Below, one piece after another: positions 1 to 64,000 of a stretch of DNA of 64,000 bases. The position numbers and the translations under genes were made by a program. The notes beneath the pieces are model-generated. The model saw only the letters and a list, made by a program, of their open reading frames with translations, had not been told where the DNA came from and did not search any database. Source of the stretch: Ceratodon purpureus. Lineage: Eukaryota > Streptophyta > Bryopsida > Pseudoditrichales > Ditrichaceae. Numbering within the stretch: position 1 is the first letter of the stretch; every line of letters begins with the position of its first letter. The stretch is taken from contig CM026427.1 of NCBI GenBank assembly GCA_014871385.1, positions 4,782,988-4,846,987 of the forward strand, in the 5' to 3' direction.

Positions 1-1984
1 GGCTGCTCATGGTAAACTCGGGACTTTTTCAATAAAAAATTTAGCATTTTTTAAATTTTAGTAATTTTGATATTTTAATCTTAGCTGCGATCCCGTGAGC
101 AGTTTATCCGATATCGTATGGATTGAGGTCCAATGTGCAGGTTCTTGTGTAGCTTCGGTAGTGTGGACATGACAGTGCTAACAACATTCGTCGCATAGTT
201 TTAAAATGTTTGCCTTGAGAAGTCACTTGGTTTTGTGAGATTTCTGTGAAGGTTTTAGAAGATCACCTGAGGATACCGTTTGGAATTATTTTGTAGTTCT
301 ACTGGATGGATTCAAATTCATCCTTGTGCAAGCCAAGCTTTCAGTGCTTTCAATCTAAATGGCGGAACGACTATCACCTGAATAGACTTGAAATACCGAC
401 TTTGAAAAGCGTGAAGTCGCGTTCGGTGTACTTCTAGGAATTCGGAATTAGACAAGCAAGACTTTTCATTGCAGGCTGTTCATGACTGACCAAACCATTA
501 TCTAAGAATACATTCCATGGACCACTTGAGTACCTGCATCGTCGAGATCCGATCATCTATTATTTTTGGTTTGATTCAATAACCAAAATGAGGGACTCAA
601 ATTTGCACAACGACCTTTGTACCTTTCATCAATATTTTTCCTCGATTATGGCAGAATCGAATTAAAGCAACTGAGTTATCCTGACCTTAAAAGTGCTTTG
701 AGCTTTTGACTGAGTTTATTTTCTCCTTACAGATCGCACCACCTTCAAAAACTAGTCCCCGACAATCGATAATCGTGGTAATCCAAGCTTTCTGTGTACG
801 TTACTGGACTTACGTCATTCACACTCGGTATTCTTCTCCAATACCCTATTGCATTTGATCTATATTCGATATCTCACGAGTTCCCATTTTAAAGGCAAGG
901 GCACTCTGGTGCAAGCTACATGGATTTGGTCAAGTGCATGACCTGGTTTAGCACTCTCATTATTTATCTTCCAATAAATCAATGAACCAAATTCTTCAAG
1001 TTTGTAAGCAGAGCTACTATATATCCGTCAACAATGAGTTACTTGACTTGGACTCAGAACGATATTCTTTGTGTTAGAACTGGTCTTACTGTTGCTTGGA
1101 ATTCCATTCCTGCTAACCGTCTCGTGATCTTTTGGTGACCTCTCCTGCCCTGGGTTTCCCCCGATGAGGGCTTGTATTTTATCTCCCTGCAATGAATTTT
1201 GCTTCAAGAAAAAAAAATAAACAACAATGAGTTACTTGAATTACCTTTATAATCACTGACCTTACATGTCTTTCGTTGGCACAGTCAAAGGAACTCAGCG
1301 CCGAGATTTCTGGGAAGTTTTGAAGGATTCTCGGGCTTGTCCCCAGCTCTTCGTTCCAGGAACATGGAGAAGATGCATTGAATCTAGTTTTCTTTCTTGA
1401 ATTTCAATAATAAAAAGTTGGAAACGTCTGACTAGTCCTCCTGGAAGTAAAGAAACTCAAGTACGAGTCACTGTTACTGGCGACGTTACAGGGTCTGCAG
1501 ACATCGTGCTACAGTATTGGTAGAGCCGGGGTGGGGGCAGGGGTGGGGGTGGGGGTGGGGGCAGTTCTAGTTTACCAATTAGTTCGAACTCAGTCTATCA
1601 GCTTCGCACTCGTATGCATCTTCTCACTTCGATGCATCGCCAACCGGCATGTTCTCTTCCTGTTGTGTTTATTGCTGGAAGCTCTCGGTCCATTGGGGTT
1701 CTGTTCATGTGCAGCATCGATCTTAATATCTGTGAAAGGGGTTACTCGTGAACTGGGGTTCGGGAGTTCTGGTGTTTTGCGTCGGAGAGAGTTTGTCGTT
1801 AACAAGGGCTGGTAAGTTTCTTCTCCTGTTTCGAAGGTGATGTTGATTGCAGCTGTTCGTGCCGTACTTTGCGTATGAGTGTAGCCGACTGAGGATGAAT
1901 TTGGCATTTTCTTCTGAGATGCATGGTGTTTGACCTGTGTCGGTACAGGATATTTGAGCGTCATTAGGTCCATAGAATATCGAC
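1..1984. other. spacer, no gene recognised
   Basis: I see no convincing coding region or RNA gene here on either strand. The only notable element is a G-rich tract at about 1528-1562, with several runs of four to five G separated by T or CA. It fits a G-quadruplex-forming pattern on the plus strand. Confidence 0.5.
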
Positions 1985-2005
1985 GAGCGAGTTCGATGAG
2001 ACGAA

Positions 2006-2088
2006 TTCGATGAGTTCAATGAGTTCGAATTGAGCGAGTTCGATGAGTTCAATGAGTTCGAATTGAGCGAGTTCGATGAGTTCGAAGG
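2006..2088 (+). repeat. 33-bp tandem repeat
   Basis: Two exact 33-bp units (2006-2038 and 2039-2071) and a partial third are built from the sub-motif GAGTTCGATGAGTTCAAT. The repeat runs directly into the start codon of a short open frame, so it could lie in a 5' leader. Confidence 0.8.
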
Positions 2089-2207
2089 AGGCGGTTGGAA
2101 GCTCCGCGGAGGATCTGAAGGAGAAGGCGAGCAGTGAGGTCGACGAGGGGAAGCAGTCGCTGAGCAGCACGATGGAGGATTTTGAAGAGGCGGGCGGGCG
2201 AGACTAA
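2076..2207 (+). CDS. hypothetical small ORF, 43 aa
   Basis: The frame runs from ATG 2076 to TAA 2207. It encodes a hydrophilic peptide rich in Ser, Glu, Lys and Asp, with a stretch like AEDLKEKASSEVDEGKQ that looks helical and LEA-like in composition. The start sits at the end of a tandem repeat. I do not recognise the family; it may be chance or a single exon. Confidence 0.2.
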   Translation: MSSKEAVGSSAEDLKEKASSEVDEGKQSLSSTMEDFEEAGGRD

Positions 2208-3293
2208 GAGCGCCCATGCTGAGGATACTGCGAGCTAAGGTTTGTGGTTGCATTGCTGTCAACTTCGCTGTAACGTACTTCACATGGTAGCAACCTACCT
2301 GCATGGCATGCATTCGTGATTTCTCTTACTCGGATGCGCGCATGTGTTCGCTTAGAAATACATGATCTAGGCAGCATCTTGTGAAGGTGTGCGATGTACC
2401 AGCCGATCCATTGTAAATTTGGGTTGAGACGCCGCTCGTTGTGTTAGGGCTTTGCGGGGTGGTATCTTTCTTATTCTTTCACTTATTTCGAAGCGTTCTT
2501 TCTGTTATGGTGAGAAGCAAGAGTAGTCTGATCGCATCCAAGCACGGAGCATAAATTATTTTGTCGACATATCAAATCTTCGAGGGGGTTTAGGCTGAAT
2601 TTTGTTGCAAAGGTTTTAGCGGAGGCACCTGGTCAAATTTGAGGTGATTCTCTTATGATGTGTGACGAATGGGAGTCATCAAACGCAATAATATGTTTAT
2701 CATGATTCTGGATAGTTCGAAATTGTTCTATAACCATACCATGCTGGATGTTGTTCGGACAGAATGCGCACGAGAGGGGGATTGGAGTTCCTTTGAATCT
2801 TTTTATGAGTTCGTCAGATACCTTCATTCATCTTTTATCCTTTGACGGTGGAGAATCAGTAGCTCGTTCCCTTCTCCTTCGTCTGTAACGAATTACGAGA
2901 TGCACATGTTTGTTTAGTCTCTGAGACATGGAATCTTGTCCGAAATGTCAATATCTTGTGTTCGGGTTTTGCGTCTTGATTATCAGATTGGTATCATAGT
3001 TTTGTTGTGGGTATAAACTCACTCAGCATCAGGACGTAGCGAATTTTATGCGAAGTTTTACTGATGCTATGATTTGGTTTTGAAAATATTACGAGGATTT
3101 AATTAAGAGGGAGTTTCTTGGTTTGTTGGACTTAGATTTCGATTGCAATATTACTGGCAAGTATGTTGAATGCTCTAACTCTGGTGGTGCAGGTGAATCA
3201 CAGACTAGTTTTTCTAATTGTCGTCAACTCTCCTTGTCTCCTTGCAACCAGTGTTTCTAAAGTCAAGACAGCAAGGGTACCGAGGCGGAAGCT
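2208..3293. other. spacer / possible 5' region of the TNL gene
   Basis: No supported coding region. The stretch just before 3294 probably includes the promoter and leader of the downstream resistance gene, but I cannot place a transcription start. Confidence 0.4.
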
Positions 3294-6200
3294 ATGGAGG
3301 GCGATGTCAGGCCTCCCAAAAGGCTTCGTACGATGGAAGAAACGGCCAACACAAAAACCGGTGAGCGTTTTCTAATATCAATCACAATGGTCATTTTCTG
3401 CCAACTTTTGAATGTGATAACGGTTGATAGCAGAATATATATTGTTTTGTGCATCAAATCTAATCACTCGCACTTGCTGTGCAGATGAGTTTGCAAACTA
3501 TGATGTTTTCATAAGCCATAGAGGCCCTGATACGAAGACTGGCTTCGTGGGCTTTCTATACAAGGACCTGGTTGCAGCTGGATTGCAACCATTCTTAGAT
3601 TGCAAATCAATCGATATTGGTGATGACAGTTGGGAATGTATAGAGCATGCCATCAAGCGGACACCTCTAGCCCTGGTTGTGTTTTCAGAGAGTTTTGCAC
3701 GGTCCGAGTGGTGTCTCAGAGAATTGCATGTGATGTTACATACTCCTTCAGTCAAGGTGCTACCGGTCTTCTACAATGTGCGACCCAGCGAAGTGAGGTT
3801 CCCTGAGAGTGGCCGGCTGAAAGATGGATTTGAGAAGTTGGCTTCCAGACATCATTACGATAACATTATTGAACAATGGAGAGCAGATTTAGACCAAGCT
3901 TCGAAAATTATGGGATGGGAGCATTCAGCTGCCGATCGGAGGTAAATATGGGCATTTAACATGTTGATTTGAGTTTGAGGATGAGAAATGATGTTGCGCT
4001 TGAATTTTGACATGTTCTGTATCATTCTGTTTGTAGGCTGGAAGTGGATTTGGTGAAATCTATTGTTGGAAAAGTATGTGAATTGGCCCAGAAGCCACTT
4101 CCATTGGATGTCGGTGAATATGTTGTTGGTGTTGAGCAAGTAGCGGTGGAAATCATGGAGATACTTGATGAGAAGAAGCATGTTTTAGTGTTGGGACTAT
4201 GGGGAATGGGTGGAATTGGGAAGTCTACCTTGGCAAGGGAGTTGTATAACCGAATGAGGAACAAATTTCCAGCAAGGTGTTTTATTGAAGATGTTACAGA
4301 TAAGTTGAGTGAAGCTGGTGGCATAGTGAAAGTTCAAAATCGCATTTTAAAGGGCTTATGTAAAAATGAGTCTGGTGTAATTGAAGACAAATCGCAGGGG
4401 AAAGTTATTTTGGAGGAGAGGTTAAGCAAGACAAAGGTCCTTCTGGTTCTAGATGATGTTCATGATGAAGTTGGTGACAACAATGGTATGTATTATTGGA
4501 TGTCCCGGAAAATGTTGGCCAAAGGGAGTATGTGTATAATAACATCCCGCAACAGTCGTGTATTTGGAAAGATGAACTCATTTGATATCAATCATGAAGT
4601 GTTCATTCACAATGTTCAAGGGTTGAGCAATGTTGATTCTATGCGGATGTTTTCATCATTTGCATTTGAAGGCTATTGGACAGTAAAACAAGAATTTGAA
4701 GAGTTGGTGGAAAACATTAGTAAGGCATGTGGTGGAGTTCCGTTGGTGGTGAAGATTTGTGGGTCTCTTTTGAAGCAAGAGGAAAATGTGAAGATTTGGA
4801 AAGAAGTTTTGGAGAAGCTGAATACTGGAAGGATAATGGATCAAAGGAATATCTTTGATTGTTTGCAAATCAGCTACAATTTTCTTAATGAGGAACTTCA
4901 AGAGATGTTTTTGGATATAGCATGTGTATTACTTGGAAAACCAAAAGATTGGGCAATACGAACTTGGAGCCATCATCATATGTCATCTACATTGGGTGTT
5001 CGGACCCTTATAGAAAAAGCATTGGTAACAGTGAATGAGTTTGGTTGTTTGAGCATGCATGATCACTTGAGGGACATGGGACGTGAAATTTCTAGGAAGA
5101 AAAGAATACGTGAGGGAGTTATAAGACGCTTGTGGATGCCTGAGTCCTTGACATTATTGAAGAGAAATGAGGTATGCTTTTGGATCTTATGTCTACCCAA
5201 GTGTTTATCTTTGTCCACGTTCTTCGAAGTAGAACATGAACTTAATAAGTACATTCTAATTATTCAACATAGGTTGTTTTGATGAATTTGTGTAAAAAAC
5301 AGTTGTTGCTACTAGCAAATTTATAAAAGCTTTATGGAAGTCTAATTCATTATGTATTTGAATGTTAATGTGTAGGAATCACTTGACAATCTTCAGACAT
5401 TGATGGTCTCCAATCGTCATGCATCTTATATTGACCTCGATGTCTCTCACATGAAAAACCTCTGCATAATGATATGTGATAGCAGCATTAATTTGGTGGT
5501 ACAGTCTCTTCCAAAAACCTTAAGCTGGTTTGATTGGGTACCTAAGACCTTAAGCTGGTTTGATTGGGTACCTGAGAACGTTGATAAAGAAGTCAAAATT
5601 CTTCCAGAAATTCCTCACGTCAATAACTTGGTGATCTTGAATTTAAAAGGCTCAAACATTGAAACTTTGTGTGCCTCAATTGGGAATGCAAGTACCTTGG
5701 AAGTGATGAACCTGGAGTATACACGGAATCTTTGTCGGCTACCAGATTCTTTTGGAGGCTTGAAGAATCTAGAAGACTTGAATCTATCATATTCAGGGAT
5801 TCGAAGTTTGCCAGAGTCGTTTGGAGAGCTGAGCAACCTGGAATCATTGGATATGGGGTCATGCCAAGGGCTGACTTCTCTACCAAATTCATTTGGACGT
5901 CTCCAAAAGCTTCAACACATTAACTTATCGAAGTCAGGGATTCAAAGTTTGCCAGTGTCGTTTGGAGGGCTGCGCAACCTGGAAGTGTTGAATGTGAGGT
6001 TATGTCGATGGCTCACATCTCTACCGGACTCATTTGGACGTCTCCAAAACCTTCGAGACCTCAGCTTATCGGAGTCAGGGATTCAATGTTTGCCACAGTC
6101 GTTTGGAGAGCTGAATAACCTGGAATCATTGTATATGGGGTCATGCCAAGGGCTGACTTATCTACCACATTCGTTTGGACGTCTCCAAAAGCTTCGACAC

Positions 6201-9050
6201 ATATACTTATCGGCGTCAGGGATTCAAAGTTTGCCAGAGTCGTTTGGAGGGCTGAGCAACCTGGAAGTGTTGAATGTGAGCTTGTGTCAAGGGCTCACAT
6301 TTCTACCAGAATCATTTGGGAGTCTTTCGAAGCTTTGCAGCTTGACGATTGATGGTTCTGGGATCAGTTGGTTTCCTGAGTCATTTACTCAGCTGAAGAG
6401 CTTGGATTTGTGCAAGTTTTACAAGTATCTGAGTAGGTTTCCACATCCATGTGAGCATCTTAGAATCCAAAAGAGGTTGGACCTTGCTTTCTTGCCAGTG
6501 CGAAGTTTGCCAGAGTCTTTTGGAGGGCTGAGCAACCTGGAAGTGTTGAATGTGAGGTTATGTCGACGGCTCACATCTCTACCGGACTCATTTGGACGTC
6601 TCCAAAACCTTCGAGACATCAGCTTATCGGGGTCAGGGATTCAATGTTTGCCAGAGTCGTTTGGAGAGCTGAATAACCTGGAATTATTGTACATGGCGTC
6701 ATGTCGAGGGCTGACTTCTCTACCACATTCGTTTGGACGTCTCCAAAAGCTTCGACACATATACTTATCGGGGTCAGCGATTCAAAGTTTGCCAGAGTCG
6801 TTTGGAGGGTTGAGCAACCTGGAAGTGTTGAATGTGAGGTTATGTCAAGGCCTCACATCTCTACCGGATTCATTTGGACGTCTGCAAAAGCTTCGCCACA
6901 TATTCTTATCGGCGTCAGGGATTCAAAGTTTGCCAGAGTCGTTTGGAGGACTCAACAACCTGGAAATGTTAAGTGTGAGCTTATGTCGAGGGCTCACATC
7001 TCTACCAGAATCATTTGGGAGTCTTCCGAAGCTTTGCAGCTTGACGATTGATGGTTCTGGGATCAGTTGGTTTCCTGAGTCATTTACTCAGCTGAAGAGC
7101 TTGGATTTGTGCAAGTTTTACAAGTATCTGAGTAGGTTTCCACATCCATGTGAGCATCTTAGAATCCAAAAGAGGTTGGACCTTGCTTTCTTGCCAGTGC
7201 GAAGTTTGCCAGAGTCTTTTGGAGGGCTGAGCAACCTGGAAGTGTTGAATGTGAGGTTATGTCGACGGCTCACATCTCTACCGGACTCATTTGGACGTCT
7301 CCAAAACCTTCGAGACATCAGCTTATCGGGGTCAGGGATTCAATGTTTGCCAGAGTCGTTTGGAGAGCTGAATAACCTGGAATTATTGTACATGGCGTCA
7401 TGTCGAGGGCTGACTTCTCTACCACATTCGTTTGGACGTCTCCAAAAGCTTCGACACATATACTTATCGGGGTCAGCGATTCAAAGTTTGCCAGAGTCGT
7501 TTGGAGGGTTGAGCAACCTGGAAGTGTTGAATGTGAGGTTATGTCAAGGCCTCACATCTCTACCGGATTCATTTGGACGTCTGCAAAAGCTTCGCCACAT
7601 ATTCTTATCGGCGTCAGGGATTCAAAGTTTGCCAGAGTCGTTTGGAGGACTCAACAACCTGGAAATGTTAAGTGTGAGCTTATGTCGAGGGCTCACATCT
7701 CTACCAGAATCATTTGGGAGTCTTCCGAAGCTTTGCAGCTTGACGATTGATGGTTCTGGGATCAGTTGGTTTCCTGAGTCATTTACTCAGCTGAAGAGCT
7801 TGGATTTGTGCAAGTTTTACAAGTATCTGAGTAGGTTTCCACATCCATGTGAGCATCTTAGAATCCAAAAGAGGTTGGACCTTGCTTTCTTGCCAGTGCG
7901 AAGTTTGCCAGAGTCTTTTGGAGGGCTGAGCAACCTGGAAGTGTTGAATGTGAGGACATGTCGTGAGCTGACGTCTCTACCACATTCGTTTGGAAGTCTC
8001 AACAAGCTTCGAGACATAACCATAGCGGATTCAGGGATTCAAAGGTTGCCAGAGTCCTTTGGAGGGCTGAGTAACCTGCAAGTGTTGAATGTGAGCTTAT
8101 GTCACGAGCTCACATCTCTACCGGATTCGTTTGGACGTCTCCAAAACCTTCGACACATTAACTTTTCGGGGTCAAGGATTCAATGTTTGCCAGAGTCGTT
8201 TGGAGAGCTGAATAACCTGGAATTATTGTACATGGCGTCATGTCGAGGGCTGACTTCTCTACCACATTCGTTTGGACGTCTCCAAAAGCTTCGACACATA
8301 TACTTATCGGCGTCAGGGATTCAAAGTTTGCCAGAGTCGTTTGGAGGGCTGAGCAACCTGGAAGTGTTGAATGTGAGCTTATGTCGACGGCTCACGTCTC
8401 TACCGGATTCATTTGGACGTCTGCAAAAGCTTCGAGACATCATCTTCTATGGGTCTGGGATTCAATGTTTGCCAGTATCGTTTGGAGAGCTGCGCAACCT
8501 GGAAGTGTTGAATGTGAGGTTATGTCGACGGCTCACATCTTTACCGGATTCATTTGGACGTCTGCAAAACCTTCGAGACATCAGCTTATCGGGGTCAGGA
8601 ATTCAATGTTTGCCAGAGTCGTTTGGAGAGCTGAATAACCTGGAATTATTGTACATGGCGTCATGTCGAGGGCTGACTTCTCTACCACATTCGTTTGGAC
8701 GTCTCCAAAAGCTTCGACACATATACTTATCGGGGTCAGAGATTCAAAGTTTGCCAGAGTCGTTTGGAGGGCTGAGTAACCTCCAAGTGTTGAATGTGAG
8801 GTTATGTCAAGGCCTCACATCTCTACCAGATTCATTTGGGAGTCTTCCGAAGCTTCGCAGCTTGACGGTTGATGGTTCTGGGATCGATTGGTTTCCTGAG
8901 TCATTTACTCAGCTGAAGAGCTTGGATTTGTGCAAGTTTTACAAGTATCTGATTAGGTTTCCACATCGGTGTGAGCATCTTAGAATCCAGAAGAATTTAA
9001 ACTTACATTTTTGCGAGTGCGAAGTTTGCCAAAGTCTTTTGGAGGGCTGA
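3294..9050 (+). CDS. TIR-NBS-LRR (TNL) disease-resistance protein
   Basis: Intracellular immune receptor of the TNL class. The exon model is 3294-3360, 3485-3941, 4037-5171 and 5376-9050, with GT-AG junctions and compatible phases, giving about 1777 aa. The N-terminus has a basic PPKRLR patch. The TIR domain (about residues 23-170) starts YDVFISHRGPD and keeps SEWCLREL, which contains the Glu used by TIR NADases. The NB-ARC has P-loop GMGGIGKS, kinase-2 VLLVLDDV, RNBS-B CIITSRN, a GLPL-like GGVPLVV, FLDIAC and MHD (LSMHDHL). Exon 4 encodes a very long LRR array built on LPxSFGxLxxLxxLxLxxC, some 45 repeats, with a 30-bp tandem duplication at 5513-5572. The frame closes at 9050 after a 1-nt deletion near 9005 relative to earlier units, so the native C-terminus was probably longer. 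The domain call is firm; whether the shortened protein works is unknown. Confidence 0.9.
6328..7955 (+). repeat. 699-bp tandem duplication inside the LRR array
   Basis: Bases 6328-7256 recur at 7027-7955 with an offset of 699 bp (233 codons), and I can see no difference. The unit contains the island SWFPESFTQLKSLDL plus about ten LRRs. A diverged version of the island recurs near 8890. The frame is kept because 699 is divisible by three. Confidence 0.9.
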
Positions 9051-9655
9051 TCCAGTTGGTAGTGTTGAATCTGGGCTCATGTCGTGAGCGAACGTCGCTA
9101 TCAAATTCATTTGGAAGGCTGTGCAACTTGGAAGATTTGAATTTAAGTTCAAATCGTTATCTCATTTCTCTACCTGATTCATTGGGAGATCTTGGAAATC
9201 TGAAGGCCTTTCGACCTGACCGTTCCGGATTTGAATGCCTGCCGGAGTGCTTTGGTGGTTTGTGCTTGTTGGAAAGGTTTAATATGACCTAGTGTCTTAA
9301 ACTCATCAAGCTACCTAGTGTCTTTTGGAAGTCTTCGCAATTTGCGGGTCTTGTATTTAAGATGTTTAACAATGATCGAGATTTTACCCTCGTCTTTCGG
9401 AGGGTTGAGCAACTTGGAAGTGTTGAATCTATGGTGCTGTGAGAATCTCATTTTGCTCCCAGACTCGTTTGGAAGTCTCAGAAACCTGAGAACTTTAACT
9501 TTGGGTAGGACCAAAATTGGGATTTACCTGAATCGTTTGGAGAGCTTAACAACTTGCAAGAGCTGGACCTTTACTACTGTACTGGTCTGAAAGCTCTGCC
9601 TTAGTCGTTTACACAACTTAGGAATTTGCAGATGCTAGATCTGCAGGATTGCCCT
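9006..9655 (+). pseudogene. decayed C-terminal LRR tail of the TNL
   Basis: LRR coding continues past the TNL stop, spread over three frames. One fragment spans about 9011-9292 (LPKSFGGLIQL to ERFNMT, stop). A second spans about 9318-9540 (SFGSLRNLRVLYL onward). A third spans about 9540-9655 and contains an in-frame TAG in place of a codon inside LPxSF. The similarity to upstream repeats shows these are remnants of the same array, disrupted by at least two indels and two stops. Confidence 0.8.
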
Positions 9656-12600
9656 GCCAGTCCAAGTTTTCGGCCATTTCAACACCGCATGCCAGACAAT
9701 TGTGTGGTGAAGCTGTAGCTCGACAACTGTATACACAGAGTGGTGCTGCAGAACTCAACTTTTCCATTTTGACACACAAGGAATTCCACGTTGCTATAGA
9801 GATTTCAACTTCGCGGCAATGTTGCGAACCCTGACAGTTATGTCTCAGTTGTTTTCTCATTACTCTAATGGTATGGTGAACCCACACTCAACTGCTGCAA
9901 GAGAGAGTTGGAAGTTGAAGTGATGGATTGTGCGCTACAGTTGAAATCGAGTTTGTTGTTGAAGTGATGGATTGAGGTGATGGCCGCTCATACATCTGCC
10001 TTTAATAATGATTTTCTAGGTTCTATTTGCATTTTTCTGGTTGCTTTTCCAGCGTTCTCCAATGTGTTTCCACATGAAATTCACAAGCTTTTGTTCGTTG
10101 TGCAGTTCTAAAATATCTGTGCTGAGGACCAACATGACAGTCTGAGGCAGCATTATCAGACCAGGGTGGTAGAGTTAGACGTCGAAGTGGAGGAGAAGAT
10201 GGAGTGCTGGTGATGGGAAAGTAGAGCTGGAGGAGAAACCTGGGAGAGTGTACAGATAGAATCAACCTGTGCAAGGAATGAAAGGCTGCTAGCATATACA
10301 TCTCTTATATGCTTCCCCTTTTTGTATTGTTTTCACAAAACCAATATTGAACTAAATGTGTTCCTGGTATTTGCCATTCTTTTGTATCGTTTTCCAAAAA
10401 CTCCAAAAATCAAAGACAACATTAAAATGGTTCAGAAGAGCTGGGGTACAACTGAACCATGGTCCGAACTCCGAAGCTGTAGGTAACGCTGAACAACTGC
10501 CAAGACTTCACATACTGCACGAATTTGTGCACTGCACAAGATGGGAACAGTAGAACTGGGAAAAAATATGTTCTCCTGGGATCAGCTCTGAAATTCGAAA
10601 ATGATGGCGCATTATCCAGTTCTTAACCTTCTGGTGAGACCAGTAGAAATCATCCTTGAGCGGCATTGTGTCATTTGTTCTCTCAGAATCATGAACGATT
10701 CTCCAGCTACATGGATTAATGTCATGTTCTTCTGTCTCCAACGGTTTCTGATCACGAAACCTTGTTGTCTCCTGACATATCCAACTTTGATAATCCATTC
10801 CAGATCGTTAGGGTCGAAGAACCCCATTCAAAGATGGGACTCTCTTTCCATGCTCCCATGTTTCGTTTTGATTCCTCAACAATCTGCAGACAAGGTGTCT
10901 GCCGGTCTGTGCCATGAGATGAGGAGCTTATCATTCTACAGTTCTCGAATGACGCCCAACGCTGCGTTTGGGCGCATTCGATTGCCCAGAGTTTAGTGTC
11001 AGGAATCTCTGCTACTTTGTGCACTGCTGGTCATGAATTGGAAGTTAGACTCAGCGCTAAGTTACTTTCTATGCCGAACAAATGCATCTAGCGGAGGGGG
11101 TGGAGGAATGGAAACCATCTCAACCTGCGAAGGACGAAGACCAATCTCCCGTAATTCGAATTCGATGCTTTGCAGGTTTTCTATGTTTCAAATCTACAGC
11201 TTATAAACTTTGAAGGGAGATTTTCAGGTATACATTTTGAACTGAATGGCAATGTGAGTGATTCGATCGATGAAAGCTCTGCTCTGCTTTGATGTGAATT
11301 TCATGGTCTCGCTCGTGGTTGCAGAGGCAAATAGGGTTAGGGTTTTACATGCGACGACTCGTCACAAAATTCTTCACTGTTGTGCTCGAGATGGTTTTAT
11401 TCTGGTGCTACTGTACATCGGGCAACAGCTTCTGGAGCTCCGCCTAGCTATATAGATGGTGCGAGCGTAACGGCGGTCCCAGTTGGGACCACATCATGGG
11501 TACGGCGTGGGCATAACAACTTGCAACTGGAGGTCAAGGGGTTTTGTAAACCATTTGATAAGCTAGAGTCTGCTCCTGAGCAGGCTGTTGTGAAATTGAC
11601 CAGGAGTAGCCGAACAGTGGCATGATGGGGAGTGTGCAGAGGATCCCAAAACTGCCAGAGAAACCTTTCTGGTACGAATGTGTTTAAAAAAGTCTTGCAC
11701 CCAGAAACAGCTACCACGTCTGCACGGCGGGCAATGGAATACACTTGGTTGTGCTGATCCCCAGTTGATTACAGAGCACGAGGCTTCTAATTCAGGAGTG
11801 CGGAGGGTCTACCCTACTTGGTGTCTGCGTTGTTCGGGGAATGGTGCTTTTTGGAAGGTGGTGATTGCAATGGGACCCATGAGGAGGCTTGACATCTCCT
11901 CGAGAGCCCTAGGCGGTGTCGGAACGACGCTCAATGTATTTTTTTCTACTGTGCATAAAGTTCCGCAATGCGACTTGGAGCGGGGTTGTGACAGTTCTAG
12001 GGAGTTGTGATGTGTTGGACTCTTCTCTCCGTTTGGCAATGCAGGAGTTGTAGCAGTAGCTGGCAATGGCGAGCAGTTACCATCTGACACGCCTTATCCG
12101 ACCATCATGTTCAATGAGCAAGCGTCAATGCGAGATAAGATTCCAGCAGCTATGGTGCTCAAGTGCTGATGAAACATTCTGTAGCCCTGAGAGTGCATCT
12201 CAGGTAACATGCCCATTTGATTCAATCGAAATTTCTTTGGTCTCTGTTTGCGTTGCATGTTCATTATCTCTGTTCTATGTACCGGTACCTGTACAGAATT
12301 CGATGATCCATTTGTGCTGAGCAAGGTCATCGAATTCTGTACAGGTACCGGTACGCATATCCTAACCAGTGTAAAACTAGCGCTTCATTACACTAGTCTC
12401 GAAATAGTGGGTTGTACGAGTAGTTGAGTTTGCATGATGAAGATATTGAAAATTTCTCTGGTTGCCTACTAGGGCCTGAAGTTAATATAAACGGGGAATA
12501 ATATGGGAGATTCTAGATTGGAGGGCAACCAGAGAATTTGTCAACTCCTTAGACTGGGATCATATTGAAAAGAATGAACCTACAACGTTAACAGTGGTAA

Positions 12601-13498
12601 TTGTGGGCCAGGCGTTAGATACAAGTATGCCTGTCCTTCTAGTATGTGATCTTGGGATCAATAATTCAACACCAATTTGTTTCATGCCTGTTTAGCACAG
12701 AATTAGTAGGAAACCATCTTTGAGTTAGCAAGTGTAGAACAAATCGGTATGAAGCTTGTCGCTAGAGCACATTGAGGCTGTTAGAGCAATCATCTTTATA
12801 TCAATTTTAAGTTTTATTGCAAAATCAAATTCCAGGTTCTTAATCTCCTCTTGTGCTATACTAGCCTGCTGAGTTTCATAGTCTGTGGAAACTGGTAATC
12901 CGTTTACAGCTGACTAATAACTGTATGTAGGAATAGATTTCTATCGAAGTATCCTCGAAACCATTGCAGTATTAATGTCTCCCTTACTTACAGAGCTTCG
13001 AGAAGCTTCAAAAACCTACCAAGATTCATTAGAAGAGGTACATTCTGGTCGATTATCACTGATGAGGAGAACGTGTACTCTCTTTGCAGATGATGTCAAC
13101 TTCAAGCTGCAAAATTGCGCTTCAAACGCACGGGTCCTGTCTTGGCGAACTGGCAGCGGCACAGTTCGTTGATAGGAATTGATCACCCAAGATGTAACTA
13201 TCAAAGTATGTCGACCTTCTATCAGCCCAGGAGCTTGATTCGTAATCATCTATTGTCGAGGTAAAATTTCTTCTTGCACTAATGTTGGATGGCGTATCTG
13301 TACATTGAAGAATATTGGCCACTGATAATTCGGTGGTGGGCACGGCATTTAAAGTAATTATCACGAGCTGTTAGAGTATACCTTTTCCTTTTCACTTAAC
13401 TCGCTTCGGTCTGTTCTATCACCGAGGCATTCCTGAATCCCGAACAGTACTCGAATCTCCACTTCGGCGTCTTCAGCTGCACCAGATCAGTGTAAACT
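9656..13498. other. spacer, no gene recognised
   Basis: Several short open frames exist, but none has recognisable motifs, convincing splice context or sustained length. The one clear structure is a strong inverted repeat at 12279-12354. A weaker 13-bp inverted pair lies at 12454-12466 and 12534-12546. Confidence 0.5.
12279..12354. repeat. perfect 28-bp inverted repeat, 20-nt loop
   Basis: The left arm 12279-12306 (starting GTACCGGTACCTG) is the exact reverse complement of the right arm 12327-12354. A transcript would form a 28-bp hairpin. No neighbouring gene explains it. Confidence 0.9.
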
Positions 13499-15770
13499 TC
13501 ACTTGTTCTGGTCGGCGAGAATGACATGCTTTGGCACCCGGTCATAGTTTATGCAAGCCAGCAGGGGGTTAAGGCGGGAGCAAACTACGCCAGGAGCCTC
13601 TATGATGTCGATGTCTTCACCCCTGACGCCCGGCGGAGGTGCCCATGTGAAGCAGTGGAGGAGATTCGCTAGCATGAGCTTGTAAACTGGAAGAGCAAAG
13701 TGGATTCCAGGGCATCCTCTTCGGCCCGAAGAGAAGGGCAGGAGATGGAAATCATGGCCATACACGTTTACCTTGGAGTCTTTGAACCTGCTGGGCATAA
13801 ACTGATCGGGATTTTCCCACGCTTTTGGGTCCCTGCCAATGGCGTAAATATTAACGTATGCAATGGTGTTGGCGGGGATGCGGTAGCCACCGACATTACA
13901 TTCCTCGCTGCTGAAGTGGGGGATGGCGAGGGGTGTGGGTGGGTGGAGCCTGAGCGTCTCTTTCACGATGCAGTTGAGGAATGGCAGATTTGCGCAGTCG
14001 GACTCCTCCACCAGTCTATTTCGTCCCACCACAGTGTCCAATTCCGCTTGAACTGCGTGCAGGTCGTGAGGGTGTCGCAGAAGCTCCGTGATGCTCCACT
14101 CCATGGCTGTGGAGAGGCTGTCACTGCCGCCCACAATCAGGTCCTGGGGCGTCCCAATCCGGAGCAATTGGAGGTTAGAAACAGCCACACACTATTGTGA
14201 TGATCTTCCACTTTAACATAGTGCTCATTCTTTGTAGCTGAAAAATTTGAATATAACCTGTGATGTTATTGATTTGATTTCTAGTGGAAAAAATGCCTGA
14301 CAAGAAGCACAACTCAAGATTCTCAATTGAGTTTCGTCTCTTGGGATTCGTTTCTTGGTGCTACTTATTTGTTAGAAGAAAAACATATTAACTTAAAAAA
14401 TCTGATCACTTGGTCAAGGTTTTCAAGAAGCAGCTAGACTTGTTTGCAGGTTTCAAATGCCTGTCTTGGAATGGTTCCAGGTGTGAGTTGTCAAATCCTA
14501 TGCGATTCTAGCGCGAATAGAAACATCCCCCCCTATCCGAGTCATTTAAGTTCTCTTAGGACACCAATCAAGGATTCCTAAGACTTATTGAAATACACAT
14601 TGAACGCTGCAGGGAGCAATAGTTTGGTAAGTGAGAGATCCGCGCGCTCAGTAACGTACTTTCATGAGAAGGACAGGGAAAGGGGAGAGAAGAGAGGGAG
14701 GCAATTGGAAGAAGGTAACTGCACTCACAATAGCAACAGCCATTATGCTCTCATCCGACAAGCCAGCACTGTCATTGGCGACCAAAGAGGCGATGAAGTC
14801 GACCCGATCGTCTTCCTTCTGCTTCATACTCCCCTCCACACTGTGGCTCGTTCTACGGTACTCCTGAATGATGGGGAGCAGAAACCCCTCCTGGTGTGGC
14901 TTCAATCGCTGGAGAGCGCCTTCCACTCCTGCAATCCAAAATTCACAACCCCAACTTTCAGAAATGAATTCAATGCACGTCATGTTACATGAACAATTGA
15001 TGTGCTTTGCAGGTAGAGGTTGGTTGATGAAGAAATTCACCTTGGAGATCGAGCCACCGGAGTGCAGGAATGTAGTCACCGATGTTGAACAACCCCACAA
15101 GCTTCGTAGCAGACTTGACGAAAAACTTGAAGTTTTCAATCTCTCTCGGCGGAACACTTACAACTTCTGAGTCTCCGAACAAGCGCTTGCTAAAAACGAG
15201 TCGCCCCATGAGGTTCAAGCTCGACTTGAACAAGAGGGAGGTTACATTGACCACGGCGTCCGTTTGATGCACCAAATTGGCGAGGAGGACGCGCACCTCC
15301 TCCATCCGGAGGGAAGACAGGAGCTCCACCTTGGACGGGGACAGAAGCTCGTGGGTGTAGATCTTCTTCATACGGACGAAGTGGGCGCCGCTGGAGAACA
15401 CCACGCTGGAGTAGTTGTACCCGAAGTGCTTCCCCGTGGCTAACATGGGGCGAGACGCGAACGCCTGGTCGTGCACCCGGAGCAGCTCCTTGGCCATCTT
15501 GTCGTTGGAGACGATGAGCGTGGGGCGGGAACCCATGCGAAGGAACATGATGGGCCCATACTGCTCGGCCAGAGTGAGGAAGCGTCGGCAAGCGGGAATG
15601 GTCTTCGGTCCCAGCGAGTAGAGCGAGCCCACAATCGGCCATCCCTTCGGCCCTGGCGGTAGCAACGCGTCCACACCCCAGCGAGTCCCAACTAGCAACC
15701 TTCGTAGCAACAAGATCACCGTCGCCACGCACAATGTGAGTACGCCCAGTTGCAGCGAGTACCCTTCCAT
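13499..15770 (-). CDS. cytochrome P450, CYP71-clan (A-type)
   Basis: Membrane-anchored haem monooxygenase. The three-exon model on the minus strand is 15041-15770, 14729-14928 and 13499-14143, phases 1 and 0, giving 524 aa, the usual P450 length. The N-terminus is a hydrophobic ER anchor followed by the proline hinge PPGPKGWPIVG. Other marks are the I-helix VGGSDSLSTAMEW (Ser replaces the usual Thr-rich AGTDT form), ExxR as KETLR, the PxRF region as MPSRF, and the haem-binding loop PFSSGRRGCPG with the cysteine ligand. The start is the ATG giving the anchor directly. Substrate cannot be inferred. The gene looks intact and is not obviously clustered with partners. Confidence 0.92.
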
Positions 15771-18700
15771 GACTATTGCTCACTTCCAATGATACCACTC
15801 TCTCTCTCAAGCTCTAGCGTTCTATTGAAGTGCACTCATCTCCTACTGAACTGTTGAGCTGCATTGAGGCATCAGCTGGGGAAGAAACAATTTGCTTGTC
15901 AGGCAGACACTACACGAACTAGGATATTGAGGTTATGCAGATGTCTAGTGACTGATCAAGCAAAGTGGAGTGGGGAAGAATGAGTCGAGGAGATTTGTGT
16001 GCAGGAGGATCAACTCTCTAAGGAGTGTCTAGAGGAGTGGTATGGAGCGTAGGGGTGTGAAGACATGAGGTTGTCTTATTAAGTGTCTGTCGTAGAGTGG
16101 CGAGATGAGCTTGATAAGGCTACTACAGCAGTTACAACGCAACGAACTCCCAGCTGGTTCTTATGATGACTGTCCTTATAAGGGCTCTACCCCGTCGATC
16201 GTGATTCGTCGACTGCCTGGTTGTATGAGCCCAGTCTACATACCTGCAAAGTCTGTCATCAGTTACCGACGGGACAAGTAAGCATCGAGGTAAAACTTAT
16301 AACTCGGACTAAGCTATGCATATCCTATTCAATTTTCATGATTTACTTCTCCACATCACCTCGGCAACTTACCTTGATACCTTTTCTTCAAAGTCATCTC
16401 AGAGATGTGGGAGCTTTTTTGTTCCCTCACTCCAAAATCCTCATGTCCTGGAGGCTTCCTTTTCTTTAGATATATAATCGCAGTTTTAGTTTTCCATGTT
16501 TCATTGCTGTCATCGTCAAAACGGACTTGCATGAATACATGAAGGTAAACCAACAGTAGAGTCGTCCTTTGCTCTAGACTAGTATGCTACTATACAGTAT
16601 AGCGAGCTCGAAGTCTGCAGTGCTGGAAGCAAATTAAAATGGTATATTTAGCTTGGAATCTAGAATTGCGTAAAAAATATTGGGTTCAGGACTATTCATA
16701 TTCCAGCTTTTGGGATAACTTTGCTTGTACTAATCAATTTGCACTCGATGATGATGATCTAGAGAATTGGGGTTAGTCAAAGAAGTCTGAGGGGAAGAAA
16801 CTCTGGGCTCGTGGTACGGCAAGCAGCCTTCTAGCTGCAATGGGTAACGAACTTTCCCCCCATTCTCAACCACTTGCTCCAATTTCATATTCTCCTGCAG
16901 GGTACCAAACGTCCCTCGCTTCTGTACACACATCTAAGGTAAGCGTATCCAGTATTTCAAACAGTATTAGTAAAACCAACGAGATTTATGTTCTTAGGAC
17001 ATTAAAGGTATAATGTAGTTGAAGGATTTCAGATCTTGTTGCTTTTACTTGAAAACTTTCGGAAATGGATTTTCTTAGCATTCTTCATTTCGACTGTGAC
17101 CCTGATCAATCTGTCCGTGTATTACATTGGCCTGTATGTCCATTACGGTTTCTCAGTATCATAATAGCCACATGGCTGCTAGGCTGCTTTCACTTGTACA
17201 TTCTGCTCTGTAATTGCCCTTATATTATCATATCTTGTCCTACACCAATACAGTGTATTACAGGTCAGTTGGCATCAACCCCAGTGTGAATATATTGCTG
17301 TTCGTCTTTTATAATCTGCCACAGAGCTTTCCGTCACTGTTGATTGATACATTGCAGTGAAGACTGATTTGCAGATAAGACAACAGAGCACTGTTCAGTG
17401 AAAGGTTTGCTAAAATGACCCAAAGATTACCCTGTGTTGGAATCCTTCAGAGGGTCACACACAAGGCCAACTTGATGTTACCTGCACCATGCCACCTTGA
17501 TGATGTTGCCCGCACGTAGCACCTTGGTTATGCAATAATGTTCTTTAACCAGACAATTTGCACCAGATTTACAATAGAGCATCTAGATCAAATATTGTAT
17601 TGGTTTTTTCCTATTCATCATGGTGCATGTTTATTTGGCTAAAGAATGTCGTGGCTGGTTGCACAAAGTCCACCTTGATGATGCTATTGCCTGCATTGAT
17701 GCACTCTCATTATACCTGGGCATCATCATCAAGGTGGCCTTGTGTGGCCCATCACACAAATTAACATCGATATTAAGATATTATTTCTTTTGTCACTCTT
17801 TGGGACAGACTAAGTAGCCACATCGACAGGTAATTGGGAAGCAGGGTTTTTCTCAAGTTGAATGGCATTAAGAGTTCTGCAGCCTGAGGTGTCACTTCTC
17901 TCTCAAGTTGTGAGGTACTATGATTTCCTGATTTGTGCTTTTTGTTCTCATACTGTAAGTGCTCAGGAGTCAGGCCTGGCTTCCGTATGAGAATGTAGTC
18001 ACGTACAACTGTACCAATTCCAGAATATTTCAATGCCTCTACAGAAGCCACTGCAGAGAGTATTAAAATCTATATTATAAAGGGCAAGAAAAGACTCAAG
18101 GAACCTCAGTAGTGGTCCATTGACATTTCCAGAGCTTATATACGGACAACAAATCTGCTCTGTTGTCTGAGCAGGTGGATCCTTTTTCCTTGGTTGCAGT
18201 TTTCTATGAAGCTATCCCATGATGATCTTGTGATTGGGAGCCCACTGAAGTATTTACCATCATTCTGGAATATGTCATACATTTCACTGAATAACTATGG
18301 GTATACTTGCAGAACCAAACTTGGGATACTCCAAAGCTTGTCTGTAGAAATAATACCATAACACCATAGCAGGTTTATTCATAAATGATTCCCAAAAAGA
18401 AATTGTAAAAAATAGAAAATTATGAAGACAAGAAAATAGAAATAGAATAAATTGATTTTTGTGATATTTATTATATCTAAGCCATTTGAGGTTTTATTCA
18501 GTGATTTTTTGCTTAAAAATAAAAATCAAGAAAATCAATTTTTGAGGGGCGAACCTTGTTTTTCCAAAACAAATAATTATTTGTGCGGCAGGGAACCTAC
18601 TATGGTGTCACTGTACTTGGATGTTTAGGTGATGGTAATTCCAGTTGCCGATGTTTGTATCTCTTCTATTGTACAGTAAGCTGGCCCGGCCAAAGCTGCA

Positions 18701-21700
18701 AAGGATGCACTTGTACTAAGCCGTCTTCCAAATGCCAAAATCACATAATTCCTAAGTTCACCGAATTGATTGTTTGAAGAGTTAAGAATTTAATGGATAA
18801 CTTCTGTGAGGGGAACCAGCAAGGATACTGTAAAGCTAACAGCAGACAAAGTCATGCTGAGTTGACATGAAGATATGCTTGTCACTGCAGGTGGACTGTA
18901 AATTTTCACCAACTTATTCAATGTCAAAGCATGGTAACAAGTTGTTTTTTGCAATTTACTGCACATTATTCATGGTCCACTGTTGATGGAAGGTACTTGT
19001 GCGTAGTGAATTGTGGTCTGCAATAGTATCTTGAGCTGGAATAATGAATGCAAAACAGGGCGGCTGCATTGAGATGGGAAACAGATTGCTGCACCTTGTA
19101 GGTTTGAGCGCAAAGTTAAGATGGGGTTGGGTTTGCATGATGATCATTGGTCATTGAACGTCATGATAAAATGAACATGAGTATTGGAATGCAAGCAAAA
19201 ACCACAGTGCTAAGTCTTATCATACATCCACTACCACAATACCTCAGCCAATAGTTGCAGTCAAAACAATTAGTGTTTATGTATTACTCAGAAAAATAGA
19301 AAGTAAAACAATCCACTATGTTGGCCATGGGGTTCACATGCGCTTCATTGGCAAAGTCTACTCTTCATCACATACTCATCAAAATATCATATCAATCCCT
19401 AAAACTATTGAAAAACAAGAATACCAAATATAATTGGTTGTTGAAAATTGGACCATCAATGGAATATAATACATTATGTAATATTAAAGAATTATTTTTG
19501 AAGAAACAATAATTCATCCATATCCTTACTTGGTGGAGTTCTTGTGTGATATTACATAATGTCATAACCCCTAAATTTCCTTGTGTTTTTGAGAGATTGA
19601 ATCCTCAAAACTACACTTTTTACCACTATGCCCTCTTGAAGATATGAAACAAATTTTTCAACTTTTTTTGGAATTTCAACCGTAAGATCTTGTACCTAAC
19701 TCTACTCGGAAGAACTGATCCAAATTTTGACCGTTGGATGTTTTTTATTAGTGAGATCTTAGTGTTCAAAGTTTCAGCAGATATTGTTTTGGGCCTTGGC
19801 CGAGAGGCATGGTGCAAATGGGCCAAAGGGAGACTTGATGAGTATTACTTCAAACATTTTGGTCTTATTTTTTTCCATGTAGCTAACTAGGTTAGGTATG
19901 CTCATGCAAAATTTTAGGGACTCAAAATGCTTTTTAGACCTTCATGCAAATTATTTTGAATAAGAAGGTATAAAATTGACAAAATAGTAAAACATGCATT
20001 ACAAAAACAATTTGTGAGCTAAAGAAAAAGTGAATGGTGAGTAGGTACCTTTATAAATTTTTGATTTCAAAAAATTAAGTTTTAAAAATTCAAAAATCTC
20101 GAATTCCGACAAATTTTTAAAGGAAAATTTCTAAAATTACTAAAAACTTTGAAGCTTGTCTTTGTAAGTTTTGGAGGCTACCTTTGTAAAATCGGCAAAT
20201 TTTTTGACTTGGGTCACTATGGAATTTGAATAGTGATTTGGTTATTAACATATTTCAAATTTTTTTAAGACCTAATTTTAGACTGCCCGTTTTAGACTTG
20301 AAACCTAAAATTTCTAGATGAAGGATCTAAAATTGGAATTTGGCTTCAAATTTTTTACTACATAGACCTCACCATAAAGGGAGCACACAGTAAAAATCTC
20401 AAAAAAAAATATTACTTTTAACCTCCCCATCTAGGCTGCCCAAAATTGCAAAAACCCATTTTGGGTTTTAAGGATAGTTAGGGATTAAACAAACCCCACC
20501 TTACCAAGTTGTCTCTAGGGATTTTTATTGTGTATTAAACTTCCTACATCTACAAACAATATACACATTCAATACCTCAAGCCACTCGGTAGGGTGGCTC
20601 TCTTGTACCAGTAAGTAACCACATTGTTGAATTAGACTCTGTTGAACATCAAAGTAGTTTTCCGGTGATTTTTTACAATGCCCAAAAAGTCACTACCCTC
20701 TGTTTTCCAAGTCCAGAGGCTAGAATCTCTCCACAACATACTTCTAATCCAAGAAGATAGAAAGGTAGTAGTTAATTCCACCGATACTCACACTCTATTG
20801 GTTTGCCAAGGACTTATATCAGAAACAACCCAGGAAAAAGGTCACACAACTCTGGTTTCTCCAACCATAACGTCATCTAAGGAATCATACAAGAAATGAG
20901 AAGAATTATTTCAAAACGGGCTCATCATTGCCACACAAGGTAACCACATTTTGGGTATATCACGGGACTTCACCAATGATAAGGGTGGAGACTATGGAAC
21001 ACTCTGGAGCCTGGCTTAGTTACAATCTCTCTCAAACTACCAAGGGGGGAGATAACACCCTCTTCCATCACCACTCCAAACACTTCCAATTTAATGAATG
21101 CCATCATAAATGGCAAAGGGCTTCCCGGACCCCATCAGGTAGTCAACTTCTACCCATTTCAACCTGTGTAAGGGCTTGAAGCAATCCTGAACTTCACTTC
21201 ACCTTGCTAACTTGGCATACTAATATCTTTAACCACCTCCACTCATACTTAAACAATCAACCACGTGACACTACATTTAAACAATCTAGCAAAACACACT
21301 ATGTATAAGGTAGAACCACCTATTGGCGAACAGCATCCCATAACCGAACCCTATAAATGGCAGCATTCACAAGCAATGCATCACCTATTTCTGTACAAGT
21401 AAGATCCCATTTCTAAATCAAATCCAACACAAGGCACTCATTGATTGGCACTAGTCACCAAAAGGTGAGTTGTCTTTGTGCACGCTTTTAGAAGGGGTCT
21501 ATGTACACATATAGGTGTCTAGCCATACAAAACTCTGAAAATTCATAACTTATTCATATAGAATGAGAAAAATATAATTTCACTTCCATTCTCATATCCT
21601 AGTATTTGCTAATGTGTGCAAAAAAATTCAGCTCATGCAGAGCTTTGCATCAAGGATATTTCCATAAGTGTTCGGAAATAGGTGGTTCCACCTTAGTCAA

Positions 21701-22311
21701 TTAATCTCACACTTCTCCACTTATACAAGCCATGCCTTCACTCTAAACACAAGCAATGAATACAAGACATAAGCAAAGAATTAAACAAAGGCATGAAATG
21801 AAAGCAAGAGTAATGAAATGATTCATAAATAACCCCCTTCCGCGATCATAACACTAGAGTCTATCACATCCGCCGATCGGGCCAATAAACAAAACAATAA
21901 ACTAGTGACTCGTATAGTACCTCGTATAGTACACCGGGGACACTTTTGAGGATAGAATTATCCTTACATAAATGACTCTACTTGAACACAAAAGAAAATG
22001 TAATACATAAACATCAAGACATCACAAAAATAGAAAATAATATTTTTCTTTTTTAATTGTTTTTTTCCTATCCCAAGGGGTATTTAAGTAATTATGGACA
22101 AAACGGTCAATTATGGACTACTTTGCATCATCAGTAGACGTCCAATTCATGTGTTATCCCTCAAATTTAAAGACAAAGATGTCAAATATTTATGAAAAAA
22201 TGCATTCCGCTTACAAGGGATAAAATCATTTGAGTGAATTTTAATATAATGTTGAATAGAGGACATCCAAGTCCCACTGTCATGGCCGAATCTCTCGGCG
22301 AGTGGCTGACT
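15771..22311. other. AT-rich spacer with repeat remnants
   Basis: No gene is supported. The first few hundred bases upstream of 15770 should contain the P450 promoter. A minus-strand open stretch at about 17773-18051, beginning near a possible splice acceptor and reading ASVEALKYSGIGTVVRDYI, might be a relic exon, but I do not recognise it. Short CACCTTGATGATG-like repeats occur at 17490-17720. The rest is A/T-rich with an inverted-repeat structure at 21.3-21.7 kb. Confidence 0.5.
21304..21697. mobile_element. candidate MITE (about 390 bp)
   Basis: About 27 bp at 21306-21333 (TAAGGTAGAACCACCTATT onward) are repeated inverted at 21667-21695 with about three mismatches. A short AT-rich non-coding element bounded by inverted repeats suggests a MITE. 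I could not define a target-site duplication, so the call is tentative. Confidence 0.4.
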
Positions 22312-22312
22312 G

Positions 22313-22352
22313 AGAACCCTAAACCTTAGAAACCCTAAACCCTAGAAACCCT
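22313..22352. repeat. short telomere-like CCCTAAA/CCCTAGAAA tract
   Basis: A few degenerate repeats of the plant telomeric type (CCCTAAA) are interspersed with CCTTAGAAA. It is too short to be a telomere and may be an interstitial relic at the left edge of the mobile-element island. Confidence 0.6.
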
Positions 22353-22639
22353 ATCCTTAGAAATCTATCTGTTCTAATAAAAGGAAATACTTGCTCTGCA
22401 AAATGTGGATCTGTGAAGTGAAGCGGGTGAAGGGAAGATCGTCGGCGACCCGCTGAGTGGACACGACTGCCAGGCATCTCACATTGGGGTGTCCGTCTGT
22501 GAGGACTCCGGAGTCGTCGTTTAGAATGAACAGTATTCACGGTCACAACAAATGGAAGTCCTTTCTAGTCGGCTGGCCGCCGACTAGGAGAGCCAACCTC
22601 TTCCTCACTGAACCGACCTCTGGAATTTGAAATACATAT

Positions 22640-22975
22640 AAAAATGATGAGGAAATAAGTCCTAGTCCTAGTGATAAAAATGATGAGTAAGCTAGTCCTA
22701 GTCGGCTACCAGCCGAGTAGGAGAGTAGGGGCTACTAGTCCTAAAGATGAGTAAATAAGTCCTAGTCCTAAAGATGAGTAAATAAGTCCTAGTCCTAATG
22801 ATGCAAATGATGAGTAAGCTAGTCCTAGTCGGCTACCAGCCGAGTAGGAGAGTAGGGGCTACTAGTCCTAATGATGAGTAAATAAGTCCTAGTCCTAATG
22901 ATGCAAATGATGAGTAAGCTAGTCCTAGTCGGCTACCAGCCGAGTAGGGGAGTAGGGGCTACTAGACTAGGTCGA
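22640..22975. repeat. tandem repeat with TAGTCCTAGTCGGCTACC units
   Basis: Three copies of a roughly 100-127 bp unit contain GTCGGCTACCAGCCGAG (starts 22701, 22828, 22928) together with GATGAGTAAATAAGTCCTAG sub-repeats. The core is another inverted-arm sequence related to the 17-nt palindrome family but with a different centre. Confidence 0.85.
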
Positions 22976-23059
22976 CGTTGGCAATTAGTCGTCCAGAAAA
23001 CCCTAGAGAAGTGGATTACTAGAACGTTTACCAGTTTACTAGACGAACTCCAACTGGAT

Positions 23060-23119
23060 ACTGTAGAAGAAGGTTGCATACTGTAGAAGCAGGTCGCATA
23101 CTGTAGAAGTTAGTCGCAT
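23060..23119. repeat. 20-bp tandem repeat, three copies
   Basis: Units begin at 23060, 23080 and 23100, each ACTGTAGAAG followed by a variable decamer ending in GCAT. They lie just upstream of the ATG at 23141. Confidence 0.85.
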
Positions 23120-23140
23120 ATTGTCCAATATTTTGTCGTT

Positions 23141-23662
23141 ATGGGGAGGCGGGGTAGCAATGTCGGGTATCCATTTGGTCGGGAGACACTGGCTAACCTG
23201 GAGGAGCTCTGGCCATGGTATAGGGCGGTGGTCGCCCGTTCTCGCAACACCGCCATTCCAGCTTTCAAATACATCCCACGCCTTCTGCAGCCAGGTGCGG
23301 AGTGGTTTTGGAGTATTGCTCACAGCATTGAGTTGTTGGAGATCTCTGACGCTTCCGGCATCGCCTTCCCACTGACATTCGAGGAGTCCGAGGAGTCTGA
23401 GGAGTCCGAGAGTGTTGGCAGCGTTCACTTCAGCCACATAGGGGAGGTGTCAACGCAAACCATGTCAACTGCAGGGTGGCTCCGCATTGTTGGCGAAGCA
23501 TATGACAACTTGGAGGGTGCTGGAAGTCGGTGCTCTGGCCAAGATCAGTGGTGCGGAGGGAACGCAAGCCCGCAGTCCACGTATTCGTCGTTTGGATCCG
23601 TGCATCCATCCGTCGATACTGGGTGTGGTGCTGTCCGAGCCAAGTCTACTGCGAAGGACTGA
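23141..23662 (+). CDS. hypothetical protein, 173 aa
   Basis: Open frame from ATG 23141 to TGA 23662 at the left side of the mobile-element island. The product has a Trp-rich first half (LEELWPWYRAVVARSR), an acidic EESEESEESES stretch near residue 85, and a Ser/Gly-rich tail. I do not recognise a family. Its position beside palindrome copies suggests it may belong to the outer element or be a captured fragment. Confidence 0.35.
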   Translation: MGRRGSNVGYPFGRETLANLEELWPWYRAVVARSRNTAIPAFKYIPRLLQPGAEWFWSIAHSIELLEISDASGIAFPLTFEESEESEESESVGSVHFSHIGEVSTQTMSTAGWLRIVGEAYDNLEGAGSRCSGQDQWCGGNASPQSTYSSFGSVHPSVDTGCGAVRAKSTAKD

Positions 23663-24312
23663 TCGCTTCATGGCGTTGGCGACCATATGCAGCTTTTGGG
23701 TTTTTTGGCTTTAGGGTGAATTACTGTGTATTAGAACTGTCCAGCTCGTTTTCAATAGAGCTGCTTCACACACTCGGATAGTTGTAGAATTCATGGTTAG
23801 CGTTTGTTACTGAGGCTTTGGAAGTAGTGGCATCTCTGATGTATACACAATACAAAGTAACATGTAAAGGGCGGAACACTACCGTTGTACTCCGATAAGA
23901 ATATAATGAAATGGATAATTTTTTTTTCCTAGTTTCTCAAAGCGCATAGTGGTTCTACCAATGTTGTGGAAAGCGTCGGCGGGCAGCCGATTAGAGTAAC
24001 AGTGTCCACCGTAAAAATCACAGGCCATACAATATAGACTAGCCTCACAAAGTCACCGTTCATGATGCTTATCTAACATGGTTAGAGGCATCGGCGGACA
24101 GCCGACGACCACCGAAGAAGGAAAAGTAAGGCATCAGAACAACAAATAGAAGACAAAGCGTAATACATGACTAGTATTGGGTCTACGGTAAAATACAATT
24201 CTTATTCGAAGGAATCACAGTGTTTACAATATTCAACTATAACGTTTACAGAGGAAACCATCACTAGCTACATCTTCTACAGCTAAGATCACAATCGTCG
24301 GCGGGCAGCCGA

Positions 24313-27300
24313 CTAGTCTTCCTCCTCGTCATTCCAGTTCATCGAGATTCCATGCGATTCAAAGTTTGCCATGGCAGCAATCACCCCCTCTTCGGATATT
24401 AGATGGGACTTTGGGGGGCCCTCATGCATAATTTTCTTGGTCCTATGAGTGTATACAACGGATTTACACTCCACCCACTCCGCAAGAGTCAACTCCCTTT
24501 CCCACCGTCTTGTCCAGCACTCTCTCGCAACTTTCTTCTTACCTTCCTTCTTGCCCTTCATCGGAGTCCACCATTCAACCTTGAACTTACCGTAATTAGG
24601 ACCAGGCTCTGTTATAACAGGCTCTATCGCCCTACCCATCCAAATGGATAGGTGGTCTTCCTTACACGGACGACAGAACACCCAATCGCCACGTAAAACG
24701 TCACGATATGGGTTAAACACAGACTTCGGCCTAGAGTTTTTCGGACCGCAGAAAGGATAGGGCTCCACCTCATCCTCGTCACCTGGACGAATATCCGGAT
24801 CCGGTATATATTCGTCCTCTGCATCGAATGTGGTGACGTGGTCCCGCTTCCAGTCTGAGATAGGCCAGAATCCTTCCTGTAAGGTGGCGGAATTGGGGGG
24901 CAGTGGCTCGTTGACCTCCTTTAAAATTCGCTCCCAATACAGTACATATGGTAACATGTCTTGTGGGTATTTCTTATCCCGAGCCATGCCAGTTCTCCAG
25001 TACTCAATGTACTTAGATAATCCACTTTTAATGAAATTTCTCTTCTCTGAACACTCCGCTGCCCTTGCCACCTCTTTATCCGCGTTCCTCTTGCCCTCAT
25101 CGACTTCAACACTACCCCATAAGTGCTTATGAGGAACTGGTTTGGGATCACCGACGGGCAAACGTGGTTTACCCTCTTTGTCTGCCCTCCACATTTTCAC
25201 GGGTTTGCCAAGTGGAAGCCATGACGGATCAGTTGCACGCTTCTTGTACCTCATCACGGGCCACCCCGCATCCTCCCCATCCTCCACTACATAAAACTTA
25301 AAAAGATGCATTTCACTGTGACCTTCAATCGCATTACTTCCGTCGTGATGAAAATCAGCAACATAACTTTTGAAGTCTGCCACTTCCTGAACAACCTCTG
25401 GAATAAAGGCAACTGTCTTCTGAGAATCCATGAATGCCTTCATAAGGTCGGCAAGGCAGTATGTGTTCTTTCGCTTAATGAGTTTCAACAGGTGACTAAA
25501 GTGGGCGTCGATGTCCTCATGTGTGTGTCCCACAATCAGGAAACCAACTGTAACTTCCTTGAATATTCGCCTTCGCCTTGAATATTTGCAACGAGCAGAA
25601 TGCTAGAAGAAACCGGTTCTTGTTGTCCTTCGCAAAATTGTCAAGCTGGAGATACAACTTCTTCGGCAAAGGAACAGCAGGCCTACCAGGCAGAGGTGGA
25701 GTGAGTGGTTCATCTCTAGAGGGTGGAATTGAGGGGATGCAACGTGATGATCCATGCATTAGCGCTTCAAAGAATTCATTCTGTGGCGGAGCCTCGAAGA
25801 GTGCTTTTGACTCCCGGATAGGTAGTCTCTCCAAGGCACGGAATACCCTGCACAACGAGGAGATTGTGAAATTTGGGTCTCCTGGCCACAGGGCAGTTGC
25901 ATAGTGTGCATAGGTGCCATCTCCGTGACCGTGAGTCAGCATTCTAGTACAGGAAATCGGAATTTGACCAAGCCCTGCCGTAGCCTTCGTGATACGTTGC
26001 ATCCGGGGGATCGCTGTTTTCGATGTGTCCATCTTATCGTGTATGATGCATAGGAACTCAGTAGGACTCTGTATAGATTGGGTTGTCCATCCGTAATAAA
26101 TGTTGCGACAAGCTCGCTGATAGTTCAAATGCCTGGTCCTATCCTCTGTCAAGCTCTACCACTCGTCCGACCCTCTAGGATACTTGGCAATGAGTTCAAC
26201 GAGGAAGTCACACTCAGTGCACTTGGAGAAATTACTTCCTACCGCCTTGACCTCAACGTTGCGGAAGTACTCCTTCCTCATGCAACTAACGGAGGACTGC
26301 GAAATCGGCTTCGCGTTGCACTGCTCATTGACCTGAATAGCACAGAGTGAGGCCGATCAGTTGGCAAGTTCGTCATCCAGTCGGCGGGCAGTCGACGATA
26401 GTAATCACTACAATTCAATAAACTATCCAAAGTGAAAGAAGATGAGGAGGAACTTACGGCGTTGGCCATTTTGCGCATGTGATTCCAGTTCATCGCAGAT
26501 GGGAGTACTTTGAGCGCGGCCACTCTCTTCTTGCCAATCATCCGAAACTCATTGGGCATTTGGTCGGCATTCTCATTAACGATAGTGGTCAACGTCGCGC
26601 GGGCCTCGATTGTGTGAATCTGGGGACGATGTACTCCGGAATTTCCGTGACTCCCATTGACACGGCCACTTTGCGCCGAAGCCTTGTAGCTGTAGTACGC
26701 GGATTTTGATACTCCGTGAATGATATACCACGCCACTTCACATACGTCAACATTCGCAAGAGTAACATAGAGCTTCCGCTTGCCGGGTACAGTATGTAAG
26801 TGCCCTTGCACAGCGAAGGACATCTCTCGCCTCGCCTCAAATGTTGTTGCGTAAAATCTACGACGAATACGCACAGTATCTTCCCATCTAAAAGTCTGGC
26901 AACATCGGTCCTTGCAACACCGCTTTGAGCTCACTAAGCGGCATTCAGTAGGGACGACCATTCGACGAAGCTTAGTAGAGGAGACGTCATCTTTTTCGCG
27001 AACTTTCCTCCTCACCGATTGATAGGCATTCTTCGGGACACCATCCAGACCATCGTCCGCGTCGGCGTCTGCTAAATTCTCGGAGCAGTAAGTAATTATA
27101 TCAGAGAGAAGGTGACCCCCTTCTAAGCGAGTGTGAGTCAGACGCCATCTGAGAGTTGTCATCTGCAGATGATCGTCTTCAGAGACGAAGAGAACCCCAA
27201 CCTCTGTATCCTTTAGGACTTCATCATCACATGCCTCGTCCGGTAAACATACTTGAATCATTGCTCTACCACGGACTGATAGGTCATCATTAAGAAGTTC

Positions 27301-28403
27301 GACATACCGATTTCTCTAGAGGTGGCGGTCAGGATAAGAAGCATCTGGAGTGGAAGGAGTACCCGAGGTCCCGGAATCCGGACCCCAACAATGATCATCT
27401 GTGTCTACGTCAGATTCCCCCTGTTTAGACACATCATCGTCACTACTGATATTCATTGGAGACCTAGTCCCCAGATCCTGCTCAGACGGAGCGGAGTTGC
27501 TTTCATCAATTTCTTCATTGTCGTTCCCCGAGTGAGGTTCCGTCGGCGCGCAGCCAACGGGACATGTGCCAGCCAACGCGCCGTTCACAAGTGGACATAC
27601 CTTGTATGCACTCCAAAGTATCAATCGCCCCACAGCACACCCGATCGTTAACACATCCGGTAACTTGCAGAAAGCAGGTGTTTCAGAGAATTCTGGATTG
27701 ACGGACGACACTCTCACTATTAGAAAGAAGCTGTGAGGAATCAAGAACCCCTCCCACGTTCCTTTAGGAGAGCACTCTATAATGACTCCAGCGGCTACAC
27801 AACGCTTTGAGCCTCCGGATTCCTCGAGCAGCGCAACTTCCATCTGCTCTGCGAGGTCCAGGATTCTTGAACGGGCTTGACATCTTCTTCAACATCCGTC
27901 GGCGGGCAGCCGACGGCGTTGATGTCATCGTCTTCCACCTCTCCGAAAGGCGTGAGGTCGGCCGCCTCCCACAATATCATGCGCCCTAAGCAGTTGCTCA
28001 AGGACTTCACACCGTCATCCGGAAATGGTATATTCATTTCCATGCTGTCTGAAACCTCAATCACTTTTACCATCACCATTATAGGATCAAATTCTACAAC
28101 ACGTTGGATCACTGCCCTGCCTCCATAATAGAGCCCATAATGAGTAAGGGCCACGACAACGCCCTTTTTAACCTTCCACCGCCCTGATCGGCCATTCCTT
28201 AGAAACGTCTGGATCGGCTCTACTTCCATTGGATAAAAGAAGAAGACCTCGTCGGCGGACAGCCGATAGGGTCGACGGAAAATGTCCCCGCCGACGGAGA
28301 AAAATGTATTCGCCGACAACGAAGACGACTCAGCGGGCAGCCAACGCGGATCGTACAACTCGGAGTGTGCACAGAAATAGTATCCGCCGACGATGACGGA
28401 CAC
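24313..28403 (-). pseudogene. DUF7869-type transposase-like gene, damaged
   Basis: Two-exon gene on the minus strand, exon 1 28403-26458 and exon 2 26332-24313 (GTAAGT donor, TTCAG acceptor, phase 0), about 1300 aa if intact. Exon 1 has a duplicated N-terminal domain, a Cys-rich region (CCKDRCCQTF), and the family-typical segment with VCEVAWYIIHGVSKS and HGN. Exon 2 has a CxxC pair (FSKCTECDF), then DKMDTSKTAIP, LQLDNFAKDNKN and GHTHEDIDAHFS. The three acidic blocks are plausibly an RNase H-like DDE/D core (inference). This arrangement is typical of the large DUF7869 protein families seen in plant and animal repeats. Damage: a frameshift near 27.88 kb, in-frame TAG at 27316-27318 and 26153-26155, and a 19-bp insertion at about 25558-25576 shifting frame just before GHTHED. 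The frame ends at TAG 24313, directly abutting a 17-nt palindrome. Confidence 0.75.
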
Positions 28404-29264
28404 GTCCGCCGACAGAAATTGCAGAAGACCTTAGTTGAGAAGCAGTATGATGTCCTCTAACCTGTCCAATCAGAGACTCCTCTCAACCGTCCAATCAGAG
28501 ACTCCTCTCAACCGTCCAATCAGACACGATAAAGGAAGACAACAGAAACGGCAGCAGAAGGTGCTGGACAATTAAGCACATGCGAGAATAATAACGGTCC
28601 TCTCAGGAAACGTGTGCGTCAGGAGCACTCTCAGAGGGAATCGAAAGTGCAATGATAGAAATAGAATGAAGTATGCGCATCTGACGGGGGGTTAGTTATG
28701 AATTCCCAGGAGTACAAATTGGCGCCAGAATCGAATTCAATTTTGCGCGCCTTCAACAGATCAAGATCCCATCATGGCGGTGAGATACCCCCGCCGTCGC
28801 AGAACAATGTTAGTTCATTATTACGAATTTGAACGTGGCCATTGGAGCAGCTGTCACATCACATGCCCACGCCATCATGACTTGGTGACGGATTGAAAAA
28901 AAGTCAAAACACGTCCCATCATCATCCTACGTGGTGTGATGGGACGGATGTTAGGGATGACCATCCATGCATGGATGGTATGTACATAGCCATATGTCAT
29001 GACCCATCGGGCGTGACGATTCAGTCTCGGGAGGTGGGGGTCTGCAGGGTATACACCCGCCACCCCCGACATTTCCTCCTCATTTCCAGCCTTCTCTTTT
29101 TCAGCTCTCTTTTGTCCTCTTCTCAGCGCTCCGCAGAGGTCGCGTCGGCTGCTAGGTTTTCCTGCGTCGGCTGCTAGGGTTGAGGGCGTCGGCTCCTTCA
29201 CCTGCGCGCGTCGGCTGCAGTTCGTGGATCATCCGCCGACGGTGAAAGGCCATCCGCCGACGCC
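28404..29264. promoter_or_regulatory. divergent intergenic region between transposase-like gene and gene A
   Basis: 861 bp separate the two divergent start codons, so this probably holds both promoters. It contains three copies of a 25-bp tandem repeat (28454, 28479, 28504; core GTCCAATCAGAGACT, with a CCAAT-box sequence in each unit) and many half-palindromes GTCGGCTGC and CCGCCGAC near 29140-29260. No TATA box is assigned with confidence. Confidence 0.5.
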
Positions 29265-29296
29265 ATGGCAGCCTCCGAGAAAGGGTAAGTTGTCCA

Positions 29297-29717
29297 GTCG
29301 GCTGTCCGCCGACGCTCCCCTTCTTGAGTCCTTCATGTTTCTGTTTTCTCGCATGGGTTTGTCCCTCCCGTCGGCTGTCCGCCGACGCCACCCCTTCTAT
29401 TGTCCTTCATGTTTTGTGTTCTCTCGCATGGCTTTGTCCCTCCCGTCGGCTGTCCGCCGACGCCACCCCTTCTATTGTCCTTCATGTTTCCGTTTTCTCG
29501 CATGGGTTTGTCCCTCCCATCGGCTGTCCGCCGACGCCACCCCTTCTTTTGTCCTTCATGTTTTGTGTTCTCTCGCATGGGTTTGTTCCTCCCGTCGGCT
29601 GACCGCCGACGCCACCCCTTCTTGAGTCCTTCAATTTTCTCACATGGGTTTTCCCCCTCGTCGGCTGTCCGCCGATGGGGAGGGAGTGTCCATCCCCCCC
29701 GTCGGCTGTCTGCCGAT
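29297..29717 (+). repeat. minisatellite of palindrome-bearing units in intron 1 of gene A
   Basis: Units of about 73-75 bp contain CCACCCCTTCTATTGTCC, CTCGCATGGG and one 17-nt palindrome each (29297, 29370, 29445, 29519, 29594, then shorter 29660 and 29701). Almost the whole intron is made of this array, so the palindrome has been amplified in tandem here. Confidence 0.9.
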
Positions 29718-32700
29718 GGAGTGAGAATCTGATGGTCTAATCTTGTGATTCTGATTTTGCAGGGCGATGGTCGACCCCACCGCAAAACCAAATGGGTTAC
29801 AGTGGCTCTGTGACAAGGTTGTTGATCTTGAAGGAAGAATACAAGCACGGGGCTTGAAACCGAGGGTGACATTCCTCGCTGATTCAAAGATAACGGAGTG
29901 GGGCATCACCTGGCGTGACACTCCCACGTCACTGGGCTTCGTGACCAAAATAGGTCAGAAGCAAATGGCGGGTGGACCAAGATTCGAGATTATTGGAGCC
30001 AGGGAATGCAAGGATAAGGACATCGTGTGCTTCGTGTTTGCATCGGTTCCTGTTGCGAAGGGCACTCCAGTGGACTGCTTCGCGGTTGTAATTCCGGCTA
30101 AGAAGTGCATGGACAGCTTGTGCTCCAAGGAAGTTCAGGAAGCGGCTCCTTGGGGCAGGGGCGAGAACCCTGGAGACGTTGAACAGATACTCGACGTGAT
30201 TGATACGCTCGGAGACAAAGTGGTGGAAGAGAAGACGAAGAGCTTGGTTAAGCCTTCACCAAAGAAAAGAAGCGGCCGCAAGTCTGCTGTAGAAGCAGAC
30301 ACTGGTACAGTCACTCCCAAGACCGGAGAGACACAGGCGACAGGGGAGTCATCGAGAAAGAAGAAGGGAAAGGCAGCGGCTGCTGAGGGCGAGGGTGGGA
30401 GACAGAAGAGAGGTGCGAAGAAGGAAGAGAAAAAGCAGACCGTCGCGGAAGCTCTCATGCTTGCAAACAATCTCACTTCCAAAACAAAGGACACCGACGT
30501 CCTTGCTATGTACCAGACGTTGGAGGAGGGACTTGGGCACTGCTTCCCCAACGGGCAAGGTGCCCTTCCTTGTCAGATTCCATATAACAGGATACACATA
30601 GCTCCCGACGAATTTAAGTACAGAGCGATATTCAGGAAGAGGCAGGATCAGATAAGTCTTTTCTACAAAGGACTAGGAGCAATCCGGAAGAAGCCCGAGC
30701 TGTACTGCCTTCCTATGAGTGGTGACCCCAGAGTAAAGGATCTAGTGACGGGCGAGATTAAGCTTAAAGGCTTGGAAGGACTTCTTAGACCTATGCCAGC
30801 CCTAAATATCAAGTATTCACTTAGACAGGATGACAGCAGAGATAAGCTGGTACCTTGGTATGAAGATGAGGGCATCCACTGGTACATAATTGGGGGCCAG
30901 CACACGTTTGAGGCTTGTCGAGAACTGGGAGAGAAGGAACCACTGGACTCTCCTATGCGGCAGTATTACCTTAACCACGATATCATTCCTGTATATGCTG
31001 ATAACAAGGATACCTTCATTAAGGTCTCTAACGCATTAAACATCGAGGTGAAGGATAAAGTCGCCGAAGTAAGTTTTAGGTCCCAGCTGGAGAAGATGCG
31101 CGCCAAATGGATCGAGAGGGGGAGGATCGAGAAGAAAGATGACTACAGCGCATGGAAGGTAATTCACATCTTCCTCTTTTCCTGTTGTTTCCATGTAGTT
31201 GAAAGTCGTCGGCGGGCCACCGACGCTCAGGTGGTTTTCTGTATTGTAATTGTGGGATTTATTTATCGATTTCATTTTCTTCTTCCTTGCAGGAGTTCTG
31301 CAAGGAGTACCTCAGTCCGATTCTCAGAAAGTCCCCTACGTCCCAAACCTTCAAGCTGCCCTTAGTCTTCGTGTCTGACGAAACATACAACGAGTGGCAA
31401 CTGGTCTTCAACGCCTGGGAGGAGGGGAGGATCATCGGGGAGGACGGTTTAAAACCAGGATTTCCCCAAAAGCCAGCCCGCCGGGACATAACACTCAACG
31501 ACATGTAGTACGGTCTTCGGGACCACGAATGCAAGACGCTGGCCAAGGAAGTTCTGGACCTTAAAGTGTACGTCAAGGTCATTGGGAAAGAGGTGGTTCA
31601 ACGGGACGCAATATCATTGGAGAATTGGTGTTTTCAGGTGAAGTACGAGTATGTTGTTCGAAACGAGCTAAGGTGCATTTACAGGGGCTTCGCACTTAAG
31701 AAGCCAGGGACTGGGAAGCATATTGAGTGGAGCATGGATGACTGGAATTCCCTTCAAGTCGAGAAGGGGTTCAATGATACGATGATTAGTAATATTCGGG
31801 GTGACTTGGAAGATAGTCCTGAGGGGAAGGAGTGGCTTAAGGGACGGAATCATCCGCTCACGCCGTCGCACGAGCCAACACCCGAATTCTTCAAAGACAT
31901 TGTGCAGAAGTACTGGAAGTCGGATGTGGACCAGTCTTTGCAGTCGTCTGTACAGTTCGATGCCCGGATTGCACAGGACCTGGGTGAAGTGTGCACAGCT
32001 CTTGACGTTCGCGGAGCGTTCTCCTTCAACAAGGCGCAGTATGAGATGTTCGTAGTCTTTGGCTACGATCCAGCGGGAAAGGAGATGCCGAACATGCGAC
32101 AACAGCACGTTCTAACTGTCGCTCAGAGGATTCACCGTGAGGTGGAGGAGGAGGTCATTCAGGTGGATGGGGAGGTAGATACAATTAAGGTGAATAAGCT
32201 TGTCACCCCATCCTTGTGGCTACTCGATGCTGAGTCGAATTACATTCTTCAAGGCGTGTCAAGGCTAACGAGTAGTTCGTGGACGGTGCATACTATGCAA
32301 TACTTCCCTGATAATTCCGCCGGGTTTCAAAGGAGTTCTCTCATTGACTCTAGACCCAAGCTTCATGTGTCCGTTATGTCCAAAAACAACGCCCGGGGAT
32401 GCATGGAATACCTTCTCGGACTTCACTGGTTTGAAACGTCCGCTTCCTCCCTATGTGGACGAAGGAGAAGACGGTCTTGGGGAGGATTGGTCTAATGGAG
32501 ACTGCCACGCTAGTTACTCTTTCCTCCAATCTCTTCTGGAGAAAGCGATGCAGTTTGAGGACGTTCGGGTGATCAATTGCTGGGGAGGGGGAACGTCATC
32601 GCTCCTGTAAGTCACTGACTCACTGCTGTCTCTTCTGGTGCCTTCGCTGTTTGCTCACCGATCGTCGGCGGGCAGCCGACGCTCATTGCATCCTTCGTCT

Positions 32701-33389
32701 TTCTTGGGTACAAGATTTCCTTAACCGTTTCGCCTTGTTCTTCTGCAAAAAAACCATTTTACTGTAATTGAGATCGTGCGTACCGAGGAAGAGAGATACG
32801 AAGTGCACTGTCGGGTTCGGAATATGACGTTCATTCCGGGCGTTTATAACGTGCCCGTCGAAGCTCCAGTTCAGACCACGCAGTCTGGGGCCGGGCCGTC
32901 TGTTCCCACCTCTGCTAGAGGCAGGACTGGCACTCTCACGGCTGCCGACTTGGGTGTGAATGCGGAGGAGGCCCATTTGGTCGGGAAGGGTGGATGTATG
33001 GGTTCGGGGAAGACTGCGGGGGTTTCCTCACAAAATTTTCAGGACTCCGACGACGATGTCGACGAGGACCCACCAGATGTACCCGACCCAGACGTTGAAG
33101 ATGAAGCTTACCTTCCAACTGGAGATGTTGAGGAACAGCCAAGAAACGAGGACGACCAAGCTGAGGCTCGCATTCCAACTGGAGATGCAGTGGTAGCCGA
33201 GAAATACACGGAGTACTTAGACTATGAACCTGAACCCGACGTGGTACCACTGGAAGAATCGAATCCTCGTTACGTGAACCCACCGCTGTCGCAAGTTACA
33301 GGGGAGCAAGGAACTGACTCCCTCAGCTTCGGTAATAATTCTCCTACAATACATGAGCAGGAGACTCCTCTCGACGAGCCAGAACGTGA

Positions 33390-33399
33390 CCTAACCTAG
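33390..33399. repeat. 10-bp target-site duplication, left copy
   Basis: CCTAACCTAG at 33390-33399 is repeated exactly at 49110-49119. This length fits the 8-11 bp duplications made by MULEs. It could be read as 11 bp if the following G is included. Confidence 0.88.
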
Positions 33400-33478
33400 G
33401 GGGGAAAGTTCGTACGTGAGCGGAGAGCGTAGAGCGGAGAGCGGTGAGCGCAGAATGGAGAGCACAGAATTGAGAAAT
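33400..33478. repeat. MULE terminal inverted repeat, left
   Basis: Begins with a G run, then AAAGTTCGTACGTGAGCGG, followed by GAGCGGAGAGC-type repeats and ending in AGAGCACAGAAT. It matches the right end in inverted orientation apart from a few substitutions and a 6-8 bp length difference in the micro-repeats. Confidence 0.88.
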
Positions 33479-34170
33479 AGCAAAATTTTCAAAAGCAAAG
33501 TAGACCCTATAACCGTGGAAAATTACTAAAATAAGGCTTAATTTTGACACTTTTTTTAGAAAAAGAGTATATTACCGTGGAAATTAGGGCTATCTCTGGT
33601 AAGAATTTATTACGTTTGTTCTCTAAGATACAAATTAGGGCTGATGTCATGATGACGTCATGCATACATTCCTTTAGATTTGTCAACGGTTTAGGCAAGA
33701 TACAATGATCAGGCGTTCAGTTTTAGATCAAACACATAATTCTTTCATAGGATTATGTAAATGCACAAGTAAAAAAACAAATATCACAGAACATAAAGGA
33801 GGCAAGGGTTGAAAACTTCCTAGAATATTTCAAAATTCGTGTATAATATCTTGACTGCTGAAACCAAGATATACCTTGTCAGAGTCCTTGTCTTCATCGA
33901 AGATTACTCTCTCTTCCTAGGCAGCGAAGCATCTGAATTTGAGTGATAGAAGTAGGAGATTTTCATCATGAAACAACACTTGGTAAGCTGGGTTCCAGAG
34001 AAGGAGGTCACTCTTGGTTTCATGAGCTTGTCTCTAGGTGGCGTATTTGGATAGTGACACAGTCCTTGGCATGCTGTGCTGTATGCGAAGGTAGCGTATG
34101 AGTTCGGGGATGTCAATATGCAAGCTTGAGTGTAACGTTTGAAGACTACAAGAATTCAGTGTGTTGGGCG
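33479..34170. other. MULE subterminal region
   Basis: Low-GC sequence with no supported gene. A short region near 33541-33600 repeats the ATTACCGTGGAAA motif found at 33510-33530. A possible splice acceptor lies just upstream of the ORF at 34171. Confidence 0.4.
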
Positions 34171-34542
34171 ATGCCGAAGGTGTGTAATGCGAGATCCAGG
34201 AGGACGAGAGCGGCTGTAGGTTTGCCCCCAAAGGCACCGGCGAGTTATGAGGAGCTGCGGCCGTGGCTGTTGGAGGTGGAGCGCGCTAGAGAACGAGGCA
34301 TGGACCTGCCACCGTTTAGGCACATCGGAAGCCTCCATGTTGGTGAAGGTGAATGGCGTTGGACAGTGCTTTGTACCAATGAGCTTCTCCGTATTATGGA
34401 GTTGTCCCTAATCCCGTATCCCTTGCTATCGAACGTCGATGAGAATCCAGTTGTTCAGCTGCCCGAAGTGATCATATCGGATGGCGAAACTTGCTGGTTT
34501 GATATGGACAAGAGTTGGACTGTATATCCTTCGAAGGATTAG
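34171..34542 (+). CDS. hypothetical protein, 123 aa, within the MULE
   Basis: Frame from ATG 34171 to TAG 34542, open upstream to 34126 without another ATG; a TTCAG acceptor at about 34158 could make it a 3' exon. The product is basic at the N-terminus (RSRRTRAAVG), then contains YEELRPWLLEVERARERG and a Trp-containing second half. No family is recognised. The codon-like, mixed composition suggests a real gene rather than chance. Confidence 0.45.
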   Translation: MPKVCNARSRRTRAAVGLPPKAPASYEELRPWLLEVERARERGMDLPPFRHIGSLHVGEGEWRWTVLCTNELLRIMELSLIPYPLLSNVDENPVVQLPEVIISDGETCWFDMDKSWTVYPSKD

Positions 34543-35048
34543 TACTGTGAAGTCTAGTGGGGTGTTCGAATACATTACTTTAGATGTGGTACCTCATTGG
34601 ATCTAGATACGAGTATTCCACCATGATGGTTTTAGATAATATAGATGATTCTAGGAATAAGAGAACTCGAAACCAACTAAAAGAGATGGTCTTCAAAGTT
34701 CGTGGAATATTTCAGAGTTCCTGTAGAATAATGGAGTAGAAGAAACCAAGATGTACACCAAGTCAAGAATAGGTAACATGGTTAGGAAATGTGGGATTTT
34801 GAATGGTTAAAATATAAGTTACAGCGCAATTTAAATTTTGAGCATTTCTTTTGTAACATTTCATTCTTCATATTATATTTTGAGCATTACAGTTGTGACA
34901 TTTCATCCTCTACATAGGAGGAGACGATTTGGAAATGTAACAAGTATAGATTCAGGGTAGTAGAGTAGACGAAGGATTACGCAATGAACTCCAATTAAAT
35001 CAAAGCAAATCCAATAAAAACAATGAAAGACCGAAGCCTCCTTCAAAC
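34543..35048. other. spacer inside the MULE
   Basis: AT-rich, no coding signal. It contains repeated ATTTTGAGCATT and ACATTTCATTCT motifs around 34835-34910 and is probably the 3' flank of gene B. Confidence 0.4.
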
Positions 35049-38000
35049 TCAAAACATGCTACCATCGCTACTTCCACTCTCAGAACTAGATGACTCTGAA
35101 TCTCCTTCTACCGCCTCGTCATCGACGAATAGAAGGGCTCTGTGATCAAAAGTAGTTGGCCGACTAGGAACATATGTAAGGGCTCCAGATTGAAACGCCT
35201 GTGCTAAGTCCTCTGCGTAGTCCGGAAGTATGAAAGGCTGAATCGGGCTGGAATGAAGACGCCAGGATGGAGTGGACACTGATGTTGGCCCACGTGGCGG
35301 TGTTGCTGAAACTACTCTGCAATAGAGAACGGACTGTGGTTACATCGAGTACGTAGAGCTGCAAAGAGAAGTAATGCATGGATAATTTGAACAAAGAATA
35401 GAAGACTTACACCACTTATCAGGTCTTGGTCTCTTTGGAGGCGCTTCGTCTGTTGCTGCCGGCCTTGGATGTTTAGGGGGGCCCATGGCGGATGGTTTGA
35501 GAAGGGCGTTGAATATGGCTTCGTCCTCCTCAAAAGCGAGAATGTGGCGACCAGTAGCCTGGGCAGCCTTGATGGAGGCTCCTGAAACTCGGAGAGATAC
35601 TAAGAAATGAGAAACTGTGGTAAAAACGAGAAGAATAATTCAGCAAAGATATGCATGAAGAGTTACCTGTCCCAGCATTCCAATCAACAACTATGTCGCC
35701 GGGCTTCGACAGCTCCTCAAGTATGCCCTGCATCATCTCGATGGATTTCTCCCTTGGGCCTCTCAACGGCACCTCCCCATTCATGAGCTGCGAATCCACA
35801 TCGGTCAAGTTGAAAATGGCATCACTCTCGGTAATGTTGAGGAGCCCATGTATCAGGTCTTCCTTCTTCGTCTGGAAGGAGAAAGTACTGCCACTACGAA
35901 CGTAGACGCGAATCCAGAATCGCATAGTCTGCAGTCAAGCAAAACAAGTGAGTAAAATGAAGCGGAAGGGTTATCGGTAAGCGAAGAGAAGGGCATGTTC
36001 AGGAAAAGTACCAAGTTCTCGGGGTTCGTAGGAGAAGTCAGGCCGAGTACATTGACACCCCACCAGTCCTTGAACAGCACGTATCCACCATTAGCAGCTT
36101 CTTCCTCGATATCCTTAGCCAGCTTCTGATCAGTGTTGTAGATGAGGCAGATGGCACCATCTTTCTGCAGAAAATCATCTGCAAAATGGAAGATGTCGTA
36201 CAAATAATCCTTGTAGCGAGAGTTCCAAGGCGGAATACTCGTGGGGGGAACGGAAATGGATGGGACGGGAAGATTCTCAGGGATGTCGGCAATGATCAAA
36301 TCGACTCCCAGATGGTCCTCTTGTTTGCACCGGTCCCCAACTATGTTTTCGCGGCCTGCTCCAAACTTGAGGAAACAAGAAAGCAGAGTTAGTAACTACA
36401 TAGCGAGTAGAGGTGGCAGAATCCATTAAATGTCAAAATATAGGAACAAACCTTGCGAATGAAGTCTTGAGTCTTGATCCAATCCGGGTCGCCACCTTTT
36501 CTCTCCTGTCTCCTATTTCGCCGTAACATAGAATCCACAGATGAGTTGAAGACGGAAACATGTGTGGAAATCGAAGCTCCAGCGGAAGAAGTTGTTTGAG
36601 GATATAGTTTGGCCTTCCTCTGCTGAAGGAGACCTCTGGTGATCTCCGAAGCACTAATCGATGAAGGAGCCGGCGAAGAAGCTGGAGAAGGGTTGGTAAC
36701 GACAACACCCGGAGACGGCTCTGGTGCCTTCTCAGCTGGCGCGGAAGACTCCGCACCAGTTTGCTGTGATGCCTCCGACCGAGAACGCAGAGATTTCAGT
36801 CGCCTTCCTCTCCCTCTCTTCGGTGGTGGAGCAGAAGACTGATCCTGCTCTCCTTCACGACCTTCTGCATCATCCACGGAGTCCTCCACCACAACCTCAC
36901 CCCCATCGTGTAGAGTCTTGACGTCTACCTCTGAGTCAATCGTGAAACCACGAGAGCAATCAAGATACCAGCATCCTTCAAGCAAGTGAGGAGCTTTGTA
37001 CCTTTTCAACTGTTGGGGAGAATAGATACACTGGTCCGAGGTTTTCGACGTCCAAGCAAGGAAGTAGGGGGGGAGCTGCTGAACCTTGATTGCCCCCTTC
37101 AGAAGAAGCTCTCGCTTGAAGTATCTATGTAAACCAATATGTAGAAGGTTAGTATCAAAGAGATAAAGAGACCTCGTTATGGAATTTGAATCTGATTAAA
37201 AGGAATGTATCGTACCGGTAAGTAACCCGCTTGACAACCTGAGCGGTTCCACGAAATTTAGCAAAAATGGACTTCTTGTCGAAGGGCTTATCTGCCGATT
37301 TTCCAATGAACGTAGGGAAGGCCTTGTCCCACAAGAGAATACGTGAACTCTCCACAAAATCGCCCGGCTCTTGTACTTCCGGAAAGGCCTTCCAATTGAT
37401 AACGATGTTCTCCGTCTTGCATATGTCCTCGAATGTGTTAATAACGGCTTCCTCCAACTGTAATTCAGAATTCAATTAATTAGCAATGAGAAAGAATCGA
37501 CGAAGAGAGTAATGCGTAATGTAATGGGAAAGGTTTTTTAAGAAATTGTACCCCAGCCCAGAATGAGGCCTTATTCAACCATGGGTCAAATTCGGTATCC
37601 TTGAATTCAAGTGGTGGAAATCTGTAAGACAATCGGGAACTCAGAGATGAGTTCCACCACCTCAACCAACGAGCCTTGTACTTGGCCTCAACGGCCGCTG
37701 GAACAATCTTCTGGAGCTTATCAAGTGACATCTCAGGTTTTGAGAAGTCACTGAAATGCCGATTAATCTGCAATAAGTACAGGAGTTTTAGAAAAAAAGA
37801 ATACGTAAATGTTCTTGTGATACAAAATAGTGAACTCAGGCACGATGAGGGTCTCACTTCGTTGAGGAAGTCGTCTCCATTCTTGGGATTCGCAATTGCC
37901 AAGTACTTGGTGAAGTCCTTCCTCTTAATCGATTCCACCATGTTGTTTGAAGCCGCATTCATGGCATCCCAAACACCAGTCGCGGTTTGGTCTTCAATGG

Positions 38001-39021
38001 GTGTTTTCTCCTTGTAGATTCTGGCAGCTTCATCAGAAGCTACCACAATTTCTCGCTGGAACACAAAGCAATGTTAGAGGAACTATATGAAGCACCGTAA
38101 ATCAATTGCCAAATGGAAGCGTCGGGGGGGGAGGAATGAGTGCTTACCCGATAAAGAAAAGCGATGAATACTTTTGTTGGCAATGTAAACCAGGATGGAG
38201 TAGCTGGTTTGTGATTCAATGCTAAAGCATACTCCTGTGGTGAAAGCAGATCCTTGAATTCCTCCAATTTCATCACACCAAAGGAGCGAATACGATAAAG
38301 TTTTGCCGGAATATTACTCTTCACGTGATCATTTTCCGTTGACCTGTACAAATAGACGTAAGTTAATAATAAGCATAAAGTACAAGTTCAATCGACGTTC
38401 AAGAGGTGTAGACAAAGTAGAGAGAGTTAATTCTTACCAATTAATGTCATGCATGGCATGAAGAAGGTTTCCAACATGACCGCGAGGGTCAAGAACAATG
38501 CAATGCACAGAGATGTGCCACGCTGGATCGTCGCTGTGATGCTTGTTGATATGTCTGTACCATGCGGCAAGGCGATGGTTACCTTCCCAGACATAGAACA
38601 TCTTCCCGGAGAACTCCTTCCAATCCGGGTCGGCCAAGAGCTCATCTTCAAAAGCATCATTAACATTTTGCCAACACGGGCTCCAGTCAGCCTTGATCTC
38701 CTCAGTGACATCGGCTGTCTTCTCTTCGTGGTTGTAGATAGAAATGTACATGACACGGTCTCCATCTCTATAGCCTTTGACAAACTCTCGCTCCAAATGT
38801 TGAACTCCCATTTCTCCTACAGGTCGCACTCTTGCCATTGAGAGCATCCTGCAAAGGGGAACTTGGATACGCAACTTTGTCTTTGGAAGTATTCGGAGCT
38901 TATTGATGACGCCATTGGAGTCTTGCTTGTGTTGTACCCGATGTTCCAATTCACTGTCCACTACATTCGTCAAATCAGGAGGACAAGATGGCGCTGGCAA
39001 CATATCCTGTGTCTGAGTTAC
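35049..39021 (-). CDS. gene B core: ParB-like domain fused to DNA amino-methyltransferase-like domain
   Basis: Ten exons with GT-AG sites and consistent phases give an uninterrupted 1053-aa frame: 39021-38438, 38343-38148, 38055-37858, 37767-37552, 37457-37216, 37124-36452, 36365-36012, 35928-35667, 35581-35411, 35314-35049. Residues about 85-195 contain YVWEGNHRLAAWYRHI and LLHAMHDINW, resembling the ParB/sulfiredoxin fold with its GxHR signature. A middle region of about 500 aa is unrecognised and includes a Ser/Pro-rich linker. From about 720, DLIIADIPENLP (motif IV position, DIPE instead of DPPY), then LQKDGAICLIYN, then at about 902-908 DWNAGTG (motif I) and GRHILAFEEDE. The order IV before I is that of beta-class N4-C/N6-A methyltransferases. 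The C-terminal tail is acidic. The altered motif IV leaves catalysis uncertain. Upstream exons probably extend this protein. Confidence 0.72.
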
Positions 39022-39165
39022 CTGCAAGAAGTACTACATTTTCAAAATTGATTCCAAGATAAGGATCAAAACAAGTAATGCAATTATGAAAAAGAATAGA
39101 ACAATAGCTTCATGTACTGATACCAATCGTCATCAGTAGAAAGGTGTACATAGGCAACTATGTAC

Positions 39166-39744
39166 GTGGAGCACGGCTATAATACTCCCTAGCCTGTCTA
39201 CAGTTCCAATGACGGCGCCTCCTCCAAAAACGCCTGGTCTGTTGGACAGGGCATGGTAGTATCGCCGGGAGGGCGAAGACAACATGGGCTGGCCTCCTCA
39301 CTCTAATAGGCGAGGAAGGAGAAGGTGGAGACATCGGCGGGGTACCAAGCCGTGGAGAAGTAGGCATGTAGCCTGGGGATGTAGGCTCATAGACAGGAGA
39401 CGTAGGCATGTACTGAGGGGAGTGGACCTCGAGAGGTCCACTACCTACACCTACAGGGCTTCCTAAATCACACCTACATAAATGGGGCTGATCAAATGAA
39501 TCCGAGAGGTCGGAAAGATTGATAACCGAGATCGGGGAGCTGATGGACAAGGGTGCATCTGAGAATACCTACAAGAAGTTGAACAAAGACATTGTCAAGT
39601 TACCATTTTAGTTTACAAAACTTCTAAAGGAAGTTTAATTGACAATGCAAAATTCAATACAAAAAGGAAAATGGATTAAATTACCTCAGTTTCTGCAGGA
39701 GTTGGACCATCACCTTCAGTCGCAGTGAGTTGATCCGTAAACTC
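39166..39744 (-). CDS. upstream exons of gene B with RNA Pol II CTD-like heptads
   Basis: A 60-nt exon (39744-39685, EFTDQLTATEGDG onward, phase 0) is followed by an exon starting at 39568 that reads VFSDAPLSISSPISVINL. At about 39350-39415 it encodes three consecutive heptads of the form YxPTSPx (the first is YMPTSPV), then TPPMSPPSPSSP. This matches the consensus of the Pol II largest-subunit tail. The 3' splice site is clear; the donor is not, so the junction to the ParB exon at 39021 is unproven. The frame becomes basic (FWRRRRHW) before a stop near 39158. Confidence 0.5.
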
Positions 39745-39816
39745 CTGCAACACATACGGTATACAAATTATAATAAATTTAAAGAATACATCATTAAAAA
39801 AAGCAAAAGTTCTAAT

Positions 39817-42800
39817 TCAAATACATATTTTCCACTTAGCTGCCCCCTCCTCATGGGAGGCATTCTGTACAGAATGCCACTCCGATTGGGTCCAATCCCT
39901 TGCGGGTATGGTGTGGATCCTCGTGGCTTCGTGTTTCCACCCCTTGCCCTCGTACCTCGCGGCCCATTCTACTGCAGGGTCGGTATTCCCCACAATGCAC
40001 CTAGCGGCTATGGCCACTGTGAGATCCACCTCCATCCTCGCGGCCCCATGTACTGCAGCCTCCAAATCCGCGACCTCGCACTTCGCCACAGTGGCATTCT
40101 GTACAGAATGCCACTCGGATTGGGTCCACTCCCTTTCGGAGTTGATGTGGTTCCCCGTGGCGTCCTCCTTCCACCCCTTGTCCTCGTACCTGGCGGCCAA
40201 CTCTTCGTATGTATCCGCGTCCCCAACCTTGCAGCTCGCGGTCCCAGGCTCCGAATCCGCGACCTCGCACTTCGCTACAATGGCATTCTGTACAGAATGC
40301 CCTTCTGATTGGGTCCATTCCCTCTCGGTTGTAATGTGGCTCCCTGCGGCCCCCTCCTTCCACCCCTTGCCCTCGTACATCGCGGCCCCATCCTCTGCAG
40401 ACCTCGAGTCAAGAGCCTCCCCCCATGTGGCTATGGCCGCTGCGAGTGCCCCATCTCCCACCTTGCAGCTCGCGGCCCCAGGCTCTGAATCCGCGACCTC
40501 GTACTTCGCTACAGTGGCATTCTGTACAGAATGCCACTCCGATTGGGTCCACTCCCTTTCGGTTGCAATGTGGTTCTTCACGGCCTCCTCCTTCCACCCC
40601 TTGCCCTCGTACCTCGCGGCCCCATCCTCTGCAGACCTCGAGTCCAGAGCCTCCCCCCATGCGGCTATGGCCGCTGCAAGTGCCGCATCTCCCACCTTGC
40701 AGCTCGCGGCCCACTCTACTGGAGGGTCCGAATCCTCAACAACCCACCTTGCGGCTATGGCTGCTGCATGTGCCGCATCTCCCACCTTGCAGCTCGCGGC
40801 CCCATCTACTGCAGGGTCGGTATTCTCAACCTTGGACCTTGCGGCTATGGCCGCAGTGAGATCCATAATCTCCATCTCACTCCTCGCGGCCCCATCTACT
40901 GCAGGCTCCGAATCCGCAAGCTCGCACTTCGCATAGATGGCATTCTGTACAGAATGCCACTCCGATTGGGTCCACTCCCTTTCGGTTGCAATGTGCTTCC
41001 CCACTGCCCCCTCCTTCCACCCCTTGCCCTCGTACCTCGCGGCCCCATCCTCTGCAGACCTCGAGTCCAGAGCCTCCCCCCATGCGGCTATGGCCGCTGC
41101 AAGTGCCGTATCTCCCACCTTGCAGCTCGCGGCCCACTCTACTGTAAAGTCCGAATCCTCAACCTGAGCCTAGGCGGCTATGGCCGCTGCAAGTGCCGCA
41201 TCTCCCCTCTTGTTGCTCGCGGCCCACTCTACTGGAGGGTCCGAATCCTCAACCACCCACCTTGCGGCTATGGCTGCTGGAATTGCCGCATCTCCCACCT
41301 TGCAGCTCGCGGCCCCATCTACTGCAGGGTCGGAATTCTCAACCTTGGACCTTGCGGCTATGGCCGCAGTGAGATCCATAATCTCCATCTCACTCCTCGC
41401 GGCCCCATCTACTGCAGGCTCCGAATCCGCAAGCTCGCACTTCGCATAGATGGCATTCTGTACAGAATGCCACTCCTATTGGGTCCACTCACTTGCGGAT
41501 TTGCTGTGATTCCTCGCGGCCCCCTCCTTCCTCCCCTTGCCCTCGTACCAAGCGGCCCCCTCAACTACTGTATCTGCGTCTTCCTCCTTGGACGTCGCGG
41601 CTGTGCCTTCCACAAATTCAGCATTCTCCACCTCAAACCTTGCGGCTATGGCCGCAGTGAGATCCGCATCACCCACCTTGCAGCTCGCGGCCCATTCTTC
41701 TGCAGGGTCCGAATCCCCAACCTTACACTTCGCTACGATGGCTGCAGAGGGATTTGCAACCCCTTACTCTCACATCGCCTCCCCACATGCTGCAAAGTGT
41801 GAATCCGCGACCTCACAACCTGCACCATTCACCAAATTCACATCAACAAAAGCCCAAGTTCGATCCCTTACCTCTTCTGTGGGTGCACCTCGGTCCGTCT
41901 CACCACCTGCGCTCTCCATCTCCAGCTCCGCGCGGTCCTCTGCACGCCCATCCATGTTACGAGCACTTGCCTCCGAGTCCAATGCCGCAGATTTGAGTTG
42001 AGAAATGCCCTCAGCTGACCCCTTCCCTCGACTACCTCGACCTCTCCCTCTCCCTGGACCACCTATCCATCTCTCTCGATCCGCAACCTCAAACTCTTCA
42101 CATTCGTTGTCATTAGCGGGCCCCGCCATTCTACGTTGCGATTGGTCTATGTCTAGACTCCTCTGCGATGGACTTCCGGGGTCCCCGCGCCCCGCTCGTC
42201 TAACAGCTACAGTTTCCCCACCTTCGCCCGCCTCCATAATTTCGCGTCTCGCTCTCCGAGCAACTTTTATCAATGTCTCAGGATCTGACTCCTCGCCAGC
42301 ATCCACTTCTGGCGTCTTTTCCTCCACAATCTCTTGACCATTCCTAAACCAATCGGCAATCTGCACAAATATTACTACTTTTGATCTTTTCTAATTAACA
42401 ACCACCCGGACTGATGCGGTATCATAAATCTAAACAATTAAACTCGAAGACATAACATAGAAATTAATGCAACACTAAAAAGTACATGATTTACATTTAA
42501 CATATTTTAATAGATCTACTATGGGACTTACCACATCCGTGTTAGAATGCTCGCCCGTCTGTGAATCCGTCCCTCTTGTCGAACACTCCTTAAAACCGAA
42601 AGAAGGTTGTGGTGTCTCTAAAGTCGGACTGGAATGGAACCCTAATTCTTCCGTCATCTCTATCTGTTTTTCTCCGCTACTTTTTACGTCCCCCTCCGGA
42701 CGCTCAACAATGCAGTCCTCTAAAACCTCCTCTACTATAGACTCCAGAATAAGTTTACGAATGCTACAAAATTTAATTGCCAAAGGCAGCCCAGCTCCTC

Positions 42801-42963
42801 GAACCTTCAGAGGTGCACCCGACAAGTTGCCTCTACAGCTCGCCTTCCTACGAGATTCTCTCCTCTTCCTCGCTCTCCTATTCGTAAAATCTGTACCATA
42901 TGCTTTTTTTCTACGTTTAGGAGTGACAAAAGTGGGGGGAGCTGACCCTCCACTCTCCTTCAT
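39817..42963 (-). CDS. N-terminal exons of gene B or separate repeat-protein gene
   Basis: Exon 42963-42532 starts with ATG and reads MKESGGSAPPTFVTPKRRKK, basic then acidic, ending at a GTAAGT donor in phase 0. The next exon begins at 42360 after a TGTGCAG acceptor and encodes a disordered RG/DE-rich region (GPGRGRGRGSRGKG). From about 41676 down to 39817 the frame is built of repeats: AASCKVGDAALAAAIAA, EDGAARYEGKGWKE, EREWTQSEWHSVQNA. In-frame TAG codons occur at about 41168 and 41474 and a TGA at about 41770, unless introns remove them. Plus-strand frames are also open here, but their Leu/Pro/Arg composition is less protein-like. No function is known. Confidence 0.4.
39859..41471. repeat. 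six copies of a perfect 20-bp palindrome
   Basis: GGCATTCTGTACAGAATGCC, identical to its own reverse complement, occurs at 39859-39878, 40093-40112, 40282-40301, 40516-40535, 40939-40958 and 41452-41471, usually extended by T...A. On the minus strand it encodes EWHSVQNA within the repeat protein. The surrounding repeat units vary in length (189 to 513 bp), yet the palindrome is unchanged in all six. Confidence 0.95.
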
Positions 42964-43759
42964 GTGTCTAACTTACAAGTGAACTCTCCTCACAATATAG
43001 CTCTCCTCCTTACTTCCCTCTAACTTATATATCCCAAACCTTCAACCCCCCTGACTCTGCCCTAAATACTTACCTTATTCTAAACCTACTTGAATTAATG
43101 AAAACTATAAATAAATTACATTTTGAATTAAAGCTGATGAGATCAATCTATTTTTGAAGAGAATAAACCAAGCCCACAAAATATGAAAAGATTTTAATTA
43201 AGCACAGGAATACTTGTATTAAATATGGATGCAAGTGACGGCTCACTCTAATCTCACTCACAGTCTGTCTGTCGAGCAATCTATTATGAAAATAGAGGAA
43301 CCCTAACACTGCATAAAATATAGAATTTGAATAAATCATATGCTTGCATAAGTCCTATACATATATAAATAATGCATGAATTTGATTAATTCAAATTCTA
43401 TATATTTATTGTTTTCAATGCACAAGGAAAAGACGGCTCTTTTTAATCCAATCACACTCCATAAAAAATAGAATCTGCTCCACCATTTAAACACTTAAAG
43501 CAAAATTCTGAAAATCTTACCACATATTTATGGGCCTGCAAAAAGCACATTCTAATCAGTTCGCGCCGTCTCTCTTGAATCATACATTCGTTACGTAACA
43601 GACAGAATCATTCCCCAACTGTTGACATGGACATTCCACCTTGAATAAAAAGATCAAGAGCGATGCATCATTCCTCTCACTTTGCTCTCGCGATACTGCT
43701 TCGCTAGTACACTCCCTCTTCTCCCTTCTTCCTGTAGTGCCTCTGATTTCCCTGCGAAT
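42964..43759. promoter_or_regulatory. divergent intergenic region inside the MULE
   Basis: About 800 bp of AT-rich sequence between the ATG of the minus-strand exon at 42963 and the transposase ATG at 43760. It presumably contains both promoters. TATATATAAATAAT-like stretches occur at about 43360-43375; I cannot assign a start site. Confidence 0.45.
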
Positions 43760-46700
43760 ATGGGGATGGTCTGTCTGTACGCCCAGGGCATGGGCATCCC
43801 CCTTAGGTTTCGCGTAGATGACGATGGTCTAGCTACGGTGTCCTCTCTTCGCCTCAGTCTCAGATTCCATTTCCGTGAAGATTCCATCAGTATAGAGGAG
43901 GAGATGTTTGATGACGTTACTGCCGAGGTTACCCACACCCTCGGGCAACCTTCACTGAGAGATGAGAACAACATGTTGCAGTGGAGACTCCTCCCTGGAT
44001 CCTATAGAGTCTATGGTCTTACTGATTCTCTTATGGCTGCATCCACTGAGATCCTCACCCCCCGTCGCTCTTCTACTTGTACAATTCAGACTCCCTTACC
44101 TCGTGATGTCAAAGTCAAAGTCGAGCCTGGTACCGAGACTTCAGATGTAGAGAAACCTCCTCCGACCGTCATATCTCTCTCTTCTGATGACGAAGTCAGT
44201 CCCGTGAAGTTGGTGCCTAAGGTCCACGCAGATGCTCCTCCTTCCAATGTGTCTCCTTCATTGTCCCAGGTCACAGTTAGCATTGTTCCGCTCCTTAAAG
44301 AGATTGCTAAGACGCGTGGGTCCAAAAACATTTTGAAGAAGATAGACTATTCCACTATTAGACACGAGAGAGTAGAGTACTTGCCTGCGAAGTTTGATGG
44401 TCGGGTTCTTTTTGAATTGCCCCCAGCTGCTGCAGGATCCTCTAAGCTCGCCGCCAAGTCTATGCAGGGAATGGACAAACGATACGACGGACACTTGTGG
44501 ACCAAGACCATCACAACAAACATCAAAAACGACTTCGGACTCTCTTTTCGAAGTTCCACCTGCGTCGGATGGCTCCGGTGCAGCAACCAGGAGTGTGACT
44601 TTCTGAAGCGTGTTCCCAAGATCTTCGAGGTCAACGAGACTGAGTTCGAAGGCTGTACCCTGCAAGCTTTTGTCATGGACCAGCCTCCTCCATCTGACTC
44701 CACGCTAGTGTGCAAGGTATGTAAAGAACCTCCATCATGTGTAGCTACATGCGAGGCTAAGATTTATTACGTTGTGGGCAAACCGAATCAGACTAGAGCG
44801 TGTATTCACATAGGAACACATGATCATCCTGTGAAAGTTGGAGACTACAGAGACTCTAAAGCAGAGATTAGTAGCTTAATAGAAGAGCAGGTAGAGATGA
44901 ACAACAAAGCAACGAAGAGCGCCGTTGTCCTGGAGGCGAGCAAACTCCTCATCGGGAGCTACCTTCTACAGCCCGAGGATGCACCACCGAGGAAGCTGAC
45001 GATGGAGGAGCTGGTTCCTGTTCTGGATCGATGCAAAGACATGGCGTCGCCCAACATCCGCAACAAAGTTGCCACCTTCAAAAAATTCAAAAGGTACGGA
45101 ATCATGGACGGTATCACCAAGCTCCGTGGTAACAGTCTCTGGGCGTATGTCCAGGAAAATAGGTTTCCTGGTCAGGGATCGATGCGTGACAAAGTCTTTG
45201 TCTTCAAGATGTCGGAGGTCGGGCCGGGCAGTGGTGTCGACTTGGTCAGCCGTATGCAAGCTGGTGGCGATTTGGAGAACGCATGGATCATGTTCGACCA
45301 TGTCAAACGCGTCAAAGATTGGTCGACGATGGCGTGCCATGTGTACGACGCCACCTACTGCCGCGTGATGACAATCGCCACTTGCGACATGCAGTCCGAG
45401 GACACGGACGCCCAGCTCGTCTTCTGGAAAAACCTGAACCTGGTCATGGAGATCAATGGCGTTGCAGCGCCGAACTTCAAGGGGTTCATGGCGGATAACG
45501 CACAGGCCAATTGGAATGCAGTGCGAATCCTTTACGGCAATGGCAACAAAGAGGACCCAATGGAGGACCGGGAGCGGTCGTGCTTGTTCCACTGGACTCA
45601 GAACATGGTGGCGTATACACAGAAGCACTTCCCCGAAGAACTCTGGGAACAGCACAAGAAGATGTGCACTCAGTACAAGAATGCGACCAGCATGGCAGAG
45701 GCGGAAACTCTGTACCACGCGTTGCGAGCATGGTGGGCATCCACCGGGGTCGTTGGCGAGAGCGGGCTCATCAAACTCGATCAGTGGCTGTCATTCTGGC
45801 ACCACCGCTTCCGCCAGTGGGGGGGATTCATGACCGAGGTACGATCTCTGCACTCTGTTTTGATGTTTTTCATACTGGTTTCCTAGCCCTAACCTACAAA
45901 AGTCTAATCCGTGAATCTAACGGCACCTACTGTCAAATGTGCAGAAATTCACGAAAGAAGAACTCACAGAGATGCCTACCTGTAACCTCGCCGAAACAGT
46001 TCACAACAAGTGGCTCCAAGCTTCAGGAAACAACGGGAACGACCTCTACGTTGCTACCGTGGACGATTTCGTTCGGGCATTTCTACAGGTTGTCAACTAC
46101 TACCAGTTCCTCAAAGGTGACGTCGGAGGAACAGGACCATCCAAGAAGGAACTCAGGCTTCGGATGGCGGAACGCAACGCGAAGAAATGGGGAAATCCTA
46201 CACTGCTCGACAAGCCCATGCTCGATATGCCAGGCGCGGATGAGTTCTGCACCCGTCAGCCTATCATGCCAGGAGCGGAAGTCTTCGGTTCACAGAAGCG
46301 AAAAGCCGACGTCCTTATCGGAGCTGATGAAGAGTCTCATCGCCCGGATAAGACCAACTTCTCACGCCCAAGAGGCCCAAGACGTGCCGTCAGGGCTCGC
46401 CCTATGCAGATGCCCGTCATTGTGGAAGACGACTCCGAACAAGACACCGAGGTACAATGTACGCAACCTCCTTCCCACGAAGTTGATTCCCCTTTACCTT
46501 CACCTGTGAACAAGGGCGGCATTCGCCATGTCAACGCGGTTGAAGAAACCAAGGTGGACGTGAAGGAGTGGCACATTTCGAGACTTCACAAACTTTCTGC
46601 GAAGTGCTGCTGGGCCCAAAGAGCTGAAACGAAGAAGAAGTGCACTGAGAGAATCGTCAGGGGGCCCCATTGCACAGCTGCACCGACCTACACTGGGCTC

Positions 46701-47438
46701 TGGACTAACTATCGCAGGAACCTAGTGGAGAAGACTGAGTTCTTCTTCTGCTCCGACGATATTGAACGCTGCGTGAAAGGCTCTAAGCGCAAGTGGGTAG
46801 CACACTACTCGAAGGACCAGGAATTCCCCTCCATTCCTGAGGTCTGGCCAGTGAAACTAGGTACTAACCTAAAACTGACTGAGATTCTTGCCCTCGAAGC
46901 AGCGGGCTTTCAACTTCCGCAGAAGAAACCGGTCTCCCCAAGACGCCTCTTCTCCTCTGCCCCGCCTCCTGCAAATCTCAGCTCAGTGCCAGTCCCTGCA
47001 GACGCTGACCGCTACCCTGGGAAGAGAGACGGCAAGATGGTGAAGCGCACTGCCACTCGTCCCAATCAAGCGCAGCGACTCTCCATGGGCTCCTCCGAAT
47101 CTCTTAAAGCGCGCCTCCGTTCTGTCACCATGATACCTGAGCCGGGTCACGGTTGCATCATTGGGCTGGATTCCGGCGTCGCTCCACACATCACACGGTA
47201 CCAGATTACCATCAGTTCTTACCCTGGTTGCACTTGCCCAGCATTCAAGAAGACAATGACTACGTTCCGTGGGAAGACTCAGTTCACGTATTGTAAGCAC
47301 CTATACTACATATTCTTGAAGGTCTGCAACCGTGATCCCGAAGCGGAGCTTTTCATCCATGCGCCTACCTTCAGCTTCAACGAGGTCAAGCTACTCTTAG
47401 AGAGTGGAATCTTGCGTCAGCCCTTGGCGAAGAAGTAG
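43760..47438 (+). CDS. MULE transposase with SWIM zinc finger
   Basis: Cut-and-paste transposase of the Mutator-like superfamily. Exons 43760-45838 and 45945-47438 (GAG/GTACGA donor, TGTGCAG acceptor, phase 0) give about 1190 aa with no internal stop. An acidic Ser/Pro-rich N-terminus is followed by a Cys/His region (WLRCSNQECDF; CKVCKEPPSC; HIGTHDHPV, about 270-360) like the WRKY-GCM1/FLYWCH-type fingers of MULEs. The catalytic region has VYDATYCRVMTIATCD (first Asp about 529) and FMADNAQANWNAV (second Asp about 579), with a candidate Glu in FPEELWEQ. Near 1119-1142, CTCPAFKKTM and FTYCKHLYYI form the CxC...CxH SWIM finger. The start is the ATG giving MGMVCLYAQG. Intact ORF, long TIRs and target duplication suggest recent activity. 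Confidence 0.87.
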
Positions 47439-47692
47439 GTAGCCCTCCTACTTTAGAACTTCCATTTCCACAATGGCCATTTGTCACGTAGTGAATGATT
47501 TTAGTAATATACCATGTACTAAGTCAGCTATTCAGAAGCTGTATTGACTTTTTCATTATATTAAAGGCTTTGGCGTTCACATTGATTGCAATCTATTTCA
47601 ATACATTGTATCTTGAAGAAGTGCACTATATACCTCGTATCCCCTGACATGTACCCTTTATTAAGGCAAACATATACTTGTTATTAGATGTC

Positions 47693-48145
47693 CTAATCTT
47701 CGAACCTAACACGTTTAGGGTTGCCGACTACACTATCAGCAGGACTGCCAGCCGCTGACTGTACTACAGGACAAACTACATTCGCATTCACTTTCGTTCC
47801 CACACTTGGCAAATGTCCTTGGTATGATCGTTTTAGCAATGGCCCACCTCCCCGCCTCCGATTAACTGATTCCCTGGAATAGGTTCCCCTTGGGATCTTT
47901 CCAACCCTCGAGTATGCATGTGGTTGCAAAGGCACATCTGTGTCCTTCTCTATCACTATGATTTCATCCGAATTTTCTGAACGTCGAGGGTCAGCTCTTA
48001 CATCCGGTTGTACCGCAACATCCGATGTCGACGGACGCCCTTGGCTGTTGGCCATCACCTCTTCTTCGTCCTCCACCTCAACATATGGTTGAAATGGACA
48101 AACATCGTCAGCGAGTGAAACAACAATATCTCTGACGTCTTCCAT
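47693..48145 (-). CDS. hypothetical acidic protein, 150 aa, within the MULE
   Basis: Frame from ATG (cat at 48143-48145) to a stop at 47693, convergent with the transposase. The product has an acidic stretch VEVEDEEEV near residue 25, a second one at EIIVIEKDTD, and a basic half with RRRGGGPLLKR, ending in NPKRVRFED. No family is recognised. It could be a transposon accessory protein. Confidence 0.4.
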   Translation of the reverse strand: MEDVRDIVVSLADDVCPFQPYVEVEDEEEVMANSQGRPSTSDVAVQPDVRADPRRSENSDEIIVIEKDTDVPLQPHAYSRVGKIPRGTYSRESVNRRRGGGPLLKRSYQGHLPSVGTKVNANVVCPVVQSAAGSPADSVVGNPKRVRFED

Positions 48146-49030
48146 AGGTGCTGTCCCGCACTACGGAAAAGAGCTTCACATAACACCAATACAAAAGAGG
48201 CAGAGACATTCCCTACTCTTATCTTAAATATCCCTGAAGAAGATGCTTGGCGCCCTTGAAAATCGGCTATTCATTCATTTAAAAGTTGTCATCCTCCTAA
48301 ACTGAATGTGAAGGTTTAGCAGAGGTCATTTAGCATTTAAATTTTTCTTTAAAAATTAAAGAATGAAAAAAAAAAAAAAAAAAATTAAAAAAAAAAAACA
48401 TTTATATAAATTGAAATTAAAAAGATTAAAGAAAAGAATAGCAATATTTAAAATGAAGGTTGAAAATAATATGAAGGAGATCAACAAATTGAATGTGAAA
48501 ATAAAATGATTGTGAAAATAAAATGAAGGAGAGAATCAAATGCAAGGAGGCTTTTGACCCCTCTAACAAGATAGATAGAATAAAGAAAATTTTATAAAAA
48601 ATACAAAACAAATTTCAAAAAAATTTTAAAAAAAAAAAAAAAAAGGAGAAAGGCATGTAGACTATAGTGGATGAATTCTAGCAATGTTATGAAATTAAAT
48701 GTTACTTGATCCCTGTTCACAGGTTCAATACCAAAACATTCTAAGTAGTAATTTGCATATAAATTTAAGGAGATAAGGGGAATTACTGTATGCCTGAACT
48801 AGTTAGATGGAGCTGGAGCATAGTAATTGGTGCACGTTAAAAAAATTAATCACCAAGAAAGGAGAATATGAACTACAAATTCAATGAAAATACTATAATT
48901 AGTCCACGGTTATAGGGTCAATTAAGTTACTAAAATTAGTAACTTTCCAAAAATATACTAAGTATATTCGAATCTTCTAATTTTATATTTTATTTTTAGT
49001 AAAAAAAGTGCTATTTTTAGGTTCTGTCCC
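48146..49030. other. AT-rich MULE subterminal region
   Basis: No gene is seen. It contains A-runs at about 48367-48400 and 48620-48645 and the subterminal GACCCTATAACCGTGG motif (read on the minus strand near 48900-48920) shared with the left end. Confidence 0.5.
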
Positions 49031-49109
49031 ATATTCTGTGCTCTCCGCTCTCCAAATCTGCGCTCACCGCTCTCCGCTCTGCGCTCTCCGCTCACGTACA
49101 AGCTTCCCT
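49031..49109. repeat. MULE terminal inverted repeat, right
   Basis: Reverse complement of the left terminus: CTCACGTACAAGCTTCCC at the end, preceded by CTCTCCGCTC-type micro-repeats. It is followed immediately by the right copy of the target duplication. Confidence 0.88.
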
Positions 49110-49119
49110 CCTAACCTAG
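49110..49119. repeat. 10-bp target-site duplication, right copy
   Basis: Exact second copy of CCTAACCTAG. Joining 33399 directly to 49120 restores a continuous gene A frame apart from the TAG contained in the duplicated site itself. Confidence 0.88.
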
Positions 49120-50752
49120 GCGGGGCCTCCAAAGAAGATGCAGGTTCCTCTAGCATCGAGGCCTGACGATGAAGTGGTTGTCCGTGTCCAGAAGCCAACC
49201 CAGGAGCCTGCAGTGAACATAGAAGGGCCTCTTCCCCCTGCTGCCGTCGGCGGGCAGCCAACGGCAGACAAGCAAACCTCATCTAACCCCTCTGCCAAGT
49301 CCAAGTTAGCTGGGAAGTCAATCGCATTCGTCACTCAGGGTGTGAAGGGCGCAACTCGGATGATTGGCCCAGATGAGAACCCTCTGGTCAAGACACGAGC
49401 ATTGAAGAGAAGTAAGACCGATGGTACTGCTCAGGATTCCTCTCTTGTGGGTAACTTATCGCGTGATTCCTCAGGGGTTTAGGAAGGGGAGGAGTCCTCT
49501 AGGAAGGGCAAATGGAAGGCTGCTTCGAAGAAGACTTCCTCCAAGAAGGGCACATCTGGGGAACAGCTCATGAGTCCCAAGAATGTGGACGCTCCAGAGG
49601 ACGTTCTGTCACCTCCGCGGGCATCCAAACGGGAGCCTAGGTTGAAGAAGCACAAAGGTGGAGGTCAGTAAATCAGGCGGTGGCCCAATCCATCTTTTAA
49701 ATGCCTGCATTGATAATTTAGTGTAGTGATCGGGCGCTAGGATTGTGTTAGATGTTTGTACTGCCAAATATGAATAAATTTTCGGTAAATGCCAAGTTGT
49801 ACGCTCTCCCTTTTTCCAAATAATGTTGCTTGCAAGTCGACTGTCCGCCGACCGTCATCCTAACCGTCACGTTTGTCCTCTGCTTCGTTTTCTGTCACTC
49901 CAGAGTCCGCGGACAAAGAAGTCCATGGAAAACTTCGCGAAGAGAGACCCAGTGCAGTTCTGGAGCAGGGACCTCCACCTCTGAATCCACTTCACATAGC
50001 CCCGGAACAGGCTGGTTCTCAGGTACACGATCCAGTGCTGAAGTACTTTCTGGTTCTGGATATTAACGGCCTGCTATTAGTCCAGACGAAGCAGGGCACT
50101 AGGTGGAATACTAAACTTAGACCGGGTTTAGAGAAGTTCCTAGAGTTCTGCCTGGACAATTTCGAAGTGGTCTTCTGGAGCTGCGTTCAGGAAAAGAGGT
50201 TCGAGATTCTATGGACAGTGTTGCAGCAGCCCTGTCCTCGTCTTGATGCCGAAGTGCACTACAAGTTCGACCAGAGTTTCTGCGAGACTTGCGTTCATAA
50301 GGCTGGTTGGTAGGGAGTTTTATTTGAAGAGACTCCAGACCCTCTTTGACCTCGATGACGGGCTGAAGGGGACGGGGGCGTCTTCAATTAACACTCTCTT
50401 GGTTGATGATTCCCCTTATAAGAATGTCGCAAACATTCCTTGGAACGCTGTGCACCCTACACCATATACCTTCGTTTTGAAGGAGTCGGAAAATAAGAGG
50501 AATTATCTGGTTGGCTAATTGATTCCTTGGCTTACCAGTTTGAAAGAATCTAAACTCCCCGTGCCCGAGTACTGCCAGAAACACTCCGAATTCGGTCAGC
50601 GTTGTCTGTTTCCGGGGATGAAGCTTATAGTCTCTTCTCTCCACACATTGATTGCCCTAAACGAAAGAGAACATAGTAGATGTAGAAACTGTTTTAGAGA
50701 ACATGCACATGATTCAGTCGGCTGCCCGCCGATGGGATCTTCATGTATTTAG
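49120..50752 (+). pseudogene. gene A, 3' part: basic region plus FCP1/NLI-like HAD domain (copy 1), damaged
   Basis: The frame interrupted at 33399 resumes here (AGPPKKMQVPLASRPDD). Exon 49120-49663 contains VGGQPT encoded by a 17-nt palindrome at 49246, an in-frame TAG at 49480, and a Lys-rich stretch. A GTCAGT donor at 49664 and CACTCCAG acceptor before 49904 join in phase to ESADKEVHGK. Then YFLVLDINGLL, RPGLEKFLEFC, FEVVFWS and NTLLVDDSPYKN mark an FCP1/NLI-type HAD domain; the usual DxDxT motif is DxNGL, so the second Asp is lost. A frameshift near 50300 and TAA at 50516 break it. Coding homology to copy 2 continues through the TAA. The end lies near a palindrome (50717) and AATAAA at 50765. 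Confidence 0.65.
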
Positions 50753-50764
50753 ACTTTTACAGTA

Positions 50765-50770
50765 AATAAA
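50765..50770 (+). terminator. AATAAA polyadenylation signal
   Basis: AATAAA lies 13 bases after the last stop of gene A's 3' part and is followed by a T-rich stretch, as expected for a plant 3' end. It suggests that copies 2 and 3 downstream are separate transcription units or need read-through. Confidence 0.45.
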
Positions 50771-50935
50771 GTTTTCCTCCTTTTAAATATATGAGAACAG
50801 AACTCAGTGTCGAGATTGTGTATTCTGTCGTGGGTGTCTTATTGTATCTCCTATTGTACACTAGAGCAAGTATGAATTGTGAGCACGCGATTGATCACCC
50901 ATGTTTTCTTGGAATTTGTCTTTTATTGTTCAGGA

Positions 50936-52031
50936 GTCACTGGAGGATGACGCTGAAATTGAAGTGCACCAGGGACCTTCCCTTCTTAGTACGCTCTTGG
51001 AGCAGTACCCAACATCTCCTGATGGTGATGCTCACAGAGAAGAGTCTCCGGGAGCGGAAGCCGAGAATGAAAGTGATGGGGAGGACGAGTACAACTATCC
51101 AGTCGGCGGGCCGCCGACCCTGTCTACTGCACATAGCTCTGGCCGGTGTGCTATGGCTTCCACCTCGTTCGTCGAGACCAACGTTGCGATCCCGCGCACC
51201 GGTTCCCCGCGCGATGATTCCGTCAGTGTCAGCACTGATATTATTGCGCGTAATATTGAGGTACCTCTCCAACGATACTACCTTGTCTTTGACATTAAGG
51301 GATTGCTCATCGCGGAGCACCACGGGTATATTGGTGATGACTTGAAGACAAAAATTCATATCCGGGCTAGACCAGGACTTCTTTCATTTCTAGAGTTCTG
51401 CACGGCGAATTTCGAGGTAGTCTTTTGGTCCACGGTTTCTAAAAAGAATCTCGATCGTCACTTCCAGAAGTTGTTAGCTATTCATCCTTTGCTCAAGAGC
51501 AATTACAGACGCCTTCCAGGATACTGGTGTGATATCTCAACAAGAAATAATTCGAATGGAAAACGGGAGTACTTGTTGAAGCGTCTGGATAGACTTTTCT
51601 GCGACACTAGGCTACTGGCTCGATCAGGTGCCAATGTCCAGAATACCCTACTGGTAGACGACTGGCCTTATAGGAATGTACGTAATCATCCATTTAGCGC
51701 TGTCCATCCTAATTCTTTTGTCTGGGACTCTGTAGAGTGCAAAGAACCTCAACCTACCCCCAATCCCTTTTTAACTAGGGTAGTTACACCATTCCTTGCA
51801 GGACTTAAGTAGTCTGGATTGGATGTCCAGGAGTATTGTAGGAAGAATTCTAGCGTGGGGAAGCCACGTCTTTTTCCAGAATCTCGCGAATACCAGAAGT
51901 ATAGGGAGGTTATTCCTTCTCATGCATGCGGGTTTGACGTCCCGGGTAATCCTGGATCTTGGTTTGTGAATTTACCTTGTCCTCCGGAGGCCCCTGGTAG
52001 TTCCATCGTCGGCGGGCAGCCGACTGATTAG
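50936..52031 (+). pseudogene. FCP1/NLI-like HAD domain protein, copy 2
   Basis: The exon begins after a TTGTTCAG acceptor with ESLEDDAEIEV. An acidic, disordered N-terminal region includes VGGPPT from a palindrome (51102). The HAD domain has YYLVFDIKGLL (first Asp kept, second replaced by Lys), RPGLLSFLEFC, FEVVFWST, KREYLLKRLDRLF and NTLLVDDWPYRNV. An in-frame TAG at 51810 interrupts a tail that is clearly homologous to copy 1 on both sides (VQEYCRKNS here, VPEYCQKHS there). The frame ends at TGA 52029-52031, directly after palindrome 52008, which encodes VGGQPTD. Probable role if expressed: pseudophosphatase or CTD-type phosphoprotein binder (inference). Confidence 0.6.
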
Positions 52032-52340
52032 AGCCCATACCAGCGGCGCCACTTGTTTTAAAAATCACATATGATACTCTACACTCTTTAGTTTAATACG
52101 CTAAGACTGTTCCCTTTCTGAACTTCCCTGCACCACACATTTGTTTCCAGTGCTGCAATTCGGTACTTCTTTTTGTGGATGCATGCATGACATTTCCCTT
52201 GCTGCACATTTACCTTTGAGGTTTCTTCAATGCATCGTTTTGTCGGCGGGTCGCCGACGACTTTGAATATAGTCCATTTCTTTCATATACTTCGTCATGT
52301 TCCTTGATTTCCTTCATTGATTGCATTTCATATTCTTCAG

Positions 52341-53018
52341 GGTTCCTCGTTTTATTTCAAATGCCTTCACGGTCCACCCCATCATGTCAAGAAATGTATT
52401 GTCCTATGCGTCAATGGCCTTCTCTGCTATGTGGATCCCAGGATAGAGGCTTTGCCATGGGATACGCATCGAAATGTAGTGAAGCGCCCAGGTTTGAAGA
52501 AGCTTTTCGACATGCTTTTCTTGCATTTCGATGTTGGTCTGTGGTCGAAGATGCCCTTGAGAGAACTGAAGCCTTTACTCACACATATTCTGCCGGCCGG
52601 TGTAATGGAGAGGCTGTCCTTCGTGTATAGCAGAAGTGACCTTATCGACCGGGAGAATTTCCCCTGGAGTTATAAGACGTTAGGTCAAGTTTGCTCCAAG
52701 GTACAGTCTCGTAACGTCTGCAAACTAGATCAGGTGCTATTTGTGGATGTTGACCCGAGGTCATTGAGGAGGACACCAAACTGTATGTGCTACATTCCTT
52801 GGCCTTTTCAGGGTCATCTAAACTTTTCGAACGATGACGGCGTTAGACCTAACATTGCTACAGATATCCTTCCTCTGGTTTATCCCTTGCACAAGTTTGG
52901 ATCTGTACCGGAGTATATGGCGCAGGCGTGTAGGCCAGGGCAAGTGCACTGGGCAATTGAAGCTGCGAGAAAGTTTGGACGTGCACGAGTGGACTGGACT
53001 GAAGTTTGCTGGGACTGA
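52341..53018 (+). CDS. FCP1/NLI-like HAD domain protein, copy 3, diverged
   Basis: The exon begins after a TTCTTCAG acceptor (GSSFYFKCLHG) and runs to TGA 53018 without internal stops, about 225 aa. It is recognisable by order: KKCIVLCVNGLLCY (both catalytic Asp positions lost), RPGLKKLFDMLFLHFDVGLWSK, and LDQVLFVDVDPRSLRR. It is the most diverged of the three tandem copies. No start codon is obvious, so it is probably a 3' exon or fragment. Confidence 0.5.
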   Translation, partial: GSSFYFKCLHGPPHHVKKCIVLCVNGLLCYVDPRIEALPWDTHRNVVKRPGLKKLFDMLFLHFDVGLWSKMPLRELKPLLTHILPAGVMERLSFVYSRSDLIDRENFPWSYKTLGQVCSKVQSRNVCKLDQVLFVDVDPRSLRRTPNCMCYIPWPFQGHLNFSNDDGVRPNIATDILPLVYPLHKFGSVPEYMAQACRPGQVHWAIEAARKFGRARVDWTEVCWD

Positions 53019-53322
53019 GTTAGGCGGACTTTCTCGCCTACAACTTGCACTTCTTCCCTCCTCCTGACCAACAGAACACCTTCCATCGGCTGCCCGCCGA
53101 CTTGGTCGACCCGTTTGTGCGGCCTTCGAATATATGATTTACTCATTGACCTTACGGCTATGCTTTCAGGGAAATAGTTCCCCGAGTAGGTTATAATGTG
53201 ATAGGATTTACGTCAACTTGGTACATAGTGGTGGGTGTAGACGTAATGTTGTAGGACTTAATGACTCAAAGTGCTACGGGACTAGTTACTTTAGCGTGTT
53301 CTCTTATCGGCGGGTCGCCGAC

Positions 53323-56239
53323 TCTGTATTGTACATTTCATTACTTGAATCAACATGATATTCTTTAAAGTATTCATTGTAACTCTTATTCTGCATCATA
53401 TGTCGCAATCTTCGGGTTCATATATCCATCACTGGCAAATTCCGCCCATGCACATCTCGATGTCCAGTTTTGCATTCTATATTCTGTGGTATTCATGTAC
53501 AATGACAGTGTTCATCTGTGGTCTCCATCCATTGGCGGTCCGCTGAGTTCGCATTGGTCATTTTTGAATTCTGGAATTTTATTTGTCCAGAATTACCTAA
53601 ATATCCCTTTCCCCCTCCCCCCTCCCTTTCCGCCCATCATCTTGGGACTCCTCCGACGTCTTCTTTTCTTCTGTATTTTATTATTTAATTTCCAATCTAC
53701 TTCTAAATGGTGATTTTTAAGTTTTGCACCGAGAAACATTTGTCCATTGAGGCACAGAAATTGTCAAATTAAGGCCGAGTCATTTTACCATCCAACACAA
53801 ATTAATTGCTTAACATTTTTTTAGAATTTAGTATTTATTTTATAATCTAATTACATCAAACAACAATTCACCTAACTAATTATCTAAGCCTAAACTCTAC
53901 CTTTTTAACAAAAATAATTAGTAAGGGCTAACAACTAGGTGTTTAAGACCCCTACACATAATGATAGTAGATAGGAGTTTTAAACTTTGCACCATTATTT
54001 CCAAAAATATTGTGCTATTTTTAAATGATTATATTACAAAGTGTGATACAAAGGAATTCTAGCATAATATTTTTTTTTGAATGAATTAGTTCCTTAAGAA
54101 AATTGACCATAACCTTAATCAAGCATATTTAACTCTTAAAGTTCCTTCTTGATTTTGAAGATAAAAGAATAACCTAGTTTGTCTTTGAATGTATTCAAGT
54201 GGAAATTGTTTTTTATTTTATTTGAAATTCTATCATTTCAAGACAAAATTTATCATAAAAATATGCAAATTCATCAAATTGTATGAGAACTTTAAGTTAT
54301 GCTTTTAACTAAGGTAAGCTATCAAGAGCATGATTTACAACTAGTACGGTATCTAGCTGTATTTTTACATTGCAACGATATTGTTGTATATAACATATAA
54401 ATGGCTAAAGCCATAGTTGTATAGTATAATCTAAAGATCAATCTAGGTGGTTTCTAGTGTTTACAAGTATGTAGCATCTAAATTATTTATTGTTCACTAA
54501 TAGTACTATGTGAAGTTTCCAAACCACAATACAGTCTAATATGTGATTTGGGTGTATTGATTTTGGACATGCCAAAAATAAATCTATGCACTTGTCTATT
54601 CTTTGTGGCTTGCATGGTGTACAATTGACGTTTAAATGTTGATTGAACCTGCAACATGTGTGTTTTTGGCATTTTTCATATTTTTTCTGTTTCTAAAGTC
54701 AGAAGTAATGTAATTTGTAAGTTTGAGATGCATGGGTTTTTCCAAAATCATTGGTGTTTTCATTAAGTTTAGGTATTTAAGTTAACTTATTAAATTTTAT
54801 CATTGGCCCTCTCCACAGAGCTATGTTAGGTTTACAACTTTATGCTTGAAAAAGTTCACCGTCCCTTTGGATGCTCTAATTTTTTGAGGCCTTTACAAAC
54901 AACTCTACCACTCTCCACTTGAATTTTTAGTGAGGGCAATCAAATTTACTTCAGAGTTTTCTCATATAAATCATGTTTACGGTACCCTTGATGAAAACAC
55001 TGTTGGTAGGGGCCATTGGATATGTTTATGAGAGGATCTAGTCAGCGACAAGAGTTGGGATTGTAGTAACAAACCACCCATCTGCAAACAGATGTTCCAC
55101 TGGTTCCTCGAGGGGATGTCACATGCAACTGCAGCTGGGAATAGGTTTGTCCCCGCCTATCCACTCCCCTCATCTTGGAGAAGTTGAGGGGGCTTGAATG
55201 AACCGAGTTATTAATTATTTATGGTATTTTTATTACCATGCACAGTAGTGCTTGTAGACATTGAAGCATGGTAACGATGACTTACCCATGATCCCAGAGT
55301 TGTGTGTGAAGAGTTGGCAACTCTTGAGACGGTTGTGCATTGGAGTGTGATGCTGTTGGCTGCTCAGTGCTCACACTACACTCCAGGGTGCAAGTACCCA
55401 TCCAAGGCTTCAGATTGTTATTTCATTAATCTTGCCTGCGGGTACTCCAGCATGCGTCCATGTGCATCCAACTTTACATGTAGCTTGTATGTTTTCAGCT
55501 TGGCAGGCTGCCCAATGCCAATGGAATACATTCTTCAGGTCAGGTGCAGTTTTGAGTCAGTGGACAAGCTTCCCGAGGTTTCTTATGATGCTGTAAGGTA
55601 GAGATACCTTTACCCTTTCAACCCTAAGAGAATAAAATTTAGAGATTTTTTTTGGGATGAATTCTTTGAATAGTTAGAAATAGATAACTTTCTAATAACA
55701 GCCAATTGTGTGAATGTTGTGGTGACTTTTTTTAGCCCCTACCCCAAAAAATTTGTAATCAACTAACAGTGGAAAGTGAAGATTATCTCATGCACATGGA
55801 CGGAAAATTGAATGTTGATATGCAAAAAATTGAGCAACTATTAATAAAATTTGACATCAGTTGTCACAAATCACAAATATGGGATTCACTCATGGACCAC
55901 GATGTCATCTCCAAGAAAATATACGTAGTTCTTACACCATAGCTTCAAAGAACTTGTTCTCGTTCCTGATTTTCAAGCAAATCAACAACTCAACGAAGGT
56001 GAGTCATCATTAGTGTATTTAAAATAAGTCCTAAGTACTAAAAATACTATATCTCTCTATGTCAAATACAAGTTTGTAGAGTACAAACTGTAGTAGCATA
56101 AGTATTTCAATGAATTTACTTCCAATTATTTCTTTTGAACTTTATATTTGTTGCTTTTCAAGAATAAATCATTCAAATGAAGCAACCTTTTCAAAGTCTA
56201 TTTCAAAACTAACCATAAGGGATTGACTTTACTCTATTC

Positions 56240-56328
<89 letters not shown>

Positions 56329-57163
56329 TAAACAGTCCTTCAATGTCTTTCACACCTCAACATACATATTCATTCTAGACTTCTATACACTTTTATTGAT
56401 TCAAGGAATAGTGTATATTGAAATGATGATTTGATTTTTCCAATCTATGCGCATTCTTTATATATAAATCTAAACATCATGCTTGCACAACCAAATCTAA
56501 ATGGATTTCAAGTTATTTTATTTATAATACACCTAGTGACTACTTAATCATCACTTAAATACTAAAAGGTTAAGTAGTGCAAGCACCAAAAATGAATCAA
56601 TAGATTTTTTTAGCATGTTCCTTCAAAGACTAGTAGTAAAATATTTCTATATTTCAATTACTTATTGATTATTTTTGTGCAAAATTTATTCACGATGCTT
56701 TCTTGCCAAATCTTGTAGATCACAATATTCTTCTCCTCCAACCTATGCAAAATTGTACGGTTAAATTTAGGAATATCCATCACGTTACGTGTTAAAGTCT
56801 ACAACAATGTACAAATCCGGTCAATACACGCAAGAAACATAACACTCTACGTATTGCTTTTGGACATCTCCTTTGGTCACAACTGGTTTGGCCACTTCAA
56901 AGACCCCCATGTGGAATCAAGGACAAAAAACAAATGGGCAGACTGTTTTTCAAATAAATCTTACTCCAATGCCACAATAATGAACGTCTAGTGTCAAACG
57001 AAGGTGTTGTAATTGGCTACAACACATATACTATGGAAAAGCCACTGCCATAGGTGGGTGGAAATCTGTCTGCAAGGAATGGTATTGCAGTAAACAGTTG
57101 AACTGGCCTAGTACCATGACACACACAACTCTGTTTCTAGTGTTTGTAGCTAGTGCACAAAAA
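53323..57163. other. AT-rich spacer
   Basis: No supported gene. The outer island fades at about 53.4-53.6 kb, where GC drops sharply. A short frame at 55302-55601 has several Cys but no family I recognise. A long (AT)n microsatellite lies at about 56242-56330. Confidence 0.5.
56242..56330. repeat. (AT)n microsatellite
   Basis: About 88 bases of alternating T and A, interrupted only by two TAAATA variants. Confidence 0.98.
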
Positions 57164-57415
57164 TGGATTCCATGTTTCCCACACTCCATATATTTGTAAC
57201 CCATTTTATTGCAAAATTCAAACTTGGAAGAAAAGAAAGCCACAACTGGATTCCATGTTTCCCACACTGCGTATACTTGTAACACATTTTATTGCAAAAT
57301 TCAAACCCGGTAGAAAAAGCCACAAATGGATTCCAACATGTTTCCCACACTGCATATATTTGTAACACATTTTATCAATTGCAAAATTCAAACTCGGTAG
57401 AAAAAGCCACGATTG
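57164..57415. repeat. three tandem copies of an 80-83 bp unit
   Basis: Units start at 57164, 57247 and 57327. Each contains TGGATTCCATGTTTCCCACA, then a TTTGTAAC...CATTTTAT block and GCAAAATTCAAAC, with small indels. The sequence is non-coding in all frames that I can judge. Confidence 0.9.
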
Positions 57416-59418
57416 CAGGCAGACAGGTGCGAAAAGAGACGGTGCCCAAATGGTCCCAGCTGCACGATAACGCATGGACAAGGCTCTCCATGAAGAAGCC
57501 AGTAGCGTGTACAAATTGCTACAATGCAGCTTTAGCTTCATCAGCAAACACTGTCCACGACCAGACAAGAAACGGGGCAAAGAAATGCGGCTGAGACTTC
57601 TCTGGAAGGAAGGCACCTCAATTGTACCCACTCCCTGCGTTACTCAAGTTGTCTGAGCTGGGTGGCAGCAGAAGAGCGATCCAACTGCACAGATTCTATC
57701 AGGAAGTTAGATCCACCAGGACTCTCTGCAAAACCAGGTTACCATTCCACCTTTGATGATGGGCGGAGTGCTCATGTCCTTGAGCAACGGCAGCTTGCTG
57801 GTGAGTTGATGTGTCACATTGTTGCACTCTGTCTTATCCGTGAAGACATAATGTGCCTAGTTAGGGAGCCAAGCTAGTAGCCTGCATGACCAGTTTCACA
57901 TGCACTACTGCAAGGATGGACATCAAGCGTTGGCTCCCAATTCAAGTGTGCACCAAAATCTACAAATTATTTGTGTATACAACATGTATAACATGTATCA
58001 TTCTCCAGCCTGGTATTAGTCGATCATCAACTTTGAGCTTTTTGAATGGATGGAGAAGCCTAAGAGTATTTGATTGCTCTAGGGCGACACTGATCTCTAC
58101 AGACTCTTGATTCACGCCGGTCTTTAGGCCGTAGTTACCTTCTCGATGTGCCGCAGGCAACAGGATCGGAGAAAGCAGACAGGAAAACTGAACTCTTGGT
58201 CCAACTGAAGAGACATTGGTGGTGGTCTGAGTCGGTGGGCCATTGCCACACTGCTCTGTACCAAACAGTCATGTGGGCATGTGGGTTGCACTGAGGGGGT
58301 TGTAATCGCACGAAGTTAGATAAGATTACAACATGACAATATTGCCAACCAGGAGACTGTATTTCAAGAGGACCCACTCGTGAGACCGTTGGCATTACCC
58401 GAGCAGACACGAACACCTGCGTGGGATCTGTGTGGGATTTGTGCTAACCTACCAGTCATGAGACTAATGGCAGTTATGGTCTCCTGGTGAATGTAAACAG
58501 GGGAATCACCAGGTTCTAATCTTGGTTTACAGTAGATAGCAAAGCCATGTTCATCTTAGGATATGAAAGGAGAACAAAATTATGTGATTATCCATGCTGA
58601 AGAAAGAATTTGATCCACTGGTACTTGCAAGTTGCAACTCCGATCATGACCCCAAGAGTACCCTACTTCCGCACATCATCAGTCTGTTTCGGTGTGGTGT
58701 TTTGGTTGTAATTTATAGTTGATAGTCGTGCCAGCGTAGCATCACGAAATGTTCAGCAAGTAAGTCTGGTGTCAAGTTGACATCAAAGTTATTCCCTGTC
58801 ATTCTAATGTCATTCTTACTGGTAAAGTTGATGTCAACTTTGCATTGGAATGAGGGAAGTGCCATTCTAATGCAGGATTATTGTAGGGTTAACAATGTGA
58901 GTTTGATGTCATGTTGATGTCAATTTATCAACTATCACCTTGATGTCATTCTAGTTCTGGGTTGATTGTGTCATTTTGACATAAAACATTTATCATTTTA
59001 CCAATTGTTATTTTGGCATGCACTTCTTATTCATTTATACATACAATATTGTGTTTATTATGTTACTTTGACACAAATTGCTTAGACATCCATTTCATGC
59101 CAAAATTATGTCATTCTAAAATCAGTCATATTGGTGTAAAAATGACACCATATTGAGAACTGTTATTTTAATGCCCTCCCAATGTGAAAATATTATCATT
59201 ATGACTCAAATATTTTGCTAATATGACACAGATCCATGTAATCTTACTTGATGTCATGTTTGTGTCATTCTAATATTAATAAAAACAATGTCATTCATAC
59301 ATCATTTTAACATTCATCAATTGAATGTCATTACAATATGAAAATTTCATTATTCTGACTCAAGGAATTAAATAATCAGTAATACACAATAATTCAGTAC
59401 TACAAATCTTCTAGAGTC
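57416..59418. other. spacer with degenerate TGATGTCATT repeats
   Basis: 57416-58740 contains short frames without recognisable motifs. About 58740-59360 is a low-complexity stretch in which TTGATGTCA, TCATTCTAATG and TTATCATTT recur irregularly in both orientations. It looks like a decayed minisatellite. No gene is supported. Confidence 0.45.
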
Positions 59419-62400
59419 TCAGGGCGAACCGACGCCTGTAACGTTGCAATTTGTCGTATACAAAGATGACATGGATGATATTATTGGATGAAATTTAACA
59501 GTGTTATTATTGGATGGACACATCACGAATTTGCCATCAGGACTTTGCTTGTCTTGGTTTACATTTTGGCTTGCAGATTGTTCTAACTTGTAAGCTCTGA
59601 GCATGTAATATGCATCGCTATTTAGGCAGCAAGATACATCACTGAGCTCAAGTGTAGCAGTAGGGAACAAGAAACCATCGTCAGAACGCCACGATGCACC
59701 TCGCCTTGATGAATTCATAAACGAAGCCGATTCCTCTAAATTTTCACTGACGGTAGCAAGACCAGTTGTACTAGACATGCCAACGTCAGCGCGCAACCTC
59801 ATAGTGTCCAAGTATTCTTCGTTTCCTGGTTTCAGCACCAATGCCTCCGATTCACTGTCGCCTTGCAACATGGACACCACCCGCTCCATAGTCGGCCGCT
59901 CCTCTGCCACATTTTGGATACTCAGAAGAGCTATGTTGATCACGCGTTGTACTTCCTGCTTCTCTTCGTCTTGTAAGCTCATTGTTGAGTCGACCAAGTC
60001 CATCAAGTTACCCACCCTATGTAGCTCCCAAGCCTGAAAAACCACCACCATAACAAATCCATGTGATGGAGTTTCTTGCAGGAATTAGTATAAACTCAGG
60101 CTCTGTTTTAAATTGCATATGGATGTCAAAAAAATTTACCTTGTAGACTGCTCCATAGGCTCCTTGGCCCAACTTCATATCAGGATGGAAGTCTCGTGTG
60201 GCAGTTCGAAGCTGGTTGTAGGGAAATATTGTAGGCTTCATCTCAAACTCTTCGAACTCTGCACAATTTAGACACTTAAGTAAAATTCCTCCAAACAAAT
60301 TACACAAGGTGTCAAAAGCTGGCATATGTTGTAAATACAAAAACAGTTTACATCCTGACTAGTTTCTTGAATTGAGTAGGTAATAAACCAAAGTCGTTAA
60401 TATCATGCAAGCAATTTGACAAATTGGGATCAATATTGCAGACTAAATCTTACTTTGTTGAACCTGTAGCTGGAGATACCGCTTGTATCTTCTGTTTCTA
60501 TGCATTAGAGCTGCCAGGCTGATCAAAATGACCAGCAGTGATGTTCCGGTCGAAACTACCGCAATTATCATGACCTTCCGCTTGTTATCGTCGCTCATTG
60601 GAACTGAAACAAGCGATTGCCTTATCAGTATGATCATTCCGAAAAAAGATGGAAATCTTCCTTTTCGAACTTCAGGAATTTAGTCATCGTAATGAAATAC
60701 CTGAGTTGAAGCAAATTTGTTTGCAAAAACATCTCGTTCCATCATTGGTATCTGGAACATTGCAGTAAGGATTGCCTCCTAATCTGCACAAGGATATATG
60801 ATCATGAATTGGTGAAGTATGCTACATTTTCTAATTCACAATATTATCCATAGCCACTTCAAGTAAAGCTTTTGTTGCACTCTGACTACCAGTGATCATG
60901 CCAAAGAACCGAATCCTCTCTTTGTTTGGCTTGTCAGGAATAACCTCAAATGTTCCCCACCAAGCACATATAAATTCTTACCTGAAAACTGTGGTGACTT
61001 CTTCAATATTCACCCATCGTAGACAACCTTATCAATAGTATTGTTCATCACCGACAGAACTCTCAGCAACCCTGATGAACTTGTAGATTTCGTTCTTAGC
61101 AAGCCTCGGGAATACAGCTCACCAATATTAAAGTGTCCCAGTGATAAGATTAAAGTCCAGGTACCTGCGACATTAATATTGTCAGCTTATGAAACGGTTA
61201 CATGTGAAGGCATATACACCCAACATGTCGTCACATAACTTTCTAGAGTCGAATTTTGCCCACACTTGGTACAATTATAATGACATATTGAACCTGGTGA
61301 TTATTAGGTTCGATACTGCTAAATTTATAAATAGTGAAGTAAATATGACACACATAATCAGGGTACCTGCTTAATAGAATGTGATTCTGAAAAGTAGGTT
61401 AGACACTTACAGCTCCTGAAGTGTGCCTAGCTGTGACCTGCTCCAGGAATCGAGAGCAGCTGTCAACTGATTGTGAGAAAGATCCACCACTGAAGTAGTT
61501 GTATTCAACGTCCCATTGAATCCGAATGATAACAAGGCCGAACCTGAAAACGCATTCCTGCTCAAATTCCTGCACAAAAAGAAGTATTTGTTGGTCTGGA
61601 TTAATAGTGGGCATCACATTGCTTATCTTAACTGTTTTGGAATGAAGGATAAGTTGTCATCCGTATTTCAAATTAAGGAAGATAACACCCTCCACATATT
61701 CATGTGACTGGTTTTAGATTATACACCTTTACAGGGATATTAGGATGCCTAATGAAAGCTAGATTATATGTGCAACAAAGAGTTCACATCTCCAGCAAAA
61801 GGTAATGGCACTCACACCAAGTTTGGAGGTTCTTGGTCATAGTAAGAGCCGGCAGAGTTCCACTGAGGTTGTTTCGCGATAGATCCCTGCATGCAGCCAA
61901 GCTCAACAAACATCGACCCTCTGAGACTCATTACCTCAAATCTAAGGTAATAATAACATGTTTACAGCGTTAGTAGTTCAAAACAAACAGGTCATACATC
62001 AAATAAACATGCTAACAAGTTATCTCTTCGAAGTTCGTCGAAACCAAGTTGGTCTGAACCACGACGGCTACAAGTTGGCATCAGCATCCAACACTTACAC
62101 AGAAAGTAACGAAGGCATTGCTGTCAGATTTGGCAGAGTCCCCGTGAATTTGTTATTTGACATATCCCTGTCAAATTCAACCGTCCAGCACGCTGACAAC
62201 ATTATAAATCAAGGGTTTCAGGGGCTCTGCTTGGCACGAGTAATATGTTCAATTAGCACCACACCAAATCAAAATCATTGGTCACCAACGACAAAATCAT
62301 TGTGAAGAGATTTGCCGCATTCTGGTAGTGCAAAGCCACAATCCAACTTAAATTAACCCTTTCGATCTCTAATGTGCATCTTGCATGCACTGGTTGGAAA

Positions 62401-62993
62401 TGAGGACAAGCAGCTAGAGTACGTAACATTGACAGAAAGCCTAAGCAAAGGTGATACCACTCACAGAGCATGGAGGTACTTGATCATTGTTAGAGTTAGC
62501 AGAGTTCCATTGAACCTATTGTTGGACATCATTCCCACCCTCTCCAGAAACTTCATCCAAGAGTGCTGCACTCGCTCGACGATCGGGTGGCAGGCAACTC
62601 ATGTGCACAGCCCTCCATGTTGGAAACTGTGGCTTCTTGTGCACATTCTGAAATTTGCTTCCGAACTGCAGAATCTCGCCCGAAACACCAAAACATCAAA
62701 CATCAAAAACCCATCACCTAACCCATGTAATTCAAAACGCTGCTACTTAATCTGACCTGCAATTCAATCCCCATAAACACCTCTCAGACCTCCCAGAGTA
62801 GACCTAAAACCCTAAACCTCATACCAAAAATCTCTACATGGCTTGAGTTCCAAATTTGAAGAGAATGGGAAAGATGGAATAGTACCTGAAGACATGAAGC
62901 TCGTCCCAAAATGGAAGCGATGGCCACGACCATGCCACTCTCCCCAGTGCCCACAACCCAAAAATTCGAAGCCAAAAACAAGCAAACAGACAT
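59419..62993 (-). pseudogene. LRR receptor-like kinase gene lacking the kinase core
   Basis: Minus-strand multi-exon gene. A possible signal-peptide exon is at 62993-62889 (MSVCLFLASNFWVVG). LRR exons follow at about 62.5, 62.1, 61.85 kb (DLSRNNLSGTLPAL) and 61569-61411 (LSRNAFSG, VVDLSHNQL). Exon 60783-60701 gives LGGNPYCNV with several Cys, 60603-60454 the transmembrane helix (VMIIAVVSTGTSLLVILISL) and basic stop-transfer, and 60258-60140 the juxtamembrane and glycine loop (FPYNQLRTAT, GQGAYGAVYK). The next exon, 60033-59419, starts AWELHRVGNLMDLVD, the C-terminal end of the kinase lobe. Phases match at each of the last four junctions, yet subdomains II to about X (VAVK lysine, HRD, DFG, APE) are absent; only a 106-bp intron separates the two parts. 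The layout resembles LRR-VIII-type kinases. Likely kinase-dead receptor or pseudogene. Confidence 0.75.
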
Positions 62994-63237
62994 CGACCCA
63001 TGTGGAGGATGAGGAAAAGATAGATCAACCTATGAAGAAGATATTCTTTTTAAAAACTAGATTTCTGTCATGCGAAATCTTCAAGTCGATAACGTCGGGA
63101 CTCGGCACTCCACTACATAGCCATTTCGGCCCAGTTGTGTGTTGGAGTTTCCAATTGTGTGACGACGAAGAAGACTGAGAGAGGGACGCGGAATTTGAGA
63201 TTTGGAGGAGTTTTGAGAAGAGTTGGATTTTTGAGGG
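62994..63237. promoter_or_regulatory. putative bidirectional promoter
   Basis: A short region between the divergent receptor-kinase gene and the serine-rich gene. It presumably includes the leader of the plus-strand gene. No specific elements are assigned. Confidence 0.3.
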
Positions 63238-63369
63238 ATGGCGGCCTCGTCGTCGCCACCGGCGGTGGCGCGCGCGAGTAATGGACTCGCATCATCACCG
63301 ACATCCGAAGCGGGAATCTGTGATGAAGCGCAAGCGACGCGACAGCAAGCGGAGCAAGCATCGCTATGA
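63238..63369 (+). CDS. upstream ORF, 43 aa, overlapping the main start
   Basis: ATG 63238 to TGA 63369 encodes an Ala/Ser-rich peptide (MAASSSPPAVARASNG at the start) in a frame one base off the main ORF starting at 63281, which it overlaps. It could be an inhibitory upstream ORF, or the real N-terminus if an intron follows. Confidence 0.3.
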   Translation: MAASSSPPAVARASNGLASSPTSEAGICDEAQATRQQAEQASL

Positions 63370-63775
63370 GTCGAGCTCCGACGCTGCCGCGCCGTCGAGC
63401 TCGGCGTCGTCGTCGTCGTCTTCGTCGTCGGAGAGCTCCGACAGCGACTCCGGCAGCTCCCAGAGCGGCAGCAGCAGCGACGACCACCGCAGCAGGCGCT
63501 CCAGCAAGCGCAACCACCACCACCCAAATGATCATCATCCCCGTCGTTGCGAATTCTTCCAGATTTTTTTAGGTTTATGCTTTGCCATCTCTTCGGCTGG
63601 CGAGGTTCTGGCGCTCGTCTGTCACCTTGTCTACTCGTCGTGGCTTTTCTCGTTTGGATTTCGAGGTGCTAGCTTTTCTACTTCGAAACCCCACGCAAGG
63701 TTTTGTAGGTTTAAGCTTTTGGAGGTTCCTAGATTTCTATGTTTTCTGGGGTCTGATGGGTTTCGAGGGTTTTGA
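63281..63775 (+). CDS. 5' exon of a Ser/Arg-rich (RS-like) protein, partial
   Basis: Starts MDSHHHRHPKRESVMKRKRR and continues with basic and poly-Ser/Asp stretches (SSSSESSDSDSGSS) and RSRRSSKR, a composition found in splicing-related and other nuclear RS-type proteins. Only about the first 90 residues look genuine. After RRCEFFQ the frame becomes hydrophobic and atypical, so an intron probably starts near 63560-63605 and the rest lies beyond the right edge. The specific family cannot be named. Confidence 0.5.
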   Translation: MDSHHHRHPKRESVMKRKRRDSKRSKHRYESSSDAAAPSSSASSSSSSSSESSDSDSGSSQSGSSSDDHRSRRSSKRNHHHPNDHHPRRCEFFQIFLGLCFAISSAGEVLALVCHLVYSSWLFSFGFRGASFSTSKPHARFCRFKLLEVPRFLCFLGSDGFRGF

Positions 63776-64000
63776 GAATCTTCGAATTTAGTTTGGGTGA
63801 CTTTTTTGGTAACGTTAGGGTTTAGGGGATGTTGGCTGCAGTTTGTTGAGATGGTTCTGGTTCTCTTCTCGGCAGAAAAGCAGAGATTGGTGAGGTTTAC
63901 CATGTGGGTTGACAAAGGTTTCTGTGTCCTACTCTGTTTGCAGGTCCTTTTGTTCTTGTGGGGTTAAGTCAGTACTTATGTTACTGTAATACCTTGATCT
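63776..64000. other. probable intron of the Ser/Arg-rich gene
   Basis: T-rich sequence without coding signal follows the likely first exon. No acceptor can be chosen before the window ends. Confidence 0.3.

Follow-up and report, generated by a model that had tools for sequence, protein, structure and literature searches.

The window analysed here is a stretch of 64,000 nucleotides from the moss Ceratodon purpureus (CM026427.1, here contig C7, positions 4782988-4846987). It belongs to an assembly of 362.5 Mb in 151 contigs, one of which is 110.5 Mb long, and this assembly was searched as a whole. The window contains a DNA transposon of 15.7 kb that sits inside a member of another repeat family and carries two divergent genes with a tandem array between them (Table 1). 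A first-pass annotation had named the transposon without coordinates; its ends can now be placed by terminal inverted repeats (TIRs) and a perfect 9-bp target duplication (TSD). The TIR arms are 55 bp long and 91% complementary, TIRs and TSD having been examined in the window copy only.

Table 1. Features of the transposon and its surroundings, in window coordinates
Feature	Position	Strand	Basis or remark
75-bp array of the host-repeat element	29293-29675
Gene of the host-repeat family	29755-33399, perhaps resuming at 49121		Insertion site of the transposon
Left TSD, TAACCTAGG	33392-33400	.	Perfect 9-bp duplication
Whole transposon	33401-49111	.	TIRs and perfect 9-bp TSD; 15.7 kb
Left TIR	about 33400/33401-33454	+	Inverted-arm comparison
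Exon 10, Ser-rich acidic tail and stop	35049-35305	-	GT-AG
Exon 9, GRHILAFEEDE	35411-35581	-	GT-AG
Exon 8 (E8), motif I DWNAGTG at its end	35667-35928	-	GT-AG; protein alignment
Exon 7, motif IV position DIPEN	36012-36365	-	GT-AG; protein alignment
Exon 6, low-complexity linker at its end	36452-37124	-	GT-AG
Exon 5	37216-37457	-	GT-AG
Exon 4	37552-37767	-	GT-AG
Exon 3	37858-38055	-	GT-AG
Exon 2	38148-38343	-	GT-AG
Exon 1 (E1), N-terminal module with GNHRLAAW	38438-39021	-	GT-AG
Conserved upstream exon region, YMPTSPV-like heptads	39158-39568	-	ORF; alignment of elements
Tandem array with six dyads GGCATTCTGTACAGAATGCC	39859-41472	.	Periods of 423, 234 and 90 bp
Transposase-like ORF, first part	43649-45886	+	ORF; genome search
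Transposase-like ORF, second part, SWIM-like CxC...CxH	45921-47438	+	ORF; weak SWIM-like match
Right TIR	49057-49111	-	Inverted-arm comparison
Right TSD, TAACCTAGG	49112-49120	.	Perfect 9-bp duplication

MULEs make target duplications of 8-11 bp and have terminal inverted repeats, and the window copy shows both, with a duplication of 9 bp. A DDE-like pattern can be seen by eye in the transposase-like gene, the second part of which resembles SWIM at a sub-threshold level (E 0.14; 12.2 bits against a cut-off of 19.6). No Pfam MULE domain was matched in the transposon-encoded proteins searched. The earlier assignment to the MULEs thus stands as far as a DNA transposon with TIRs and a 9-bp TSD is concerned, and MULE is the likeliest superfamily but, given the weak SWIM match and the missing Pfam domain, not a proven one.

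The element is abundant. Each genome search scored the best candidates only, so that open copies were counted among the best-scoring ones. E1 occurs in at least 150 genomic places, 136 of the best 150 being free of stops, and E8 in at least 150, with 146 of the best 150 free of stops. A transposase fragment was scored in 98 places (best candidates), of which 96 lack stops and which are 99-100% identical. Among the matches listed, E1 or E8 lies upstream of 46 of these 98 transposases and is transcribed away from them, and non-divergent arrangements within 25 kb amount to three for E1 and one for E8. Twelve of the other 52 transposase loci were fetched (L044, L045, L049-L058), and the gene was found in 11; in the remaining one, L054, the array reaches the end of the stretch. 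A further copy on contig C13 (L039-L040) is 94% identical to the window on the transposase side, 87% in the gene, which is broken (L040), and 93% on the TIR side; no tandem array was found in L039.

A ten-exon gene with two modules

The ten exons are bounded by GT-AG sites, join in phase and are separated by introns of 83-105 bp. Loci L044 and L045, whose whole proteins are 71% and 84% identical to that of the window, share all ten without a stop. The distance from E1 to E8 is 3054-3102 bp in 48 of 48 E1-E8 pairs among the matches listed, and whole-gene dN/dS between classes is 0.14-0.24. Together, these observations confirm that the gene is real, beyond chance. The first-pass annotation had described the same intact exons and, in the order now recovered, the motifs GNHRLAAW, ADIPE, KDGAICLIYN, DWNAGTG and GRHILAFEEDE. 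Its count of 1053 codons becomes 1050 residues and a stop, the frame being open as claimed and the difference lying within exons 9-10. Its E1 begins at a splice acceptor and is therefore not the first exon of the gene. A region with YMPTSPV-like heptads further upstream is common to the window and nine other aligned elements; inspection of the alignment by eye revealed no donor that the classes share and that would join it to E1 in phase.

Five E1 classes, A to E, were found beside the near-identical transposases. Identity in E1 is 71-77% among classes A, B, C and E; class D stands at 41-44% to these four. Between classes, dS in E1 is about 2 or saturated and dN/dS is about 0.1; within classes, dS in E1 was 0.008-0.51 in the eight pairs tried (0.05 in the class C pair). 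Along the gene, dS falls from 2.1 in E1 to 0.09 in E10 between the window and L045, and from saturation in E1-E5 to 0.36 in E10 between the window and L044. For the window and L045, dN/dS is 0.05-0.09 in E1-E2 where it can be estimated and greater where dS is low (0.47 in E7, 0.75 in E10). The gradient in dS and the low ratios in E1-E2 suggest that the N-terminal classes are old and constrained, and that the 3' end of the gene has been homogenised.

MULEs frequently capture genes, and on that general ground the gene could be a host gene carried along as a functionless passenger. This is scarcely credible in view of the many stop-free copies of E1, the purifying selection on exons 1-6 (dN/dS 0.05-0.35) and the recurrent divergent arrangement.

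At the C-terminus, profile PF01555 scores 29.8 bits in the window protein, above its cut-off of 26.7, 39.1 bits in L044 and 37.9 bits in L043, a diverged relative of family B, where it spans profile positions 2-218 of 221. DNA methyltransferase families of PHROGs match the window domain with a best E of 2.8e-9, and the matches in the PDB are beta-class enzymes, with DpnA at the top (E 0.0039). In hhalign the domain is collinear with the phage ParB-methyltransferase P0001 (95.2%, E 2.7e-8). Motif IV precedes motif I, which is the beta-class order. The proposal that the protein ends in a beta-class N6/N4 methyltransferase fold is hence supported by these comparisons.

Whether such a fold would still catalyse methylation is doubtful. 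Motif I is kept in six aligned proteins and reads DLSTGSGAS in L055. The catalytic consensus of motif IV is (D/N/S)PP(Y/F/W). Neither the transposon genes nor the diverged relatives L041-L043 conform to it: motif IV is DIPE in the window, L040, L044, L045, L049, L053 and L058, covering classes A, B, C and E; EYPD, the form of class D, in L055; and DQPF or DQPY in L041-L043. The first-pass annotation had already voiced caution about DIPE in place of DPPY. It had also proposed self-marking, in which the protein would methylate N6 of adenine or N4 of cytosine in its own element. The PF01555 score and the retained motif I speak for this, as do the relatives L041-L043, whose motif is nearer to DPPY, and a phage methyltransferase-like ORF (L047) with DIPY. 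The aromatic residue and the second proline of motif IV are nevertheless absent from the transposon genes read that far, and self-marking, weakened by this degenerate motif, now appears improbable.

By eye, the N-terminal module shows GNHRL and motifs in a ParB-like order, and a ParB/sulfiredoxin-like domain had been claimed for it. The profile searches did not bear this out. Pfam profiles gave no ParB/Srx match and NCBIfam profiles no ParB match in the proteins of the gene, PF02195 matched nowhere in the genome, and hhalign against phage ParB_N yielded 0.07-0.5% with small as well as larger alignments. Post hoc removal of a 40-column insert left the result negative; 13 of 100 column-shuffled controls scored equally high, the same with and without the cut. 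Pattern-seeded scans of viral and genome contigs confirmed no prokaryotic or viral relative of the module, and neither did a tblastn search of plasmids with the family B module. ParB homology was rejected as an assignment on these results; since the profiles are shallow (Neff about 2), the label is better called unproven than excluded.

Arrays, dyads and gene classes

The array between the two genes lies beyond the coordinates given in the first-pass annotation, which missed both the dyads and their association with gene class. A tandem array occupies this position in the window and in 12 of the 12 fetched elements. In the window, the six dyads start at 39859, 40093, 40282, 40516, 40939 and 41452. 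The dyad is GGCATTC-N6-GAATGCC in class A, CCTACTGTCGT-N2-ACGACAGTAGG in class B, GTCTGCT-TTCGG-AGCAGAC in class C, GGTACTGCCG-N4-CGGCAGTACC in class D, which is a single element, and CGCATTC-GGAGCA-GAATGCG in class E. Classes A and E differ in the centre and the flanking base and have the half-site GCATTC-N6-GAATGC in common, so that a recognition code would not be fully class-specific.

For 14 arrays, the dyad arm was compared with those arising in 200 dinucleotide-shuffled versions of the repeat unit. The arm was equalled or exceeded in 0-2 of 200 shuffles for the window, L044, L045, L049, L052, L053, L055, L056 and L057. The figure rose to 8 for L058 and 18 for L021, whose 7-base arms alone are non-significant, and to 37 for L054, 84 for L050 and 92 for L051.

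The dyad was found to match the E1 class in 37 of 42 elements, a tally that leaves aside the window's own entry (L009), L041-L043 as members of another family and L054 for want of an E1. By class, the matches are 4/4 for B, 2/2 for C, 2/2 for E, 1/1 for D and 28/33 for A (25 exact and three one-base variants), thirty of the class A elements having been viewed with about 1.5 kb of upstream sequence only. No class A element of the 33 had two or more dyads of class B, C or D within the stretch seen. The five class A elements that had no class A dyad are L034 and L038, with 1.5 kb seen; L040, with a broken gene and no repeated dyad; and L050 and L051, with a 171-bp array and no significant dyad. 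In L054, a 128-bp array is accompanied by no E1 in the stretch and no significant dyad.

The 362 Mb of the genome contain 104 exact class A dyads and 1802 class B dyads; the backward control of each gave 0. Among the matches listed, 46 of 50 class A sites lie within 5 kb of a class A E1 on the array side, and 11 of 15 clusters fit, the four misses being single sites; the random rate of such placement is 0.0024, with the lengths of two contigs rough. For class B, four of the five clusters listed stand at the expected place beside transposase or E8, against a random rate of 0.0072, and none of the five is beside a class A E1 among the matches listed.

Class B dyads are identical at 21-22 of 22 bases between arrays, with ungapped flanks at 45-60% nearby and 50-57% further away; the class C dyad is identical at 19 of 19, with ungapped flanks at 24/40 nearby and 34% further away. 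These flank figures overstate the turnover, since class-mate arrays are still 65-78% alike in places when aligned with gaps. The class A dyad itself is variable (15/18 between the window and L021).

Long open frames run through the window array, and its periods, like those of the L044 array, are divisible by three. These two may therefore be coding, as may the arrays of classes A and E in general. For L045 the idea was rejected on a 660-bp sample of the array, where stops interrupt every frame of the strand that carries the gene.

Another possibility considered is that the arrays serve as promoters, enhancers or binding sites of the transposase, the gene being a mudrB-like accessory transposition factor. 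The space between the two divergent genes, which the arrays occupy, must hold both promoters, and additional ORFs are possible in MULEs (PMC6446971). The transposases of the window and of the 12 fetched elements, however, which stand beside all five gene classes, are 99-100% identical over 428 aa, and quite different arrays accompany them. This makes the transposase an unlikely reader of the arrays and the proposal as a whole rather unlikely; the protein of the divergent gene is the likely reader. Nor can the arrays simply follow the transposase, given how far E1 has diverged beside it. Gene and array are neighbours, and co-inheritance alone therefore explains part of their association; the pattern suggests that gene class and array change together. 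Binding of the array by the protein is supported by this pattern, which falls short of proof because physical linkage alone also keeps gene and array together.

Class-linked sites, and several classes on one transposase, would also suit a protein that coats its own class and blocks nearby insertion or limits copies, like ParB/MuB clamps. The GNHRL resemblance at the level of motifs would agree with this. The profile tests for ParB homology were negative and the copy number is high, which leaves such self-limitation with a slim chance.

A candidate self-recognition system and its closest parallels

The reading that we favour, at about even chances, is that the transposon-encoded protein recognises the arrays of its own element and counters silencing in the manner of VANC, with a different protein. 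According to this reading, the gene divergent from the transposase encodes an N-terminal module (E1-E5) of unproven fold and a C-terminal beta-class methyltransferase fold, and the N-terminal module would bind, as a dimer, the dyad sites arrayed between both genes. The bound protein would shield its own element and class-mates from silencing by the host, a role that VANC plays for the VANDALs of Arabidopsis, and the element freed from silencing could express both transposase and gene. Joint change of gene and array would then give rise to several coexisting specificity classes that share one transposase. The methyltransferase fold would more likely serve to bind a cofactor or to contact chromatin than to methylate DNA.

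A bolder version, which we regard as improbable, would make this a ParB/parS-like system: a nucleotide-switched clamp with a repurposed methyltransferase fold would load on the palindromic arrays that belong to its class, spread and keep the element open, with classes coexisting on one transposase like restriction-modification specificity modules. The second, apparently unrelated transposon in the window would have evolved the same layout. The transposon is inserted at the gene end of this high-copy family (at least 150 places), and 11 dyads GTCGGC-N5-GCCGAC lie between 22568 and 52242, around the host-repeat gene. That one gene-array layout arose twice is a lead rather than a result.

If the favoured reading is true, transposon self-recognition evolved more than once, and the moss family uses a different protein fold for it. 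The paired classes of protein and site would make a recognition code directly readable, the arrays themselves naming the candidate binding sites. The family would also provide a natural set of candidate proteins that open chromatin at specific sequences. Titles and abstract openings of the open-licence literature disclosed no methyltransferase-bearing MULE in moss; the sequence-specific escape of a transposon from silencing found in print there is that of VANDAL/VANC in Arabidopsis.

Other DNA transposons with chromatin- or DNA-modifying domains are the fungal elements with TET/JBP and the oomycete Harbinger and MuDR elements with SET histone methyltransferases (PMC12730594). Their enzyme folds and hosts are different, and the available part of that paper describes no association of array and gene. 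Fusions of ParB_N with N6_N4_Mtase are known from phages, as the accessible text of a survey indicates (PMC12704722). One such protein, P0001 of Streptococcus phage phiGBSVK-A, resembles the moss protein in having an N-terminal module before a collinear beta-class methyltransferase. It differs in length (417 aa against at least 1050 in moss), in motif IV (DPPY against DIPE or EYPD) and in its N-terminus, which is ParB_N at 24.4 bits, just below the cut-off of 26.3, whereas the ParB identity of the moss module is unproven.

The closest parallel is VANDAL/VANC, as far as the excerpts of the papers cited here go. In Arabidopsis, the YAGTATTAY motifs bound by VANC21 lie in noncoding tandem repeats, which differ from one related element to another (PMC5735166; PMC10398659), and the target motifs evolve together with the VANC protein (PMC5735166). 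The motifs of VANC21 are arrayed in one orientation, whereas the moss sites are dyad-symmetric; VANDALs have no TIRs or short degenerate ones (PMC6446971), whereas the moss element has TIRs; and the moss protein has a methyltransferase fold in place of VANC. Both systems are MULE-type, as far as the moss element can be assigned, and carry an extra gene in related but diverged versions (PMC5735166; PMC10398659), together with short tandem-repeat motifs that differ between related elements (PMC5735166). In the moss, as an association with known exceptions, the repeat motifs within the element differ together with the protein that the element encodes.

The second element

The second high-copy element of the window is apparently interrupted by the transposon, and both a 75-bp array and 11 copies of a GTCGGC-N5-GCCGAC dyad were found in it. 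A query segment taken from this element matched at least 150 places across the genome. Its gene contains YIIGGQHTFEACRELG and also VINCWGGGTSSLL, which by eye resembles methyltransferase motif I; a Pfam search with this gene returned no matches. The copy in the window has an in-frame stop. The two DUF7869-matching ORFs are possibly the transposase of the second element. Two ORFs that match the NIF family (FCP1-like CTD phosphatase) adjoin the element.

Features of the window
Feature	Position	Strand	Match
Second element	22568-52264		
DUF7869-matching ORFs (two)	24313-26155	minus	E 2e-20 and 3.8e-13
Upstream exon	39158-39568		
Lone dyad	39421-39442		
PF03031 ORF	50895-51812		score above cut-off
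PF03031 ORF	52308-53018		score above cut-off

A diverged relative

The separate family L041-L043, a relative at about 40% identity that has longer introns, retained motif IV as DQPF or DQPY. Its product may still be an enzyme.

The upstream exon

The transposon gene has a conserved upstream exon, within which lies a lone AGTGGACCTC-N2-GAGGTCCACT dyad, separate from the other dyads. This dyad recurs among elements of exon E1 classes A and B. The same exon carries YMPTSPV heptads, which are similar to those of the RNA polymerase II CTD.
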